Positions 1 through 64,000 of a DNA stretch of 64,000 nt are shown here, in pieces. The stretch is from Rhodoplanes sp. (GTDB taxonomy: Bacteria; Pseudomonadota; Alphaproteobacteria; Rhizobiales; Xanthobacteraceae), in contig NZ_JACAAX010000002.1 in the NCBI RefSeq assembly GCF_013377085.1, positions 62,001-126,000 on the forward strand, read 5' to 3'. The notes under the pieces were generated by a model, which did not search any database, was not told where the DNA came from, and saw nothing but the letters and a program-made list of their open reading frames with translations. Every line of letters begins with the position of its first letter. Within the stretch, counting starts at the first letter, position 1. The translations under genes and the position numbers were made by a program.

Positions 1-19
1 TCCGCAGTGGAGAGATGTC

Positions 20-1009
<990 letters not shown>

Positions 1010-1031
1010 TCGCCTCGACGAGATATCCGCC

Positions 1032-1181
1032 TCACGGCGGGTCGGACGACACCGGCGGCCGGTCCTCGATCGAGGGCCGGCCGTTCGTTTTGGCACGCCG
1101 CACCGAGACGAGCTGCCACACCGCAAAGGCGACTGCACTGCCGGTGAACAGCACCTCGATGGCGACCAGCGGCCAGTCCAT
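1032..1181 (-). CDS. Small single-span membrane protein, unknown
   Basis: A 49-residue reading frame begins MDWPLVAIEVLF and carries one hydrophobic segment (about residues 4-25), followed by a basic stretch (VRRAK) and a polar proline-rich tail. An AAAAGG motif seven bases before the ATG supports translation. It lies 21 bases after a second small membrane protein on the same strand, and a larger one is further upstream, so the three probably form one transcript converging on cysK. No family is recognised. The size and composition would fit an accessory subunit or a regulator of a membrane complex, but that is conjecture. Confidence 0.55.
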   Translation of the reverse strand: MDWPLVAIEVLFTGSAVAFAVWQLVSVRRAKTNGRPSIEDRPPVSSDPP

Positions 1182-1202
1182 CGGATCGCCTTTTCGCGCG
1201 GC

Positions 1203-1391
1203 TCAGCGGGCCGGCGGCCGGCCGGACCGGGCGGTGGGCCGAACCGGGGCCGAAGCCGGCGCGGACGCGTCGCCACCCGGCTGCGGGGCGCGCGGCCGCC
1301 GCAGCGTCGCCAGCTCGCGAAACGCGAACCCGAAGACCACGGCGAGGGCGAGGATCAGCTCGACCAGGACCAGACTCGAATCGCCGTCCAT
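1203..1391 (-). CDS. Small single-span membrane protein, unknown
   Basis: The protein has 62 residues. One hydrophobic helix (about residues 6-25) is followed by a charged RELATLRRPR segment and a disordered tail rich in proline, alanine and arginine. It sits between two other minus-strand membrane-protein genes at short distance, and its topology (short N-terminus, helix, basic then disordered tail) is like that of the 49-residue downstream gene, suggesting related roles. No domain is recognised. High-GC DNA yields spurious frames easily, so the main support is the membrane-plus-basic pattern and the operon-like spacing. Confidence 0.5.
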   Translation of the reverse strand: MDGDSSLVLVELILALAVVFGFAFRELATLRRPRAPQPGGDASAPASAPVRPTARSGRPPAR

Positions 1392-1423
1392 GCGTCCTCC
1401 GTCCGGCCGGATGCCTCCGGTCC

Positions 1424-1915
1424 TCAGCGGGCGCCGCGCCTGCGCGGAATGCCGCCGTCGGGCGGGCCGGGATCGTTGGCCGGCCTGCCGACATAGGACG
1501 GCGTCTTCGCGACGGCCGTCGTCGCGGCCGCCGGCCCGGCCTTCGCCTCTGCCGCCGCGGCCTCGGCGACCGCGAGATCGCTCATCCGGTAGCTGGTCCG
1601 CAGGCTCATCCAGGTGCCGTAGGCGGCAAGAAGCGCCAGCACGCCGGCGAGATCGAACCAGGACAGCAGCTCCTCGCCGTCCAGCACGAGAAACAGCACC
1701 GCCGTCTTGAGGCCCGCATAGGCGAGGAAGAACAGGATCACGGGCCGCATGATCTCGCCGAAGGCGGCGACCGAACGCAGTCCCGGCTCGGTCGGGACGA
1801 TGCCGCGAGCCGCGGCGGCGGCGCGGGCAGCCAGCACCCGGCGCTTGTGGGCGAAGCCGGCGAGCAGCAACACGGCCGCTGCCGCGAAGAAGGCGGTGCC
1901 GATCCAGTTCTGCAT
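1424..1915 (-). CDS. Multi-span membrane protein, unknown
   Basis: The 163-residue protein begins with a membrane helix (residues 5-22), then a basic cytoplasmic stretch (HKRRVLAARAAAAARG) and two more helices around residues 55-75 and 84-105. The alanine-rich C-terminal third contains little secondary-structure signal. GGGAG lies eight bases before the ATG. It is the first gene of a probable three-gene minus-strand unit of small membrane proteins. I do not recognise the family. The helix arrangement suggests an integral inner-membrane protein with a cytoplasmic tail; no catalytic motif is visible. Confidence 0.65.
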   Translation of the reverse strand: MQNWIGTAFFAAAAVLLLAGFAHKRRVLAARAAAAARGIVPTEPGLRSVAAFGEIMRPVILFFLAYAGLKTAVLFLVLDGEELLSWFDLAGVLALLAAYGTWMSLRTSYRMSDLAVAEAAAAEAKAGPAAATTAVAKTPSYVGRPANDPGPPDGGIPRRRGAR

Positions 1916-2262
1916 GGCGCGCTCCCGATAATCCGATCTTTTGCGGTCAGCGCATCATGACCCCGGCACAAAGGCAAATCACAGGGCCGGGACCGTGCCG
2001 GACCCGCCGCGAAACGGAACCGGCGGTACTGCCAGGACGGACCGAACGAGATCGACCACAGAACGTCCGTCTCGGCCCCGACCTAACCCCGACGGGCAAT
2101 TCCTCCCTGCGCGCTCTCCCTGATTGTTTTTGTTTCTCCTGGCTCTAGCATCGTCGGTGCGGGGGTCGCCTCCGCTGTGTCCGGCACGCCGAGCCCCCGC
2201 CCGTCCGGATCCTCGACCGACAGCGCTGGCGTTCGACAACGTTGGACATGAGGAGAGGAACA

Positions 2263-2685
2263 ATGACGAGATGGCTGCGGGGCTTCACCGCCGTCGTCGC
2301 CGTGCTGGCGGCTGGAACGATGTCGTTGTCGTTCGACGCCGTCGCCCAGAGCGGCAAATCGCGCCAGAAACAACGCCCCCCGACCGTCAGCTTCAAGGAG
2401 GACATTTTCCCGATCCTGAAGGGCCGGTGTCTCGACTGCCACCAGCCGGGCGGCGCCGGCTTTGACGCCAGCGGCCTCGACCTGCGGACCCATGCGGGCC
2501 TGATGAAGGGTACCAAGTTCGGCCCGATGGTGGTGAAGGGCGATCCCGACGGATCGAGCCTGATGGCCCTGCTCGACTGGCGGGTGAAGCCGGAGATCCG
2601 GATGCCGCATGGCATGAAGAAGCTCTCCACCTGCGACCGCGACGCCATCCGCCACTGGATTCAGGAAGGCGCGCTCGACAATTAG
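2263..2685 (+). CDS. Secreted monohaem cytochrome c (PSCyt1-like)
   Basis: This is a 140-residue exported protein with an N-terminal signal (MTRWLRG, hydrophobic core, cleavage probable near AQS) and one c-type haem site, CLDCH, about residue 56. The surrounding pattern, FKEDIFPILKGRCLDCH, then GLDLRTHAGLM, GDPDGSSL, a methionine-proline pair (RMPHGM) as possible distal ligand, and a final RHWIQEGA, resembles the planctomycete-type cytochrome c domain. The start is ATG at 2263 because AGGAGAGG precedes it; an in-frame ATG seven codons earlier lacks such a site. Its expected role is periplasmic electron transfer, but no oxidase or dehydrogenase partner gene lies beside it, so the redox partner is unknown. 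Confidence 0.85.
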   Translation: MTRWLRGFTAVVAVLAAGTMSLSFDAVAQSGKSRQKQRPPTVSFKEDIFPILKGRCLDCHQPGGAGFDASGLDLRTHAGLMKGTKFGPMVVKGDPDGSSLMALLDWRVKPEIRMPHGMKKLSTCDRDAIRHWIQEGALDN

Positions 2686-3015
2686 AGTTTGGGCTTTTCA
2701 ATCAGGAGTTTTGAAGTCGGGCCTGCCTGTTTCAGGCAGATCGACTGCAGTGTCCGGCGACGGGTTCCGGCCGTTCGGGGTCGCGCCGAACGATGTCCTC
2801 GCGATGTGACCGGGTTTGGCCGGGCGGGGCAGTGTGCGGCAGGCAATTCGGCGTGGCTTCGTGCGAGGAGCACCTCGCGCGAGGCGGAACAGGGCATCGC
2901 AGTGCGCCGCACGCGGCCGTGCGGCGTGGCGTCGCGCGAGAAGCGGCGGCGAACCGAACATTAACAGGCATCCGCTAGGGTCGCGGCTCGGCAGCCGTGC
3001 AGCGGAGGGGATGCG
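2686..3015. other. Intergenic region, no gene seen
   Basis: About 330 bases separate the cytochrome from the flippase. I see no convincing reading frame, no strong hairpin with a T-run, and no copy of the palindromic repeats found elsewhere. The end (CGGAGGGG) is the ribosome-binding site of the TTG-started flippase gene. An unidentified promoter for that gene probably lies here. Confidence 0.5.
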
Positions 3016-4407
3016 TTGGCCTTGACGGAGACCGACCACGGCCGCGGCCTTTCGCTCGCCCGGCTGGCCGCCCGCCTGACGGCACGCCTGACCGCCTGGC
3101 GGCGGGACGGAAGCGACCGCTCGGTGGCGCAGCGCAGCGCCGGCTCGGCCTTCCTGATCCGGGTGGCGAGCGCCGGCATCATCTTCGTCACCCAGATCCT
3201 GCTGGCCCGCTGGATGGGCCGCTTCGAGTTCGGCATCTACGTCGCCGTCTGGGCCTGGGCCAGCGTGCTCGGCCCGCTCGCCCCGCTCGGCCTCGCCTAT
3301 TCGGCCCAGCGCTTCATCCCGGAATACCGGATGCACAACGACGGCGACGGCCTGCGCGGCTTCGTCGCCGGCGGCCGGGCGCTGTGCTTCGGCTTCGGCC
3401 TGGTCGCCGGCGTGCTGCTGGCGAGCGCGGTCTGGTTGCTCGGCGACCGGGTGCCGCAAGGCTTCGTCGTCCCCTTCCTGATCGCCGCCGCGACCCTGCC
3501 GATCTTCTCGCTCAGCATGACCCAGGACGGCATTGCCCGCTCGTTCGACTGGATCGCCCTCGCGCTGGTGCCGCTGTTCATCGTCCAGCCGGTGATGATC
3601 CTCGCCGTGATGGGCGGCCTGCACGCCGGCGGCGGCCCGATCGACGCCGTCGCGGCGCTGGCGGTCACCGGCGGCGCCATGTGGCTCGTCACCATCGCCC
3701 AAGCCGTGCTGATCGGCCGGCGGATGCGCCGAGCCGTGCCGACCGGCCCGCGCCGCTTCGACGTCGGCTACTGGCTGAAGACGTCTCTGCCGATCTTCCT
3801 GGTCGACAGCTTCTTCGTGCTGCTGTTCTACGTCGACATCCTGGTGCTGCAGCTCTTCGTCGGCCCGCAGGACGTGGCGATCTACTACGCGGCCAGCAAG
3901 ACGCTGTCGCTCGTCCACTTCATCTCGTATGCGGTCGGCGCCGCGGTGGCGCACCGCTTCAGCGCCTATCACGTCGCCGGCGAGCGCACCAAGCTCGAGG
4001 GGTTCATCGCCGACGCGATCCGCTGGACGTTCTGGCCGACGCTCGCCTTCGGGCTGCTGCTGTTGGCGCTCGGCAAGCCGATCCTGATGCTGTTCGGGCC
4101 CGGCTTCGACGCCGGCTATCCGCTGATCGGGATCATCATGATCGGGCTTCTCGCACGCGGCGCCGTCGGGCCGGCGGACCGGCTGCTCAACATGACCGGG
4201 AACCAGCCGCTGTGCGCCGCCGTCTACGCGCTCGCGCTCGCCACCAATGTCGTGCTCTGCGTGGTGCTGATCCCGCGCCACGGCATCTTCGGCGCCGCCT
4301 TCGCGACCGCCGGGGCCGTGGTGGTCGAATCGCTGCTGCTGTTCCTGGCGGTGAAGCGGCGCCTCCATCTCCACGCCTTCATCTGGCGTCCACGCGGGCG
4401 CGGCTGA
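3016..4407 (+). CDS. Polysaccharide/lipopolysaccharide flippase (MOP superfamily)
   Basis: The 463-residue protein is an integral membrane transporter with about 12-14 predicted helices after a basic cytoplasmic N-terminus. The pattern FLIRVASAGIIFVTQILLARWMG near residue 50 is typical of Wzx/MurJ-related polysaccharide biosynthesis proteins, which move lipid-linked glycans across the inner membrane. The start is a TTG with GGAGGGG five bases upstream; the overlapping ATG at 3011 is closed at once by TGA. A CelD-type acetyltransferase gene follows after three bases, so the pair probably exports and modifies a surface glycan. No glycosyltransferases are adjacent, so the substrate cannot be named. 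Confidence 0.85.
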   Translation: MALTETDHGRGLSLARLAARLTARLTAWRRDGSDRSVAQRSAGSAFLIRVASAGIIFVTQILLARWMGRFEFGIYVAVWAWASVLGPLAPLGLAYSAQRFIPEYRMHNDGDGLRGFVAGGRALCFGFGLVAGVLLASAVWLLGDRVPQGFVVPFLIAAATLPIFSLSMTQDGIARSFDWIALALVPLFIVQPVMILAVMGGLHAGGGPIDAVAALAVTGGAMWLVTIAQAVLIGRRMRRAVPTGPRRFDVGYWLKTSLPIFLVDSFFVLLFYVDILVLQLFVGPQDVAIYYAASKTLSLVHFISYAVGAAVAHRFSAYHVAGERTKLEGFIADAIRWTFWPTLAFGLLLLALGKPILMLFGPGFDAGYPLIGIIMIGLLARGAVGPADRLLNMTGNQPLCAAVYALALATNVVLCVVLIPRHGIFGAAFATAGAVVVESLLLFLAVKRRLHLHAFIWRPRGRG

Positions 4408-4410
4408 GCC

Positions 4411-5547
4411 ATGCCGACGACCGCCCGCTCCGCCTTCCGGACCGAGTGGCGGCCGCTCGTCGGGCTCGCCGGCGACGCCGCGCTGCGGACCGAATGGGAC
4501 GCGCTCGCGGAGCGCGCCGTCGAGCCGAACGTGTTCTACACGCCTGCCGTGGCGCTCGCCTGCGCGCCCCTCTATGGGCACGGCGTCGGCGCCGTACTGG
4601 TGCGCGATGCCGGCGGCCGGCTCGCCGGCCTGTTTCCGCTTCGGGCGAGCCGCACCCGCTGGGGCGTGCCGATCCCCGTGCTGATCGGCTGGACGCATCC
4701 CTTCGCGCCGCTCGGCACGCCGCTCGTCGATCCCGCCGACCCGCAGGGCGTCGTCGCCGCGACGCTCGATCATCTCGCTCGCAAAAGTGCGACGACGCTG
4801 CTGCTGCCTTACCTCGCAGACAACGGTCCGGTCGCCGTGGCCCTCGGCGCCGTGCTGATCGCCAGCGGCCGGCGTATGGCGATCTTCGATCGCCACGCCC
4901 GCGCCGAGCTGGTGCGCCCGGCCAGTCCCGACGCTGGGCCGGCCGTCGTCGATCCACGCCGCAAGGAGCACGCCCGCCAGCGCCGCCGGCTCGCCGAGCG
5001 CGGCACGCTCACCTTCGACCTCACCGCGGGCGAGGCGACGGTTGCGGCCTTGGCGGACTTCCTCGATCTCGAAGCGAGCGGCTGGAAGGGCACGGCCGGC
5101 ACCGCGGCGATCGCGAGCCCGGCCCAGCGCGCCCTGATCGAGACGGCCGTCGCGGGTCTCGCGGCCGAAGGCCACGCCAGCATTGCGCGACTGCGGCTCG
5201 ACGGGCGCACCGTGGCGGCCGGAATCGTGCTGGCGAGCGGCGGCGGCACCTGGTTCTGGAAGACCGCCTATGACGAGACGCTGGCGAAGTTCTCGCCGGG
5301 CGTTCTTCTCGCCCTCGACCTGTCCGACGCGCTGCTGCGCGACGCGCGCATCACCGTGGTCGACTCCTGTGCGGTCGCCGGCCACCCGATGATCGACCGG
5401 CTGTGGGCGGACCGCCGGGTGCTCTCCGACCGGCTGATCGCGCTGCGGCCGGGCGGCGCCGGCTTCACGCTCGCCTACCGGCTGGAAGGGCTCCGCCGCG
5501 CCGCCATCGCAACCGCGAAGGCAGCCCGCGACCGGCTGCGACGATAA
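4411..5547 (+). CDS. CelD/BcsL-type GNAT acetyltransferase
   Basis: The 378-residue cytoplasmic protein has the architecture of the BioF2-like (Acetyltransf_6) group: an N-terminal segment with EWDALAERA and FYTP, a central basic HARQRRRLAERG linker near residue 190, and a C-terminal GNAT fold with FLDLEASGWKGTAG, then WFWKTAYDETLAKFSPG near residue 285. Relatives act in exopolysaccharide or cellulose modification. Translational coupling to the upstream flippase (three-base gap) supports a role in making or decorating a surface polysaccharide. The acceptor sugar or amine is unknown. Confidence 0.8.
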   Translation: MPTTARSAFRTEWRPLVGLAGDAALRTEWDALAERAVEPNVFYTPAVALACAPLYGHGVGAVLVRDAGGRLAGLFPLRASRTRWGVPIPVLIGWTHPFAPLGTPLVDPADPQGVVAATLDHLARKSATTLLLPYLADNGPVAVALGAVLIASGRRMAIFDRHARAELVRPASPDAGPAVVDPRRKEHARQRRRLAERGTLTFDLTAGEATVAALADFLDLEASGWKGTAGTAAIASPAQRALIETAVAGLAAEGHASIARLRLDGRTVAAGIVLASGGGTWFWKTAYDETLAKFSPGVLLALDLSDALLRDARITVVDSCAVAGHPMIDRLWADRRVLSDRLIALRPGGAGFTLAYRLEGLRRAAIATAKAARDRLRR

Positions 5548-5581
5548 CCGGCACTCGTCGCTGCGACCGTCTGCCCGCCTA

Positions 5582-6196
5582 TTACCTGATCGTCACCTGC
5601 TGCGTCATGCCCCACTGGTGCGGCTGACCGGCCGCCGGCCCCGCCGCATCGGAGCGCTGGTCGGGGGCGGCCAGGATGAGGGCCCAGAAGACCCGGTACT
5701 TGGTGCTCGGCGCGTAGACGGCGCCGATGCCCATGCGGGTCGCCTCCTTGGACAGCATGTTGGCGCGGTGGGGCGGCGAATCGCGCCAGCCCGAGAAGGC
5801 CTCGGCGAGCGTGTGATAGCCGGCCGAGACGTTCTCGACCGCCATCCTGGCATCGAAGCCGGAGGTCGTCATGCGGGTCTTGAAATCACGCCCGACATTG
5901 TGGTCGAGCTTGTTCTTGGCGGCCATGGCGCCGGCCTGCTCCTGCGCCAGCCGCATCAGCACCGGGTCGAGCGCGACGACGCCGAGCCCGTTGTTGCGGC
6001 GATAGCCGGAGATCATCGAGGCGGCGGCGACCGGATCGAGCTGCCCCCCCTTGGTGAGGTTCTGATAGAAGCTCGGCTCGTCTTGCGACGGATCGCGGTC
6101 CGAGGCGCAGCCGGCCAGCGCCAGCGCGGCGCCGCCGCCGATCAAGAGGACGATGTCGCGCCGGCGCGGCCGGAACGGGTGCAAGGCGGACGTCAT
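5582..6196 (-). CDS. CAP-domain (SCP-like) lipoprotein
   Basis: A 204-residue precursor begins with a basic N-region and a hydrophobic core ending in a lipobox (LALAGC, cysteine near residue 30), so it should be lipidated and held in the periplasm. The rest is a CAP/SCP1 domain: EQAGAMAAKNKLDHN, then FDARMAVENVSAGY, then WRDSPPHRANML, containing the usual histidine and glutamate positions, and a final YRVFWALILAAP strand. Its ATG overlaps the stop of the upstream mechanosensitive channel gene by four bases (ATGA), so the two are translationally coupled. The molecular activity of bacterial CAP proteins is poorly defined; an envelope-associated role is likely. Confidence 0.88.
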   Translation of the reverse strand: MTSALHPFRPRRRDIVLLIGGGAALALAGCASDRDPSQDEPSFYQNLTKGGQLDPVAAASMISGYRRNNGLGVVALDPVLMRLAQEQAGAMAAKNKLDHNVGRDFKTRMTTSGFDARMAVENVSAGYHTLAEAFSGWRDSPPHRANMLSKEATRMGIGAVYAPSTKYRVFWALILAAPDQRSDAAGPAAGQPHQWGMTQQVTIR

Positions 6197-8655
6197 CGCG
6201 TCGGCTCCTCGAGCAGGATCGGGCCGGGCACGCGCTCGTCGTGCGGCGGATAGGGAATCTTGATGCCGGCCTCGCGGAACTCTCGCAGCACAGCGACGTG
6301 CAGGTCGCTCTTCACCGAGAGGCCGTTCTCGACATTGGCGAGGATGCAGCGCAGCTCGAAGTCGAGCCCGATCTCGCCGAAGCCGAGCAGATAGACGCTG
6401 GGCGGCGGCGCCCGCAGCACCAGCGGATGGGCGCGGGCGCAGCCGACCAGGATGTCGCGGACCCGCTCGACGTCGCTGTCATAGGCGACCCGCAGCTTCA
6501 CGGAGACGCGGCCGAGCGTGTTGCCGTGCGTCCAGTTCTTCACCGCGCTGGTGATGAACTCGGAGTTCGGGATGATCACGCTGGCGCGGTCGAAGGTCTC
6601 GATCTCGGTGGCCCGCACGCTGATCTTGCGCACGAAGCCTTCCTCGCTCTTCACCACCACCCAGTCGCCGACCCGGATCGGCCGCTCGGCCAGCAGGATC
6701 AGGCCCGACACGAAGTTCGACACGATCGACTGCAGGCCGAAGCCGATGCCGACCGAGAGGGCGCCGGCGATCAGGGCGATCTTCTGCAGGTCGATGCCGA
6801 CGGCGCCGAGCACGGCGGCGAGCACGCCGATCAAGCCGGCATAGCCGAACAGCGTCGAGATCGAGTGCTGCAGGCCGGGATCGAGCGCGGTGCGCGGCAG
6901 GAAGCTCGTCTCCAGCCAGCGCTGCGCGCCCCGCACGGCGAGCACGCCGAGCAGCAGGATGGCGATGGCGCCGAGGATCGTCTGGATCGAGATGGTGACG
7001 CCGCCGACCTGCCAGCCGAACGCCGCCTCGGCGAGCTTCGTCAGCACGTCGTCGGCGAACACGCCCCAGGGGCCGAGCACGGCCAGGATGGCGAGCACCA
7101 GCACGGACAGCCGGATCACGGCCGAGAGCAGCGTCGCGATCAGGTCGAGGCCGCGCGGCGACAGGCCGAGCAGCGCCGCGAACGCGCGGCCGCGCTCGCT
7201 GGCGCTGGACAGCACCTGGGTGAACAGCGCGTCGACGAAGGCGTCGACGATGACGAGCGCACCGGCGAGCGTCAGCACGATCACCAGCCGGCTGGCGACG
7301 AAGGCGGAGAGCGCGATGTAGCCGACGACCAGCGGCACCAGGATGGCGGCGACGAACAGGCCGAGCAGCACCCGCACGACGCTCAGGCCCGGGCCCGACG
7401 GCGTCTCGTCGACGACGCTGCCCTTGGCGGTCCGCCACATGAAGTCGAAGGAGAGCCCCGCGATGACGATGGAGAGGAGCGCGCTGGTCGCGACCGTCAG
7501 GGCGATCGGCGCCGTCGTGGTCTTGTGCAGCAGATTGAGGAAGTAAGCGGCGCCGAGCGCACGCGACGCCCAGGTGAGGTGCGCCGTCGCCCGCGACGCC
7601 TCGGCGTCGGACCAGCCGAACAGCCGCCGGCTCGGCTGGTCGGCCGCGAACAGCGCATGCGCCACCGCGCGGCCCGAGCTGGCGGTCAGGACCGACAGCG
7701 CGAGGCCGATGCCGAGCGCCTTGATCCAGGCCGGCATCAGGCCGAAATTCTCCAGCACCAGCACCGTCACCAGCACGGCGCCCGGCATCGTCACGGCGTA
7801 GCCGACCAGCACCATGACGGCCTGATAGGCGCGGTCGAACCGCACCGCCAAGCCCTCGTCGACCATGCGATGGCGCAGCCAGCGCAGCAGCAGCACGGCG
7901 GCGAGGCCGAAGCCGAGCAGCGTCAGGGCGGCGCCGATCAGGCTGCCCTGGCTGGCGGACGTGCTCGCATACATCCACCAGGCGCGCAGGAGCTGGACGA
8001 TCCGTCCCGTCTCCGACGGCAGCGCATCCCTCACATCGGTCCAGAAGGTGTGGCTGAACAGGCCAGCGTTGCGGGCGAACAACTCGCGGGTGAACAGGCC
8101 ACGGCGCAGATCCGTCACCTTCTCGCTCGCCTCGTCGGCCCGCACCGTCAGGAGGCGGGCCTGCTTGAGCGCGGCCTCGATGTCGCCCTGGCGCTTGACC
8201 AGCTTGGCGCGCTCGGCGGCGACGCCGGCGTCCTCCTTGGGCTCGTCGTCCTCGGGCGCATCGCCGAGCTGCTTGAGCTGGGCGGTCGCCTGGTTGGCCT
8301 CGTCCTCCAGCGACGCGATGGTGTCGCGCAGCTCGGACCGCATCGGAGTCAGGCGACGGCGCATCTCGGCGAGCGGCTCGTCGAAATGAAAGTCCGCGGC
8401 CAGCGCCTTCTCGATCTCCTCCAGCGCCGTCTTGGCCGACTCGAGATTGGCGACGACCGCCGGCTGTTGCGGCGCCGGCTGGGCCGGCGTGGTCGACGCG
8501 GCCGGCTTGGGCGGCGCTGGCTTGGCGCCCTGGGCGACGGCCGCGCCGCCGAACCATGCGGTCGCCAGCACCAACACGGCCAGCGCCAGCGTGGCGAGTG
8601 GCGCGCGGGCGGCGCGCCGCCCGATGCGGCGCTTCGGCCGTTCCGTCTCCTGCAT
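6193..8655 (-). CDS. DUF3772 mechanosensitive ion channel (MscS/MscK type)
   Basis: The 820-residue inner-membrane channel releases solutes during hypo-osmotic shock. In order it has a signal-like N-terminus after a basic region, a low-complexity Ala/Pro/Gln linker, a periplasmic helical DUF3772 domain (about residues 75-210), roughly ten membrane helices, and the MscS pore and beta domain. The last is marked by VGIGFGLQSIVSNFVSG then ERPIRVGDWV near residue 645. The start at 8655 was chosen because a signal sequence follows directly; the open frame continues much further upstream but with no coding character. It is preceded by a small membrane protein gene (32-base gap) and overlaps the CAP lipoprotein gene. 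Confidence 0.9.
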   Translation of the reverse strand: MQETERPKRRIGRRAARAPLATLALAVLVLATAWFGGAAVAQGAKPAPPKPAASTTPAQPAPQQPAVVANLESAKTALEEIEKALAADFHFDEPLAEMRRRLTPMRSELRDTIASLEDEANQATAQLKQLGDAPEDDEPKEDAGVAAERAKLVKRQGDIEAALKQARLLTVRADEASEKVTDLRRGLFTRELFARNAGLFSHTFWTDVRDALPSETGRIVQLLRAWWMYASTSASQGSLIGAALTLLGFGLAAVLLLRWLRHRMVDEGLAVRFDRAYQAVMVLVGYAVTMPGAVLVTVLVLENFGLMPAWIKALGIGLALSVLTASSGRAVAHALFAADQPSRRLFGWSDAEASRATAHLTWASRALGAAYFLNLLHKTTTAPIALTVATSALLSIVIAGLSFDFMWRTAKGSVVDETPSGPGLSVVRVLLGLFVAAILVPLVVGYIALSAFVASRLVIVLTLAGALVIVDAFVDALFTQVLSSASERGRAFAALLGLSPRGLDLIATLLSAVIRLSVLVLAILAVLGPWGVFADDVLTKLAEAAFGWQVGGVTISIQTILGAIAILLLGVLAVRGAQRWLETSFLPRTALDPGLQHSISTLFGYAGLIGVLAAVLGAVGIDLQKIALIAGALSVGIGFGLQSIVSNFVSGLILLAERPIRVGDWVVVKSEEGFVRKISVRATEIETFDRASVIIPNSEFITSAVKNWTHGNTLGRVSVKLRVAYDSDVERVRDILVGCARAHPLVLRAPPPSVYLLGFGEIGLDFELRCILANVENGLSVKSDLHVAVLREFREAGIKIPYPPHDERVPGPILLEEPTR

Positions 8656-8687
8656 CCCCCGCCCCCGTGGTCTCTCGGCCTGCCGGA

Positions 8688-9080
8688 TCACCGGCGCCCG
8701 GCGGTCGCCCGCACCGGAACCCGACCGTCGGCCCCCGCCTCGGCCGCGACCTCGGCCGCCGTCACCCGGGCGCCCGCCCCGCGCTCCGGTCCGCCGTCCT
8801 GCCCGCCGATCCGCATGATGGCGCTGCCCATCACCCAGCTTCCCAGCGTGATCGCGAAGCCGAACAGCAGCAGCCCCACCGCCACCACGGGCGACTGGTC
8901 GCCCAGCACCAGGCTGCGCAGCCGATGCGCGTCGAGCGCGAGCAGCGCGGCCACCGCCAGCATGGCGATAAGCAATCCGAAGGCGAGGTTGATGGCGAGC
9001 AGCCGCAGCAACGGCTGCCGCAGCAGCCGGGCCGGGCCCGAAACGCGAACGTCCTGCCGGGTCGAATCCTGGTGCACCAT
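8688..9080 (-). CDS. Small two-helix membrane protein, unknown
   Basis: The 130-residue protein has two clear hydrophobic helices (about residues 22-48 and 64-86) separated by a short DAHRLRSLVLGD loop, then an alanine/glycine-rich disordered C-terminus. It lies 32 bases upstream of the MscS-type channel on the same strand and is probably its operon partner. No family was recognised. The helices and spacing are good support for a real gene; the function is not known. Confidence 0.65.
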   Translation of the reverse strand: MVHQDSTRQDVRVSGPARLLRQPLLRLLAINLAFGLLIAMLAVAALLALDAHRLRSLVLGDQSPVVAVGLLLFGFAITLGSWVMGSAIMRIGGQDGGPERGAGARVTAAEVAAEAGADGRVPVRATAGRR

Positions 9081-9348
9081 GGGGGTCCTCCGCCGGGCGT
9101 GCCGTCGGCCCGCCGCAATCCTTATGGCCCAACCGGAATCGCCGTGTCGAGCCGCCCTCCGACTGGGCCGGATTCACGGCAGAAGCATGGAGGATCGAAG
9201 GATCGAGGCTGCGACGGATGGAGCGACGGCCGCGGCCCGGCGGAGACGTACGCACCGGGCACGGTCGGCACGCAGATCCCGGAGGGATCGATGATGCGGG
9301 GAATTGCGAGGAAGAACGGAGCGAGCGCCGGGCAGCCCTCTCGGCGGC

Positions 9349-9927
9349 CTAGTTGCCACCACCTGAGAAAACCGCACGCAACTCGCGGTCGGGACCGAGG
9401 TCCTCGATGCTCTCGATGGCCAGAAGCTCGGCCAGGCGCGTGCGGGCGCGGTTGACGCGGCTCTTGATGGTTCCGACCGCGCAGCCGCAGATCTCGGCCG
9501 CTTCCTCGTAGGAGAAGCCCGACGCCCCGACCAGCACCAACGCCTCGCGCTGATCGGACGGCAGCTTGCCGAGCGCCTCGCGGAACTCCTCGAACTCGAC
9601 GCGGCTCGACTGCTCGGGCTGCGTCTTCATGCTGTCCGCATAGGTTCCGTCGCTGTCCGGCACCTCGCGGCGCCGCTTGCGATACTCGGACCGAAACAGG
9701 TTGCGCAGGATGGTGAACAGCCAAGCCGACATGTTGGTGCCGGGCTCGAACGAATCGAGATTGGACCAGGCGCGCAGCAGCGTCTCCTGGACGAGATCGT
9801 CGGCGCGGTCGACATTGGCGGAGAGCGAGATCGCGAAGGCACGCAGAGACGGCACGGCCGCGAGCATCGCCTCGCGCACGGACGCGTCGTCTCGCGACGA
9901 TGCGCGGCCGGAGGGGTCTCGACTCAT
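9349..9927 (-). CDS. ecfG: General stress response ECF sigma factor (EcfG)
   Basis: The 192-residue sigma-70 family factor has regions 2 and 4 only. Region 2 carries RADDLVQETLLRAWSNLDSFEPGTNMSAWLF split over residues 40-72; region 4 carries LPSDQREALVLVGASGFSYEEAAEI and GTIKSRVNRAR (residues 123-165), the usual EcfG form. It directs polymerase to GGAAC-N16/17-CGTT promoters of the alphaproteobacterial general stress response. It overlaps nepR by four bases and is divergent from phyR. The anti-sigma factor NepR holds it inactive until phosphorylated PhyR sequesters NepR. Exact EcfG sites within 6 kb support the assignment. Confidence 0.95.
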   Translation of the reverse strand: MSRDPSGRASSRDDASVREAMLAAVPSLRAFAISLSANVDRADDLVQETLLRAWSNLDSFEPGTNMSAWLFTILRNLFRSEYRKRRREVPDSDGTYADSMKTQPEQSSRVEFEEFREALGKLPSDQREALVLVGASGFSYEEAAEICGCAVGTIKSRVNRARTRLAELLAIESIEDLGPDRELRAVFSGGGN

Positions 9928-10187
9928 TCGCCGGAGTCCTTGCCGGCCGTCTTCCCGTTCCCCGCGTGGCCGTTTCCCGCGTGGCCGTTCGCCACCGGGC
10001 TGTCGAGATTGCGCAGCAGGTCGGCGAAGCGATCCGGGACGCCCTGATCGACGATGTCGTCGTAAATGGCGCGGAGCTGCTGGCCGATCTTGGTCTGGAT
10101 CTCGCGATTCAAAGTCGGATCCGGTCTTGCCGAAGCAGCCCTCACTTGAACCAATCCTTCCGGTCGCAACGACTTTCTTTCTTTCAT
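9924..10187 (-). CDS. nepR: Anti-sigma factor NepR
   Basis: The 87-residue cytoplasmic protein carries the NepR core, LNREIQTKIGQQLRAIYDDI then VPDRFADLLRNL (residues 25-62), the two helices that clamp EcfG or PhyR. The tail contains a duplicated GNGHA repeat. The start at 10187 was chosen because GAGGACGTG immediately precedes it; the frame is open 30 codons further but into the promoter region. The stop overlaps the ecfG start (ATGA). A near-consensus EcfG site upstream suggests autoregulation of nepR-ecfG. Confidence 0.93.
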   Translation of the reverse strand: MKERKSLRPEGLVQVRAASARPDPTLNREIQTKIGQQLRAIYDDIVDQGVPDRFADLLRNLDSPVANGHAGNGHAGNGKTAGKDSGE

Positions 10188-10250
10188 CACGTCCTCACAC
10201 CGACCCGCCCGAGATACCCGGGTGACGCCGGACCCCGTGAACTTTGAACC

Positions 10251-10275
10251 AACTCCGGAAACCTGCCATAGTTCC
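10251..10275 (-). promoter_or_regulatory. Probable EcfG promoter of nepR-ecfG (one mismatch)
   Basis: On the minus strand GGAAC is followed after 16 bases by AGTT, one base away from the consensus GGAAC-N16-CGTT. It ends about 64 bases before the nepR ATG. Autoregulated nepR-ecfG operons are usual in this group. Confidence 0.55.
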
Positions 10276-10282
10276 AACCAAG

Positions 10283-10307
10283 GGAACTTTTATGTGACCG
10301 GGGCGTT
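10283..10307 (+). promoter_or_regulatory. EcfG promoter of phyR
   Basis: GGAAC, a 16-base spacer and CGTT match the EcfG consensus exactly, 48 bases before the phyR start. It is back to back with the near-consensus site for nepR-ecfG, giving a divergent, self-reinforcing stress circuit. Confidence 0.85.
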
Positions 10308-10354
10308 TCCCCTGTCTCGCCACCAGAACACCAACAACAATCGGGAGTTCAAAC

Positions 10355-11158
10355 TTGTCGTCGGCGCAAATGGTTGCTCACCATCTCCCGTATCTGCGCC
10401 GGTATGCGCGCGCGCTCACCGGCAGTCAAACCTCGGGAGACGCCTACGTTGCCGCGACGCTCGAGGCGATGATCAAGGAACCCTCGATCCTCGGTGAGGC
10501 GGGCAAGCCCAAGGTCGCTCTCTTCCGCTGCTTCACGGCGATCTGGAACTCTCTGCCGGTCAACGGCGCGTCCGACCTGGTCGAGCCCGACACGCCGGCG
10601 GAGCGGCGGCTCGGCCAGCTCACGCCGCAGGCCCGTCAGGCCTTCCTGCTGGTCTCGCTCGAGGGCTTCTCGGAAGAGGACGCCTCCGAGATCCTCGACA
10701 TCGACCTGGCGCGCGTGCGCAGCCTGGTCGAGGAAGCCGGCCGCGAGCTCGCCGCCGAGATCGCCACCGACGTGCTGATCATCGAGGACGAGACCTTCAT
10801 CGCGCTCGACCTCGAGGGGCTGGTGGAGAGCCTCGGCCACCATGTGGTCGGCATCGCCCGCACCCACGGCGAGGCCGTGCAGATCGCCCAGAAGAAGCGG
10901 CCCGGCCTGATCCTCGCCGACATCCAGCTCGCCGACGGCTCATCCGGCCTCGACGCCGTGAACGAGCTGCTCGATACCTTCGAGGTGCCGGTGATCTTCA
11001 TCACGGCCTATCCGGAGCGCTTCCTCACCGGCCAGCGGCCGGAGCCGGCCTTCTTGATCGCCAAGCCGTTCCAGCCCGCGACCGTCTCGGCGGTGGTCAG
11101 CCAGGCGCTGTTCTTCGAGCGCAACGCGACGCGGCGCGAGCGGCGCATCCCGGCCTGA
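10355..11158 (+). CDS. phyR: Anti-anti-sigma response regulator PhyR
   Basis: PhyR activates the general stress response by partner switching: once phosphorylated, its sigma-like domain binds NepR and frees EcfG. The 267-residue protein has the sigma-like domain first (residues 1-130, HHLPYLRRYARALTGSQ and LTPQARQAFLLVSLEGFSEEDASEIL) and a receiver domain second (residues 137-255). The acceptor is probably Asp189 in LILADIQLAD, with ITAYPE and the AKPF lysine also present. It starts at a TTG with GGGAG eight bases upstream; an ATG five codons later is the alternative. Divergent transcription from nepR-ecfG is the classic arrangement. Confidence 0.95.
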   Translation: MSSAQMVAHHLPYLRRYARALTGSQTSGDAYVAATLEAMIKEPSILGEAGKPKVALFRCFTAIWNSLPVNGASDLVEPDTPAERRLGQLTPQARQAFLLVSLEGFSEEDASEILDIDLARVRSLVEEAGRELAAEIATDVLIIEDETFIALDLEGLVESLGHHVVGIARTHGEAVQIAQKKRPGLILADIQLADGSSGLDAVNELLDTFEVPVIFITAYPERFLTGQRPEPAFLIAKPFQPATVSAVVSQALFFERNATRRERRIPA

Positions 11159-11843
11159 CCGGGTCCGCCGCCGGCACGACCGGCGGCGACGATCCGTTGC
11201 GCCTCCGGAGGAGGTTTTGGGGAGGCATGCGGCGAGCAGTCGGCGGATCCGCACATGACCCACCGATCGAACCGTCCCGCAGGCTGGCGACCCTGAACCT
11301 GACCCTGTCGCGAACGTGACGACCCTGACCGTGTCGCGCCCGCGGCACAGTGGCTGCACCGGTTCTCCGGTGGAAACCTCACCCCGGTCCGAAATCTTTC
11401 AGTCGCAAGCAGATGAGCCAGACGCGCCCCGCTCTCGATCTGCCGGCTGGCCCGCCACAGAGAAAAGGCGTGGTTGACGGAGTCAACCACGCCTTAAATG
11501 GCCGGCCGAGCACGGGGGGGGAGGGGGAATGGCGGCCGGTCAGATGGAAAACAGGCGACGCGCGGTTTGGTTCCGGCCTTCGTCGATTATTTTTTGATTT
11601 TTTTCACCACCGGCCCGACCGTCGTTTCCCCGGGGCCTCGGCGGCCCGCCGCGTCGCACCAGAAACCATCCGGCACCGCGTTGCGTTCCGCCCCGACGGG
11701 TCGTTCCGGGCGATCGGGCGGGCGGGGGGCGGAGACCGCCGCAGGGCCGTCCCCGGCCGTTCGGCGCTTGCCCGAAATCAAGGCGGCGATCGGGCGGGTC
11801 GGCAGGATCGCTCCGGCCCGGAGCCCGGGATGGAGTGCGGGGA
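11159..11843. other. Long intergenic region between phyR and the HWE kinase
   Basis: No convincing gene is seen in about 685 bases. A GC-rich hairpin (GCCGCCGG / CCGGCGGC, 11167-11187) without a T-run follows phyR. An imperfect direct repeat (CGACCCTGA... and TGTCGCG blocks) lies at 11288-11340. A perfect 14-bp hairpin is annotated separately. A G9 tract and an unusual T-rich stretch (11588-11600) lie before the kinase. Short minus-strand frames here have no recognisable features. Confidence 0.5.
11465..11495 (-). terminator. Perfect 14-bp hairpin, terminator-like on minus strand
   Basis: The arm AAGGCGTGGTTGAC is followed by a three-base loop and its exact complement. On the minus strand the stem runs into TTCTCTG, giving a short T-rich tail; on the plus strand it is followed by AAATGG. 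No gene that it would terminate on the minus strand was recognised, so it could also end an unannotated antisense or small RNA. Confidence 0.45.
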
Positions 11844-13709
11844 ATGAGCGGCATGGTCGAAACGCTCGGCGCCGGGCCGGGAGGGTTGCCGGCCGCCGCG
11901 GAATCCGGGGTCCGCTCCGGCCTGACCGTGCTGCAGCTCACGGCCGAAGCCTTCATCGCTTTCAGCTTCCTGGGGATTCTGTTCGGGCTGGTGTGGATCG
12001 TGCGGCGCCGGCCGGACCTCGGCCGCGAGTACCGGCCGCTGATCTGGGCGGGCGGCATCTTCCTGCTGCTGTCGGCCGCGGCCCATTTCCTCGGCGCGGC
12101 CGCCGCCGCCCTGCCGGCCTGGCACGGCGCCGTCGGCGTCGCCAATGCCGCGGTCGCGATTCTCGCCTCGGCTACCGTGGTGCTGCTGTTGCCGCTGCTG
12201 CCGCAGCTCGCCCGCGCCCCCTCGGCGGCCCAGCTCGCCCAGGCCAACGACAGCCTGCGCCGCGAGGTCGCCGGCCACGAGGTGACGCTGCGCGAGCTGG
12301 AGACGGTTCAGCGCGAGCTGGAGACCCGGGTGGTCGACCGGACCCGCGAGCTGTCGACCGTCAAGGCGCGGCTCGAGACGGCGCTGCGCGGCGCCTATGT
12401 GCACGCCTTCTCGCAGGACCGGGAGCTGCGCTACACCTGGGTCTACGACCCGGCCGGTGACGGCGCCGACGGCATGATCGGCCGCACCGACGAGGAGCTC
12501 TTCCCGGTCGGCGAGCGCGAGGCCGTGGTGACCATCAAGCGGCGCGTGCTGGAGAGCGGCGAGGCCGAGACCTGCGAGCTGACCGCCGTCAATCCGCACG
12601 AGCGCGCCCTCTATGCGGTCCATCTCGCGCCGGCCCGCGGGCTCGACGGCCAGATCGACGGGCTGACCGGGGCGGCGATCGACATCTCGCGGCTGCGCTC
12701 GCTGGAAAGCGAGCAGCGCCGCCTCGCCGACGAGCTGCGCACCGCCCTGCAGCGCTACGAGATGGCGCTGCGCGGCTCGCACATGACGCTGTTCACCCAG
12801 GACCGCGACCTGCGCTTCACCTCGATCAGCAATCCCTTGTTCGGGCGTGACGTCGCCGAGATCGTCGGCCGCACCGACGAGGAGATCCTGCCGGCCGAGA
12901 GCCTCGCCCAGTTCGGGGCGCTGGCCCGCGACGCGCTCGCCACCGGCAAGGCCCAGGGCGGCGAGGTCAGCGTCAAGGCGGCCGACACCCGCTGGTACGA
13001 GCTGCATGTCGAGCCGCTGCCCGAGGCTGACGGCACCATCACGGGGGTCGCCTGCGCGCTGTTCGACATCACCGAGCGCAAGACCGGCGAGAGCCATCTG
13101 CGCCTCCTGATGCGCGAATTGACCCACCGGTCCAAGAACCTGCTCGCCGTGATCCAGGCGATGGCGCGCCAGACCGCCCGTCATTCGGCCGGCAATATCG
13201 AAACCTTCCTCGAGGCCTTCGGAGCCCGCCTGCAGGCGCTCGCCACCTCGCACGACCTGCTGGTCCAGGAGGGCTGGTATGGGGCGTCGCTGGGCGATCT
13301 CACCCGCCGGCAGCTCTCCAAGTATCTCGACGGGGCCGCCAAGCGGGTCTCGGTCGAGGGCCCGGCCGTGCACCTCAAGCCGGCCGCCGCCCAGAGCTAC
13401 GGCCTCGCGCTGCACGAACTCGCCATGAACGCCGAGCGCTACGGCGCCCTGTCGGTGCCGGGCGGCCGGGTCGATGTCGAATGGCATATGACGCCGGCCG
13501 GCGAAACCGGCGAGGAGGGCGTCGAGATCCTGTGGGCCGAGAAGGACGGGCCCGACGTGACGGCGCCGGCAACCCGTGGTTTCGGCACCCTGGTGGTCGA
13601 GAAGAACCTCGCCCGGGCACTGGACGCCGAGGTCGTTCTGAGCTTCGATCCAGGCGGCGTGCGCTGCCGGATGGTGATCCCGGGCTCGCACCTGCTCGCC
13701 GCGCGCTGA
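11844..13709 (+). CDS. Membrane-bound HWE histidine kinase with two PAS domains
   Basis: The 621-residue sensor kinase has three membrane helices in the first 115 residues, a coiled-coil linker, two PAS domains (about 175-285 and 300-410; both contain the repeated pattern IGRTDEE / VGRTDEE), and an HWE kinase core. The phospho-acceptor region is ELTHRSKNLLAVIQAMA with His428. The N-box is HELAMNAERYGALS, followed by ILWAEKDGP and GFGTLVVEKNLA. HWE kinases commonly phosphorylate PhyR, and the position next to phyR-nepR-ecfG makes this a good candidate for the cognate PhyK-like kinase. ATG at 11844 was chosen over the GTG at 11835 because GGAG is better spaced. Confidence 0.9.
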   Translation: MSGMVETLGAGPGGLPAAAESGVRSGLTVLQLTAEAFIAFSFLGILFGLVWIVRRRPDLGREYRPLIWAGGIFLLLSAAAHFLGAAAAALPAWHGAVGVANAAVAILASATVVLLLPLLPQLARAPSAAQLAQANDSLRREVAGHEVTLRELETVQRELETRVVDRTRELSTVKARLETALRGAYVHAFSQDRELRYTWVYDPAGDGADGMIGRTDEELFPVGEREAVVTIKRRVLESGEAETCELTAVNPHERALYAVHLAPARGLDGQIDGLTGAAIDISRLRSLESEQRRLADELRTALQRYEMALRGSHMTLFTQDRDLRFTSISNPLFGRDVAEIVGRTDEEILPAESLAQFGALARDALATGKAQGGEVSVKAADTRWYELHVEPLPEADGTITGVACALFDITERKTGESHLRLLMRELTHRSKNLLAVIQAMARQTARHSAGNIETFLEAFGARLQALATSHDLLVQEGWYGASLGDLTRRQLSKYLDGAAKRVSVEGPAVHLKPAAAQSYGLALHELAMNAERYGALSVPGGRVDVEWHMTPAGETGEEGVEILWAEKDGPDVTAPATRGFGTLVVEKNLARALDAEVVLSFDPGGVRCRMVIPGSHLLAAR

Positions 13710-13815
13710 GCTTTTCGAGGCCCCCTGCCGGCGCCCCGCCGGCCCGGCGACTGCCCCAGCCAATCCCCTGGCCGTTGGAATGACGCCCTTCCGTTGAACC
13801 TCACGGGAGCGTGAA

Positions 13816-13840
13816 GGAACCAACTGGTTAACAAGTCGTT
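13816..13840 (+). promoter_or_regulatory. EcfG promoter upstream of secreted protein gene
   Basis: GGAAC, 16 bases and CGTT match the EcfG consensus exactly, 68 bases before the start of the next plus-strand gene. The preceding kinase gene ends about 100 bases earlier, so the site most likely serves the downstream gene. Confidence 0.8.
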
Positions 13841-13907
13841 ATCAGCTCGGACCGTTCACGGGGGCGGTCTGTCGCACGGGGCCTTCTCGGCATATTGGAA
13901 AAATCCG

Positions 13908-14459
13908 ATGTGCAAGACAAAAATCCTTTCTGTTGTCGGCGTTTCCGCCATCGTCGCCTGGGCCGCCCTGGCGGTCGGCGGGGAGCCGGTGTTCAGCGTG
14001 TTCGGGACCGAGGCTGCGGCGCGCACGGCTGCGCTGGCCGCGCCGATCGATCGCACACGGAAAAGTGATCGCCTGCCGGTCGCCACGACGGCGCGCCCCG
14101 AGGCCAAGATCATCTCGACGGTCGAGGTGGTGGGCATCCGCGACGCCGCCATCATCTATCGCGATCGCGACGGCCGCGTTCTCTACCAGAGCGACCCGCT
14201 GACCAACGCCACCGTGGTGACCAAGGGCGTGGTGCTGCCCGAGGTGACGGTGCGCGAGACGCAGCGCAGCACGGTGCGCCCGGTCGCCACCGACGCCATT
14301 CCGCCGCGCGCGCTGCCGAACCAGCCGGCCGCCAGCTCGCGCGATCTGCCGGCCCAGCCGGCGGGTGCCCGCCCCCGCATCCCGGAAGGGTGCGACGCGG
14401 CCGCCAGCCCGATCGCCGCCCCGCAGCTCTCGCACATCCTCAGCAAGTGCCTGGTCTAG
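13908..14459 (+). CDS. Secreted protein of unknown function, EcfG-controlled
   Basis: The 183-residue protein starts with a signal-like segment (MCKTKILSVVGVSAIVAWAAL), with possible cleavage near residues 30-40. The middle contains a predicted beta-rich stretch (IISTVEVVGIRDAAIIYRDR and DGRVLYQSDP), followed by a proline- and arginine-rich linker and four cysteines or fewer near the C-terminus (GCDAA, SKCLV). No family is recognised. The exact EcfG promoter upstream and the strong terminator downstream make it a monocistronic member of the general stress regulon; a periplasmic or envelope role is inferred from the export signal. Confidence 0.75.
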   Translation: MCKTKILSVVGVSAIVAWAALAVGGEPVFSVFGTEAAARTAALAAPIDRTRKSDRLPVATTARPEAKIISTVEVVGIRDAAIIYRDRDGRVLYQSDPLTNATVVTKGVVLPEVTVRETQRSTVRPVATDAIPPRALPNQPAASSRDLPAQPAGARPRIPEGCDAAASPIAAPQLSHILSKCLV

Positions 14460-14537
14460 TCGCTGCTGATGTGAGGTGACGCGTCGTCGATTGCGACCGA
14501 CGAGATTGCAACCCGAAGACCCCGATCTGATCACGAT

Positions 14538-14566
14538 ACGGCCGAGCCAATGCTCGGCCGTTTTTC
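14538..14566 (+). terminator. Rho-independent terminator
   Basis: A nine-base-pair stem (CGGCCGAGC / GCTCGGCCG) with a four-base loop is followed by TTTTTC. It lies about 80 bases after the EcfG-controlled secreted protein gene and should end its transcript. Confidence 0.85.
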
Positions 14567-15070
14567 GTTCGGATGGGCGAGGACGGCCGGCGAGCGTCGG
14601 CGTTTGCGGCCGTACACCGCATTCCGACAAGTCATGCCCGCGCTCGTCGCTTGCATCCACGCAGCGGCCGCAGGCCGCGCAAGGACGTGGATGGCCGCGA
14701 CAAGCCCCAAAGGTGCTGAGTTGGTGCTGTGCCGAAGCTCCAACACTCCGTCATTCCGGGGCGCCGCGCAGCGGCGAGCCCGGAATCCATACACACAGAC
14801 CGGGGTTATGGGTTCCGGGTTCGCGGCCTGCCGGCCGCGCCCCGGAACGACCAAGACTGGGAGTTGTCACTTCATTCGTTGAGTCAACGCCTTTGGGGAC
14901 AAGCCCGGCCATGGCGAAGAAGGACGCTGCCTCGATGACGACGGATGTCCGAGAAACCCCTGCGGCACAGGCGTTCACGACACGGCCTCGCAGGACGATC
15001 TGATCAGCTCGTGGTTTCGACCTTTCTGCGCCGATCTTCACGCATCCTTAATTTTCATCCTTAACGGGAC
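14567..15070. other. Intergenic region with a palindromic repeat
   Basis: Between the terminator and the next EcfG promoter no gene is convincing. The region holds one family A palindromic repeat (listed separately) and fragments such as AAGCCCGGCCATG that look like the end of a family C repeat. A 30-codon frame starting at 14911 begins inside such a fragment and is probably fortuitous. Confidence 0.5.
14750..14852. repeat. Palindromic repeat, family A, intergenic
   Basis: The element runs from GTCATTCCGGGGCGCC to GCGCCCCGGAACGACC and contains the internal mirror pieces CCCGGAATCCATA and TATGGGTTCCGGG. Related copies occur inside imuB, inside dnaE2, and downstream of dnaE2. It would fold into a long, imperfect GC-rich hairpin. 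Confidence 0.85.
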
Positions 15071-15095
15071 GGAACCATTTTGCCCTTTGTCCGTT
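15071..15095 (+). promoter_or_regulatory. EcfG promoter of L,D-transpeptidase gene
   Basis: GGAAC, 16 bases and CGTT match the EcfG consensus exactly and end 46 bases before the chosen start, nearly the same distance as at phyR. Confidence 0.85.
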
Positions 15096-15140
15096 GTATG
15101 TGCGGCAGTCGATCTGCCGGGGAACAGCAGGGGGATGGTC

Positions 15141-15875
15141 ATGGCTCGCACCGCGAAGCTCAATCTCGTCATCGGCGCGCTCGCCATCATGGTCGCCGGC
15201 TCGGTGCTGACGCCCGCCAAGGCCGAGCCGCTCTCGCTCTTCGCGCCGGACGGCTATCGCGACTCGCGCATCGCGCCCTACATCCACGACGATCGCACCA
15301 GCGAGGCGCCGCGCGCCGTGCCGGCCCATCTGCGCCGCCAGGTCGTCGCCTACACGGGCAGCGAGGGCCCGGGCACCATCATCATCGACACGCCGAACAC
15401 CTACCTCTATCTCGTGCTCGGCAACGGCAAGGCCATGCGCTACGGCATCGGCGTCGGCCGCGAGGGCTTCACCTGGTCGGGCGTCGAGCACGTCTCCCGC
15501 ATGGCCGAGTGGCCGGACTGGCACCCGCCGCAGGAGATGCTGCAGCGCCAGCCCTATCTGCCGCGCTTCATGGCCGGCGGCCCCGGCAACCCGCTCGGCG
15601 CCCGCGCCATGTATCTGGGCAGCTCGGTCTACCGCATCCACGGCACCAACGCCCCGGAGACCATCGGCCAGCGCGTGTCGTCGGGCTGCATCCGGCTCGC
15701 CAACGAGGACGTGATCGACCTCTACGGCCGCGTGAAGCAGGGCGCCAAGGTGGTGGTGATGCCGATGAGCGCCCGCCGCACCGTGAGCCTCCCGGTTCAG
15801 CAGGCGACGCCGGTCGCCCGCACGGCGGAACCGGCCCGCACGGCCGGAACGCTCGGCGGCGCCCGGGTCTACTGA
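15141..15875 (+). CDS. L,D-transpeptidase (YkuD domain), EcfG-controlled
   Basis: The 244-residue exported enzyme makes 3-3 peptidoglycan cross-links or attaches proteins to the wall in the periplasm. A signal peptide (cleavage probable at AKA-E, near residue 28) precedes the YkuD domain. The domain runs from IIIDTPNTYLYLVL through AMRYGIGVG to the catalytic motif YRIHGTNAPETIG...SSGCIRL, where the His and Cys lie near residues 172 and 190. The start at 15141 is preceded by AGGGGG at six bases; an upstream in-frame ATG at 15135 has no spacing. The exact EcfG promoter suggests wall remodelling under general stress. Confidence 0.93.
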   Translation: MARTAKLNLVIGALAIMVAGSVLTPAKAEPLSLFAPDGYRDSRIAPYIHDDRTSEAPRAVPAHLRRQVVAYTGSEGPGTIIIDTPNTYLYLVLGNGKAMRYGIGVGREGFTWSGVEHVSRMAEWPDWHPPQEMLQRQPYLPRFMAGGPGNPLGARAMYLGSSVYRIHGTNAPETIGQRVSSGCIRLANEDVIDLYGRVKQGAKVVVMPMSARRTVSLPVQQATPVARTAEPARTAGTLGGARVY

Positions 15876-15998
15876 TCGCCTTCTCGGACGGCGGGGTCTC
15901 GGGCCCCGCCGTTTCGGTTTTGACCGTCGTCTTTCAACCGTGATGTTCCTCTGCGGTTTTTGGCCCTCGGCCCGCCTCGCGTCTCACCGGCGATAAAA

Positions 15999-16754
15999 AT
16001 GCGCTCCGCACCCAAACACTCGCCTGGCTTGTGGACGGCGTTCGTCGTCGCGGCTGCGCTGCTGGGGCCGGCGACTGCCGACGCGCAGTCGTGGTCGGCC
16101 TCGTCGTCGCAGGCGGCTTCGCCGGCCGGCGGCGTGTTCGGCAACATCTTCGGCAGCTTCGGCAACCCGTTCGAGCGGCGCGATACGCGCCCGCAGCCGA
16201 TCCCGACGCTCGCCTATGCGCCGCCGGAGACTCCCGGCGCCCCCGGCACGCTGCCGCCGGGAGTCGAGATCCCGAACACTCCGGCGCCGACCGCCTATTG
16301 CGTGCGCCTGTGCGACGGGCGGTTCTTCCCGCTGAGCGCGACCGCCAATGTCACGCCCGCCAAGCTGTGCAGCGCCTTCTGCCCGGCGAGCCGCACAAAA
16401 GTGTTCGAGGGCGCCGGCATCGATCAGGCGACCACGCCGGACGGCAGCCGCTATGCGAGCCTCTCGACCGCGCATCTCTACCGCAAGGAGCTGGTCGACG
16501 GCTGCACCTGCAACGGCAGGGACGCCTTCGGCCTCGCCAAGGTCGACCTCGCCGCCGATCCGACCCTGCGGGCCGGCGACGTGGTCGCCACCAGCGACGG
16601 CCTGAAAGTGTTCAACGGCGGGTCCGGCAGCCGGCACAAGGCGGCGAGCTTCACGCCGCTCCGCAAATCCACCCTGGTCTCCGGCGACACCCGCCAGAAG
16701 CTGCGCGGGATGCGCATCGCCAAGGAGTTCAAGCTCCCCGAGCGGCGGCTGTAA
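15999..16754 (+). CDS. DUF2865 exported protein
   Basis: The 251-residue protein has a signal peptide (cleavage probable after ADAQ near residue 30), a low-complexity Ser/Ala/Gly region, a proline-rich linker and a cysteine-rich C-terminal domain. The signature is TAYCVRLCDGRFFPLS near residue 100, followed by KLCSAFCPAS and the CTCNG pair. This matches DUF2865, a family common in Rhizobiales with no assigned activity. The spaced cysteines suggest disulfides in the periplasm. The ribosome-binding site is weak. The neighbouring upstream gene is the EcfG-controlled L,D-transpeptidase, but no EcfG site directly precedes this gene. Confidence 0.85.
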   Translation: MRSAPKHSPGLWTAFVVAAALLGPATADAQSWSASSSQAASPAGGVFGNIFGSFGNPFERRDTRPQPIPTLAYAPPETPGAPGTLPPGVEIPNTPAPTAYCVRLCDGRFFPLSATANVTPAKLCSAFCPASRTKVFEGAGIDQATTPDGSRYASLSTAHLYRKELVDGCTCNGRDAFGLAKVDLAADPTLRAGDVVATSDGLKVFNGGSGSRHKAASFTPLRKSTLVSGDTRQKLRGMRIAKEFKLPERRL

Positions 16755-16772
16755 CCGCCGGCGCTCGTTTCT

Positions 16773-16875
16773 GTCGTCGTCCGCGAAGGCGGACGACCCA
16801 GTATCCACCGGGGCCTGTTGTTTCACCCGAACGGCTGCGGCGTACCGGGTGCTCCGCCTGCGCGGAGCACGACGA
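16773..16875. repeat. Palindromic repeat, family E, intergenic
   Basis: The element contains CGTCGTCCGCGAAGGCGGAC near one end and CTCCGCCTGCGCGGAGCACG near the other, separated by CCCAGTATCC and TACCGGGTG. A second copy lies at 39.9 kb with the two hairpins in swapped order. After it comes a GACGAGCCCGGCGATGAC fragment resembling family C. No gene lies between 16755 and the LexA box. Confidence 0.8.
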
Positions 16876-17043
16876 AGGAGAGGCTTCGGTCGTTGACTTG
16901 CCCCTGTGGGGACGAGCCCGGCGATGACGCCGAGAACGACGTCGAAGCCCTGCCTCTTCACGCTTTCTCAACCCTGCCCCGCACCCCCGAAAGACTCCTG
17001 CCGGTCCTCCTTGACTCCCGCCGGGGTTTCCGGAATTTATAGA

Positions 17044-17058
17044 GAACATATCGCGAAC
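17044..17058 (+). promoter_or_regulatory. LexA (SOS) box of the imuA-imuB-dnaE2 operon
   Basis: GAAC-N7-GAAC is an exact match to the alphaproteobacterial LexA operator. A third GAAC follows after six bases and overlaps the imuA ribosome-binding region. The box lies 15 bases before the imuA start, so LexA bound here should block the mutagenesis operon until DNA damage. Confidence 0.88.
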
Positions 17059-17072
17059 ATAGAGGAACGATC

Positions 17073-17888
17073 GTGGCTGTGCCGCCCCCCGATCCGGGCG
17101 AGATCTTGCGCGCGCTCCGGAGCCGAGTGGCCGCCCTCGAGGCGCACCGGCCGGTGCCGGCCGACGAGGCGGCGCTGGCGCTCGGCGTGCCGGCGCTCGA
17201 CCGCGTGCTGGGCGGCGGCCTCATGCTCGGCGCCCTGCACGAGATCGTCCCGGCCGCGGCCTTCGACCTCGCCGCCGCCGCCGGCATGGCGCTGGCGCTG
17301 GCGGCCCACGCGCTTCGCACGGTGCGACGCTTCGCCCGCCGCGAGGTTTTGTGGATCCAGCCCGATCTCGCCGGCTTCGAGGCGGGGCGGCTCTACGGCC
17401 CCGGCTTGGAGGCGCTCGGCCTGCCCCTCCTCCGCCTGATCGACCTGCGGGTGGCGAGCGAGCGCGACGGCGCCTTCGCCATGGAGGAGGCGCTGCAGTG
17501 CCGGGCGCTCGCCGTGGTGGTCGGCGAGTTTTTCGACGACCGCGCCCTCGATCTGGTGGCGCTGCGCCGGCTGTCGCTCGCCGCCGCGACCGGCGGCGGG
17601 CTCGGCCTGGTGCTGCGCCACCGCGCCGACGCGCTGGCGAGCCCGGCCGCGACCCGTCTGGAGATCGCCGCCGCGCCGAGCCGGCCCGACGCCTTCGGCG
17701 GCCTCGGGCGGCCGACCGTCCTGTTGTCTGTCGTGCGTAACCGCCACGGCCCCACCGGCCGCTGGCTCCTGTCGTGGGATCACCATGAGCACGTCTTCGT
17801 CGAGGCGCCTTCTCTCGCTGTGGCTGTGCCGGCTGTCGACCGACCGGATTCTTGGGACGACGCGAAGGTCGGGCGCCGGGCCGGATGA
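17073..17888 (+). CDS. imuA: ImuA, SOS mutagenesis protein
   Basis: The 271-residue RecA-like protein acts with ImuB and DnaE2 in damage-induced translesion synthesis. It shows the ImuA pattern: LRSRVAALEA at the start, GVPALDRVLGGGL near residue 37, the LHEIVP segment, VLWIQPDL near residue 91, and GLGLVLRH then LLSWDHHEH near the end. No full Walker A motif is visible, which is normal for ImuA. The start is a GTG with AGAGGA upstream, and the LexA box sits immediately before it. The 3' end overlaps imuB by about 100 bases. Confidence 0.9.
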   Translation: MAVPPPDPGEILRALRSRVAALEAHRPVPADEAALALGVPALDRVLGGGLMLGALHEIVPAAAFDLAAAAGMALALAAHALRTVRRFARREVLWIQPDLAGFEAGRLYGPGLEALGLPLLRLIDLRVASERDGAFAMEEALQCRALAVVVGEFFDDRALDLVALRRLSLAAATGGGLGLVLRHRADALASPAATRLEIAAAPSRPDAFGGLGRPTVLLSVVRNRHGPTGRWLLSWDHHEHVFVEAPSLAVAVPAVDRPDSWDDAKVGRRAG

Positions 17889-19671
17889 GGCGGCGAGCGA
17901 CGCGCCCCTGGTCACGGCCCAGATGGTGAGGTCGGCGCAGCGCATCGCTGCGCTGAACGCCGCCGCCGCCCGGCTCGGCCTCGCCGTCGGCGTCACCATC
18001 GCCGATGCCCGCGCCCGCCATCCCGGCCTTGCCGTGGCGGCGCACGATCCCGCCGCCGACCACGCTCTGCTGGAGCGGGTCGCCGACACCTGCGACCGCT
18101 TCACCCCGCTGGTGGCGCTCGATCCGCCCGACGGGATCGTGCTCGACATCACCGGCTGCGCCCATCTGTTCGGCGGCGAGGCGGCGCTCGCCGGCGCCCT
18201 CGCGGCCCGTCTCGCGGCGGCCGGCCTGTCGGTGCGCATCGCCGTCGCCGACACGCCGGCCTGCGCGTTCGCGGTGGCGCGCTGCGGCACGCGCGACCAG
18301 GCCTTCGTCATTCCGGACGAGGCTGCGTCAGCAGCCGCGATCCGGAATCCAGCCCCGCAACGAGACGGCGTGACGGCGTCTGGATTCCGGGTTCGCGGGC
18401 TTACGCCCGCGCCCCGGAATGACCAAGCTGTGTTCATCGTCCCGCCCGGCCGCCAGGACGAGGCCTTGGCGCCGCTGCCGCTCGCTGCCCTTCGGCTCGA
18501 TGCGGCCACGGTCTCGGCGCTCGCCGCCGTCGGGCTGAAGCGCATCGCCGACGTCGCGACGCTGCCGCGGGCGACGCTGGCGGCCCGCTTCGACGGCCTG
18601 CTCGACCGGCTCGACCAGGCGCGCGGCGACGCCGACGAGCCGATCATGCCGCGCCTGCCGACGCCCACTTGCGTGGTCGAGCAGCGCTTCGCCGAGCCGA
18701 TCATGCTGGAGCGCGACGTGCTCGGCATCATCGCGCGACTCGGAGCCCGGCTCGGCTGCGTGCTGGAGGCGCGCGGCGACGGCGCCCGCGCCCTCGAGGC
18801 GGCGCTGTTCCGCACCGACGGACACGTGGTCCGCATCGGAGTCGGCACCGGCGCGCCGGTGCGCGATCCCGACCGCATCGCCCGCCTGTTCGCCGACCGG
18901 CTGGCGGTGGGCGAGCCCTGCGATCCTGGCTTCGGCTTCGACCTGGTGCGGCTGTCGGCGCTCGCGGTCGAGCGCTGCGACCCGGTGCAGGCCGGGCTCG
19001 ACGCCCAAAACGCCGCCGATCACGCGGCCGAGCTCGCCCATCTGGTCGATCGGCTCGGCGCCCGCTTCGGCGCCCGCCGTGTCACCCGGCAGGTCGCCCA
19101 GGACACCCATGTCCCGGAACTCGCCGTCGCGGCCCTGCCGGCCCAGGCGGTGCGGGAACGGCAGGCGGTATCGCACGGCACCTTCACCTCTCCCCGCGGG
19201 CGGGGAGAGGTCGGATCGCGCAGCGATCCGGGTGAGGGGGCGCCGCCGCGCTCCGTGTCCCTCGAAATGCCCCCTCACCCGGCGGGACGCTCCGCATCCC
19301 GCCGACCTCTTCCCGCCCGCGGGGAGAGGTCTTCGGAGCCCGCGGCATCCGCCGACTCTCAAGACACCCTCCTGCCCGCCCGGCCGATGCGGCTGTTGCA
19401 AAAACCCGAGCCGGTCGAGGCGGTGGCAGCGGTGCCGGACGGGCCGCCGGTGCGGTTCCGCTGGCGGCGCGTGCTGCACGAGGTGGCGGCGGCCGAGGGG
19501 CCCGAGCGCATCGCGCTCGCCTGGTGGCGCGACACCGACGGCCACGCGCTGACACGCGACTATTTCCGGGTGGAGAGCCGGCGCGGCCTGCGCGCCTGGC
19601 TGTTTCGCGAGGGCCTCTACGGCCGCGAGACGGCGCAGCCGCGCTGGTTTCTGCACGGCCTGTTCGGCTGA
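17785..19671 (+). CDS. imuB: ImuB, Y-family polymerase-like protein with two repeat insertions
   Basis: ImuB is an inactive Y-family polymerase homologue that bridges DnaE2 to the beta clamp. The family pattern is seen in RLLSLWLCRLSTDRI, then LNAAAARLGLAVGVTIADARA, then PPDGIVLDITGCAHLFGGE. The protein has 628 residues, about 100 more than expected from the family. The excess matches two in-frame palindromic repeats: one around residues 175-213 (FVIPDEAAS... PAPRND) and one around 467-515 (TFTSPRGRGE... PLPARGERS). No stop or frameshift is created, so the gene may still be functional. It overlaps imuA and lies six bases before dnaE2. Confidence 0.9.
   Translation: MSTSSSRRLLSLWLCRLSTDRILGTTRRSGAGPDEAASDAPLVTAQMVRSAQRIAALNAAAARLGLAVGVTIADARARHPGLAVAAHDPAADHALLERVADTCDRFTPLVALDPPDGIVLDITGCAHLFGGEAALAGALAARLAAAGLSVRIAVADTPACAFAVARCGTRDQAFVIPDEAASAAAIRNPAPQRDGVTASGFRVRGLTPAPRNDQAVFIVPPGRQDEALAPLPLAALRLDAATVSALAAVGLKRIADVATLPRATLAARFDGLLDRLDQARGDADEPIMPRLPTPTCVVEQRFAEPIMLERDVLGIIARLGARLGCVLEARGDGARALEAALFRTDGHVVRIGVGTGAPVRDPDRIARLFADRLAVGEPCDPGFGFDLVRLSALAVERCDPVQAGLDAQNAADHAAELAHLVDRLGARFGARRVTRQVAQDTHVPELAVAALPAQAVRERQAVSHGTFTSPRGRGEVGSRSDPGEGAPPRSVSLEMPPHPAGRSASRRPLPARGERSSEPAASADSQDTLLPARPMRLLQKPEPVEAVAAVPDGPPVRFRWRRVLHEVAAAEGPERIALAWWRDTDGHALTRDYFRVESRRGLRAWLFREGLYGRETAQPRWFLHGLFG
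18307..18424. repeat. Palindromic repeat, family A, inside imuB
   Basis: The element begins GTCATTCCGGACGAG and ends GCGCCCCGGAATGACC, with inner mirror pieces GATCCGGAATCCAG and CTGGATTCCGG. It is read through as VIP...PAPRND, the same frame as the family A copy inside dnaE2. Its left arm has diverged from the intergenic copies. Confidence 0.85.
19186..19330. repeat. Palindromic repeat, family D, inside imuB
   Basis: Arms of 29 bases starting ACCTCTCCCCGCGGGCGG are inverted with one mismatch, and a second inner pair (GTGAGGGGGC / GCCCCCTCAC) lies between them. The arms share the CTCTCCCC core with the 23.5 kb inverted repeat. The element is translated as a Gly/Arg/Pro-rich peptide inside ImuB. 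Confidence 0.88.
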
Positions 19672-19677
19672 GCCGCC

Positions 19678-22600
19678 ATGGCCGCCTATGCCGAGCTCGC
19701 CGTCACCACCAACTTCTCCTTTCTGCGCGGCGCCTCGCATCCCGAGGAGCTGGTGCAGCAAGCGAAGGCGCTCGGGCTGGCGGCGCTCGGCGTCGCCGAC
19801 CGCAACTCGGTCGCCGGCGTGGTGCGGGCGCACGAGGCGGCGAAAGAGCACGGCGTCAAGCTTTTGGTCGGCGCCCGGCTGGTGTTTTGTGACGGCACGC
19901 CCGACATCCTGGCCTATCCGCGCGACCGCGCCGCCTGGGCGCGGCTGGTGCGGCTGCTGACCCTCGGCAAGCGTCGCGCCGGGAAGGGTGCCTGCACGCT
20001 GACATTCGACGACCTCGTCGCCCATGCCGAGGGCCTCAATCTGATCGTGCTGATGGATGCGCAGCGGCGCCGCTCCGCCCAGAGCCCGTCATGCGCGGGC
20101 TCGACCCGCGCATCCATCGCTGAAAAGAGGGTCTCGCGAAAAGGATGGATGGCCGGGTCGAGCCCGGCCATGACGGAGCGGAGAGGCCCAGAACAAATCA
20201 CACGCCACGATTTCTCGTTTTTGTTTGCTTCGCTCCGCTCCGCCGGCGCCCGCGTCTGGCTCGGCGCCGGCATGCTCTATCGCGGCGACGATGCGCGGCG
20301 GCTGGCGCGGCTCGCGGCGCTCGGCGCCGAGACGAAAACGCCGCTGATCGCGGTCGGCGACGTGCTGTTCCACGCGCCCGAGCGGCGACCCCTTCAAGAT
20401 GTTCTCACCTGCATCCGCGAGCACACCACGCTCGACGCCGCCGGCCGCCTGCTCGAGGCCAATGCCGAGCGCCATCTCAAATCCGCCGACGAGATGGCAC
20501 GGCTGTTCCGCGCCGCGCCGGAGGCGGTGGCGCAGACGCTGGTGTTTCTGGAGAGCTGCCGCTTCTCGCTCGACGAGCTCGCCTACGACTATCCGGACGA
20601 GGTGCGCGACGGCTTTGCCACGCCGCAGGAGGCGCTGGTCGCCTACGCCGAGGAAGGCGCGTCGCGGCGCTACCCGGACGGCGTGCCCGCCAAGGTGAGG
20701 CACGCCCTCGACCACGAATACGCGCTGATCGGCACGCTTTCCTACGCGCCCTATTTCCTCACCGTGCACGACATCGTGCGCTTCGCCCGCTCGCGCGGCA
20801 TTCTGTGCCAGGGCCGCGGCTCGGCGGCGAACTCGGCCGTCTGCTACTGCCTCGGCATCACCGAGGTCGACCCGGCGCGCAGCGACCTCCTGTTCGAGCG
20901 CTTCGTCTCGGCCGAGCGGCGCGAGCCGCCCGACATCGACGTCGACTTCGAGCACGAGCGGCGCGAGGAGGTGATCCAGTACATCTACGGCCGCTACGGG
21001 CGCGAGCGCGCCGGCCTCGCCGCCACCGTGATCTGCTATCGCGGCCGCAGCGCGGTGCGCGACGTCGGCAAGGCCTTCGGCCTGACCGAGGACACGATCG
21101 GCGCGCTCGCCGGCACGCTGTGGGGTTTTTCGCGCGACGCCATCTCGGACCAGCATGCGCGCCGCGCCGGCTTCGATCCCGCCGATGCGCGGCTGTCGCA
21201 GGCGCTCGCGCTGGCGCGCGAGCTGACGGGATTCCCGCGGCATCTCTCCCAGCATGTCGGCGGCTTCGTCATCACGCGCGGCCGGCTCGACGAGCTGGTG
21301 CCGATCGAGAACGCCGCGATGGAAAACCGCACCGTCATCGAATGGGACAAGGACGATCTCGACACGCTGCGGATTCTCAAGATCGACGTGCTGGCGCTCG
21401 GCATGCTGTCGTGCCTGAGGCGGGCGCTGGATTTTTTGCAGCGGCATTATGCGGAGCAGATTCGAGCACTTGCCGGGGCGCCCTCATTCGCGGGTACCCC
21501 CCTCCCCACCCCTCCCCCACAAGGGGGGAGGGAGCAGACAGCGGCCAGACATGAGACTGCAGAGACGCCCGATACGGCGGGGCCGCACACGAAGCCGTCA
21601 CGGCTCTCGCGTTCCCTCCCCCCTTGTGGGGGAGGGACAGGGAGGGGGGTACCCCACCCGGACGCGCCGACGGTAGAAGAACCGTCGCGTCTCGACCTCT
21701 CCGCCATTCCGCCGGAGGACGAGGCCGTCTACCGCATGCTGTCGCGGGCCGACTCGGTCGGGGTTTTCCAGGTCGAGAGCCGCGCCCAGATGACCATGCT
21801 GCCGCGGCTCAAGCCGCAAGCGTTCTACGACCTCGTCATCGAGGTGGCGATCGTGCGGCCGGGGCCGATCCAGGGCGACATGGTGCATCCCTATCTGCGC
21901 CGCCGGCAGGGTTTTGAGCCGGTGCGCTTTCCCTCGCCCTCGCCCGAACATGGTCCCGCCGACGAGCTGGCGCAGGTGCTGGGAAAGACGCTCGGCGTGC
22001 CGCTGTTCCAGGAGCAGGCGATGCGCATCGCCATCGTCGCGGCCGGCTTCACGCCCAGCGAGGCCGACCAGCTCCGCCGCGCCATGGCGACGTTTCGCCG
22101 GGTCGGCACCATAAAATATTTTCGTGCCAAGCTGATCGACGGCATGGCGGCGCGCGGCTATCCGCGCGACTTCGCCGAGCGCTGCTTCAACCAGATCGAG
22201 GGCTTCGGCGAGTACGGCTTTCCGGAGAGCCACGCGGCGAGCTTCGCGCTCCTGGTCTACGCCTCGGCCTGGATCAAATGCCGCTATCCCGACGTGTTTG
22301 CCGCGGCGCTGCTCAACAGCCAGCCGATGGGTTTTTACGCCCCCGCCCAGATCGTCCGCGACGCGCAGGAGCACGGCGTCGCGGTGCTGCCGGTCGACGT
22401 GAGCTTTTCGGATTGGGACAACGGGCTGGAGGAGGCGGCCGCGATCTCTCCTTCCGTCATTCCGGGGCGCCGCGCAGCGGCGAGCCCGGAATCCATACTC
22501 ACAGACCGGGGTTATGGATTCCGGACTCGCGGGCAAGAGCCCGCGCCCCGGAATGACGGAGTCGGTACATCACCGCCACGCCTCCACCCCCGCCACGCCG

Positions 22601-23517
22601 ACATGGCGAATGATATCGAGGCGACGCATGCGGTGCGGCTCGGTTTTCGCCAGATTTCCGGGCTCAAGGAGGAGGACGGGAAAAAGATCGCCGCCATGCG
22701 TAAGGACGGTTTCGACTCGCTGCGCGACCTGTGGCTGCGCACAAAACTGTCGCCGGCCGTACTGGAAAGGCTCGCCGAAGCCGATGCGTTCCGCTCGCTC
22801 GGGCTCGATCGCCGACAGGCGCTGTGGGCCGTGCGGGCGCTGCGCCGCACCGGCGACAAGGAGGATCTGCCGCTGTTCGCCCGGGTCGAGACGCCGGAGC
22901 GCGAGCCCGACGTGGCGCTGCCGCCGATGCGGCTCGGCGAGCATGTCGTCGCCGACTATCGCCACCTGCATCTGTCGCTGAAGGCGCACCCCGTCTCGTT
23001 CCTGCGCGTCGACCTCGAGCGTCGCCGCATCGTGCCGAACGAGCGGCTGGCCGCGCTGCCGTCAGGGCGGCGCGTCTGCGTCGCCGGCCTCGTGCTGGTG
23101 CGCCAGCGGCCCGGCACCGCCAAGGGCGTCATCTTCGAGACCCTGGAGGACGAGTCCGGCATCGCCAACATCATCGTCTGGCCGCAGGTGTTCGAGATTT
23201 TTCGCCCGATCGTGCTGGGCGCACGCCTGGTCGCCGTCACGGGCCGGCTGCAGAACGAGCAGGGCGTGATCCATGTGGTGGCCGAAAAGCTGGAAGACTT
23301 GTCGCCGCTGCTGCGAAAGCTCGCCGAGGACACCGGCTGCGTCGAGACGCTGGCCCGCTGCGACGAGTTCAAGCGGCCGATCCCGGAAAACCGCCAGCCG
23401 CTGCGCGCCGGCTCCTCGCTCGCCGCGTTGCTGCGGGAGGCCCCCGACCTCGGCGACGAGATCGCCCCGGCCGCGCGCGTGCGCAGCGCCATGCCGAAGG
23501 GGAGGAATTTTCGGTGA
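19678..23517 (+). CDS. dnaE2: Error-prone DNA polymerase DnaE2 with three repeat insertions
   Basis: DnaE2 is the C-family polymerase of the SOS mutasome. The N-terminal PHP domain (YAELAVTTNFSFLRGASHPEE) is followed by the palm with PPDIDVDFEHERREEVIQYI near residue 420, GRGSAANS near residue 380, the beta-binding and fingers regions, and a C-terminal OB fold (VCVAGLVLVRQRPGTAKG, residue 1120 onward). At 1279 residues it is about 190 longer than typical DnaE2. The excess matches three in-frame palindromic repeats: near residue 140 (PSCAGSTRAS...AGSSPAMT), near 605-660 (PLPTPPPQGGRE...PPCGGGTGRG), and near 927-960 (VIPGRRAAASPES...PAPRND). The frame is intact throughout. The gene lies six bases after imuB. 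Confidence 0.93.
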   Translation: MAAYAELAVTTNFSFLRGASHPEELVQQAKALGLAALGVADRNSVAGVVRAHEAAKEHGVKLLVGARLVFCDGTPDILAYPRDRAAWARLVRLLTLGKRRAGKGACTLTFDDLVAHAEGLNLIVLMDAQRRRSAQSPSCAGSTRASIAEKRVSRKGWMAGSSPAMTERRGPEQITRHDFSFLFASLRSAGARVWLGAGMLYRGDDARRLARLAALGAETKTPLIAVGDVLFHAPERRPLQDVLTCIREHTTLDAAGRLLEANAERHLKSADEMARLFRAAPEAVAQTLVFLESCRFSLDELAYDYPDEVRDGFATPQEALVAYAEEGASRRYPDGVPAKVRHALDHEYALIGTLSYAPYFLTVHDIVRFARSRGILCQGRGSAANSAVCYCLGITEVDPARSDLLFERFVSAERREPPDIDVDFEHERREEVIQYIYGRYGRERAGLAATVICYRGRSAVRDVGKAFGLTEDTIGALAGTLWGFSRDAISDQHARRAGFDPADARLSQALALARELTGFPRHLSQHVGGFVITRGRLDELVPIENAAMENRTVIEWDKDDLDTLRILKIDVLALGMLSCLRRALDFLQRHYAEQIRALAGAPSFAGTPLPTPPPQGGREQTAARHETAETPDTAGPHTKPSRLSRSLPPCGGGTGRGVPHPDAPTVEEPSRLDLSAIPPEDEAVYRMLSRADSVGVFQVESRAQMTMLPRLKPQAFYDLVIEVAIVRPGPIQGDMVHPYLRRRQGFEPVRFPSPSPEHGPADELAQVLGKTLGVPLFQEQAMRIAIVAAGFTPSEADQLRRAMATFRRVGTIKYFRAKLIDGMAARGYPRDFAERCFNQIEGFGEYGFPESHAASFALLVYASAWIKCRYPDVFAAALLNSQPMGFYAPAQIVRDAQEHGVAVLPVDVSFSDWDNGLEEAAAISPSVIPGRRAAASPESILTDRGYGFRTRGQEPAPRNDGVGTSPPRLHPRHADMANDIEATHAVRLGFRQISGLKEEDGKKIAAMRKDGFDSLRDLWLRTKLSPAVLERLAEADAFRSLGLDRRQALWAVRALRRTGDKEDLPLFARVETPEREPDVALPPMRLGEHVVADYRHLHLSLKAHPVSFLRVDLERRRIVPNERLAALPSGRRVCVAGLVLVRQRPGTAKGVIFETLEDESGIANIIVWPQVFEIFRPIVLGARLVAVTGRLQNEQGVIHVVAEKLEDLSPLLRKLAEDTGCVETLARCDEFKRPIPENRQPLRAGSSLAALLREAPDLGDEIAPAARVRSAMPKGRNFR
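20088..20174. repeat. Palindromic repeat, family C, inside dnaE2
   Basis: The 87-base element runs from GTCATGCGCGGGCTCGACCC to GGGTCGAGCCCGGCCATGAC, arms that are nearly complementary. Its length is exactly 29 codons. A second copy is intergenic at 33.1 kb. It interrupts the segment just after the PHP domain begins. Confidence 0.88.
21492..21654. repeat. Palindromic repeat, family B, inside dnaE2
   Basis: Two 42-base arms beginning GGGTACCCCCCTCCCC are inverted with two mismatches and contain the core CCTCCCCC-ACA-AGGGGGGAGG. They enclose about 80 bases of unrelated sequence. Related copies occur in the ligase gene and upstream of xerC. Confidence 0.88.
22456..22558. repeat. Palindromic repeat, family A, inside dnaE2
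   Basis: The element is almost identical to the intergenic copy at 14.75 kb over its left half (GTCATTCCGGGGCGCCGCGC and onward to CCGGAATCCATAC). It is translated VIPGRRAAASPES...PAPRND, in the same frame as the imuB copy. Confidence 0.9.
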
Positions 23518-23546
23518 GGCGATGCGCAGCGGCAACCACCGTTCAC

Positions 23547-23734
23547 CTCTCCCCGGCGGAGGGCCTTGCAGAATTCGTTATTCCGGGGCGCGAACCGAAG
23601 GTTCGCGAGCCCGGAATCCATAGCCCCGGTGCCGATTGCTTCAGAAACACAGGGGTTATGGGTTCCGGGCTCGGCCCTGCGGGCCGCCCCGGAACGACCG
23701 AGGTGAATTCTGCAAGGCCCTCCGCCGGGGAGAG
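23547..23734. repeat. Perfect 30-bp inverted repeat enclosing a family A repeat
   Basis: Left arm 23547-23576 and right arm 23705-23734 are exact inverted copies beginning CTCTCCCCGGCGGAGGGCC and ending GAATTC. The 128 bases between them are a complete family A palindrome (ATTCCGGGGCGCG to CCCCGGAACGACC). One element therefore sits at the apex of another. It lies just downstream of dnaE2 and could act as a bidirectional transcript end, though no T-run follows. Confidence 0.9.
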
Positions 23735-23808
23735 GGTACGAGTGTCCGCGGCCACGCCGAAGCTGATAATGATCCGTCAGACAAGTCCGGCCATGACGGG
23801 GAGAGCCG

Positions 23809-24540
23809 TCACCCCACACACCGCGCGGCCGGGAATGTGTAGAGCCGGCTGTCGCCGATCAGGTGGGTCGTGAAGGCCGTGCCGTCGAACACGGCCTCGA
23901 ACGCCGCGTGACGCACATTGAGGCCGCCCGTAAAAGCGCCGAAGGCCGGCATCACCATACGGCGGCCGTCGCCGGCGAAGCAGCGCCGCGTCAGGCTGCG
24001 GCCGCGCTGCACGACACGGGCGCACGGATGCAGATGCCCGGCGATCTCGCCGACCACGCCGTGGCCGGCCGCCGGCTCGTGCCGGAGCACCAGCGGACCG
24101 ACCCGCATCTCGCGGGCGAACACCCCGCCGACGTCGCGCTCCGGCTCGGGATCGTGATTGCCGGCGATCCACACCCAGTCGCGCCCGCGCTGGAGCGACA
24201 CCAGATGGGCCCGGGCCTCGGCGGCGAGCCGATCGGCGCCACCCGTATCGTGAAAGCTGTCGCCGAGCGCGACGACGACGGAGGGATCATAGAAGCCGAT
24301 CACCCAGGCGAGTTGCTCGAGCGTCTCGGCCGTGTCGAAGGGCGGCAGCAGCGATCCGCGCGACGCGCAGGCGGAGCCCTTCTCGAGATGAAGGTCGGCG
24401 ACCAGCAGCATCCGCCGGTCCGGCCACCACAGCGCGCCGGAGAGGTCGGCGACCATCGGCACGCCGGCGACCGTCAGCATGGTTCCGGCGGCGCGCGCCT
24501 CGCCGCTCGCCAAGCCCCACGACGCCGTGCGGGCGTCCAT
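23809..24540 (-). CDS. pdeM: Ligase-associated DNA damage response endonuclease PdeM
   Basis: The 243-residue calcineurin-like metallophosphoesterase belongs to the ligase-associated repair set. Metal-binding motifs appear in order: DLHLEKG near residue 49, GDSFHD near 93, AGNHD near 125, and GHLHP near 168. The start at 24540 has GAGG upstream; the frame is open further but without coding signs. It is followed upstream by the Lhr-type helicase on the same strand, 37 bases away, so the two probably form one transcript. Biochemically it is a Mn-dependent nuclease or phosphodiesterase in related systems; the substrate in vivo is unknown. Confidence 0.88.
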   Translation of the reverse strand: MDARTASWGLASGEARAAGTMLTVAGVPMVADLSGALWWPDRRMLLVADLHLEKGSACASRGSLLPPFDTAETLEQLAWVIGFYDPSVVVALGDSFHDTGGADRLAAEARAHLVSLQRGRDWVWIAGNHDPEPERDVGGVFAREMRVGPLVLRHEPAAGHGVVGEIAGHLHPCARVVQRGRSLTRRCFAGDGRRMVMPAFGAFTGGLNVRHAAFEAVFDGTAFTTHLIGDSRLYTFPAARCVG

Positions 24541-24577
24541 CACGAACGGGACCTCACGCGCGCGCCATTCCCTGCCT

Positions 24578-27175
24578 TCACCCCATCGCCTCCCTAACCA
24601 GATCCGCCTCGGCTTCCGCCAGCAGCGATTCCGACGCCTCGCCCGCAACCCGCTCGCGGCCGATCTCCAGCATCACCGGAACGGCGAGCGGAGAGACCCG
24701 CGGCAGCGGCTCGTGGACGATTCGCCCCCTCACCCGCGACAGCAGCAAACCGAGCCGCCGGATGTCAAGCAGCCCGGTCGCCGCCTCGGCCCGGGCGGCG
24801 CGCAACAGCATGTGATCGGGCTGATGCTTTCGCAGAACGTCGTAGACCAGGTCGGTCGAGATCGTCACCTGGCGGCGACTCTTTTCCTCGCCGCCGCTGC
24901 GCCGCTCGATCAGGCCGGCGATCACGGCGCATTGGCGAAACGTGCGTTTCATCAGTGCCGATTCGGCGAGCCATGCCTCGAGATCGTCGCCCAGCATGTC
25001 CTGGTCGAACAGCGCGTCGAGCGACAGCGCGCCGCGCTTCACCGCGAACGACAGATCGCCGAGCCCCCACACGGCGAGCGCATACTCGTTGGCGACGAAG
25101 CCGAGCGGCCTTTGGTGCGCCCGCTCCAGACGGCGCGTCAGCAGCATGCCGAGCGTCTGATGCGCCAGCCGGCCCTCGAACGGATAACAGACGAGGTAAT
25201 GCTTGTCGGCACGCGGAAACGTCTCGACCAACAGCTCGCCCGGCTTCGGCAGGCGCGAGCGCCGGCGCTGCAGGTCCAGCCAATCGTGCACCTGATCGGG
25301 AAGCCGCCGCCACGTTGTTGGTGTCGCCAGGATGTCGCGCACGCGCGCAGCCAGATAGGTCGACAGCGGGAATTTTCCCCCCGCATAGACCGGAACCTTC
25401 GGATCCTCGGCGGTCGCGCGCGACACATAGGCGGAGTCCTCGGCCATCACCTCGTAGCGCAACACTTCGCCTGCGAACAGGAACGTGTCCCCCGGCACCA
25501 GGCCCTCGATAAAGTACTCCTCGACCTCGCCGAGCAGTTTTCCCGCACGGCCGATTGCACCGGCGGGCCCGCGCGTCGCGGCGCCCCGCGCCCGCACGAG
25601 CCTGATCTTGATCATCGGCTCCTCGACGATGGTGCCGACATTGAGCCGATAACGCTGGGCGATGCGCGGATGGGTGACGCGCCAGCGTCCGTCCTGGCCC
25701 TTCCGGATCTTGGCGAAGCGCTCGTAGGCCTTGAGCGCGTAGCCGCCCGTGGCGACGAAATCGACCGTCGCGTCAAAGTTTTCGCGCGTCAGCTCGGCGT
25801 AAGGTGCGGCGGCGCGGACCTCGTCGAACAGATCGTCTGACAAAAACGGCGCCCCGCAGGCGCAACCGAGCACGTGCTGGGCCAGCACGTCGAGCGCGCC
25901 GGTGCGCAAGGGCGGCGTGTCCTGCGCGTTCTCGGCGACCGCGTCGACGGCGGCGCGGCACTCCAGCACCTCAAAGCGGTTGGCCGGCACCAGCACGGCG
26001 CGCGACGGCTCGTCGAGCCGATGGTTGGCGCGGCCGATGCGCTGGATCAGGCGCGAGGCGCCCTTCGGCGCCCCGACATTGATCACCAGATCGACGTCGC
26101 CCCAGTCGATGCCGAGATCGAGCGACGAGGTGCACACCACGGCGCGCAATCGCCCCTCGGCCATCGCCGCCTCGACCTTGCGGCGCTGGGCGACGTCGAG
26201 CGAGCCGTGATGGAGCGCGATGGCGTGATTGTCGTCGTTGATGCGCCACAGCGCCTGGAACAGGAATTCGGCCTGGCTGCGCGTGTTGACGAACACCAGT
26301 GTGGTCTTGTGGCGGCCGATCAACTCGTAGATCTCGGCGAGCGCATGCGCAGCCGAATGGCCGGACCACGGCAGATGCTCGGCCGTGTCGAGCATCTCGA
26401 CGATCGGCGCCGCGCCGGCCGCGGCCTGCACGATGTCGGCCCCGCACGTCTCGCCCGGGCGCTGCGGCACCAGAAAGCGCGCCAGCTCCTCCGGATCCGC
26501 GACCGTCGCCGACAGGCCGACCGTGGTGAGGTTCGGCGCGGTCGCGAACAGCCGGGCCAGGCCGAGCGACAGCAGGTCGCCGCGCTTCGAGGTGACGAGG
26601 GCGTGCAGCTCGTCGAGCACGACGCGGCGCAAGCTCCCGAACAGATAGGGCGCATCGGCGCTGGCGAGCAGCAGCGCGAGCTGCTCGGGCGTGGTGAGCA
26701 GAATATCGGGCGGATCACGACGCTGGCGAGCGCGCCGGCTCTGCGGTGTGTCGCCCGTGCGGGTCTCGATGCGGATCGGCAGCCCCATCTCGGCCACCGG
26801 CCGCTCCAGGTTGCGGGCGATGTCGACGGCCAGCGCCTTGAGGGGCGAGACATAGAGCGTGTGCAGGCCGCCGGCTCGTTCGGACGTCCCGAAGAGCCCC
26901 CTGGCCCGGTCCCCCTTCGCTCCACTCCGCCCTTCGAAAAGCTCCACCAGCGTCGGCAAAAAACCGGCCAGCGTCTTGCCGGCACCGGTGGGGGCGATCA
27001 GCAGGGCCGAGCGGCCGGCCCGGGCGGCGGCGAGCAGCGCGAGCTGGTGCTCGCGCGGCGCCCAGCCGCGCGAAAAGAACCAGCGGGCGAAGGGCTCCGG
27101 CAGGATCGGCGACGGCGTTGGCGGAACCGGGGGGAGATCGCTCACCCGCCGGTGGTAGCGCGCGAGCGCGCCCAT
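24578..27175 (-). CDS. Ligase-associated DNA damage response DEXH-box helicase (Lhr type)
   Basis: The 865-residue superfamily 2 helicase unwinds nucleic acid in the ligase-associated repair system. The motifs are LLIAPTGAGKTLAG (Walker A, near residue 60), DELHAL in place of a DEAH box, GLSATV, then QRIGRANHRLDEPSR in the second RecA lobe near residue 380. A winged-helix and Lhr-core region follows. The start is ATG at 27175; a GTG ten codons later is equally possible. The upstream open frame to 31132 is antisense to other genes and is not part of the protein. It pairs with pdeM downstream. Confidence 0.9.
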   Translation of the reverse strand: MGALARYHRRVSDLPPVPPTPSPILPEPFARWFFSRGWAPREHQLALLAAARAGRSALLIAPTGAGKTLAGFLPTLVELFEGRSGAKGDRARGLFGTSERAGGLHTLYVSPLKALAVDIARNLERPVAEMGLPIRIETRTGDTPQSRRARQRRDPPDILLTTPEQLALLLASADAPYLFGSLRRVVLDELHALVTSKRGDLLSLGLARLFATAPNLTTVGLSATVADPEELARFLVPQRPGETCGADIVQAAAGAAPIVEMLDTAEHLPWSGHSAAHALAEIYELIGRHKTTLVFVNTRSQAEFLFQALWRINDDNHAIALHHGSLDVAQRRKVEAAMAEGRLRAVVCTSSLDLGIDWGDVDLVINVGAPKGASRLIQRIGRANHRLDEPSRAVLVPANRFEVLECRAAVDAVAENAQDTPPLRTGALDVLAQHVLGCACGAPFLSDDLFDEVRAAAPYAELTRENFDATVDFVATGGYALKAYERFAKIRKGQDGRWRVTHPRIAQRYRLNVGTIVEEPMIKIRLVRARGAATRGPAGAIGRAGKLLGEVEEYFIEGLVPGDTFLFAGEVLRYEVMAEDSAYVSRATAEDPKVPVYAGGKFPLSTYLAARVRDILATPTTWRRLPDQVHDWLDLQRRRSRLPKPGELLVETFPRADKHYLVCYPFEGRLAHQTLGMLLTRRLERAHQRPLGFVANEYALAVWGLGDLSFAVKRGALSLDALFDQDMLGDDLEAWLAESALMKRTFRQCAVIAGLIERRSGGEEKSRRQVTISTDLVYDVLRKHQPDHMLLRAARAEAATGLLDIRRLGLLLSRVRGRIVHEPLPRVSPLAVPVMLEIGRERVAGEASESLLAEAEADLVREAMG

Positions 27176-27271
27176 TCCAAGCCGCACGACAAACCTGAAA
27201 TCATGGTTAACAGACGGTAAACGTTTTTCCGCTACGGCTCGGAGGAGATATCCGGGCAACAAGGGCGGGCC

Positions 27272-28627
27272 ATGAATCGTCGCGACCGGCGGGCGGGCGC
27301 CAAGCAGGGCAATGTCGACGCGATCTGCGCGGCGGCCGCGGCCCTCAAGGCACAGGGCCGGCTCGAGGAGGCGGTCCAGCGCTACCGCGAGGCGCTGGCG
27401 GTGGCGCCGCGCTCGGCGATCGCCCACAACAACCTCGCCAATGTGCTCACCCTGCTCGGCCGCATCGACGAGGCGGCGGGGCATCTGCGCCAGGCGCTCG
27501 CGGCGAGCCCGACGGCGGTCGAGGTCCACAACAATCTCGGCAATGCGCTCAAACGCCTGGGCGACACGACCGGCGCGATCGCGCACTACCGCGCCGCGAT
27601 CGCCGCCAAGCCGGACTATGCCGATGCGCATCTCAATCTCGGCTCGACGCTGACGACGCTCGGCGAGACCGAGGCGGCCATCGCCCATCTGCACACGGCG
27701 CTGCGGCTGCGGCCGTTCCATACCGAGACACATGTCCAGCTCGGCCTCGCGCTCGCCGATAGGGGCGACACGGTGGCGGCGCTCGGCTGCGCCGAGATCG
27801 CGGCGCGCGCCGCCGAGGAGCCCGGCTTTCCCCATCGCCTGCTCGGCGTGCTGCTCGCCCGCTGCGGTGCGCTGGACGCCGCCCGCGCCTGCTTCGACGC
27901 CGCCCAGGCGCGCGATCCGACCGACGACGGCATCGCCCTGCTGCTCGCCGGGATCGGCGCCGCGCCGCTGCCGGCCCGCATCTCCGACCGGCAGAACGCC
28001 GCGATCTATGCCGAGCGGGCCGGCCGCTGGGACGCGGGCGCGAGCGGCCCGACCGGCTATCGCGGCGCAACGCTGGTCGCCGAGGCCTTGGCCCGGCTCG
28101 TGCCCGACGCGCCGCTCGACATCGCCGACGCCGGCTGCGGCACCGGCCTGGTCGGCGCGCTGGTGAAACCGCGGGCGCGAAAGCTCGACGGCGTCGATCT
28201 CTCCGACGCGATGCTGGCGCAGGCGCGCGCCAAGGGAATCTACGATGCGCTCCATCGCGCCGACCTGATCGAGTACCTGGCGGCGAGGCCGGCCGCGTAC
28301 GATGCGATCACCTGCGCCGCGACCCTGATCCACTTCGGCGACCTCGCCCCGGCTCTGGCGGCCGCGGCTGCGGCGCTGCGCGACAACGGCGTGCTCGTCG
28401 CGACGCTGTTCCCGGACGATCGCAACCCGGACGGCTTCTCGGTCGGCAGCCTCGACGGGCTGGCGCAGGGCGGCTGCTTCGTCCACGGCCGCGGCTATGT
28501 CACGGGCGCCGCGGCAGCGGCCGGCTTCGCGGTCGAGTTGCTCGACGAGGCCGTCCACGAGCACCAGCTCGGCCGGCCCCGCACCGCACTGGTGGTCGGC
28601 CTGCGACGGCGGCCGCGCGCCGGCTGA
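27272..28627 (+). CDS. TPR-repeat methyltransferase fusion
   Basis: The 451-residue protein has four or five tetratricopeptide repeats in its first 190 residues (for example AVQRYREALAVAPRSAIAHNNLA and HYRAAIAAKPDYADAHLNLG), then a Rossmann methyltransferase domain. The SAM-binding site is DIADAGCGTGLVGALV near residue 280, followed by LDGVDLSDAMLAQA. The substrate is unknown; the TPR half probably binds a protein partner. GGAGGAG lies about 20 bases upstream of the ATG. It stands between the divergent helicase gene and pyrD and is not an obvious part of the repair system. Confidence 0.85.
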   Translation: MNRRDRRAGAKQGNVDAICAAAAALKAQGRLEEAVQRYREALAVAPRSAIAHNNLANVLTLLGRIDEAAGHLRQALAASPTAVEVHNNLGNALKRLGDTTGAIAHYRAAIAAKPDYADAHLNLGSTLTTLGETEAAIAHLHTALRLRPFHTETHVQLGLALADRGDTVAALGCAEIAARAAEEPGFPHRLLGVLLARCGALDAARACFDAAQARDPTDDGIALLLAGIGAAPLPARISDRQNAAIYAERAGRWDAGASGPTGYRGATLVAEALARLVPDAPLDIADAGCGTGLVGALVKPRARKLDGVDLSDAMLAQARAKGIYDALHRADLIEYLAARPAAYDAITCAATLIHFGDLAPALAAAAAALRDNGVLVATLFPDDRNPDGFSVGSLDGLAQGGCFVHGRGYVTGAAAAAGFAVELLDEAVHEHQLGRPRTALVVGLRRRPRAG

Positions 28628-28711
28628 CCGGCAGCGTTGCGCGCGGACGACGTTCTCGTTCGCTCCTGCGCACGCTAGGCTCGCACCCTTCATCGCGCGA
28701 TCGGCCCCGCC

Positions 28712-29809
28712 ATGTCCCTCTATGCGACGTTCCTGCGGCCTTCTCTGTTCCGGCTCGATCCCGAGCGCGCCCATCATCTCGCGATGGATCTCGGGGCGCG
28801 GGCGGCCTTCGCGGCGCCGCTGATGCGCAGGCTGTCGGCGGTCGACGACCCCCGTCTCCCCGTCACGGTCGGCGGCCTGACCTTTCCGACCCCGATCGGT
28901 CTCTCCGCCGGCTTCGACAAGAACGGCGAGGCGGTGGCGGTGCTGGCCGGCCTCGGTTTCGGCTTCGTCGAGATCGGCTCGGTGTCGGCCGAGCCGTCCG
29001 CCGGCAATCCGCCGCCGCGGCTGTTCCGCCTGCCCGAGGATCGCGCGCTGGTCGTCGCCTACGGGGTGCCGAACGAGGGTGCCGACGCGGTGGCGCACCG
29101 GCTCGCCGGACAGCGCCTGCCGGTGCCGCTCGGCATCAACATCGTCGCCACCAACCGCGGCCGCGGCGCCCCGGCGATCGGCGACGACGCACTGATCACC
29201 GAATACATGACGGCGGCGCGAAAGCTGGCGCCGGCGGCCGACTATCTGATGTTCAATCTGAGCTGTCCGAACACCACGGACGGCTGCGACTTTTTCGCCG
29301 ACCCGGCGCGCCTCGACGCCTGGCTGACGGCGCTCGACGAGACGCCTTACACGCCGCGGCCGTCGTTCCTGAAAGTATCTCCGCTCGGCGGCGTCGCCAT
29401 GATCGAGCAGCTCCTCGAGATCGTCGGACGGCACAAGAAGATCTCCGGCCTGATGTTCAACCTGCCGAGCATCAAGCCGGCCGGCCTGACGACGCCGGAG
29501 AGCGTGTGGAAGACCTGGCCGGGCGCCGTCTCCGGGCCGCCCGCGGCGGCGCTGCTCGACACCTGCCTGGTCGAGTGCTTCCGCCGCATGGACCGCAGCC
29601 GCTACGTGCTGCTCGCCTCCGGCGGGGTGAGCACGGCCGCGGACGCCTATGCCAAGATCCGCAAGGGCGCCTCGCTGGTCGCGCTGCTGACGGCGCTGAT
29701 CTACGAAGGTCCCGGCGTGGTGCGGCAGATCACCCGCGGGCTTCTCGACCTGATGGACCGCGACGGCGTCAAGCATATCTCCGAGGTGGTGGGCGTCGAC
29801 GTCGTCTGA
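28712..29809 (+). CDS. pyrD: Quinone-dependent dihydroorotate dehydrogenase
   Basis: The 365-residue class 2 enzyme oxidises dihydroorotate to orotate with quinone as acceptor at the inner membrane, the fourth step of UMP synthesis. The N-terminal amphipathic helix (LRPSLFRLDPERAHHLAMD) is the usual membrane and quinone site. FMN and substrate motifs follow: LSAGFDKNGEAV, EIGSVSAEPSAGNPPPRLFRLPED, and FNLSCPNTTDG with the catalytic serine near residue 190, then LASGGVSTAADAY. The length fits class 2. It sits alone among repair genes, without other pyrimidine genes nearby. Confidence 0.93.
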   Translation: MSLYATFLRPSLFRLDPERAHHLAMDLGARAAFAAPLMRRLSAVDDPRLPVTVGGLTFPTPIGLSAGFDKNGEAVAVLAGLGFGFVEIGSVSAEPSAGNPPPRLFRLPEDRALVVAYGVPNEGADAVAHRLAGQRLPVPLGINIVATNRGRGAPAIGDDALITEYMTAARKLAPAADYLMFNLSCPNTTDGCDFFADPARLDAWLTALDETPYTPRPSFLKVSPLGGVAMIEQLLEIVGRHKKISGLMFNLPSIKPAGLTTPESVWKTWPGAVSGPPAAALLDTCLVECFRRMDRSRYVLLASGGVSTAADAYAKIRKGASLVALLTALIYEGPGVVRQITRGLLDLMDRDGVKHISEVVGVDVV

Positions 29810-29867
29810 CAGCCAGATATCGGTCGACACAATCGCGGTTTCGGCAGGAACGGCCCGCGTATTCCGC

Positions 29868-29935
29868 TCATTCCCGCGCAAGCGGGAATCCAGTTTCTTC
29901 ATGGGACTCCTGGGTCCCCGCTTTCGCGGGGACGA
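29868..29935. repeat. Short palindromic repeat, family F, intergenic
   Basis: Two small hairpins, CATTCCCGCGCAAGCGGGAAT and TCCCCGCTTTCGCGGGGA, face each other across a short TTCTTCATGGGACTCC spacer. This two-hairpin layout is frequent between genes in alphaproteobacteria. Confidence 0.85.
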
Positions 29936-29998
29936 GCGGGCGATGGAGCGGAACGCGGCCACCCTCGCAATCGCAGGCAAAATCCATATCTTCTCGGC

Positions 29999-31078
29999 AT
30001 GCGTCCGGAAAGCCTGCTCGTCCCCACCCCCGCCGGCCTGTGCTGTCCCGACGGGGGCTTCCACATCGATCCGGTGCGGCGGGTCGACAAGGCCCTGATC
30101 ACGCATGCGCATTCGGACCATGCAAAACCCGGCCACGGCGCCGTGCTGGCGACCCGCGAAACCCTCGACCTGATGCGGCTGCGCTATGGCGACGGCTTCG
30201 CCGGCACGACGCAGGCCGTGAGCTACGGCGAGACGATTTCGATCGGCGGCACCACGGTGAGCTTCCATCCGGCCGGGCACGTGCTGGGCTCCGCGCAGAT
30301 CCGGGTCGAGCGCGGCGGCCTCGTGATCGTCGCCTCGGGCGACTACAAGGACGTGCCGGACCCGACCTGCCAAGACTTCGAGCTGGTGCCGTGCGACGTC
30401 TTCATCAGCGAGGCGACCTTCGGCCTGCCGGTGTTCCGCCACGGTGACATCGGCGCGGAGATCGCCAAGCTGATGCGCTCGCTCGCGCTGTTTCCCGAGC
30501 GCACCCACCTGGTCGGCGCCTACTCGCTGGGAAAAGCGCAGCGCCTGATCGCGCTGTTGCGCGCCGCCGGCTGGGACCGGCCCATCTTCCTGCACGGCGC
30601 CATGGAGGAGATCACCCACTACTATGCGGCGCGCATGGATCTGGGCGAGCTTCGTGCCGTGCGCGACGGCGCCAAGGGCGACTTCGCGGGCGCCGTGGTG
30701 CTGTGTCCGCCCTCGGCGCTCGGCGATCGCTGGACGCGGCGCTTCCCCGATCCGATCTCCTGCTTCGCCTCGGGCTGGATGCGCATCCGGGCGCGCGCCC
30801 GCCAGCACGCCGTCGAGCTGCCGCTGGTGGTGTCGGATCATTGCGACTGGGACGGGCTGACGCGCGTCATCCCGGCGACCGGCGCCTCGGAAATCTGGCT
30901 GACGCACGGCGCCGAGGAGGCGCTGGTGCACTGGTGCGGGACGAAGGGGTTGCGTGCAAAGCCGTTGCATCTGGTCGGCTACGGCGACGAGGAGGAGGTC
31001 GAGGTCATCGAGGCCGCCACCGCAGCCGCGGCGCCTGATGCGCCAACGGACGGGTCCGCGACGGACGAGCCCGCATGA
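29999..31078 (+). CDS. Ligase-associated DNA damage response exonuclease
   Basis: The 359-residue metallo-beta-lactamase/beta-CASP fold nuclease belongs to the ligase-associated repair system. Metal ligands are seen in ITHAHSDHAKPGH near residue 35, PAGHVLGSAQ near 90, ASGDYKD near 113 and LVVSDHCDWDG near 280. The start follows the family N-terminus RPESLLVPTPAGLCCPDGGF. Its stop overlaps the ligase start by four bases (ATGA), so nuclease and ligase are co-translated. The exonuclease probably trims ends before sealing. Confidence 0.92.
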   Translation: MRPESLLVPTPAGLCCPDGGFHIDPVRRVDKALITHAHSDHAKPGHGAVLATRETLDLMRLRYGDGFAGTTQAVSYGETISIGGTTVSFHPAGHVLGSAQIRVERGGLVIVASGDYKDVPDPTCQDFELVPCDVFISEATFGLPVFRHGDIGAEIAKLMRSLALFPERTHLVGAYSLGKAQRLIALLRAAGWDRPIFLHGAMEEITHYYAARMDLGELRAVRDGAKGDFAGAVVLCPPSALGDRWTRRFPDPISCFASGWMRIRARARQHAVELPLVVSDHCDWDGLTRVIPATGASEIWLTHGAEEALVHWCGTKGLRAKPLHLVGYGDEEEVEVIEAATAAAAPDAPTDGSATDEPA

Positions 31079-32901
31079 ACCGCTTCGCCGCCCTGCTCGA
31101 CCGCCTCGCCTACGAGCCCGGCCGCACCGCAAAGCTGCGGCAGATGACCGACTACTTCCGTAACGTCCCCGACCCCGAACGCGGCTTCGCGCTCGCCGCG
31201 CTCACGGGCGCGCTGACATTCGCGCATGCAAAACCGGGCCTGATTCGCACCCTGATCGCCGAGCGCACCGACCCGGTGCTGTTCGAGATGTCCTATGATT
31301 ATGTCGGCGACCTCTCCGAGACGGTGGCGCTGATGTGGCCCTCTTCACCCTCCCCTGGAGGGGGAGGGTCACTCGCCGAAGGCGAGTGGGGTGGGGTGAA
31401 GCCGCAAACGCCGGCTTCGCCGATCACCCCCTCCCGGACCGCTTCGCGGTCCGACCTCCCCCCTCCAGGGGGAGGTGAAGAAAGCACACCCTCCCTGGCC
31501 GACGTGATCACGACGCTCCAGACGCTCGGCAAGGCGGAGCTGCCGAGCAAGCTGACACATTGGCTGGACGGGCTCGACGAGACCGGCCGCTGGGCGCTGT
31601 TGAAGCTGGTCACCGGGGGTCTGCGCATCGGCGTGTCGGCGCGGCTGGCCAAGACCGCGGTGGCGGCGCTCGGCGACAAGGAGCCCGACGAGATCGAGGT
31701 TCTGTGGCCGGGACTCGTCCCGCCTTACGAAAACCTGTTCGCCTGGATCGAGGGGCGCGCGGAAAAGCCGGCGAGCGGCGATCCGGCGCGATTCCATCCG
31801 CCGATGCTGTCGCACCCGATCGGCGCCGACGACTTTTCGACGCTGGAGCCGAAAGACTTCATCGCCGAATGGAAGTGGGACGGCATAAGGGTGCAGGCCG
31901 CAGCCGGCACCTGTCCGGACGGCCGGCGCGTCGCGCGGCTGTTCTCGCGCACCGGCGAGGATATTTCCGCGTCGTTCCCGGATCTGATCGAGGTCTTGCG
32001 CTTCGACGGCGCCATCGACGGCGAGCTCTTGATCGTGCGCGAAAACCGCGTGCAGTCGTTCAGCGTGCTGCAGCAGCGACTCAACCGCAAGGCCGTCACG
32101 GCAAAGCTGATCGCCGAGTTCCCGGCGCATTTTCGCGCGTATGACCTTCTGGTCGAGGGCGACGAAGACCTGAGGGACAAGCCGCTCACCGAGCGACGTG
32201 CCCGGCTCGCCGCGCTGATCGAACGCCTGCGCGAGCCACGCATCGATCTGTCCCGAGAAATCCCGTTCGCCGACTGGGATGGGCTCGCCCATGCGCGGGC
32301 CAATCCGGCGCAAGTGGGTGCCGGCCCGGACGCCGAGGCGATCGAGGGCGTGATGCTCAAGCGCCGCGACGCGCCCTATCTGCCGGGCCGTCCCAAGGGG
32401 CTTTGGTGGAAATGGAAGCGCGACCCGTTCATCGTCGACGCCGTGCTGATGTATGCGCAGCGCGGCCACGGCAAGCGCTCGTCCTATTATTCCGACTACA
32501 CGTTCGGCCTGTGGCGCAAAGGTGAGGCCGGCGACGAGCTGGTGCCGGTGGGAAAAGCCTATTTCGGCTTCACGGACGAGGAGCTTTTGAAGATCGACCG
32601 CTTCGTCCGCCAGAACACCGTCAACCGCTTCGGCCCGGTGCGCGAGGTGACGCACGAGGCCGATCAGGGACTCGTCTTCGAGGTGGCGTTCGAGGGACTG
32701 CAGCGCTCGACCCGCCACCGCTCCGGAATCGCGATGCGGTTCCCGCGCATCAGCCGCCTGCGCTTCGACAAGCCGCCCGGCGAGGCCGACCGCCTCGACA
32801 CCCTGATGGCGATGCTGGACGCCGCGGAGCAGACCCCCTCCTCCGGCGGCCGCGTCCTCGATCCCGCCGCCGCCCGCACCGGCAAGCGCAAGGGCGGGTG
32901 A
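31075..32901 (+). CDS. ATP-dependent DNA ligase with one repeat insertion
   Basis: The ligase seals DNA nicks using ATP. The 608-residue protein has an N-terminal helical DNA-binding domain, a nucleotidyltransferase core and an OB fold. Motif I is EWKWDGIRVQ with the adenylated Lys267; others are RLFSRTGEDIS (motif Ia/III), DGELLI, GVMLKR (motif IV) and KWKRDPFIVD (motif V). Relatives are about 50 residues shorter. The excess corresponds to an in-frame family B repeat around residues 90-136 (SSPSPGGGGS to DLPPPGGGE), within the N-terminal domain and away from the catalytic core. It is coupled to the exonuclease gene. Confidence 0.92.
   Translation: MNRFAALLDRLAYEPGRTAKLRQMTDYFRNVPDPERGFALAALTGALTFAHAKPGLIRTLIAERTDPVLFEMSYDYVGDLSETVALMWPSSPSPGGGGSLAEGEWGGVKPQTPASPITPSRTASRSDLPPPGGGEESTPSLADVITTLQTLGKAELPSKLTHWLDGLDETGRWALLKLVTGGLRIGVSARLAKTAVAALGDKEPDEIEVLWPGLVPPYENLFAWIEGRAEKPASGDPARFHPPMLSHPIGADDFSTLEPKDFIAEWKWDGIRVQAAAGTCPDGRRVARLFSRTGEDISASFPDLIEVLRFDGAIDGELLIVRENRVQSFSVLQQRLNRKAVTAKLIAEFPAHFRAYDLLVEGDEDLRDKPLTERRARLAALIERLREPRIDLSREIPFADWDGLAHARANPAQVGAGPDAEAIEGVMLKRRDAPYLPGRPKGLWWKWKRDPFIVDAVLMYAQRGHGKRSSYYSDYTFGLWRKGEAGDELVPVGKAYFGFTDEELLKIDRFVRQNTVNRFGPVREVTHEADQGLVFEVAFEGLQRSTRHRSGIAMRFPRISRLRFDKPPGEADRLDTLMAMLDAAEQTPSSGGRVLDPAAARTGKRKGG
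31343..31480. repeat. Palindromic repeat, family B, inside the ligase gene
   Basis: Arms at 31343-31370 and 31453-31480 (CTTCACC...GGAGGGGG and the reverse) are inverted with a few mismatches. The element is 138 bases, exactly 46 codons, and is read through without a stop. Confidence 0.88.
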
Positions 32902-33206
32902 GGGCCGTCACCAAACAAACCAACTCTGTTCCACCCTCACCCTGAGGAGCCCGCGCAGCGGGCGCCTCGAAGGGCGAGGGTGGCCACCTCGGACACCGAG
33001 CTTGCTCGATCTCCGCTCGTGACGATAGGCAAGCCAGAGCGACCGCGGCGATATGATACCAGCTCTCAAAACCAATGATCCGTCATACGCGGGCTTGACC
33101 CGCGTATCCATCCTTCAGAAAAACAGTGTCTTTCGCAGTTTGATGGATGGCCGGGTCAAGCCCGGCCATGACGAGTCTGAGTTTCCGAAGCCCGTTATAA
33201 CAACCC
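32902..33206. other. Intergenic region with two palindromic repeats
   Basis: This convergent gap between the ligase and priA holds two repeats. One (32932-32983) has the form CCCTCACCCTGAGGAGCCCG...GGGCGAGGGTGG. The other is a family C copy (33082-33172). No gene or classical terminator is evident; the hairpins may serve as transcript ends. Confidence 0.6.
33082..33172. repeat. Palindromic repeat, family C, intergenic
   Basis: The element runs from GTCATACGCGGGCTTGACCC to GGGTCAAGCCCGGCCATGAC and matches the family C copy inside dnaE2 over most of both arms. The centre (GAAAAACAGTG) differs. Confidence 0.88.
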
Positions 33207-35378
33207 TCACAAAAAGCTGGTCGGATCGATGTCGATCTCGCGCTTGAGATCGCCCGTGGTTTTTGGCGCACGGTCGAGCCAGTCGCGCATCCAGCCGGAG
33301 AGGTCGAAGTTTCGCGGCGTCTTGATCAGCAGGCGGAAGCGGTGGCGGCCGCGCAGGAGTGCGACCGGCGCCTCGGCGGGACCGAGCACGCGCACCTGCT
33401 CGTCGCGCGGCGCCAGCGCCGCGAGTTTTCGCGCATGGCTTTCGGCAGCGGCGCGATCGGACGCCGAGACGATCAGGCTGGCGAGCCGGCCGAACGGCGG
33501 ATAGTGCAGGCGCTCGCGCACGGCGATCTCGCTCGCGTAGAAGGCTTCGCGGTCGCCGGCGATCAGGGCGCGCATCACCGGATGCTCCGGCTGATGGGTC
33601 TGGATCATCCCGACCCCCTGCCCCTCCTCGCGGCCGGCGCGCCCCGACACCTGATGCAGGAGCTGGAACGTGCGTTCGGCGGCGCGCGGATCGCCGTTGG
33701 CGAGGCCGAGATCGGCGTCGACGATGCCGACCAGGTTGAGGCGCGGGAAGTGGTGCCCCTTGGCGACGAGCTGGGTGCCGATGACGATGTCGACCCGGCC
33801 CTCCTCGATCGACTTCAGCTCTTCGCGCAGCTTTTCCACACCGGTGAGCAGATCACTCGACATCACCAGCACGCGCGCCTGCGGGAACAGCGTCGCGACC
33901 TCCTCTTCGAGTCGCTCGACACCCGGACCGCAGGCCACGAAACTGTCCGCCGCGTCGCAGTTCGGGCACACCGGCGGATGCGGCGTTGAAAATCCGCAGT
34001 GGTGGCAGACGAGCTGGCGACGGAAGCGGTGGTCGACCAGCCAGGCGTCGCATTGCGGGCAGGAGAAGCGATAGCCGCAGGCCCGGCACAGGGTCAGCGG
34101 CGCGTAACCGCGGCGGTTGAGGAACAGCAGCGCCTGCTGCTTGCGCTCGATGGCGATCCCGACCGCCTCGGCCAGCCGCGGCGCGATCCAGCGGCCGCGC
34201 GGCGGGCCTTCGCGGGAGAGGTCGATCGCCTCGACGGCCGGCAGCGCCTGGCCGCCGAAACGCTGCGGCAGCGACAGCCGGCGGTAGCGGCCTTTTCGGG
34301 CGTTCACCTCGGTCTCGACCGAGGGCGTCGCCGAGGCCAGCACGATCGGCAGCTTGCCGATATGGGCCCGCACCACCGCCATGTCGCGGGCGTGGTAGCG
34401 CACCCCGTCCTCCTGCTTGTAGGCGGGGTCGTGCTCCTCGTCGACGACGATCAGGCCGAGATCCTTGAACGGCAGGAACAGCGCCGAACGGGCGCCGGCC
34501 ACCACCCTCACCTCGCCCTCGGCGACGCCCTGCCAGATGCGGGCGCGCTTTCGTGGCGAAATCTCCGAATGCCACTCGGCGGGCCTGACGCCGAAGCGCG
34601 CGGAAAAACGATCGAGCGACTGCGCCGTCAGGGCGATCTCGGGCATCAGAATGAGGACCTGGCGTTGCAGCCGGATCGCCTCGGCAACGCCCTCGTAATA
34701 AACCTCGGTCTTGCCCGAGCCGGTGACGCCGTCCAGCAGCATGGCCGAGTAGCCGCCGGCCCGCACGGCATCGCGCAGCGCGGCGGCGGCGGCCTCCTGC
34801 GCAGCCGAGAGATCGGGCCGGAAAAAGTCCGGGTCCGGCTCGCGCGCCACCGGCTCGGGCGGCAGCACCACGGTCTCGAGCGTGCCCTCGTCGATCAGCC
34901 CGTCGACCACGCCGGGCGACACGCCGGCCTCCTTGGCGGCCTCGCCCTTGGCCCGCACCAGGCGGTCGGCGAGGAGCGCCAGCACGCGGGCGCGGGCCGG
35001 GGTCATGCGCTCGGGCGGCGGGCCGGCGAGCCGCACACCGACGCGCTCGCGCTGCGGGCCGAGCCCCTCCCCCATTCTCAGAGTCATGCGTAAGACCATG
35101 CCGCGCGGCGACAGCGTGTAGGCGGCGACCCAGTCGACCAGCTTTCGCAATTCGTCGCGCAAGGGTGGAAAGTCGAGCTTTTCGGCAATGTCCTTGATGC
35201 GGTTGTCGAGGCGCGGATCGGGGCTGGCGTTGTCGCCCCACACCACGCCGGTGCATTCGCGCGTCCCCAGCGGCACCCGCACGAGGTCGCCGGGCGCCAC
35301 GACAAGGTCGGCGGCCGCGTAGGAGTAGGGCTGGTCGAGCGCGAGGGGAACCAGCACGTCGACGATGCGTCGGGCCAT
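33207..35378 (-). CDS. priA: Primosomal helicase PriA
   Basis: PriA reloads the replisome at stalled forks. The 723-residue protein has an N-terminal DNA-binding domain (VDVLVPLALDQPYSYAA), the helicase lobe with LLDGVTGSGKTEVYYE near residue 215, VVDEEHDPAYKQ (DEEH box) near 318 and LASATPS. The zinc-binding insert has CRACGYRFSCPQCDAW and CHHCGFSTPHPPVCPNC. The C-lobe contains GTQLVAKGHHFP and GRAGREEG. The length is normal and no repeat insertion is seen in this repair gene. It is convergent with the ligase gene. Confidence 0.95.
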   Translation of the reverse strand: MARRIVDVLVPLALDQPYSYAAADLVVAPGDLVRVPLGTRECTGVVWGDNASPDPRLDNRIKDIAEKLDFPPLRDELRKLVDWVAAYTLSPRGMVLRMTLRMGEGLGPQRERVGVRLAGPPPERMTPARARVLALLADRLVRAKGEAAKEAGVSPGVVDGLIDEGTLETVVLPPEPVAREPDPDFFRPDLSAAQEAAAAALRDAVRAGGYSAMLLDGVTGSGKTEVYYEGVAEAIRLQRQVLILMPEIALTAQSLDRFSARFGVRPAEWHSEISPRKRARIWQGVAEGEVRVVAGARSALFLPFKDLGLIVVDEEHDPAYKQEDGVRYHARDMAVVRAHIGKLPIVLASATPSVETEVNARKGRYRRLSLPQRFGGQALPAVEAIDLSREGPPRGRWIAPRLAEAVGIAIERKQQALLFLNRRGYAPLTLCRACGYRFSCPQCDAWLVDHRFRRQLVCHHCGFSTPHPPVCPNCDAADSFVACGPGVERLEEEVATLFPQARVLVMSSDLLTGVEKLREELKSIEEGRVDIVIGTQLVAKGHHFPRLNLVGIVDADLGLANGDPRAAERTFQLLHQVSGRAGREEGQGVGMIQTHQPEHPVMRALIAGDREAFYASEIAVRERLHYPPFGRLASLIVSASDRAAAESHARKLAALAPRDEQVRVLGPAEAPVALLRGRHRFRLLIKTPRNFDLSGWMRDWLDRAPKTTGDLKREIDIDPTSFL

Positions 35379-35453
35379 GAGGCGAACAATTCCGAGCAGT
35401 TAACGAGCGGTGAACGATCGACCTCGATTATGGTCGTGGCGGTCGCGTCGAGC

Positions 35454-35595
35454 CACCTCCCCCTGGAGGGGGGAGGTCGACCGACCGCAGGTCGGTCGGG
35501 TGGGGGTGATCGGCGAAGCCGGCGTTCGGGGCTTCACCCCACCCCGGTGCGCGCTGTCGCGCGCCCCGACCCTCCCCCTCCAGGGGAGGGTAAAG
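35454..35595. repeat. Palindromic repeat, family B, intergenic
   Basis: The copy lies between priA and xerC. It has CACCTCCCCCTGGAGGGGGG on one side and CCCTCCCCCTCCAGGGGAGG on the other, with extra small hairpins (CCGACCGCAGGTCGG, GCGCGCTGTCGCGCGC) inside. The interior GGCGAAGCCGGCG block is also found, inverted, inside the ligase copy. Confidence 0.85.
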
Positions 35596-35650
35596 AAGCG
35601 CCATCTACGACGAATCGGCGATCATGTAGCATGGACGATCGGAGCCGGGG

Positions 35651-36622
35651 ATGAAGCCGAGGTCAGCGACGCAACCGGAGATCGACCTGCCCTTCGCGGC
35701 GCCGGAGGTCTCGGCCGCGATGGCGCACTGGCTCGTGCATCTCGGCGCCGAGCGGCGCATGTCGCCGAAGACCGTCGAGGCCTATGGGCGCGACGCCCGG
35801 CAGGTGCTCGCCTTCCTGGCCGAGCATCTGGGCGGCCGGGTGAGCCTTTCGGCCCTCGGCAAGCTCACCACGGCCGACATCCGCGCCTTCATGGCGGCGC
35901 GGCGCGCCGACGGCATCGCCGGGCGCTCGCTGATGCGGGCGCTGGCCGGCATGCGCTCCTTCGCCCGCTATCTGGCCCGCGACGGGCTCGCCGAGATCGG
36001 CGCCCTCGCCGCCGTGCGGGCCCCCAAAGTCGCCAAGACACTGCCGAAGCCGCTCGCCATCGCCGACGCGCGACGAATCGCCGACGTCGATCTGCGCGCC
36101 GGCGAGGACCGCGAGCCGTGGGTGCTGGCCCGCGACGCCGCCGTGCTGTCGCTCCTGTACGGTTCGGGCCTGCGCATCTCCGAGGCGCTGGGGCTGAAGC
36201 GCCGCGACGTGCCGGCGCCGGGGGCCGGCGACGTCATCGTGGTCACGGGCAAGGGCAACAAGCGCCGCATGGTGCCGGTGCTGCGCAGCGTGCTGCAGGC
36301 GGTCGCCGACTATGTGGCGCTGTGCCCCTACGACCTGCCGGATCTCGGGCCGCTGTTCGTCGGCGCCAAGGGCGGACCGCTGTCGCCGCGCATCATCCAG
36401 CTCGTGATGGAGCGGCTGCGCGGCGCGCTGGGCCTCGCCGACAGCGCCACGCCGCATGCGCTGCGCCACTCCTTCGCCACCCACCTCTTGATGCGGGGCG
36501 GCGATCTGCGCGCCATCCAGGAGCTGTTGGGCCACGCCTCGTTGTCGACCACCCAGATCTACACCGGCATCGACAGCGAGCGCCTGCTCGAGGTGTATCG
36601 CGCCGCCCATCCGCGGCGATAG
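35651..36622 (+). CDS. xerC: Tyrosine recombinase XerC
   Basis: XerC resolves chromosome dimers at dif together with XerD. The 323-residue protein has an N-terminal SAM-like DNA-binding domain (MAHWLVHLGAERRMSPKTVEAYGRD) and a catalytic domain with all key residues: the Arg in GSGLRISEALG near residue 175, HALRHSFATHLL near 275, the His in LLGHASLSTTQIY, and the nucleophilic Tyr in that motif near 305. GGAG lies upstream of the ATG. It is the xerC type rather than an integrase because of length and chromosomal repair context; xerD would be elsewhere. Confidence 0.9.
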   Translation: MKPRSATQPEIDLPFAAPEVSAAMAHWLVHLGAERRMSPKTVEAYGRDARQVLAFLAEHLGGRVSLSALGKLTTADIRAFMAARRADGIAGRSLMRALAGMRSFARYLARDGLAEIGALAAVRAPKVAKTLPKPLAIADARRIADVDLRAGEDREPWVLARDAAVLSLLYGSGLRISEALGLKRRDVPAPGAGDVIVVTGKGNKRRMVPVLRSVLQAVADYVALCPYDLPDLGPLFVGAKGGPLSPRIIQLVMERLRGALGLADSATPHALRHSFATHLLMRGGDLRAIQELLGHASLSTTQIYTGIDSERLLEVYRAAHPRR

Positions 36623-36715
36623 GGGCCGCGCCGGGCGTTTGCGCGGACGCGGCGCGCGCGATAACGTCCGCCCGTCGGCCCGGGATTGCGCCCGGGTCGC
36701 TTCGGATTTTCATCC

Positions 36716-37144
36716 ATGAAGATTGCCAGGCACCGGCTGGAGCTCGCGACCGTCGAGCCCATCGAGATCATCGACGTCACCGAAGAAATCCGGGAGTGGG
36801 TCGCGGGGAGCGGGATCCGGAACGGCCTCGTGACCGTGATGTCGCTGCACACCACGGCGCGCGTCAACGTCAACGAGCGCGAGGCGCAGCTCCAGCGCGA
36901 CATGGTGACGTATCTCAAGCGCATGGTGCCGCGCGACGGCGACTGGCTGCACAATCTGAACACGGTCGACGGCCGCGACAACGCGCATTCGCACCTCATC
37001 GGCCTGTTCATCAACGCCTCCGAGACGCTTCCGGTCGCCGACGGCGCGCTGGTGCTGGGCGGCTGGCAGTCGATCTTCTTCATCGAGCTCGACGGCCCGC
37101 GCGAGCGCCGCGCCCTCGAGCTGCAGCTCTTGGGAACCGACTGA
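36716..37144 (+). CDS. YjbQ family (UPF0047) protein
   Basis: The 142-residue protein shows the YjbQ fold signature: [24 protein letters not shown] near residue 40, then [25 protein letters not shown] with conserved His and Asp residues, and [20 protein letters not shown] at the end. Members are small homotrimers with weak thiamine-phosphate-synthase activity reported in some cases; the real role is unclear. The start at 36716 was chosen as the first ATG fitting the family N-terminus. The RuBisCO-like gene begins four bases after its stop, so the two are almost certainly co-expressed. Confidence 0.9.
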
Positions 37145-37148
37145 TCCG

Positions 37149-38444
37149 ATGACTCCGGACGACATCGCAGGCTTCTTCGCCGCGCGCAAGAATCTGAACC
37201 TCGACGACTATGTCGAGCTCGACTTCGACTTCGAGTGCACGGGCGATCCGCGCGAGGCGGCCGCGCATCTGTGCAGCGAGCAGTCGACGGCGCAGTGGCG
37301 CCGCGTCGGCGTCGACGAGGATTTTCGGCCGCGCTTCGCCGCCAAGGTCTTGGATCTCGACGCGACGCCGCGAGAAAAATTCAGCATTCCGGTCGACGGC
37401 GTTCCGGACAAGTCGGTTCATGCCTGCCGCGTCACCATCGCGCATCCGCACGGCAATTTCGGCCCGCGGATTCCCAATCTCCTGTCGGCCGTGTGCGGCG
37501 AGGGGGCGTTCTTCGCCCCCGGCATTCCACTGATCCGGCTGCAGGACATCCGCTTCCCGGACGTGTATCTCGCTGCCTTCCAGGGTCCGCAGTTCGGTGT
37601 CGCCGGACTGCGCCGGCGCCTGCAGGCCTTCGACCGGCCGATCTTCTTCGGCGTCATCAAGCCGAATATCGGGCTGCCGGCCGCGCCCTTCGCCGAGCTC
37701 GGCTACCAGAGCTGGCTCGGCGGGCTCGACATCGCCAAGGACGACGAGATGCTGGCCGACATCCCGTGGTGCCCGCTGGCCGAGCGCGCCGCCGCGCTGG
37801 GCGAGGCCTGCCGCCGGGCCGAGCGCGAGACCGGGGTGCCGAAGATCTATCTGGCCAACATCACCGACGAGGTCGACCGGCTGGTCGAGTTGCACGATCT
37901 CGCCGTCGAGAACGGCGCCGGCGCGCTGCTGGTCAATGCGATGCCGGTCGGCCTCTCCGCCGCCCGGATGCTGCGCAAGCACGCCACCGTGCCGCTGATC
38001 GCCCATTTCCCGTTCATCGCCGCCTTCAGCCGGCTCGCCGGCTACGGCATCCATTCGCGGGTGCTGACCCGGCTGCAGCGGCTCGCCGGCTTCGACGTGG
38101 TGATCATGCCGGGCTTCGGCCCGCGCATGTTCACGCCGGAGCGCGAGGTGCTGGACTGCGTGCGCGCCTGCCTCGAGCCGATGGGGCCGATCGCGCCGTG
38201 CCTGCCGGTGCCGGGCGGCAGCGACTCGGCCGCGACGCTGGAGGGGGTTTATCGGAAGGTCGGCAGCGTCGACTTCGGCTTCGTGCCGGGCCGCGGCGTG
38301 TTCGGCCATCCGATGGGGCCGGCCGGGGGTGCCAAGAGCATCCGCCAGGCCTGGGACGCCATCGCGGCGGGCCGCTCGGTCGCCGGCGATGCGGAGAGCC
38401 ATCCGGAGCTCGCCGCCGCGCTCGCGACCTTCGGCGGACGCTGA
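37149..38444 (+). CDS. RuBisCO-like protein (form IV), substrate unknown
   Basis: The 431-residue protein has the RuBisCO large-subunit fold: an N-terminal domain ([21 protein letters not shown]) and a TIM barrel. It keeps Lys171 in GVIKPNIGL (equivalent of K175) and the metal triad Lys197-Asp199-Glu200 in IAKDDE. It lacks other carboxylase residues: K177 is replaced by Asn173, N123 by Glu (GEGAF), R295 by Phe (AHFPF), and loop 6 GKLEGE is absent ([11 protein letters not shown]). CO2 fixation is therefore unlikely; enolisation, isomerisation or a transcarboxylation/decarboxylation as in 3-oxo-isoapionate phosphate enzymes fits better. It is coupled to yjbQ. No apionate or methionine-salvage genes are nearby, so the pathway cannot be named. 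Confidence 0.9.
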
Positions 38445-38573
38445 ACGGGCGGGGGCGCCGGACCTTTATGTCCGGTCTGTGACCTGCCCCTGTGTCCGAA
38501 AGTCCCCTTGCGCATTGCCGGTGGCCCGCTACATGGCTGCGGGACGACCATTCAACCCAGCGGGGGAGACAGC

Positions 38574-39167
38574 ATGGGCGGGCCGCACGAGAGTCTGGAG
38601 ACCCACGAGAACGCCGAGCACGCCGCCGGGCACAACAAGCAGATCGCGCTGCTGATCGCCGTGATCGCGCTGTTCCTGGCGTTCTCCGAGACGCTCGGCA
38701 AGAGCGCCCAGACCGAGTCCATCAGCCTCAACATCAAGGCCAGCGACACCTGGAACTTCTTCCAGGCCAAGACGGTGCGGCAGACCGCGATCCGGGCCGC
38801 CGCCGAGGCCCTGACGCTGCAAGTCGCGACCGCCCCCAACGAGGAGGCGAAGGTCGCGGTGCAGAAGCAGGTCGACGCCTGGAAGGCGACGGTGGCGCGT
38901 TACGAATCCGACCCCAAGGAAGGCGACGGCCGCAAGGAGCTGCGGGCGCATGCCGAGCATCTCGAGCACGAGCGCGATACCGCGCTCGCCCGCTATCACC
39001 ACTACGAGGTCGCGTCGGCGGCGTTCCAGATCGGCATCGTGCTGTGCTCGGCCGCCGTGATCACCGGCATGATGGCGCTGGCCTTCGTGGCCGGCGGCGT
39101 CGGCGTGCTCGGCATCGTGTTCATGGGCATCGGCCTGTTCGCGCCGCACGCCGTGCATATCGTCTGA
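38574..39167 (+). CDS. DUF4337 membrane protein
   Basis: The 197-residue protein has one helix near the N-terminus (residues 22-38), a long charged helical region (residues 45-145, starting TESISLNIKASDTWNFFQAKTVRQ), and two C-terminal helices ending at HIV. The SDTWNFFQAKTVRQTA segment matches DUF4337. GGGGGAG lies six bases before the ATG. The soluble region is coiled-coil-like and probably cytoplasmic or periplasmic depending on orientation. Function is unknown. The gene is monocistronic, 129 bases after the RuBisCO-like gene. Confidence 0.82.
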   Translation: MGGPHESLETHENAEHAAGHNKQIALLIAVIALFLAFSETLGKSAQTESISLNIKASDTWNFFQAKTVRQTAIRAAAEALTLQVATAPNEEAKVAVQKQVDAWKATVARYESDPKEGDGRKELRAHAEHLEHERDTALARYHHYEVASAAFQIGIVLCSAAVITGMMALAFVAGGVGVLGIVFMGIGLFAPHAVHIV

Positions 39168-39203
39168 GGACGGCTGGCAGGCGCCAGGCACCTGAATGCC
39201 GGT

Positions 39204-39806
39204 TCACTCCGCCGCGGCGGGCTGGGGCCGCGGCCCGGGGCGGCGCTGCACGCTGCGGCGCAACCGTCTCACATGGCGAAAAAAGCGGCCGCGCCGGCCG
39301 GGTCCCATGAACCAGGCGAGCCGGCGCAGGCGGCGCCTCAGCGGCGCGACGTTCTCGGCGATCCAGGCCCGCACCTCGGCCTTGTAGGGGTCGACGAGAC
39401 CGTGCGCCCAGGCGAGGCCGCGCATCACCAAGTCGTAGAGGCGGCGGAACCAGGACAACTGCAGCAGCTTCGGCCGGGTGAGGTCGAAGATGAAGGCGCT
39501 GACACCGACGCCCATCACCTTGGCAAAGCCGAGCACGGCGACGCCACCGACCCAATGGCCGTGCGAAAACATCCACAGGCCGAGGAACTTCAGCGGCAGC
39601 AGCAGCACGACCGGGACCAGGAACACCAGCAGGGTCGGATAGGGCGGCAACGCCGCGATGGCGGCGGCGAGCTTTGCCCGCAGCGCCGGCCAGGCGATCC
39701 AGGCGACCACCCGGGCGACCAGCGGCCGCACATGCTCCCACAGCCATGCCTCGAACAAGAAGAGGATGGCGAGCAGGATCCAGAACGGGCGGGCGAAGCG
39801 GCGCAT
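39204..39806 (-). CDS. Membrane protein of unknown function
   Basis: The 200-residue protein has two strong helices (about residues 6-22 and 49-68), then a weaker hydrophobic stretch (HWVGGVAVLGFAKVMGVGVSAFIFD) and a basic, arginine-rich C-terminus (RRRLRRLAWFMGPGRRGRFFRH). The start MRRFARPFWILL is supported by a basic N-region before a membrane helix. The family was not recognised. It is convergent with the DUF4337 gene. Its helix spacing and basic tail suggest an inner-membrane protein with a cytoplasmic, perhaps nucleic-acid- or lipid-facing, end, but this is conjecture. Confidence 0.7.
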   Translation of the reverse strand: MRRFARPFWILLAILFLFEAWLWEHVRPLVARVVAWIAWPALRAKLAAAIAALPPYPTLLVFLVPVVLLLPLKFLGLWMFSHGHWVGGVAVLGFAKVMGVGVSAFIFDLTRPKLLQLSWFRRLYDLVMRGLAWAHGLVDPYKAEVRAWIAENVAPLRRRLRRLAWFMGPGRRGRFFRHVRRLRRSVQRRPGPRPQPAAAE

Positions 39807-39893
39807 AGTGGTGAGTATATGGGGGCGCCGGGCCGGTTCACACCAGGGGCATGCCTGAGGCGCCATCCGAACCGGCCGCGGTTCAGCCTCTCC

Positions 39894-39997
39894 ATCGTCG
39901 TGCTCCGCGAAGGCGGAGCACCCAGTAACCCCGGCGCGGATTTGCCGCACCACCATCGCCGAGCGTACTGGGTCGTCCGCATGCGCGGACGACGACG
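39894..39997. repeat. Palindromic repeat, family E, intergenic
   Basis: The element has ATCGTCGTGCTCCGCGAAGG at one side and GTCGTCCGCATGCGCGGACG at the other, each a small hairpin. It is the second copy of the family first seen at 16.8 kb; the GTGCTCCG and GTCGTCCG hairpins occur in the opposite order. Confidence 0.8.
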
Positions 39998-40034
39998 ATT
40001 CGCCGGCGCTGTGCCGCCCCGTCAGGCGCGTCCC

Positions 40035-41435
<1,401 letters not shown>

Positions 41436-41459
41436 CGTGAGGTTCCGTTCGGGGATGGA

Positions 41460-41867
41460 TCAGAAGACGAGGGCCGCGAGCATCAGGCCGAGCCCGACGA
41501 GCGCGGCGAGCCAAGCGACGGAGCGCACCTTCGGCACGCCGGCGAGATAGAGCGGCACATAGACGACGCGCGCCCAGAACCACAGATGCGCGCCGACGAG
41601 CCCGAGCCCGCCGGTGCGGCCCGTGACGGCGAGCGCCAGTGCCAGAGCCACGAAGGCCGGATAGGTCTCGAGATAATTCTTCAGCGCCCGCTCGGCGCGG
41701 CCGGCGAGCACGCCGGTCGGCTTGCGACCGTCGTCACGCGGACCGGCATTCCAGTCGCCGCCGAGCTCCTTGGTCATGGTGCCGGACTGCACGAAGATCT
41801 GCACGACCAGCAGCACGACGCTGGCAGCGAGGAGAAGCAGCTCGGTCGGAACGGGGGGTGCGGTCAA
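41460..41867 (-). CDS. MAPEG family membrane protein
   Basis: The 135-residue protein has four membrane helices and the MAPEG pattern: an N-terminal helix, then RAERALKNYLETYPAFVALALALAV with the ERAxxNxxE motif typical of microsomal glutathione transferase and FLAP relatives. GLVGAHLWFWARVVYVPLYLAG follows. Bacterial members may act on glutathione or lipid substrates, mostly untested. It sits one base from the LysE-type gene on the same strand, inside the TCA cluster. Confidence 0.88.
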   Translation of the reverse strand: MTAPPVPTELLLLAASVVLLVVQIFVQSGTMTKELGGDWNAGPRDDGRKPTGVLAGRAERALKNYLETYPAFVALALALAVTGRTGGLGLVGAHLWFWARVVYVPLYLAGVPKVRSVAWLAALVGLGLMLAALVF

Positions 41868-41868
41868 A

Positions 41869-42498
41869 TCAGTGGCTCCGTTGCAGGGCGACGCGAACGC
41901 CGAGCGCGATCAGCATCAGGCCGGTCGCGCGGTTGAACCAGCGGCCAACCCGTGCGAAGGCGGCGCGCGCCGTCCCGGTGGTGAGGAACAGCGCGACGAT
42001 CGAAAACCAGCCGGCCAGAACCAGCGCCATCGCGAGGCCGTAGCCGAGCTGCAGCATCAGCGGCGTCGACGGCGACACGATGGTGGAGAACAGCGAGACG
42101 AAGAACAGCGTCGCCTTGGGATTGAGCAGATTGGTCAACGCGCCGATCGCCAGCGAGCGATGCAGCGGACGCGCCGCCGGATCTGTCGCGCCCGGATCCG
42201 GCAGCACGGGCGCGGGTGCGCGAAAACTCTTCACCCCGAGCCAGACCAGATAGGCGGCGCCGGCCCATTTGACGATCGTGAAGACGACGATCGAATGGGC
42301 GACGATCAGGCCGATGCCCAGCACCGTGTAGCCGACGTGAACCAGGATCGCCGAGCCGACGCCGATCGCGGCCGCGAGGCCGGCGCGGCGCCCATGCGCG
42401 ACGCTCTCGCGCATCACGCAGGCGAAGTCGGCGCCGGGTGTCACCGCCGCGACCAGGAACACCGTCATCAGGGAGAGGAATTCGGCCGTGTGGGACAT
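41869..42498 (-). CDS. LysE/RhtB family exporter
   Basis: The 209-residue inner-membrane protein has six helices and the family pattern VTPGADFACVMRESVAHGRRAGLAAAIGVGSAI near the N-terminus, then AGAAYLVWLGVKSFR and IGALTNLLNPKATLFFVSLF near residue 120. Members export amino acids or related metabolites by proton exchange. The substrate is not predictable from the sequence. It is directly followed by the MAPEG gene and preceded by a coiled-coil protein gene. Confidence 0.9.
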   Translation of the reverse strand: MSHTAEFLSLMTVFLVAAVTPGADFACVMRESVAHGRRAGLAAAIGVGSAILVHVGYTVLGIGLIVAHSIVVFTIVKWAGAAYLVWLGVKSFRAPAPVLPDPGATDPAARPLHRSLAIGALTNLLNPKATLFFVSLFSTIVSPSTPLMLQLGYGLAMALVLAGWFSIVALFLTTGTARAAFARVGRWFNRATGLMLIALGVRVALQRSH

Positions 42499-42554
42499 TC
42501 CATGCTCTTGGGCGTCGCTGTCCGGCGCCCGATGCCGGCAAGCCCGGGGCCGGC

Positions 42555-42893
42555 TCAGCGGTCCGGTCTGGCCTTGATTGCTTCGAGAATGACCTGCGTG
42601 TTGGTGGCCAGCGTTTGGAATACCTGGTCGAACCGCGCATCGACGGCCCGGAAGCCGTTGTCGACCTTGGTTTCGAGGTGATCGACCTTGTCCTCCAAAC
42701 GTTCGACCCGGCCGTCCAGCGAATCGACCTTACCGTCCAACGAATCGACCTTGGCTTCCACCCGGGCGAGCCGATCCTGCATCTGGACCTGCTCGCTTTC
42801 GACCCGGAGCTGGTCCGAGCGCACCTGGCGGAGGTCGGACTGCATCTGCCGGATCTGCTCGCCGAGAAAACGCAAGTCGACGTTGTCGGTCAT
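42555..42893 (-). CDS. Small coiled-coil protein with heptad repeats
   Basis: The 112-residue protein is almost entirely helical. It includes the tandem segment VDSLDGKVDSLDGRVERLED and similar heptads between residues 30 and 85, as expected for a long, probably trimeric or tetrameric coiled coil. The N-terminus (NVDLRFLGEQIRQMQSDLRQ) continues the amphipathic pattern. No membrane segment or signal is visible. The function is unknown; comparable short coiled-coil proteins are common in Rhizobiales. It lies within the minus-strand TCA cluster between lysE and sucB. Confidence 0.8.
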   Translation of the reverse strand: MTDNVDLRFLGEQIRQMQSDLRQVRSDQLRVESEQVQMQDRLARVEAKVDSLDGKVDSLDGRVERLEDKVDHLETKVDNGFRAVDARFDQVFQTLATNTQVILEAIKARPDR

Positions 42894-42995
42894 GGCCGAG
42901 CCCTTCGAACCTGTGCCTCACCACTGCGATCGTATATCACGAATCGCCGCGGCTGCGCGACCGGTGCGTGCAGAACCGACACCGACACGCGGCGA

Positions 42996-44237
42996 TCACA
43001 GATCGAGCACGAGCCGGGCCGGATCCTCCAGGCACTCCTTGACGCGGACCAGGAACGTCACGGCTTCCTTGCCGTCGACGACGCGGTGGTCGTAGGAGAG
43101 CGCCAGATACATCATCGGCCGGATCTCGATCTTGCCGGCGACCACGACGGGCCGCTCCTGGGTCTTGTGCATGCCCAGAATGCCGGACTGCGGCGCGTTG
43201 AGGATCGGGGTCGACATCAGCGAGCCGTAGACGCCGCCGTTGGAGATCGTGAAGGTGCCGCCCTGCATCTCGTCGATCTTGAGCTGGCCGTCGCGGGCCC
43301 GGCGGCCGAAATCGGCGATCGTCTTCTCGATCTCGGCGAGCGTCTTGCTCTGGCAGTCGCGCACCACCGGCACGACGAGGCCGCGCTCGGTGCCGACGGC
43401 GACGCCGATGTGATAATAGTTCTTGTAGATCATGTCGACGCCGTCGATCTCGGCATTGACGGCCGGCACCTCGCGCAGCGCCTGCACGCAGGCGCGGGTG
43501 AAGAAGCCCATGAAGCCGAGCTTCACGCGGTGCTTCTTCTCGAACAGCTCCTTGTACTGGTTGCGCATCGCGATCACGGCGCTCATGTCGACCTCGTTGA
43601 AGGTCGTCAGCATGGCGGCGTTGTTCTGCGCGTCCTTGAGACGCCGCGCGATGGTCTGGCGCAGCTTGGTCATGCGCACGCGCTCCTCGCGCGCGGCATC
43701 GTCGGCGGGCGAGGGGGCGCGCACCTGCACGGCGGCGGCGGCGACCTGCGACACCGGGGGCGGCGCCGCGGCGACGCGCTCGATGGCGGCCAGCATGTCG
43801 CCTTTGGTCACCCGGCCGTCCTTGCCGGAGCCCTCGACACCGGCGGCGACGACGCCGCTCTCGGCCTCGATGCGGCGCACCGACGGCGCGAGCGCCGCGC
43901 TGGCCTTGGTCGGCGGGGCCGGCGCGGGCGCAGGTGCCGCAGGCGGTGCGGCAGGCTTGGCGGCGGGCTTTTCAGCCTTCGGGGCCGGTGCTGCCCCACC
44001 GGCGCCCTCGGCGATCTGGCCGAGCAGGGCGCCGACCGCGACCGTCTGTCCGTCCGCGGCGACGATTTCGGACAGCACCCCGGCGGCGGGTGCCGGCACC
44101 TCGATGGTCACCTTGTCGGTCTCGAGCTCGACCAGCGGCTCGTCGACGGTGACGGGGTCGCCCGCCTTCTTGAACCAGCGGCCGATCGTGGCCTCGGTCA
44201 CGGATTCGCCCAGCGTGGGCACGCGGATGTCAACCAT
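42996..44237 (-). CDS. sucB: 2-Oxoglutarate dehydrogenase E2 (dihydrolipoyl succinyltransferase)
   Basis: E2 transfers succinyl groups from E1 to CoA and forms the core of the complex. The 413-residue protein has one lipoyl domain with the lipoyl lysine in [14 protein letters not shown] (near residue 43), an Ala/Pro-rich hinge, a peripheral subunit-binding domain ([22 protein letters not shown]), a second linker, and the catalytic domain. That domain ends with [15 protein letters not shown] carrying the catalytic His and Asp. The length is normal. It follows sucA after 129 bases that contain a partial family C repeat. Confidence 0.95.
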
Positions 44238-44366
44238 CGTCTTTGTCCAAGCGGATCAGGCGGCGAACCAGAAGGGACGGCGCGGATCGGGGTTCGGTCG
44301 GGGGGCGGGAGTGGCCGGGCACGGGTCCGGCCATGACGCTGCGGTACGAAGCAAGAGCCATGGCGC

Positions 44367-47321
44367 TCAGCCCAGGGCGTCGTCCAGGAACGCCTTGAGC
44401 TGCGCCAGGTGTTTCGACATCAGGCCGGTCGCGGTTGCGGCGGAGGGCGGGCGCCCGACATAGCGCGGCCGCCGGAACTCGCCGCCGACCTGGTTCATCG
44501 CCCATTCGAGATAGGGCTCGACGAAGCTCCACGACCCCATGTTGCGCGGCTCTTCCTGGCACCACACCACCTCGGCGTTCTTGAAGCGGGCGAGGCGGGC
44601 CAGCAAGGCCTTGGTCGGGAACGGATAGAGCTGCTCGACCCGCAGCAGATAGACGTCGTCGACGCCGCGCTTCTCGCGCTCCTCGTAGAGGTCGTAATAG
44701 ACCTTGCCGGTGCACAGCACGATGCGGCGGATCTTGCGGTCGGGCGAAAGCCGCATGTGGTCGCCGTGACGCGCTTCGGCGTCGTCCGGCAGCAGCCGGT
44801 GGAACGACGTGCCGGCCGCCATGTCCTCCAGCCGCGACACCGCCCGCTTGTGGCGCAGCAGGCTCTTCGGCGTCATCAGGATCAGCGGCTTGCGGAAGTC
44901 GCGCTTGAGCTGGCGGCGCAGGATGTGGAAGTAGTTCGCCGGCGTCGAGCAGTAAGCGACCTGCATGTTGTCCTCGGCGCACATCTGCAGATAGCGCTCG
45001 AGGCGGGCCGAGGAGTGCTCCGGCCCCTGGCCCTCGTAGCCGTGCGGCAGCAGGCAGACCAGACCCGACATGCGCAGCCACTTGCGCTCGCCCGACGACA
45101 GGAACTGGTCGAACACCACCTGGGCGCCGTTGGCGAAGTCGCCGAACTGCGCCTCCCACAGCACCAGCGCATTGGGCTCGGCGAGCGAGTAGCCGTACTC
45201 GAAGCCGAGCACCGCCTCCTCGGACAGCATCGAGTTGATCACCTCGAAGCGGGACTGGCCGGGTTTCACGTAGTTGTAGGGCGTGTGGCGGTTCTCGGTC
45301 TCCTGGTCGATCAGCACCGCGTGGCGCTGCGAGAAGGTGCCGCGCTCGGAATCCTGACCGGACAGGCGGACCGGATGGCCATCGCTCAGCAGGGTGCAGA
45401 ATGACAGCGCCTCGGCGGTCGCCCAGTCGATGCCCTCGCCGGTCTCGATCGCCTTGCGGCGGCCGTCGAGGAAGCGCTGGATGGTGCGGTGGACCTGGAA
45501 GCCCTGCGGCACCGAGGTGATCTTCTCGCCGATGTCGCGGAGCTGCTCGATCGGCACGCCGGTGTTGCCGCGCCGGGGATCGTCGCTCGGCGAGGCCACC
45601 TTCATGCCGGCCCAGCGGCCGTCCAGCCAGTCGGCCTTGTTGGCCTTGTAGCCGTGGCTGGCGTCGAACTCGGCATCGAGCCGGGCCCGCCAGTCGGCCC
45701 TCATCTTCTCGACCTCGCCGTCGGTGACGATGCCCTCGGCGAACAGCTTCTTCGAGTAGATCTCCAGCGTCGACTCGTGCGAGCGGATCTTCTTGTACAT
45801 CAGCGGCTGGGTGAACGACGGCTCGTCGCCCTCGTTGTGCCCGTAGCGCCGGTAGCAGAACATGTCGATGACGACCGGCTTCTGGAACTTCTGCCGGAAC
45901 TCGGTCGCCACCTTGGCGGCGAACACCACCGACTCCGGATCGTCGCCGTTGGCGTGGAAGATCGGCGCCTCGATCATCTTGGCCGTGTCGGACGGATAGG
46001 GCGACGAGCGCGAGTAGCGCGGATAGGTGGTGAAGCCGATCTGATTGTTGACGATGAAGTGGATCGAGCCGCCGGTGCGGTGGCCGCGCAGGCCCGACAG
46101 GCCGAAGCACTCCGCCACCACGCCCTGCCCCGCGAACGAGGCGTCGCCGGAAATCAACAGCGGCATGACGACGGTGCGGTCCTCGGTGGTGCAGCCGTGC
46201 TGGTCCTGCTTGGCGCGGGTCTTGCCGAGCACCACCGGGTTGACGATCTCGAGATGCGACGGGTTGGCGGTCAGCGACAGATGCACGTTGTTGCCGTCGA
46301 ACTCGCGGTCGGAGGAGGCGCCGAGGTGATACTTGACGTCGCCCGAGCCCTCCACCTCGTCGGGCGTGAACGAGCCGCCCTTGAACTCGTGGAAGATGGC
46401 GCGGTGCGGCTTCGCCATCACCTGGGCCAGCACGTTGAGCCGGCCGCGATGCGCCATGCCGATGGCGATCTCCTTCACGCCGAGCGCGCCGCCACGCTTG
46501 ATGATCTGCTCGAGCGCCGGGATCATCGATTCGCTGCCGTCGAGGCCGAACCGCTTGGTGCCGGTGAACTTGACGTCGCAGAACTTCTCGAAGCCCTCGG
46601 ACTCGACCAGCTTGTTGAGGATCGCGCGCTTGCCCTCGCGGGTGAAGTGGATCTCCTTGTCGGGCCCCTCGATGCGCTCCTGCAGCCAAGCCTTCTGGGC
46701 CGGGTCGGTGATGTGCATGAACTCGACGCCGAGCGTCTGGCAGTAGGTGCGCTTCAGGATCGCGATGATCTGGCGCAGCGTGCCGAACTCGAGCCCGAGG
46801 ACGCGGTCGAGGAAGATGCGGCGGTCGAAGTCGGCCGGGCCGAAGCCGTAGCTCCTGGGATCGAGCTCCTCGTGGTCCTTGATCGACTCGAGGCCGAGCG
46901 GATCGAGATCGGCATGCAGATGGCCGCGCATCCGGTAGGCGCGGATCAGCATCAGGGCGTGCAAGCTGTCGCGTGTCGCCTGCTGGACATCGGCGACCGA
47001 GAGGTCGACGCCGAACTGGTTCGCCTTGGCCGAGAACCGGTCGTGCAACCGGGTCGCCGCCTCCTCGACCTCGGTGTCGAAGATCCGGATCGGCCCCTCC
47101 TCGACGACCGGCCAGTGCGCCTCCTTCCAGGAGGCGCCGCGCGAGGAGCGCGCCACGTCGGTCGGGCTGTCCTTGAGACCCTGGAAGAACACCCGCCACT
47201 CGGTGTCGACGGCTTTGGGGTCGGCCTCGTAGCGGGCGTAGAGGTCCTCGATATAGGCGGCGTTGCCACCATTGAGAAACGACGTGAGGGCGAATTGAGC
47301 GTTCGCGTCTTGGCGGGACAT
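44367..47321 (-). CDS. sucA: 2-Oxoglutarate dehydrogenase E1
   Basis: E1 decarboxylates 2-oxoglutarate with thiamine diphosphate and succinylates the E2 lipoyl group. The 984-residue protein opens with NAQFALTSFLNGGNAAYIEDLYARYEADP, the E1o N-terminal segment. The ThDP site appears at GDASFAGQGVVAECF near residue 385 and HFIVNNQIGFTT near 425, with the YRRYGHNEGDEPSFTQP block near 492. The transketolase-like domain includes EAVLGFEYGYSL and QFGDFANGAQVVFDQF, and the C-terminus has CTGKVYYDL and EEPRNMGSW. ATG at 47321 fits the family start; a longer upstream frame does not. Confidence 0.96.
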   Translation of the reverse strand: MSRQDANAQFALTSFLNGGNAAYIEDLYARYEADPKAVDTEWRVFFQGLKDSPTDVARSSRGASWKEAHWPVVEEGPIRIFDTEVEEAATRLHDRFSAKANQFGVDLSVADVQQATRDSLHALMLIRAYRMRGHLHADLDPLGLESIKDHEELDPRSYGFGPADFDRRIFLDRVLGLEFGTLRQIIAILKRTYCQTLGVEFMHITDPAQKAWLQERIEGPDKEIHFTREGKRAILNKLVESEGFEKFCDVKFTGTKRFGLDGSESMIPALEQIIKRGGALGVKEIAIGMAHRGRLNVLAQVMAKPHRAIFHEFKGGSFTPDEVEGSGDVKYHLGASSDREFDGNNVHLSLTANPSHLEIVNPVVLGKTRAKQDQHGCTTEDRTVVMPLLISGDASFAGQGVVAECFGLSGLRGHRTGGSIHFIVNNQIGFTTYPRYSRSSPYPSDTAKMIEAPIFHANGDDPESVVFAAKVATEFRQKFQKPVVIDMFCYRRYGHNEGDEPSFTQPLMYKKIRSHESTLEIYSKKLFAEGIVTDGEVEKMRADWRARLDAEFDASHGYKANKADWLDGRWAGMKVASPSDDPRRGNTGVPIEQLRDIGEKITSVPQGFQVHRTIQRFLDGRRKAIETGEGIDWATAEALSFCTLLSDGHPVRLSGQDSERGTFSQRHAVLIDQETENRHTPYNYVKPGQSRFEVINSMLSEEAVLGFEYGYSLAEPNALVLWEAQFGDFANGAQVVFDQFLSSGERKWLRMSGLVCLLPHGYEGQGPEHSSARLERYLQMCAEDNMQVAYCSTPANYFHILRRQLKRDFRKPLILMTPKSLLRHKRAVSRLEDMAAGTSFHRLLPDDAEARHGDHMRLSPDRKIRRIVLCTGKVYYDLYEEREKRGVDDVYLLRVEQLYPFPTKALLARLARFKNAEVVWCQEEPRNMGSWSFVEPYLEWAMNQVGGEFRRPRYVGRPPSAATATGLMSKHLAQLKAFLDDALG

Positions 47322-47405
47322 GAACGAGTCCTGATCGCGGGGCAGGGCCCCTGGGGGGAGCGGGAGCGAGCCGGCCGGCCCGTGAACCACCGCGGCCGGA
47401 CGCTC

Positions 47406-47434
47406 TATTTAGGCGTCTTGCCGCGCCGCCACAA
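47406..47434 (-). promoter_or_regulatory. Possible sigma-70 promoter of sucA-sucB
   Basis: On the minus strand TTGTGG and TAAATA are separated by 17 bases, ending about 85 bases before the sucA start. The match is moderate, but the sequence is the only AT-rich part of the gap and lies between the preceding terminator and sucA. Confidence 0.4.
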
Positions 47435-47574
47435 TCATTTCATGCGAAGAATCGGGTTAGGATTGAACACGAGTTCATCGGCCGCTGACACCCAGCCGAT
47501 GCCGACACGCCGCGGGCCGCCGCACCTCGCGGCTATGCACAGTGCCGGTAACCCGCGGTGGGACACTCGACATG

Positions 47575-47608
47575 AAAAGAGCGCCGTGACGGGTCACGGC
47601 GCTCTTCT
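47575..47608 (-). terminator. Terminator after sucC-sucD
   Basis: AAGAGCGCCGTGAC and its exact complement form a 14-bp stem with a two-base gap (so a slightly shorter stem with a four-base loop in practice). On the minus strand it runs into CTTTTCATG. It lies about 55 bases after sucD and should separate the mdh-sucCD transcript from sucAB. Confidence 0.75.
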
Positions 47609-47662
47609 TTGTGCGTGGGGCGCAGGCGGTCCCGGCGGTGGCCGGGACACTGGCCGACCGCG

Positions 47663-48547
47663 TCAGCCCTTCAGCAGCGCGGCCAGCGTGGTGCCGAGCC
47701 GGGCCGGGGACGGCGACACCGTGATGCCGCAGGCCTCCATGGTGGCGATCTTGGAGTCGGCATCGCCCTTGCCGCCCGAGATGATGGCGCCGGCATGGCC
47801 CATGCGGCGGCCGGGCGGGGCGGTGCGGCCGGCGATGAAGCCGACCACCGGCTTCTTTCGACCGCGCTTGGCCTCGTCGGCCAGGAACTGGGCGGCCTCC
47901 TCCTCGGCCGAGCCGCCGATCTCGCCGATCATGACGATCGACTTGGTCTTCTCGTCGGCCAGGAACATCTCCAGCAGGTCGATGAACTCGGTGCCCTTGA
48001 CCGGGTCACCGCCGATGCCGACCGCGGTCGTCTGGCCGAGGCCGACCTGGGTGGTCTGGAACACCGCCTCGTAGGTCAGCGTGCCGGAGCGCGATACGAT
48101 GCCGACCGAGCCGGGCTTGAAGATGTTGCCCGGCATGATGCCGATCTTGCACTCGTCGGCCGTCATCACGCCCGGACAGTTCGGGCCGATCAGGCGCGAC
48201 TTGGAGCCCTCGAGCGCCCGCTTCACCCGCACCATGTCGAGCACCGGGATGCCTTCGGTGATGCAGACGATCAGCGGGATCTCGGCCTGGATCGCCTCGC
48301 AGATCGCGTCGGCGGCGCCGGGCGGCGGCACGTAGATGACGGAAGCGCCAGCCCCGGTCTTCTCCTTCGCCTCGGCGACGGTTTCGAACACCGGCAGGCC
48401 GAGATGGGTCGAGCCGCCTTTGCCGGGCGAGGTTCCGCCGACCATCTTGGTCCCGTAGGCGATCGCCGCCTCCGAGTGGAAGGTGCCGTTCTTGCCGGTG
48501 AAGCCCTGGCAGATGACCTTGGTGTTGCGGTCGATCAGGATGGACAT
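47663..48547 (-). CDS. sucD: Succinyl-CoA synthetase alpha subunit
   Basis: SucD binds CoA and carries the phosphohistidine of succinyl-CoA synthetase. The 294-residue protein begins [21 protein letters not shown], the CoA-binding Rossmann segment. It has [15 protein letters not shown] near residue 72, [10 protein letters not shown] near 120, and the phosphohistidine region [18 protein letters not shown] near 245, with His246 approximately. The sucC stop and sucD start overlap (TGATG), so the two subunits are co-translated. Confidence 0.96.
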
Positions 48548-49716
48548 CAGACGGCTCCCTTCACGGCCTTGACGATCTTCTGGGCGGCGTCGTCGAGGTC
48601 GTCGGCCGACACGACGTTGAGACCCGACTCGGCGATGATCTTCTTGCCGAGGTCGACATTGGTGCCTTCCAGCCGCACCACCAGCGGCACCGGCAGCCCG
48701 ACCTCCTTGACGGCCTCGACGACGCCGGCCGCGATCACGTCGCAGCGCATGATGCCGCCGAAGATGTTGATCAGGATGCCCTTCACGTTGGGATCGGCCG
48801 TGATGATCTTGAACGCCGCCGTCACCCTGTCCTTGCTGGCGCCGCCGCCGACATCGAGGAAGTTGGCCGGCGACTCGCCGTACAGCTTGATGATGTCCAT
48901 GGTCGCCATGGCGAGGCCGGCGCCGTTGACCATGCAGCCGATCGTGCCGTCCAGCGCGATGTAGTTGAGGTCGTGCTTGGAGGCCTCGATCTCCTTCTCG
49001 TCCTCCTCGGTCAGGTCGCGCAGCGCGACGATGTCCGGGTGGCGATAGAGGGCATTGGAGTCGAAGCTGATCTTGGCGTCGAGGCAGACGAGCTGGCCGG
49101 ACTTGGTGACCACCAGCGGGTTGACCTCGAGCATGCTCATGTCCTTGGCCAGGAACGCCTCGTAGAGCTTGGCCACCAGGCTCTCGGCCTGCTTGGCGAG
49201 ATCGCCCTTGAGGCCCAGCGCCTGGGCGATGCGGCGGCCATGGTGCGGCATCACGCCGGTCGCCGGATCGACCGAGAACGAGATGATCTTTTCGGGAGTC
49301 TCGGCGGCGACATGCTCGATGTCCATGCCGCCTTCGGTCGACACCACGAACGACACCCGCCCGGTGCCGCGGTCGACCAGCGCCGACAGGTAGAACTCCT
49401 TGTCGATCGCCGAGCCTTCCTCGATGTAGAGGCGGTGCACCTCTTTTCCACGCGCCCCCGTCTGGTGGGTGACCAGGATCGAGCCGAGCAGGCGCTTGGC
49501 CTCCCTCTCGACGTCCTCGACCGACTTCACCACCTTGACGCCGCCGGCCTTGCCGCGGCCGCCCGCATGGATCTGCGCCTTGACGACCGTCACGGCCGAG
49601 GCGAGCTCGCGCGCCGCCTTGACGGCCTCCTCGACCGAGAAGGCCGCGATCCCGCGCGGTGTCGGAACGCCGAATTCCCGCAACACGGCCTTGGCCTGGT
49701 ATTCGTGAATGTTCAT
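48547..49716 (-). CDS. sucC: Succinyl-CoA synthetase beta subunit
   Basis: SucC binds nucleotide and completes the succinyl-CoA synthetase that makes ATP or GTP in the TCA cycle. The 389-residue protein starts [20 protein letters not shown], has the ATP-grasp segment [21 protein letters not shown] near residue 45, and the C-terminal domain with [21 protein letters not shown] near 255 and [19 protein letters not shown] near 315. ATG at 49716 is the family start; an upstream in-frame ATG at 49761 adds 15 unconserved residues. It follows mdh after about 130 bases. Confidence 0.96.
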
Positions 49717-49845
49717 GCCCACACCTCGCTCGTGTCCGGCGGCGCCGGACGGCGTTGCCACGATCGGTCTACCATCCGGAGCGCCGCGGCCATGAGCCGG
49801 GCGCTCCGACGTCGCTGTGAAGCTTGTCGTCGCGGCCGGGCCGCG

Positions 49846-50856
<1,011 letters not shown>

Positions 50857-51027
50857 TTAACGCGTTCCCGCGGTGCGTTCAAGTCGCGCCGGCAAGTCGC
50901 GCCGGTCCTCGTGATCGTCGCCTCGCCGCGAGCCGAAGCGGTCGACGCGACGGCGCCGAAAGAGACCGGTCGACAGTTCGCCCGGCACCGGCGAGGCCGG
51001 CCCGGCGAGGCTGCGGAATTTGGCCGC

Positions 51028-52338
51028 TCATGTCTCGACCAGCCCGGCGGTGTCGCCCGACTGGCCGGCGCGTCGCCCGTGCGGCAGCTCCAGATAGGAC
51101 TCCGACGCCATCTCGATCAGCCGCGAGGCGGTCCGCTTGAACTCGTTCGCCTCGTAGCCGACGGTGGCGAGATAGAGCCCCTCGGGCTCGGCCTCGGCCG
51201 AGGCGACCAGCTTCACGCCTTGGTCGTAGAGCGTGTCGATCAGGGCGATGAACCGCTTGGCCTCGTTGCGCTTGGGGAAGTCCATCACCGGCACGTGGTC
51301 GAGCACGATGGTGTGGAACTCGCGGGCGATGCGCAGATAGTCGGAGGCGCCGAGCGGCTGCTCGCACAGGGCGTGGAACGAGAACCGCGCCGCCCCCATG
51401 CCGGAGCGGGGCACCCGCAGCACGCGGCCCTTCGCCGTGATGGTGTGGTCGGCGGTCTCGTGACCGTGGGTGAGGCGCCGCCAGGCATCGTCGAGCTCGG
51501 CATCGGCGCGGGCGTCGGCCGGCGTGTGCCAGACCGGCACGCCGGCGAGCTTTTCGCGGCGATAGTCGGTGCGGGCGTCGAGCCGCAGCACCTCCATGTG
51601 CTCCTCGAGCAGGCCGATGAAGGGCAAGAACAGGGCCCGGTTGAGCCCGTCCTTGTAAAGATCGCCGGGCGCCACATTGGAGGTGGCGACCACCACGACG
51701 CCGAGCGCGAACAGCCGGGTGAACAGCCGCCCCAGGATCATGGCGTCGGCGATGTCGGTGACGTGGAACTCGTCGAAGCACAGGAGCCAGGCCTCGTCTG
51801 CGAGATCGCCGGCCGTCAGCGTAATCGGGTCGCCGCCCGGGATGTCGCCGGCCTTGAGGCGGCGCCGATAGACGTGGACGCGCTCGTGCACGTCGGCCAT
51901 GAACTCGTGGAAATGGGCGCGGCGGCGCCGCTCGACCCGGCTGGTGCCGTAGAACAGGTCCATCAGCATGGTCTTGCCGCGCCCCACCTCGCCATGGAGG
52001 TAGAGCCCGCGCACGAACGGCGGCCGCTTGGTGTCGCGGCCGCCGAACAGCCAGCCGAGTGCCGACGACTTCTTGGCGATCCGGTCGGTGATCAGCCGCT
52101 CCTGCAATTCGCCGAGCGCCTCGACGATCCGCAGTTGAGCGCGGTCGCGCTCGATCTCTCCGGCGGCGACGAGGGCCGCATATCGCTCGGTAATGGACAA
52201 GGCGGGTTTCCGACCGGGGCTGGCACCCTCAGATAGCGGGGGAGGCCGGCGTTCCACAAGCGGATCGTTGGGCTTGGCGCCGGAATGGGCCCCTCTCGGC
52301 GGGCTGCCGGCGCCGGTCTTCCGGCTCGGTGCAGGCAA
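51028..52338 (-). CDS. zapE: Cell division AFG1-like ATPase ZapE
   Basis: ZapE is an AAA-type ATPase associated with the division ring in bacteria. The 436-residue frame contains YAALVAAGEIERDRAQ near residue 53, Walker A GLYLHGEVGRGKTMLMDLFY near 108, LLCFDEFHVTDIADAMIL (Walker B) near 180 and VVVATSNVAPGDLYKDGLNR near 215. The first 46 residues look disordered and unconserved; a TTG at 52200 (LSITERYAAL) would give a 390-residue protein of more usual length and may be the true start. The gene is 216 bases upstream of mdh on the same strand. Confidence 0.9.
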   Translation of the reverse strand: MPAPSRKTGAGSPPRGAHSGAKPNDPLVERRPPPLSEGASPGRKPALSITERYAALVAAGEIERDRAQLRIVEALGELQERLITDRIAKKSSALGWLFGGRDTKRPPFVRGLYLHGEVGRGKTMLMDLFYGTSRVERRRRAHFHEFMADVHERVHVYRRRLKAGDIPGGDPITLTAGDLADEAWLLCFDEFHVTDIADAMILGRLFTRLFALGVVVVATSNVAPGDLYKDGLNRALFLPFIGLLEEHMEVLRLDARTDYRREKLAGVPVWHTPADARADAELDDAWRRLTHGHETADHTITAKGRVLRVPRSGMGAARFSFHALCEQPLGASDYLRIAREFHTIVLDHVPVMDFPKRNEAKRFIALIDTLYDQGVKLVASAEAEPEGLYLATVGYEANEFKRTASRLIEMASESYLELPHGRRAGQSGDTAGLVET

Positions 52339-52603
52339 GCCGCGAGGACGGTCCGGTGTTTTGCTGCGGCGCCCACAATCGGCTTTAGACTTTCGTCGAA
52401 GTCTTCTCGGATAACGGGAATTTCGTCCGTTTTCTTACGTTGGATCAAATCTCGGTGTCGTCGGCACTGAGATACTGCCCTGGCATTCCAGTTCGACGCC
52501 ACCATATTGCACTGCACCATAAGCGTATCGCCGGCAACGTCCGGCACAGGAAATTGGGGGAACGTCCGGGGACAGAAGACGCGAACAGCGCAGGAGCCCC
52601 GGA

Positions 52604-53209
52604 ATGCAGGTCGTATTTGTCGAAGGTGGATTGATCCGCAAGCTCTGGCCCATGGAGGCGCATGCCTACCGGGACCATCTCTTGCGCCTCGACGCCGACA
52701 GCCGTCGCAGCCGCTTCGGGGGCGCCGTCTCGGACGAGATGGTCCGCGCCTATGCGGAAACGCTGAACGCCACCGACACCATCATCCACGGCTTTTTCGT
52801 CGACGGAATTCTGCGGGGCGCGGCCGACCTGCGCCTGATGCCCCCGGTGACGAGCCGCGAGGCCGAGGCCGCCTTCAGCGTCGAAAAAAGGTGGCAGAGC
52901 CACGGTGTCGGATCGGCGCTGCTGGAGCGCTGCCTGCTGGCCGCACGCAACCGCTCGATCAACCTCATGCACGTCGCCTGCCTGTCCGAGAACCACCGGA
53001 TGCAGCAGCTCGCCCGCAAGTTCGCAACGGAGTTCTCGTTCGACTTCGGCACCGTGGTCGGCAAGGTTCAGAATCCGCGCCCGACCCCGCTGTCGCTGAT
53101 CCAGGAGCTCCTCGCCGACGGCCACAGCTTCGCGGCCGCCTGCATCGACCTGCAGTCCCGCCTGCTCAAGCCATCCGGTCCGTCCTCCTCCTCGTCATCG
53201 GCGACGTAG
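52604..53209 (+). CDS. GNAT family N-acetyltransferase
   Basis: The 201-residue protein has a GNAT fold: a regular N-terminal region (RDHLLRLDADSRRSRFGGAV), a central beta strand (AAFSVEKRWQSHGVGSALLERCLLAARNR) with the QSHGVG acetyl-CoA loop near residue 105, and ENHRMQQLARKFATEF near 128. The acceptor is unknown; similar proteins in Rhizobiales resemble protein- or small-molecule acetyltransferases. AGGAG lies about ten bases upstream of the ATG. The C-terminus ends in a serine run that is echoed in the next gene. Confidence 0.88.
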   Translation: MQVVFVEGGLIRKLWPMEAHAYRDHLLRLDADSRRSRFGGAVSDEMVRAYAETLNATDTIIHGFFVDGILRGAADLRLMPPVTSREAEAAFSVEKRWQSHGVGSALLERCLLAARNRSINLMHVACLSENHRMQQLARKFATEFSFDFGTVVGKVQNPRPTPLSLIQELLADGHSFAAACIDLQSRLLKPSGPSSSSSSAT

Positions 53210-53415
53210 CCGCGCCCCTCCTCGGTGCCGGCAGGCCATTGCTGCCGCCTGCCGCGGGGGGCCGACGAAAGCCTGCAGATCCTGCCACATCGGCAATTTC
53301 GACCGACCGTCCGGGCGGGCAGCGCCGCCGGCCGGCCCATTGTTTCTTCACGTTTCCAAGCCGAAGGACGTGGTTCGCAATTTGCGTGGCCGTCCCCATG
53401 AACGTGGAGGCCTGC

Positions 53416-53736
53416 ATGACCATTTCGATCGGATCGTCGTTCTTCTCGTCGTCCTCGTCATCCTCCTCGGCGAGCGAGGTGAGCAAAGGCAAAGTCTCGA
53501 AGCCGCTCGAAAAGAACACCGCCGAGACCGAGTTCCTGAAGGAGGTCAAGAAGACGCCGGCGGAGCGGCTTCGCGAATCGCTCCTCAAGCAGATGGGGCT
53601 CACCGAAGAGGCCCTCGCGGCCATGGACCCGGACGCCCGGACGGCGGTCGAGAAATCCATCGCGGACGCGATCAAGCAGCGTCTCCAGGCCGGCGGCGAC
53701 CAATCCACCGGCCAAGTCGTGGACCGCAGCGTCTGA
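53416..53736 (+). CDS. Small acidic/basic helical protein, unknown
   Basis: The 106-residue protein starts with a low-complexity segment (FFSSSSSSSSASEVSKG) followed by a helical block with the pattern TEFLKEVKKTPAERLRESLLKQMGLTEEALAAMDP split over residues 38-72, then RTAVEKSIADAIKQRL. The KTPAERxRxSxLxxMGLTEE pattern recurs in small Rhizobiales proteins of unknown function. GGAGG lies six bases before the ATG. There is no signal peptide or membrane segment. It stands alone between a GNAT gene and the convergent thpR. Confidence 0.75.
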   Translation: MTISIGSSFFSSSSSSSSASEVSKGKVSKPLEKNTAETEFLKEVKKTPAERLRESLLKQMGLTEEALAAMDPDARTAVEKSIADAIKQRLQAGGDQSTGQVVDRSV

Positions 53737-53765
53737 ACGAACGACCGCTCCGCTGATCGGTCCGC

Positions 53766-54323
53766 TCACGCGCCGCCCGCGACGGCGGCCGCGCCCAGCG
53801 GATAGGCGGCCTCGACCACATAGGGCCCGCCGCCGACCGAGGCGCGCGACGAGAACAGCACGAAGCGATCGACCCGGAACGACGCCGAGCGGAAGCCGGC
53901 GCGGGTGGTCAGATAGTCGGCGACCTGGCGGGCCGAGCTGGCGCGCAGCCGCGCCAGCGTGACATGCGGCGAGAACTTGCGACCCTCCGCCGCAAGCCCG
54001 ATGCGCCGGAACAGCCGCTCGTGCTCGGCCTGCAGCTCGACGAGCGCCGGGCTCGCCGATGCTGCCGCGATCACGGCGCGCGGCCTGCGGCCCCCGAAGG
54101 CGTCCAGACCATCGAGGCGCAGATCGAACGGCGCCCGCGTGACGCCGTCCAGCACCTGGGCGACGTCGCGGGCGAGCGCATCGTCGATGTCGCCGATGAA
54201 GCGCAGCGTCAGGTGGTAGTTCTCCGGGTCGATCCAGCGGGCGCCCGGCAGGCCGCCGCGCAGCATCCCCAGTGCGTCGCCGACGGCGGGGGGAATTTCG
54301 ACGGCGGTGAACAGTCTCGGCAT
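53766..54323 (-). CDS. thpR: RNA 2',3'-cyclic phosphodiesterase ThpR
   Basis: The 185-residue 2H phosphoesterase opens RNA 2',3'-cyclic phosphates. The two catalytic HxTx motifs are present: HLTLRFIGDI near residue 42 and HVTLARLRAS near 125. The usual start PRLFTAVEIPPAV and the end VVEAAYPLG match the family. It is convergent with the preceding small gene and 43 bases downstream of the arylesterase gene on the same strand. Confidence 0.93.
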   Translation of the reverse strand: MPRLFTAVEIPPAVGDALGMLRGGLPGARWIDPENYHLTLRFIGDIDDALARDVAQVLDGVTRAPFDLRLDGLDAFGGRRPRAVIAAASASPALVELQAEHERLFRRIGLAAEGRKFSPHVTLARLRASSARQVADYLTTRAGFRSASFRVDRFVLFSSRASVGGGPYVVEAAYPLGAAAVAGGA

Positions 54324-54366
54324 GGCGGGCTCATAGAACGAAGCGAGCGGAACGGCAGCGGGCGGC

Positions 54367-55029
54367 TCACGAACGGTCGCGGCGCGCCGCGGCGCGGTCG
54401 ACCAGGGCCTCGACCGCCGGAAGAATGCGCGCGACGATGGTCTTCACGCCGGCGGCGTTGGGATGCATCCCGTCCGGCTGGTTGAGGCCGAGCTCGGCCG
54501 CCGCGCCGTCGAGAAAGAACGGGTAGAGCGGCACCTTGTGGGTGGCCGCGAGCGCCGGAAACAGCGGGTCGAAGGCGGTCTTGTAGTCCGGCCCGAGATT
54601 GGGCGGCGCCTGCATGCCGCACAGAAGCACCGGAATGCCGCGCGCGGTCAGCCGGCGCAGGATCTCGTCGAGCGCCTTGCGGGTGACGGCCGGGTCGATG
54701 CCGCGCAGTGCATCGTTGGCGCCGAGCTCGACCAGCACGGCGTCGGCATCGTCGGGAAGCGCCCAGTCGAGCCGGGCGAGGCCGTCCTGGGCGGTGTCGC
54801 CCGAGACGCCGGCATTGACGATCTCGACGGCACGGGCGCCCGTGTGACCTTTGGCCGCGAGCGCCTTCTGGAGCTGCGCCGTGAAGCCGTCGCCGGGCGG
54901 CAGGCCGTAGCCCGCGACCAGCGAATCCCCCAACGCGACGATGCGCAGCGGCCCGGCCGGGCCAGGCTCGGCCGCCCCGGCGGCAGCCGTCCCGGCGAGC
55001 AGAACGGCCGCCGCCACCACGGCGCGCAA
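54367..55029 (-). CDS. Arylesterase / GDSL-family lysophospholipase (TesA-like)
   Basis: The exported SGNH hydrolase cleaves esters in the periplasm. Motifs are IVALGDSLVAGYGLP (block I with the catalytic Ser near residue 35), GVSGDTAQDGLARL (Gly of block II), ELGANDALRGIDP (Asn of block III), and the C-terminal DGMHPNAAG with catalytic Asp and His. The start is uncertain. The TTG at 55029 gives a 220-residue protein with a short signal peptide; no ATG in this frame lies near a good ribosome-binding site. It is divergent from a YbbA/YbbP-like ABC transporter, an arrangement seen in many proteobacteria. Confidence 0.88.
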   Translation of the reverse strand: MRAVVAAAVLLAGTAAAGAAEPGPAGPLRIVALGDSLVAGYGLPPGDGFTAQLQKALAAKGHTGARAVEIVNAGVSGDTAQDGLARLDWALPDDADAVLVELGANDALRGIDPAVTRKALDEILRRLTARGIPVLLCGMQAPPNLGPDYKTAFDPLFPALAATHKVPLYPFFLDGAAAELGLNQPDGMHPNAAGVKTIVARILPAVEALVDRAAARRDRS

Positions 55030-55189
55030 TCGCGCCGGCGGCTGGACCCGGCGGCCCGGAGCCCCATATGAGGGAGGCTCCCGTCGCGAACCCGGCGACG
55101 GGTCGCGGCCGGCCGGCAGCCTCGCCTCGCGCAAGTCCGGCTTGCGCAACCCCGGATCGCGCAGGCACGGTTCGCGCAGCACAGACCTT

Positions 55190-55924
55190 ATGATGGACGA
55201 CACCAGCTCCACGATCATCCGCTCCCTCGCTCCCGCCATCTCGCTGTCCGGCGTCGATCTCGCGCTCGGACGGGATGCGGCGCGGGTCCACATCCTCAAG
55301 GACATCGCCCTCGATATAGGCCACGGCGAGGCGATCGGCCTCACCGGACCGTCGGGCTCGGGAAAATCCACCCTGCTGATGGTGCTGGCCGGCTTGGAGC
55401 GGCCGGATTCGGGGCGCGTGGTGGTCGACGGCACCGACCTCGGCCGTCTCGACGAGGACGATCTCGCGCGGTTCCGCGGCCGAAAAATCGGCATAGTGTT
55501 CCAGTCCTTCCACCTGATCCCGACCATGACGGCGATCGAGAACGTCGCCGTGCCGCTGGAGCTGGCCGGCAACCGCGACGCCTTCGACATCGCCCGCGCC
55601 GAGCTCGCCGCGGTCGGCCTCGCGGAGCGGCTCGGCCATTATCCCTCGCAGCTCTCGGGCGGCGAGCAGCAGCGCGTCGCGCTCGCCCGCGCGCTGGCGC
55701 CGGCACCGAAAATCCTGGTGGCGGACGAGCCGACCGGCAATCTCGACGAGGCGACCGGCCGCGGCATCGTCGATCTGATGTTCGCCCGCCAGGCCGAGCG
55801 CGGCATGACGCTGGTGCTGGTCACCCACGACGCGGCACTCGCCTCGCGCTGCGACCGGGTGGTGCCGATGCGCTCCGGCCGCATCGAGGTCGGCGCTCCC
55901 GAGCGCGCGGCCGTATCGCCATGA
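55190..55924 (+). CDS. ABC transporter ATP-binding protein (YbbA/LolD-like)
   Basis: The 244-residue ATPase energises the FtsX-type permease encoded next. It has Walker A (GPSGSGKSTLLMVLAG, near residue 60), the Q loop (GIVFQSFHLIPTMTAIEN), the signature LSGGEQQRVALARAL near 165 and Walker B ILVADEPTGNLDEATG near 185. The relation to LolD and YbbA suggests lipoprotein or lipid extraction from the membrane. The start is one of two adjacent ATGs; the frame further upstream runs into the divergent arylesterase promoter region. The stop overlaps the permease start (ATGA). Confidence 0.92.
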   Translation: MMDDTSSTIIRSLAPAISLSGVDLALGRDAARVHILKDIALDIGHGEAIGLTGPSGSGKSTLLMVLAGLERPDSGRVVVDGTDLGRLDEDDLARFRGRKIGIVFQSFHLIPTMTAIENVAVPLELAGNRDAFDIARAELAAVGLAERLGHYPSQLSGGEQQRVALARALAPAPKILVADEPTGNLDEATGRGIVDLMFARQAERGMTLVLVTHDAALASRCDRVVPMRSGRIEVGAPERAAVSP

Positions 55925-58506
55925 CGGCCGTCGACGCCGACCTGTCGCCGAGTCGCGCGAGAAGCGGCGGGCGTTGGCGCACGCTGGTGCGGCTCGCCGG
56001 GCGCGACCTGCGCGGCGGATTGCGCGGCTTCGGCGTGTTCATCGCCTGCATGGCGCTCGGCGTGATGACCATCGCGGGCGTCGGCTCCCTTTCACGCAGC
56101 CTCACGGAAGGACTCGCTCAGCAGGGCCGCGCCATCCTCGGCGGCGACATCTCGTTCACGCTGGTGCAGCGCGAGACGAATGCCGACGAGCATGCGTTTC
56201 TGTCCCGCGCCGGCGATCTCTCGGCTGCCGCGGCGCTGCGGGCGCTGGCTCGCACGGTGGACGGGCGCTCGACGCTGGTCGAGCTGAAGGCAGTCGATGC
56301 CGCCTACCCGCTTTTCGGCGCGATGGAGACCGACCCGCCGGCGCCGCTGTCAAAGCTTCTCGCCCGCGACGGCGACGCCTATGGCGCGGTCGCCGATCCG
56401 CTGCTGCTGGCGCGGCTCGGTCTGTCGCCCGGCGCCCGCGTGACGGTCGGCGCGGTGACGCTGGTGCTGAAGGCGACCGTGGTGCGAGAGCCGGACCGCC
56501 TCGCCGGCGGCGTCGGCTTCGGGCCGCGCCTGATGGTCGGCGACGAGGCCCTGCGGGCGAGCGCGCTGCTCCAGCCCGGCAGCCTGGTGCGCTGGATTTA
56601 TCGCCTGCGCCTCGCCGGCAGCGATCCGATCGCCGCCGCCGACGCCCTCACCGAGACGGCGAACCGCCGCTTCCCCGACGCCGGCTGGGACATCCGTGCC
56701 AGCGGCAACGCCTCGCCGCAGCTCGAGCGCAACATCGACCGCTTCGCCCAGTTCCTCACGCTGGTCGGCCTCACCGCCCTGCTGGTCGGCGGCGTCGGTG
56801 TCGCCAACTCGACCCGCCACTATCTCGACCGCAAGCGCGACACCATCGCCACCCTGAAATCGCTCGGCGCCACCGGCACCGAGGTGGTCGGCCTCTATCT
56901 GGTGCAGATCCTGCTGCTGGCCGCGCTCGGCGGCGTGATCGGCCTCGCCCTCGGCGCCGTGATGCCGTTCGGCCTCGCGGCGGCGCTGGGCAGCGTGCTG
57001 CCGCTGCCGCTCGCCCCCGCGCTCCATGCCGACGTGCTGGCGCTGGCGCTGCTCTACGGCCTGCTCACCGCCGTGACCTTCTCGGCCTGGCCGCTCGGGC
57101 GCGCCCACGACGTGCCGGTGTCGGCGCTGTTCCGCGACGCCGTGATGCCGGACCAGCGCCGCCCGCGCCGGCGCTACATGGCAGCCGCCCTGCTGGCAGG
57201 CGCCGCGCTTGCAGCGCTCGCCATCGGTGCCTCCTACGACCGCCGCATCGCCGCCGCGTTCGTGGCCAGCGCCGTCGCCGTGCTGCTGCTCTTGCGCCTC
57301 GTCGCCTCCGGCGTGATGCAGATCGCGCGCCGGGCGCCGCGGCCGCGCTCGGCCGTGCTGCGCCTCGCCATCGCCAACATCCACCGGCCCGGCGCCCTGA
57401 CCCCGACCGTGGTGATCTCGCTCGGCCTCGGCATGGCGCTGCTCGTCACCATCCTGCAGATAGACGGCAATCTGCGCCAGCAGTTCACCGCGGCGCTGCC
57501 GGAGCGCGCGCCGTCGTTCTTCTTCCTCGACATTCCGAGCCAGGAGGCGCCGCGCTTCGACGCCTTCGTCAAAGCGCAGGCGCCGGGTGCCACCTTCGAG
57601 CGGGTGCCGATGCTGCGCGGCCGCATCGTCGCGGCCAACGGCGTCAAGGCCGAGGATCTGAAGATCCGCCCCGATGCGAGTTGGGCCCTGCACGGCGACC
57701 GCGGCATCACCTATGCGGGCACGGTGCCGGCCGGCTCGCGCATCGTCGCGGGCACCTGGTGGGGCGCGGACTACAAGGGTCCACCCCTGTTGTCGCTGGA
57801 GAAGAAGATCGCCGACGGCATCGGCCTGACGATCGGCGACACCGTCACGGTCAACGTGCTCGGCCGCAACATCGCGGCGAAGATCGCCAACATCCGCACC
57901 GTCGACTGGCAGTCGCTCGGCATCAATTTCGTCCTGGTGTTCTCGCCCGGCGCCTTCGCCGGGGCGCCGCATACCGACATCGCCACCGTGACGTTTTCGG
58001 ATGGCGGCTCGCCGACCGCCGAGGCCGTGCTCCTCAACGCGGTGGCCGACACCTGGCCAGGCATCACCCCGGTGCCCGTCAAGGACGCGCTCGACCAGAT
58101 CGCCGGCGTGATCGCCAACCTGGTGCGCGCCGTGCAGGCGGCGAGCGCCATCACGCTGGTCTCGGCCGTGCTGGTGCTCGGCGGCGCGCTGGCGGCCGGC
58201 CACCGCCACCGCGTCTACGACGCCGTCGTGCTGAAGACGCTCGGCGCGACGCGACGCCAGCTCCTCGCCGCCTATCTGCTGGAATACCTGCTGATCGGCG
58301 GCGCCGCCGTGCTGTTCGGGGTCGCCGCCGGCTCGATCGCCGGCTGGCGGGTGGTGACCGACCTGATGACGCTGCCCTTCACCTGGCAGGCCGGCTCGGC
58401 CGTGGTTGCAGCCTTGATCGCACTCGCCGTGACGATCGCCTGCGGGCTCGTAGGCACCGTGGCGGCGCTGGGACGCAAGCCGGCTGCGGTGTTGAGAGCG
58501 CTTTAA
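55921..58506 (+). CDS. FtsX-like ABC permease (YbbP type)
   Basis: The 861-residue inner-membrane permease has an N-terminal helix (GFGVFIACMALGVMTIAGVG), a large periplasmic domain, three helices with LVGLTALLVGGVGVANSTRHYLDRKRDTIATLKSLGAT near residue 280, further central helices, a second periplasmic domain (to about residue 735) and three more helices ending near residue 850. This duplicated FtsX layout with about ten helices is that of YbbP. With the ATPase and the divergent esterase it may handle lipids or lipoproteins; the cargo is not established. Confidence 0.9.
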   Translation: MTAVDADLSPSRARSGGRWRTLVRLAGRDLRGGLRGFGVFIACMALGVMTIAGVGSLSRSLTEGLAQQGRAILGGDISFTLVQRETNADEHAFLSRAGDLSAAAALRALARTVDGRSTLVELKAVDAAYPLFGAMETDPPAPLSKLLARDGDAYGAVADPLLLARLGLSPGARVTVGAVTLVLKATVVREPDRLAGGVGFGPRLMVGDEALRASALLQPGSLVRWIYRLRLAGSDPIAAADALTETANRRFPDAGWDIRASGNASPQLERNIDRFAQFLTLVGLTALLVGGVGVANSTRHYLDRKRDTIATLKSLGATGTEVVGLYLVQILLLAALGGVIGLALGAVMPFGLAAALGSVLPLPLAPALHADVLALALLYGLLTAVTFSAWPLGRAHDVPVSALFRDAVMPDQRRPRRRYMAAALLAGAALAALAIGASYDRRIAAAFVASAVAVLLLLRLVASGVMQIARRAPRPRSAVLRLAIANIHRPGALTPTVVISLGLGMALLVTILQIDGNLRQQFTAALPERAPSFFFLDIPSQEAPRFDAFVKAQAPGATFERVPMLRGRIVAANGVKAEDLKIRPDASWALHGDRGITYAGTVPAGSRIVAGTWWGADYKGPPLLSLEKKIADGIGLTIGDTVTVNVLGRNIAAKIANIRTVDWQSLGINFVLVFSPGAFAGAPHTDIATVTFSDGGSPTAEAVLLNAVADTWPGITPVPVKDALDQIAGVIANLVRAVQAASAITLVSAVLVLGGALAAGHRHRVYDAVVLKTLGATRRQLLAAYLLEYLLIGGAAVLFGVAAGSIAGWRVVTDLMTLPFTWQAGSAVVAALIALAVTIACGLVGTVAALGRKPAAVLRAL

Positions 58507-58698
58507 CCCTTCCGGCACCCTTCTTTGCGACAACACGCCGCGCGCAAATGCTCGATTATGAATGGAAATTCCGGCTTTGCGACAATCCGTCGCCGCCGGG
58601 ATTCGGGGTCCGATCGCATATAGTGGGCGCGATCGAACGAGCTCGAACCGCGGGGCGACACGCCGCGGAGGCGGACAACACGAGAAGGGGGTTCGACG

Positions 58699-59520
58699 AT
58701 GTCGGACTACGAGCGTAACACCATCGGAGCGCCTTACGGGACGGTGAGCCGTGCCGAAGCGGCCGCGATCGATGCCGGCCTGCGCGCCTACATGCTGCGC
58801 GTCTACAACTACATGGTGCTGGGCCTCGCGATCACCGGATGTGCTGCACTCGGCATCTACATGCTGTCGGTCACGGGCGATCCGGCGGCGGCCGCCAGAG
58901 CCGTGCTGCGCGGCGGCGTCGAAGGCCCGGCCCGCATCGGCAGCATGTATCTGACGCCGATCGGCTACGCCGTCTTCGTCAGCCCGCTGAAGTGGCTCGT
59001 CATGCTGGCGCCGCTCGGCCTCGTCTTCGCGCTCTCGTTCGGCGTCGAGCGCATGCGCCCAGCGACCGCGCAGATGCTGTTCTGGCTCTACGCCGCGCTG
59101 GTCGGCCTGTCGCTCGGCTCGATCTTCATGGTGTTCACGCACACCTCGGTGGTGCGGGTGTTCTTCATCACGGCCGCGTCGTTCGGCGCGCTGTCGCTGT
59201 GGGGCTACACCACCCAGCGCGATCTCACCGGCATGGGCTCGTTCCTGATCATGGGCCTGTTCGGCATCATCATCGCCAGCGTCGTGAACATCTTCCTCGG
59301 CTCGACGATGATGCAGTTCCTGATCTCCATGATCGGTGTGCTGGTGTTCGCGGGGCTCACCGCCTACGACACCCAGCGGCTGAAGAGCGAGTACATCTAC
59401 GGCGCCATGGAGGGAGACGTGATGGAGCGTTCTGCCATCATGGGCGCGCTGTCGCTCTATCTCGACTTCATCAACCTGTTCACGCTGCTGCTGCAGCTCC
59501 TCGGGCAGCGCGACGAATAG
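58699..59520 (+). CDS. Bax inhibitor-1/YccA family membrane protein
   Basis: The 273-residue protein has seven membrane helices and the BI-1 pattern: AIDAGLRAYMLRVYNYMVLGLAITG at the start, AALVGLSLGSIFMVFTHTSVVRVFFITAASFGALSLWGYTTQRDL in the middle, and FAGLTAYDTQRLKSEY near the C-terminus, with the aspartates of the pH sensor. Relatives form calcium-leak channels or interact with FtsH. Compared with the second copy it carries an extra stretch in the first loop (RAVLRGGVEGPARIG). A terminator follows, so it is transcribed alone. Confidence 0.92.
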   Translation: MSDYERNTIGAPYGTVSRAEAAAIDAGLRAYMLRVYNYMVLGLAITGCAALGIYMLSVTGDPAAAARAVLRGGVEGPARIGSMYLTPIGYAVFVSPLKWLVMLAPLGLVFALSFGVERMRPATAQMLFWLYAALVGLSLGSIFMVFTHTSVVRVFFITAASFGALSLWGYTTQRDLTGMGSFLIMGLFGIIIASVVNIFLGSTMMQFLISMIGVLVFAGLTAYDTQRLKSEYIYGAMEGDVMERSAIMGALSLYLDFINLFTLLLQLLGQRDE

Positions 59521-59542
59521 CTCGGCCGACATCCGGTCTGCG

Positions 59543-59572
59543 AAAAAGCCCCGGCTCGGCCGGGGCTTTTTT
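59543..59572 (+). terminator. Rho-independent terminator
   Basis: GCCCCGGC / GCCGGGGC with a three-base loop is flanked by an A-run and followed by six Ts. It lies about 25 bases after the first Bax-inhibitor gene and can work in both directions. Confidence 0.92.
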
Positions 59573-59658
59573 GTGCCCGGCCGGCGCGACCCGGTACGGC
59601 TCTTGCATTCATTTTAGGCTGCGCGTTGCGCGACCCTCGGGACAGCAGGAGATTTTCG

Positions 59659-61281
59659 GTGCCGGTATTTGGTTCGTGGCTCGATCGCCGCCAATTCCTC
59701 CAGACGACCGGTGCGGCCGGCCTGATGCTTGCCGGCGGCGGAACCGCCTTTGCGCAGGGCGCGCGCGCCGAAACGCTGCTGGTCGTGCAGGAGCTGGGGC
59801 CGAACAGCCTCGACATGCAGGGCGTCGGCTCGAACCAGACCGTCAACGGCGTGGCGTGGAATTGCTATGACCGGCTGATGACCTACGGCACGAAGACGCT
59901 CCCCGACGGCACGCCGTCCTACGACCGCGAGGTGCTGGCGCCCGAGCTCGCGGCGAGCTGGCAGATCGCCTCGGACGGGATGTCCTGCACGTTCAAGCTG
60001 CGCCGGGATGCGACCTTCCACGACGGCACGCCGGTGACCGCCAGGGACGTGAAGTGGTCGTTCGACCGCTCGGTCTCGGTCGGCGGGTTCCCGACCTTCC
60101 AGATGTCGGCCGGCAGCCTGGAGAAGCGCGAGCAGTTCGTCGCGGTCGACGACCACACGTTCCGGGTGGACTTCGTCCGCAAGGACAAGCTCTTGATGTT
60201 CAACCTCGCGGTCGTGGTGCCGTTCGTCATCAATTCCGAGCTCGCCAGGAAGAACGCGACCGAGGCCGATCCCTGGGCACTCGCCTGGCTCAAGCAGAAC
60301 GAGGCCGGCGGCGGCGCCTACAGGGTGGAGAGCTGGAAGCCCGGCAGCGAAACGATCCTGACGCGTTTCGACGCCTGGAAGAGCGGGCCGCTGCCGAAAA
60401 TCCGTCGCATCATCGCGCGCGACGTGCCCTCGCCCGGCACCCGCCGCGCGATGCTGGAGCGCGGCGACGCCGACCTGTCGACCGGCTTTCCGCCGAAAGA
60501 CTTCGACCAGATGATCAAGGAAGGGAAGGTCAGGGTCACCGGCGTGCCGATCCCGAACGCGCTCTGGTATCTGGCGCTGAACACCGCGAAGCCGCCGTTC
60601 GACAACGCCAAGCTGCGCCAGGCGATCGCCTGGGCGGTGCCTTACGACGACATCCAGGCCAGCGCGTTCTTCGGGCGCGCGAACCCGATGCATGGCGGGC
60701 CGGCCACGGCCGAGAAGCCCGTATGGCCGCAGCCGTTCCCCTACCGGACCGATCTCGCCAAGGCGAAGGCGTTGATGGCCGAAGCGGGCTTCGCGAACGG
60801 CCTCGACACGACGCTGTCGCTCGATGTCGGCACCGGAACCGTCGGCGAGCCGACCGCGGTCCTGATCCAGGAAAGCCTCGCCAAGATCGGCGTGCGCGCC
60901 GCGATCGACAAGATCCCCGGCGCGAACTGGCGCACGACGCTGAACCGGAAGGAGCTGCCGCTGGTGCTCAACCGCTTCAGCGGCTGGCTCGATTATCCCG
61001 AGTATTATTTCTACTGGAACCTGCACGGCAACAACTCGATCTTCAACATCTCGGCCTACAGGAACCCCGAGATGGACAAGCTGATCGACCGGGCGCGCTT
61101 CACCGAGGACAAGGTCGAGTACGCCAAGGCCGTGACCGACTTCATCACGCTCTGCATGCAGGAGGTTCCGATCGTCCCGCTCAACCAGCCGATCCACGAC
61201 GTCGCCACCCAGAAGTCCGTCGGCGGCTATCAGTTCTGGTTCCACCGCGAGCCGGACTTCCGCCAGTTTACCAAGTCGTAA
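59659..61281 (+). CDS. Peptide/nickel ABC transporter substrate-binding protein (DppA family)
   Basis: The 540-residue family 5 binding protein begins with a twin-arginine-like signal (DRRQFLQTTGAAGLMLAGGG, cleavage probable at AQG). The body has ELAASWQIASDGMSCTFKLR, ATFHDGTPVTARDVKWSFDR near residue 115 and NAKLRQAIAWAVPYDDI near 310, the standard DppA pattern. GTG at 59659 was chosen because AGGAG lies eight bases upstream. No permease or ATPase genes are adjacent; it is flanked by two Bax-inhibitor genes, so its transporter must be encoded elsewhere. Confidence 0.9.
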   Translation: MPVFGSWLDRRQFLQTTGAAGLMLAGGGTAFAQGARAETLLVVQELGPNSLDMQGVGSNQTVNGVAWNCYDRLMTYGTKTLPDGTPSYDREVLAPELAASWQIASDGMSCTFKLRRDATFHDGTPVTARDVKWSFDRSVSVGGFPTFQMSAGSLEKREQFVAVDDHTFRVDFVRKDKLLMFNLAVVVPFVINSELARKNATEADPWALAWLKQNEAGGGAYRVESWKPGSETILTRFDAWKSGPLPKIRRIIARDVPSPGTRRAMLERGDADLSTGFPPKDFDQMIKEGKVRVTGVPIPNALWYLALNTAKPPFDNAKLRQAIAWAVPYDDIQASAFFGRANPMHGGPATAEKPVWPQPFPYRTDLAKAKALMAEAGFANGLDTTLSLDVGTGTVGEPTAVLIQESLAKIGVRAAIDKIPGANWRTTLNRKELPLVLNRFSGWLDYPEYYFYWNLHGNNSIFNISAYRNPEMDKLIDRARFTEDKVEYAKAVTDFITLCMQEVPIVPLNQPIHDVATQKSVGGYQFWFHREPDFRQFTKS

Positions 61282-61437
61282 TCATCGCGGCCTTTCGGGC
61301 CGGTCGATTTCGGCCGGCGCGACAAGGCGTTGCACCCGCCTAGCGCGCGCCCCGATGGCGCACTAGATTGGGACGTACTCGGCCGCGCGCGAATGTCCGC
61401 GTGGGGCCAGGGCTCAAGGGTCCACACGGAGAGATAG

Positions 61438-62193
61438 ATGTCGGACTTCGACCGGAATGTCGCAGCCTTCCCCGGCGCCGGCCGGGCTGCTGCGGTCGAT
61501 GCGGGCCTGCGCGCCCACATGATCACCGTCTACAACTACATGGCGGGCGGCGTCGCGCTGACCGGCATCACCGCCTGGCTCACCTTCCAGATGGCCGTGA
61601 TCACCGACGCGGCCGGCAACATCACCGGCCTGACCTCGTTCGGGCAGGCGATGTTCGGCAGCCCTCTGATGTGGGTGCTGGTGCTCGCCCCACTGGGGCT
61701 GGTGTTCTTCATGAGCTTCCGCATCAACAGCTTGCAGGCCAGCACGGCCCGCCTGCTGTTCTTCGTCTATGCGGGGCTGCTCGGCCTGTCGCTCGCCTCG
61801 ATCTTCATGGTCTACACGGCGTCGTCGATCACTCGGGTGTTCTTCATCTCGGCGGCCGCGTTCGGGGCGCTCAGCCTGTGGGGCTACACGACCCAGCGTG
61901 ACCTCTCCGGGATGGGCTCGTTCCTGATCATGGGCCTGTTCGGCCTGATCATCGCCAGCCTGGTGAACATCTTCCTGAAGTCGAGCGGGCTCGACTGGGC
62001 CCTGTCGGCCGCCGGCGTCCTGATCTTCGCCGGGCTCACCGCCTGGGACACCCAGAAGATCAAGGAGATGTACGACGTGAACGACGACGGCACCGTCGCC
62101 GGCCGCAAGGCCGTGATGGGCGCGCTGTCGCTCTACCTGGACTTCATCAACCTGTTCCTGATGCTGCTGCGGCTGGTCGGCGACCGCCGCTGA
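61438..62193 (+). CDS. Bax inhibitor-1/YccA family membrane protein, second copy
   Basis: The 251-residue protein is a paralogue of the gene 1.9 kb upstream, with seven helices and many identical segments (FVYAGLLGLSLASIFMVYTASSITRVFFISAAAFGALSLWGYTTQRDLSG region; VMGALSLYLDFINLF near the end). It lacks the extra first-loop residues of the other copy and carries NDDGTVAGRK in the last cytoplasmic segment. GGAGAGAT lies upstream of the ATG, and a terminator follows. Its role is presumably membrane ion or stress homeostasis, as for BI-1 relatives. Confidence 0.92.
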   Translation: MSDFDRNVAAFPGAGRAAAVDAGLRAHMITVYNYMAGGVALTGITAWLTFQMAVITDAAGNITGLTSFGQAMFGSPLMWVLVLAPLGLVFFMSFRINSLQASTARLLFFVYAGLLGLSLASIFMVYTASSITRVFFISAAAFGALSLWGYTTQRDLSGMGSFLIMGLFGLIIASLVNIFLKSSGLDWALSAAGVLIFAGLTAWDTQKIKEMYDVNDDGTVAGRKAVMGALSLYLDFINLFLMLLRLVGDRR

Positions 62194-62222
62194 TCGCGCT
62201 GCACCATGACTGAACCGCACGA

Positions 62223-62250
62223 CGCCCCGGCCCCGGCCGGGGCGTTTTCT
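62223..62250 (+). terminator. Rho-independent terminator
   Basis: CGCCCCGG and its complement form a GC-rich stem with a short C/G loop, followed by TTTTCTTTC. It lies 30 bases after the second Bax-inhibitor gene. Confidence 0.85.
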
Positions 62251-62287
62251 TTCGGACTTCGCCGAAAAGCGGCATTATCGGCGAATC

Positions 62288-62824
62288 ATGACGCTGACGC
62301 CGGCACCGACGACCTTCCGTCCCGCGACCCTCGCCGACATCCCGGCGGTCACGGCCATCTATGCGCATGCGGTGATGCACGGCACCGCCTCGTTCGAGGT
62401 CGATCCGCCCGCCGAGGCCGAGATGGCGCGCCGCCTGTCGACCTTGCAGGCGAGCGGGCATCCCTATCTGGTCGCCGAGAGCGAGGGGACCGTGCTGGCT
62501 TTCGCCTATGCGGGGCCGTACCGGCTGCGGCCGGCCTATCGCTTCACGGTCGAGGACTCGATCTATGTCGCCCCGACGGCGATGCGGGCCGGGCTCGGCC
62601 GCGCGCTGCTGTTCCGGCTGCTGGTGGAGAGCGAGAGGCGCGGCTTCCGCCAGATGATTGCGGTGATCGGCGACGCCGAGCAGATTCCCTCGATCGAGCT
62701 GCACCGCGATGCCGGCTTCCGGCTGGTCGGCATCCTCGAGGGGGTCGGCCGGAAGTTCGACCGCTGGCTCGGCTCGGTGATGATGCAGCGTGCGCTCGGC
62801 GACGGCGCCACGAACCCGCCCTGA
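62288..62824 (+). CDS. GNAT N-acetyltransferase, phosphinothricin/methionine sulfoximine type
   Basis: The 178-residue enzyme has the Pat/MnaT pattern: FRPATLADIPAVTAIYAHAVMHGTASFE at the start, YAGPYRLRPAYRFTVEDSIYV near residue 78, and the acetyl-CoA loop RAGLGRALLFRLL near 100, followed by HRDAGFRLVGILEGVGRKFDRW. Relatives acetylate phosphinothricin, methionine sulfone or sulfoximine, or related amino acids. The physiological substrate is not known. The ribosome-binding site is weak, and the preceding terminator implies its own promoter. Confidence 0.9.
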   Translation: MTLTPAPTTFRPATLADIPAVTAIYAHAVMHGTASFEVDPPAEAEMARRLSTLQASGHPYLVAESEGTVLAFAYAGPYRLRPAYRFTVEDSIYVAPTAMRAGLGRALLFRLLVESERRGFRQMIAVIGDAEQIPSIELHRDAGFRLVGILEGVGRKFDRWLGSVMMQRALGDGATNPP

Positions 62825-62856
62825 CGGACGGGCCCTTCGGCGCGGTGCCGCCGCCC

Positions 62857-63237
62857 CTACACGACCCTGAGGCTCGCCTTGTCGAGCTCGCGCAGCACGC
62901 GGTCGAGCTCGTGGCCGACCTTGACGATCAATCCGGTCGCCGAGACGACCCGGTAGGCGCCCTGGCGGCGCGACAGCTTCGGGTTCTTCTCGATGCGATA
63001 GAGCGCCACCTCGGCGCTGCGCCGGAAGACCGAGAAGACGGCGCGGTCCTTGTGGAAGTCGATGGCGTAGTCGCGCCACTCGCCCGACGCGACCTTGCGG
63101 CCGTAGAGGCCGAGAATGCGGGACAGCTCGGGCCTGCTGAAGGTCACGCGGGCGGGGCTGGCCGGGACGGAGGCGAAGCCCGCTCCCTCGCCCCCGCGGG
63201 ACTCGCTCGGGTCCGTGTCGCCAAGCTCGAGGCTCAT
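62857..63237 (-). CDS. DUF2794 protein
   Basis: The 126-residue cytoplasmic protein carries the DUF2794 pattern: VTFSRPELSRILGLYGRKVASGEWRDYAIDF near residue 30, then FSVFRRSAEVALYRIEKNPKL and GAYRVVSATGLIVKVGHELDRVLRELD. The family is nearly limited to alphaproteobacteria and has no assigned function. The length is normal. It is convergent with the GNAT gene and divergent from the region containing the RNA candidate. Confidence 0.9.
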   Translation of the reverse strand: MSLELGDTDPSESRGGEGAGFASVPASPARVTFSRPELSRILGLYGRKVASGEWRDYAIDFHKDRAVFSVFRRSAEVALYRIEKNPKLSRRQGAYRVVSATGLIVKVGHELDRVLRELDKASLRVV

Positions 63238-63537
63238 GCGGCTCCTCCTGGTCGGCTGGTATGGTCGGGTGATGTGGTCACGAGACCGTCATGATCGCGC
63301 CGGGACCCGACGAGGGCAAGTATCGCGTCGCGCCGCAGCGGCATTGCGGCGCTGCCGGATCATCACGCGGTGGACGGGTGGACCGACGACGACGCAACGC
63401 CGCAGCGGCAGATCGAGCCCGCTACTGCCGGCCCTGTCACGGCGCCTCACGAAACGATCACGCGTTCGTTAGACGCTTCATAATGCTGCCGGATTTCGGC
63501 CTCGCCGCGGTCGAGCCGGGCTGGCATCTTATGAGGA

Positions 63538-63720
63538 TTGGCATAGGGTCCGGTCCAAGAAGAGAACCGGTTCCTCAGCCCCCCAGCCCCCCGGGCTCGT
63601 AAGGGCCGGACCCTGTCGCCAAGGCGCCTGTCTCCGAGACCCCCGCATCAGGACAGCGGCGCCATGATTTCCGCACCCATGATCTGCAGCGAGACAGGCC
63701 GGCTCCCCGCCGGCCTTTTT
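63538..63720 (+). ncRNA. Candidate structured small RNA with terminator
   Basis: TTGGC and AGGGTCCGGTCC (63538-63556) pair with GGGCCGGACCCT and GCCAA (63603-63622), giving a 17-bp interrupted stem that encloses a self-complementary GAACCGGTTC and an AGCCC/GGGCT hairpin. A classical terminator ends at 63720. No SRP, tmRNA or RNase P signature was recognised; a 6S-like or leader RNA is possible. The 5' end is not defined. Support is structural only. Confidence 0.35.
63696..63720 (+). terminator. Rho-independent terminator
   Basis: AGGCCGGC / GCCGGCCT with a five-base loop is followed by TTTTTCG. There is no plus-strand protein gene immediately upstream, which is the main reason to suspect a small RNA here. 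Confidence 0.85.
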
Positions 63721-63807
63721 CGTTTCGGCGTGTGTCCGGTCTCGGGCCATGCGACCGCGGCGCCGGCAGCGATGCCGCGGCGGCCGGTCTGAACGACGCG
63801 AGAAGAG

Positions 63808-63999
63808 CTACTTCAGCCGCTCGAAGGCAGCGCCGAAAATGGTGCCGGGCGCGGTGGAGCTGCCGCCCTGGATCAGCACCGCGACGGCGTCGACCTTGTC
63901 GCCGGCGACCTCGCCGACCGGCACCGACCAGGAGCGCAGGCCGCCCGTCCAGTCGCCGAGCTTGTGCCAGCGCCGCACCACATTGCTGTAGACGATGGT
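63808..63999 (-). CDS. DUF1223 secreted protein, C-terminal part (runs off the window)
   Basis: Only the last 63 codons are inside the window. They read IVYSNVVRRWHKLGDWTGG, then SWSVPVGEV, then VAVLIQGG and GTIFGAAFERLK before the stop. NVVR...LGxW and the final VLIQ...GxIxGAA strand match the C-terminal half of DUF1223, thioredoxin-like exported proteins widespread in Rhizobiales with unknown function. The start and signal peptide lie beyond the right end. Confidence 0.75.
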   Translation of the reverse strand, partial: TIVYSNVVRRWHKLGDWTGGLRSWSVPVGEVAGDKVDAVAVLIQGGSSTAPGTIFGAAFERLK

Positions 64000-64000
64000 G

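Follow-up and report, generated by a model that had tools for sequence, protein, structure and literature searches.

The window analysed here, a stretch of 64,000 nucleotides from Rhodoplanes sp., carries palindromic repeats that are read in frame inside genes of DNA repair and mutagenesis. This raises the question of whether the repeats single out such genes and, if so, what lets them persist there.

Palindromic repeats inside and between genes

The palindromes of the window were located by self-BLAST and an inverted-repeat search; the window genes and in-gene elements described in this section all lie on the plus strand. The mutasome operon starts with imuA (17073–17888), which is open and without internal element here; it gave no match in a Pfam search and is named for its place before imuB and because it resembles its counterpart in locus L006 (37% identity). 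The gene imuB (17785–19671) is open, features the IMS family at residues 40–161 (Pfam), and bears two in-frame palindromic elements: a family A element, a CGTC-tagged dimer, at 18302–18432 (about residues 173–216) and a family C element at 19182–19330 (about residues 466–516). The gene of the error-prone polymerase, dnaE2 (19678–23517; NF004225, error-prone DNA polymerase), is likewise open and bears three: a family B element at site 1 (20086–20176), a CGTC REP head-to-head dimer inherited in common with genome G002 (locus L083); a family C element at site 2 (21492–21654), between the Pfam NTPase and finger domains; and a family A element at site 3 (22447–22563), between the finger and helix-hairpin-helix domains. 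The ATP-dependent DNA ligase (31075–32901), open and one of the ligase-associated DNA damage response genes (TIGR04120), bears a single family C element at 31342–31481 (about residues 90–136), N-terminal of the adenylation domain. These elements lie in frame in open genes and are absent from orthologues; ImuB, DnaE2, and the ligase exceed most orthologues in length at the element sites, as shown by alignment and as the preliminary description had stated. No other called gene of the window has an element flanked by coding signal on both sides.

The six in-gene elements cluster into three families—A, B, and C—rather than the four first assigned, and the same families recur between window genes, as had been proposed. 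Intergenic copies lie at 14741–14859 and 23546–23735 (family A, the latter directly 3′ of dnaE2), at 14631–14707 and 33080–33173 (family B), and at 35452–35596 (family C); family D, with copies at 16773–16885 and 39885–39999, is confined to intergenic space in the window. Families A and B feature the CGTC end, AT-starting stem, CCA tail, and head-to-head dimers of CGTC-tagged REPs. The arm of family B reads CGTC ATGCGCGGG CTCGA CCCGCGCAT CCA, and family A has the same tag, stem, and tail with a longer inner hairpin. In imuB and the ligase, family C starts with CTTCACC..TCCCC and closes with the complement; no CGTC or GTAG end was found in it, which places it outside the CGTC-tagged REP super-family, apparently as a separate GC-rich family. 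In 2.43 Mb of the genome, the copies number 142 (A), 83 (B), 84 (C), and 13 (D). Intergenic copies of the four families fall between 163 close gene pairs—94 same-strand, 68 convergent, and 1 divergent—and thus feature the high copy number and the mainly same-strand or convergent placement of CGTC REPs.

Stop-free reading by itself is unremarkable: 48–60% of the frames of intergenic copies are open, compared with 39–51% in shuffled sequence. By the same comparison, a design of the repeats that would keep all frames open was rejected. Folding energy per base was also discarded as a mark of inserts, as it fails to separate most of those in the window in this 70% GC genome: dnaE2 site 2 alone departs from the remainder of dnaE2 (z −3.2), and the other inserts, cut by alignment, range from z −1.5 to +0.5. 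The case is carried by inverted-repeat score and family membership. As read from the sequence, the inserts would be translated into protein. In the AlphaFold2 model of ImuB, 369 of 628 residues have a pLDDT of 90 or above, and values below 50 occur at 187–210 and 458–528; the two inserts coincide with these two long segments, which are predicted to be disordered.

Distribution in the genome and the repair-gene bias

A survey of the host genome covered 37.5% of it (2.43 Mb, 2137 called genes) and was seeded with the families of the window, further families being reachable only via a scan blind to families. The gene caller was trained on known window genes; a version trained on the longest ORFs was dropped, as it chose antisense frames in the 70% GC genome. 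Of 322 copies, 303 are intergenic. Eight are flanked on both sides by coding sequence; six of these are the ones in the window, the other two lie in a UvrD/PcrA-type helicase, and together they fall into 4 of the 2137 genes. With 322 copies in 2.43 Mb, the palindromes are not a matter of chance. The element density is 0.78 per kb in the four hit genes versus 0.79 per kb in intergenic space, and elements were undetected in the 2131 other called genes of the sample. The family-blind scan, which recovered five of the six in-gene elements of the window, adds two non-repair genes with palindromes; its threshold skips weaker ones, among which are the family A copy of imuB and those in the host UvrD.

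The clustering in repair genes that had been described is supported, but "repair genes" is too broad a term: two non-repair genes carry palindromes, and none was detected in MutS, PolA, DnaE1, PriA, and UvrB. MutS, DnaE1, and PriA lie within the survey sample, by which the notion that all repair genes are hit was rejected. PolA was searched with profiles A–D and gave no match, although its matched stretch exceeds the model by about 109 residues, and UvrB was judged by match length alone (661 codons for 656 positions). UvrA of the host, picked for checking since the literature named it, carries one element.

Chance clustering, i.e., one window that happens to hold three hit genes without a real link to repair, would fit these clean genes and the fact that three of the four surveyed repair genes hit sit in a window chosen because of them; outside the window, one of three hit genes is a repair gene (p 0.03–0.09 if 1–3% repair genes are assumed). 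It is already unlikely and given a slight probability. Nine in-gene palindromes occur in 80 loci chosen solely by DnaE2 homology, and seven of them (p 0.003), or eight with L070 (p 0.0002), lie in genes labelled dnaE2 or imuB, whose share of the coding bases is about 28%; the imuB palindromes of these loci number three if whole ORFs are counted and two on called genes with margins. In addition, the UvrA element was predicted from the literature before it was found, elements occur in UvrD of 9/29 relatives versus DnaE1 of 0/29 (p 0.002), and the same bias is reported for other bacteria (PMC3733652).

A biased insertion, in which the repeats preferentially enter loci accessible or active under DNA damage (SOS or repair-coupled), could also produce this distribution. 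The gene imuA is preceded by a LexA-box-like direct repeat, GAACN7GAAC (17044–17058, plus strand; 83 bp upstream of the called imuA start), the form of the alphaproteobacterial LexA box. The hit genes include imuA (in L006), imuB, dnaE2, uvrD, and uvrA; in well-studied bacteria, several of these genes belong to the SOS response. However, no exact GAACN7GAAC, GTTCN7GTTC, or GAACN7GTTC box lies close upstream of uvrD or the ligase of the host, so that SOS coupling beyond imuA is unsupported, and the insertions are confined to linkers instead of being spread along genes. The sole Y1_Tnp match (C23:30072–30395, 34.7 bits) is bordered on both sides by its own repeats, as judged by eye, and not by these families, the nearest family A copy lying at 29424–29550. 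Biased insertion is hence considered quite unlikely. Mobilisation by a RAYT was rejected for the same reason—the only Y1_Tnp match has its own flanking repeats—and no RAYT flanked by families A–D was found in this genome.

Recurrence at the same linkers and the inherited copy

Several of the linkers hit in the host are also occupied in relatives. The UvrD loop has its bare form of 15 residues in 5/29 relatives and 34 residues or more in 24/29; nine of the 29 match profiles A–C, and the loop of other relatives holds a further repeated peptide, classed by eye. In UvrD of the host, the family A copy adjoins a remnant of a class C element found in L294, of which the right end is kept; this may be read as nesting or replacement. 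At dnaE2 site 1, family B is present in the host and L083 and class C in L084; at site 3, family A is present in the host and L088 and family B in L083. The ligase linker of relatives carries different repeats at the same place, and imuA of L006 also carries an element. The linkers of DnaE2, UvrD, and the ligase thus appear to act as recurrent landing pads. The same residues without palindromic DNA were looked for in unrelated genera and not seen; at these sites, the linkers of other genera are short or hold other palindromes or unrelated insertions that are not palindromic. DnaE1 is without elements in all 29 relatives. For a PEP-synthase-like gene, 0/39 relatives were matched at 1e-40. MutS of a few relatives (genomes G025, G051, G057, and G043) shows a break near residue 660; length changes are not wholly absent there.

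The dnaE2 site 1 pair is the only inherited in-gene copy found in a search of 15 same-genus loci. Between host and L083, 0/66 bases of the arms and 6/25 of the loop have changed (Fisher 3e-4). The insert of 33 codons has a pN of 0.082 and a pS of 0.076, versus 0.069 and 0.324 in the flank, and its peptide shows no sign of constraint. In this one pair, the fixed arms are at odds with plain neutral decay; to explain them, either the copies must be homogenised or the hairpin must have a role. Such a role would agree with selection of the inserts as modulators of repair enzymes or mRNA—translation-tuning hairpins, or altered activity that raises the mutation rate—as would the paired stem changes between L294 and L295 (by eye) and the fact that the same sites are hit again in many lineages. 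An effect of REPs on protein activity was a speculation of Di Nocera et al. (PMC3733652). Homogenisation among family copies, however, likewise predicts conserved arms, the peptides vary widely among lineages, bare forms persist among the UvrD orthologues, and pN is close to pS in the sole inherited insert. The probability of selected inserts is hence rated low.

Proposed landing pads and known repeat systems

The preferred explanation, held with slightly better than even confidence as a whole, is that mobile REPs survive in tolerant linkers of repair proteins; it includes, at that same joint level, the view that the elements are non-autonomous REP-type palindromic repeats spreading in the genome. 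Selection would remove nearly all insertions into genes, and an element would survive where it is in frame and in a surface linker that tolerates some 30–50 extra disordered residues. The first element would turn the linker into a neutral landing pad, and later ones would enter beside, into, or over it, leaving lineages different at the same protein position. The main pads would be DnaE2 close to its domain borders, ImuB, the loop that separates motifs II and III in UvrD/PcrA, a loop of UvrA, and the ligase of the ligase operon. Insertion relative to orthologues, near-absence from other sampled genes, repeated hits at the same sites, and the predicted disorder in ImuB are shown, and mobility, translation of the inserts, and their neutrality are inferred from them. 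Tolerance, rather than insertion preference or selection, is the best guess for the cause of the repair bias; tolerance alone leaves unaccounted for the lack of any detected element in some 2,130 other genes of the sample, many of which must also have linkers. Active channelling of the repeats into repair genes or their retention there, by repair-coupled insertion or as an enzyme-modulating coding hairpin, is on the unlikely side; if true, selfish repeats and the host mutability machinery would co-evolve.

Di Nocera et al. 2013 (PMC3733652) asked if REPs enter repair genes fortuitously or produce mutators by doing so. The question is sharpened here: in four repair genes the elements are as dense as in intergenic space, yet they are undetected in 2131 other called genes, and in many lineages unrelated repeats have struck the same linkers, with none in the paralogue DnaE1. 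Nature has thereby tested repeatedly how much extra length a polymerase, a helicase, and a ligase can bear, and the bare orthologues serve as ready-made controls.

Among known systems, REPINs are palindromic dimers mobilised by RAYT transposases; their arms are conserved and their loops vary, a build that the present elements share. The RPEs of Rickettsia and WPEs of Wolbachia are in-frame palindromes in conserved proteins, as in the host; they are other element families as far as known, and those of the host are nearly confined to a few repair genes. PMC2229807 describes 19 Rickettsia ORFs with in-frame palindromes and reports that an insert-bearing guanylate kinase was active. The likeness to Rickettsia that had been proposed stands, and the host likely belongs to a different order, as also proposed; the kind is not new, since intragenic REPs were reported in 2013. 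The printed consensus of Br-REP2 of Bradyrhizobium (PMC5082802) shares the stretches GATTCCGG and GCCCCGGAATGA with family A; the part of that paper considered places Br-REP2 in intergenic regions and 3′-UTRs only, whereas family A also occurs in genes.

A close system is that of Di Nocera, De Gregorio and Rocco 2013 (PMC3733652), who describe intragenic CGTC and GTAG REPs in several bacteria, including alphaproteobacteria. REPs of both kinds are often found in repair genes (DnaE2, excinuclease ABC, UvrD/Rep helicase, RecBCD), a DNA ligase of O. terrae is also among the carriers, and RPE-4 and RPE-6 of R. conorii are treated as CGTC REPs. In alphaproteobacteria, CGTC repeats are the prevailing kind; most separate genes that converge or share a strand. 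They are defined by an unpaired CGTC end, an AT-starting stem of 8–9 bp, a loop of 4–5 bases, and a CCA-like tail, with other loop lengths noted for CGTC-1 of Bradyrhizobium. Families A and B share the CGTC end, stem, tail, and head-to-head dimers with these REPs; family C carries neither tag. In that study, the sites differ among genes of the same category, save for recB of two Xanthomonas, whereas in the host and its relatives the same linkers are struck by different families. The sections considered do not test the full gene complement of any genome. Intragenic REPs in repair genes are already known; the selectivity, together with the recurrence, is the new part.

Palindromes inside genes of the host

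The reading frames of imuA, imuB, dnaE2, and the ATP-dependent ligase gene are all open in the window, and six palindromic elements lie within imuB, dnaE2, and the ligase gene. Iterative BLAST defined four families, A to D, in the window, with no copy overlap among families in the first sample. The preliminary description assigned the six read-through elements to four families; the six stand, but they fall into A (two), B (one), and C (three) only. Copies of the same families were indeed found between genes of the window.

The survey sample comprises the host stretches and the window (2,431,989 of 6,477,518 bases, 26 contigs), for which a codon-score caller, after training on known genes of the window, gave 2137 genes. 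It holds 322 copies—142 of A, 83 of B, 84 of C, and 13 of D—303 of which are intergenic or overlap one gene by less than half. Eleven of the other 19 run over a called gene end or lie at most 37 codons from one, where start or stop is uncertain. The remaining eight, with coding signal to the left and right, are the window's six plus a pair in one UvrD/PcrA/Rep-type helicase (contig C1, 297401-300235; 944 residues; best NCBIfam match TIGR01073, E 3e-228, under its curated cut-off). A family-blind search for inverted repeats in this sample yielded 102 palindromes. Seven lie well within genes; five are among the window's six, and two are new. The new ones are an in-frame palindrome resembling class C in a PEP-synthase-like gene (L113, 238-2841), which none of 39 relatives matched at 1e-40, and a hairpin with 22-bp arms in a molybdenum-hydroxylase-like gene (L189, 9785-12007), encoding KDHAQNN..ERDDDSRKRH, an extra repeat.

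Internal palindromes occur in six of the 2137 genes, and four of the six are repair genes. If repair genes are assumed to make up 1–3% of all genes, the chance of at least four in six is 1e-7 to 1e-5, three of the four having prompted the choice of window. Outside the window (an estimated ~2080 genes), one of three genes with palindromes is a repair gene (p 0.03-0.09).

The window ligase is of the "cisplatin damage response" type (TIGR04120). Together with the neighboring exonuclease (TIGR04122), DEXH helicase (TIGR04121), and PdeM (TIGR04123), it forms a complete ligase-associated DNA damage response set (window 23809-32901). This set starts some 290 bases from the dnaE2 end; hence, two damage-response modules adjoin.

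Repair-gene bias beyond the host survey

Passages of a 2013 paper (PMC3733652) name excinuclease ABC and DNA polymerase I as carriers, and UvrA, PolA, and UvrB of the host were examined for this reason. UvrA (contig C39) features an in-frame family B CGTC dimer (L323, 2229-2317; approximately residues 244-272 of the matched stretch). PolA gave no profile match to A-D, its match being ~109 residues longer than the model, and UvrB, judged from its match, has no room for an element.

A family-blind scan covered 80 loci, the top 80 among more than 594 relatives of a conserved portion of DnaE2 situated between inserts. Nine in-gene palindromes were found: five in dnaE2, two in imuB, and two among 992 genes labeled other. 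One of the latter (L070) has a protein end like the ImuB consensus; the other lies in frame in a Caulobacter MAG gene (L028, 535-1506) whose product looks by eye like glycyl-tRNA synthetase beta. Seven of the nine, or eight with L070 counted, lie in ~28% of coding bases (p 0.003 or 0.0002). Profiles A-D found 11 elements in these loci, seven intergenic, three in dnaE2 (L006, L011, and L052), and one in imuA (L006). The enrichment in repair genes suggested by the preliminary description is supported by the dnaE2/imuB excess and the UvrA carrier; the host survey alone does not prove it, since the window was chosen on account of three of the survey's four repair genes.

Orthologues were taken from the 29 best-matching relatives per gene, in sets differing by gene; besides the host, 49 genomes matched for dnaE2, 58 each for dnaE1 and uvrD, and 42 for ligase. 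In-gene profile matches number seven in dnaE2 (4/29 genomes), ten in uvrD (9/29), one in ligase (1/29), and none in dnaE1 (0/29). The family-blind scan gave eight, five, one, and zero, respectively, and zero in codon-shuffled controls. PriA yields one unbroken match in each of 58 genomes out of 60; a few matches are truncated, and spans differ from the query by no more than ~5 residues. MutS is mostly a single match (56/60 genomes); in a few genomes the match is interrupted near residue 660.

Recurrent sites and an inherited copy

Several linkers act as landing pads, being hit repeatedly by different repeats. At DnaE2 site 1 (20086-20176), where the host has family B, L083, a locus of genome G002, has the host's element, L084 has a class C element, and L089 has a palindrome. 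Site 3 (22447-22563) is occupied by family A in the host and in L088, and by family B in L083; the element of L089 there is class C as judged by eye. DnaE2 of the 80 loci has seven known palindromic inserts. Six are placeable in the alignment: three lie between the conserved columns that also bound the host's inserts, two just before site 1, and one in the next variable segment. The seventh, on the short contig L011, is near residue 135, a position like that of site 1. The insert linkers lie on or close to the borders of domains (Pfam 8-119, 319-573, 670-826, and 979-1048), and in other genomes their length also varies through non-palindromic sequence.

In five of 29 relatives, the UvrD loop between motifs II and III is bare; the other 24 have a longer one, occupied by class C, a LRDAALRAAPQDE..HPEERGQSPSVSKGEA repeat, A/B-like repeats, or unclassed sequence (by eye beyond nine profile matches). 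The repeat with peptide LRDAALRAAPQDE..HPEERGQSPSVSKGEA fills it in several genera (L297, L300-L303, and L308). In host UvrD, an older class C element has left its right edge beside the family A copy. The ligase site measures at most 26 residues in 23 of 29 relatives and at least 42 in six, one of these with a profile match and another with a family-blind match. For DnaE2 and ligase, orthologue alignment agrees with the earlier view of lengthened host proteins: linkers in most relatives are shorter or differently filled.

An ImuB model made with AlphaFold2 from 38 sequences (that of the window plus 37 out of 40 listed orthologues) has a mean pLDDT of 80.2, with long segments below 50 only at residues 187-210 and 458-528, both inside or around the inserts at ~173-216 and 466-516. 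This fits inserts that would be disordered, tolerated loops.

The family B copy at dnaE2 site 1 is common to the host and G002 by inheritance (reciprocal best match, 93.4% versus 86.8% for the next copy). Its arms differ at 0/66 positions and its loop at 6/25, and 32% of synonymous sites changed in flanking dnaE2 (arms versus flank synonymous p 1e-10; arms versus loop p 3e-4; loop versus flank p 0.5). The encoded peptide shows no constraint (pN 0.082, pS 0.076; 33 codons). Unchanged arms beside a diverged loop and flank suggest, for this pair, that either repeat copies have been homogenized or the hairpin itself is maintained. The fixed arms are the most interesting loose end, though seen in one pair.

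Relation to known repeats

A single Y1_Tnp gene (host contig C23, 29772-30416) has its own repeats (AGTGCACTGTCACCGTAAT) on its flanks and looks like a TIR-type tyrosine transposase.

Sections of PMC3733652 describe intragenic REPs, many in repair genes, and suggest a mutator effect; Rickettsia elements are covered in parts of PMC2229807 and PMC2635572. Among the papers listed in searches covering few subscription journals, no later one dealt with this repair-gene bias or the UvrD loop, as judged by title or abstract start. Within the literature searched, the quantification, the landing pads in UvrD, DnaE2, ImuB, and ligase, and the conserved arms were not found in print.

The palindromes in repair genes are real, above chance, and mostly of an already-known kind. 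In the family B arm, CGTC precedes a 9-bp stem starting AT, with a loop of 5 bases, and a CCA tail follows; the arms repeat head to head—the layout of CGTC REPs as described in section 6 of PMC3733652. Family A has this tag and this tail too and is similar to Bradyrhizobium Br-REP2 (PMC5082802); family C is a GC-rich palindrome with neither tag. Gene pairs close around intergenic copies (163) are same-strand in 94 cases, convergent in 68, and divergent in one, and this same-strand and convergent placement is the usual REP pattern.
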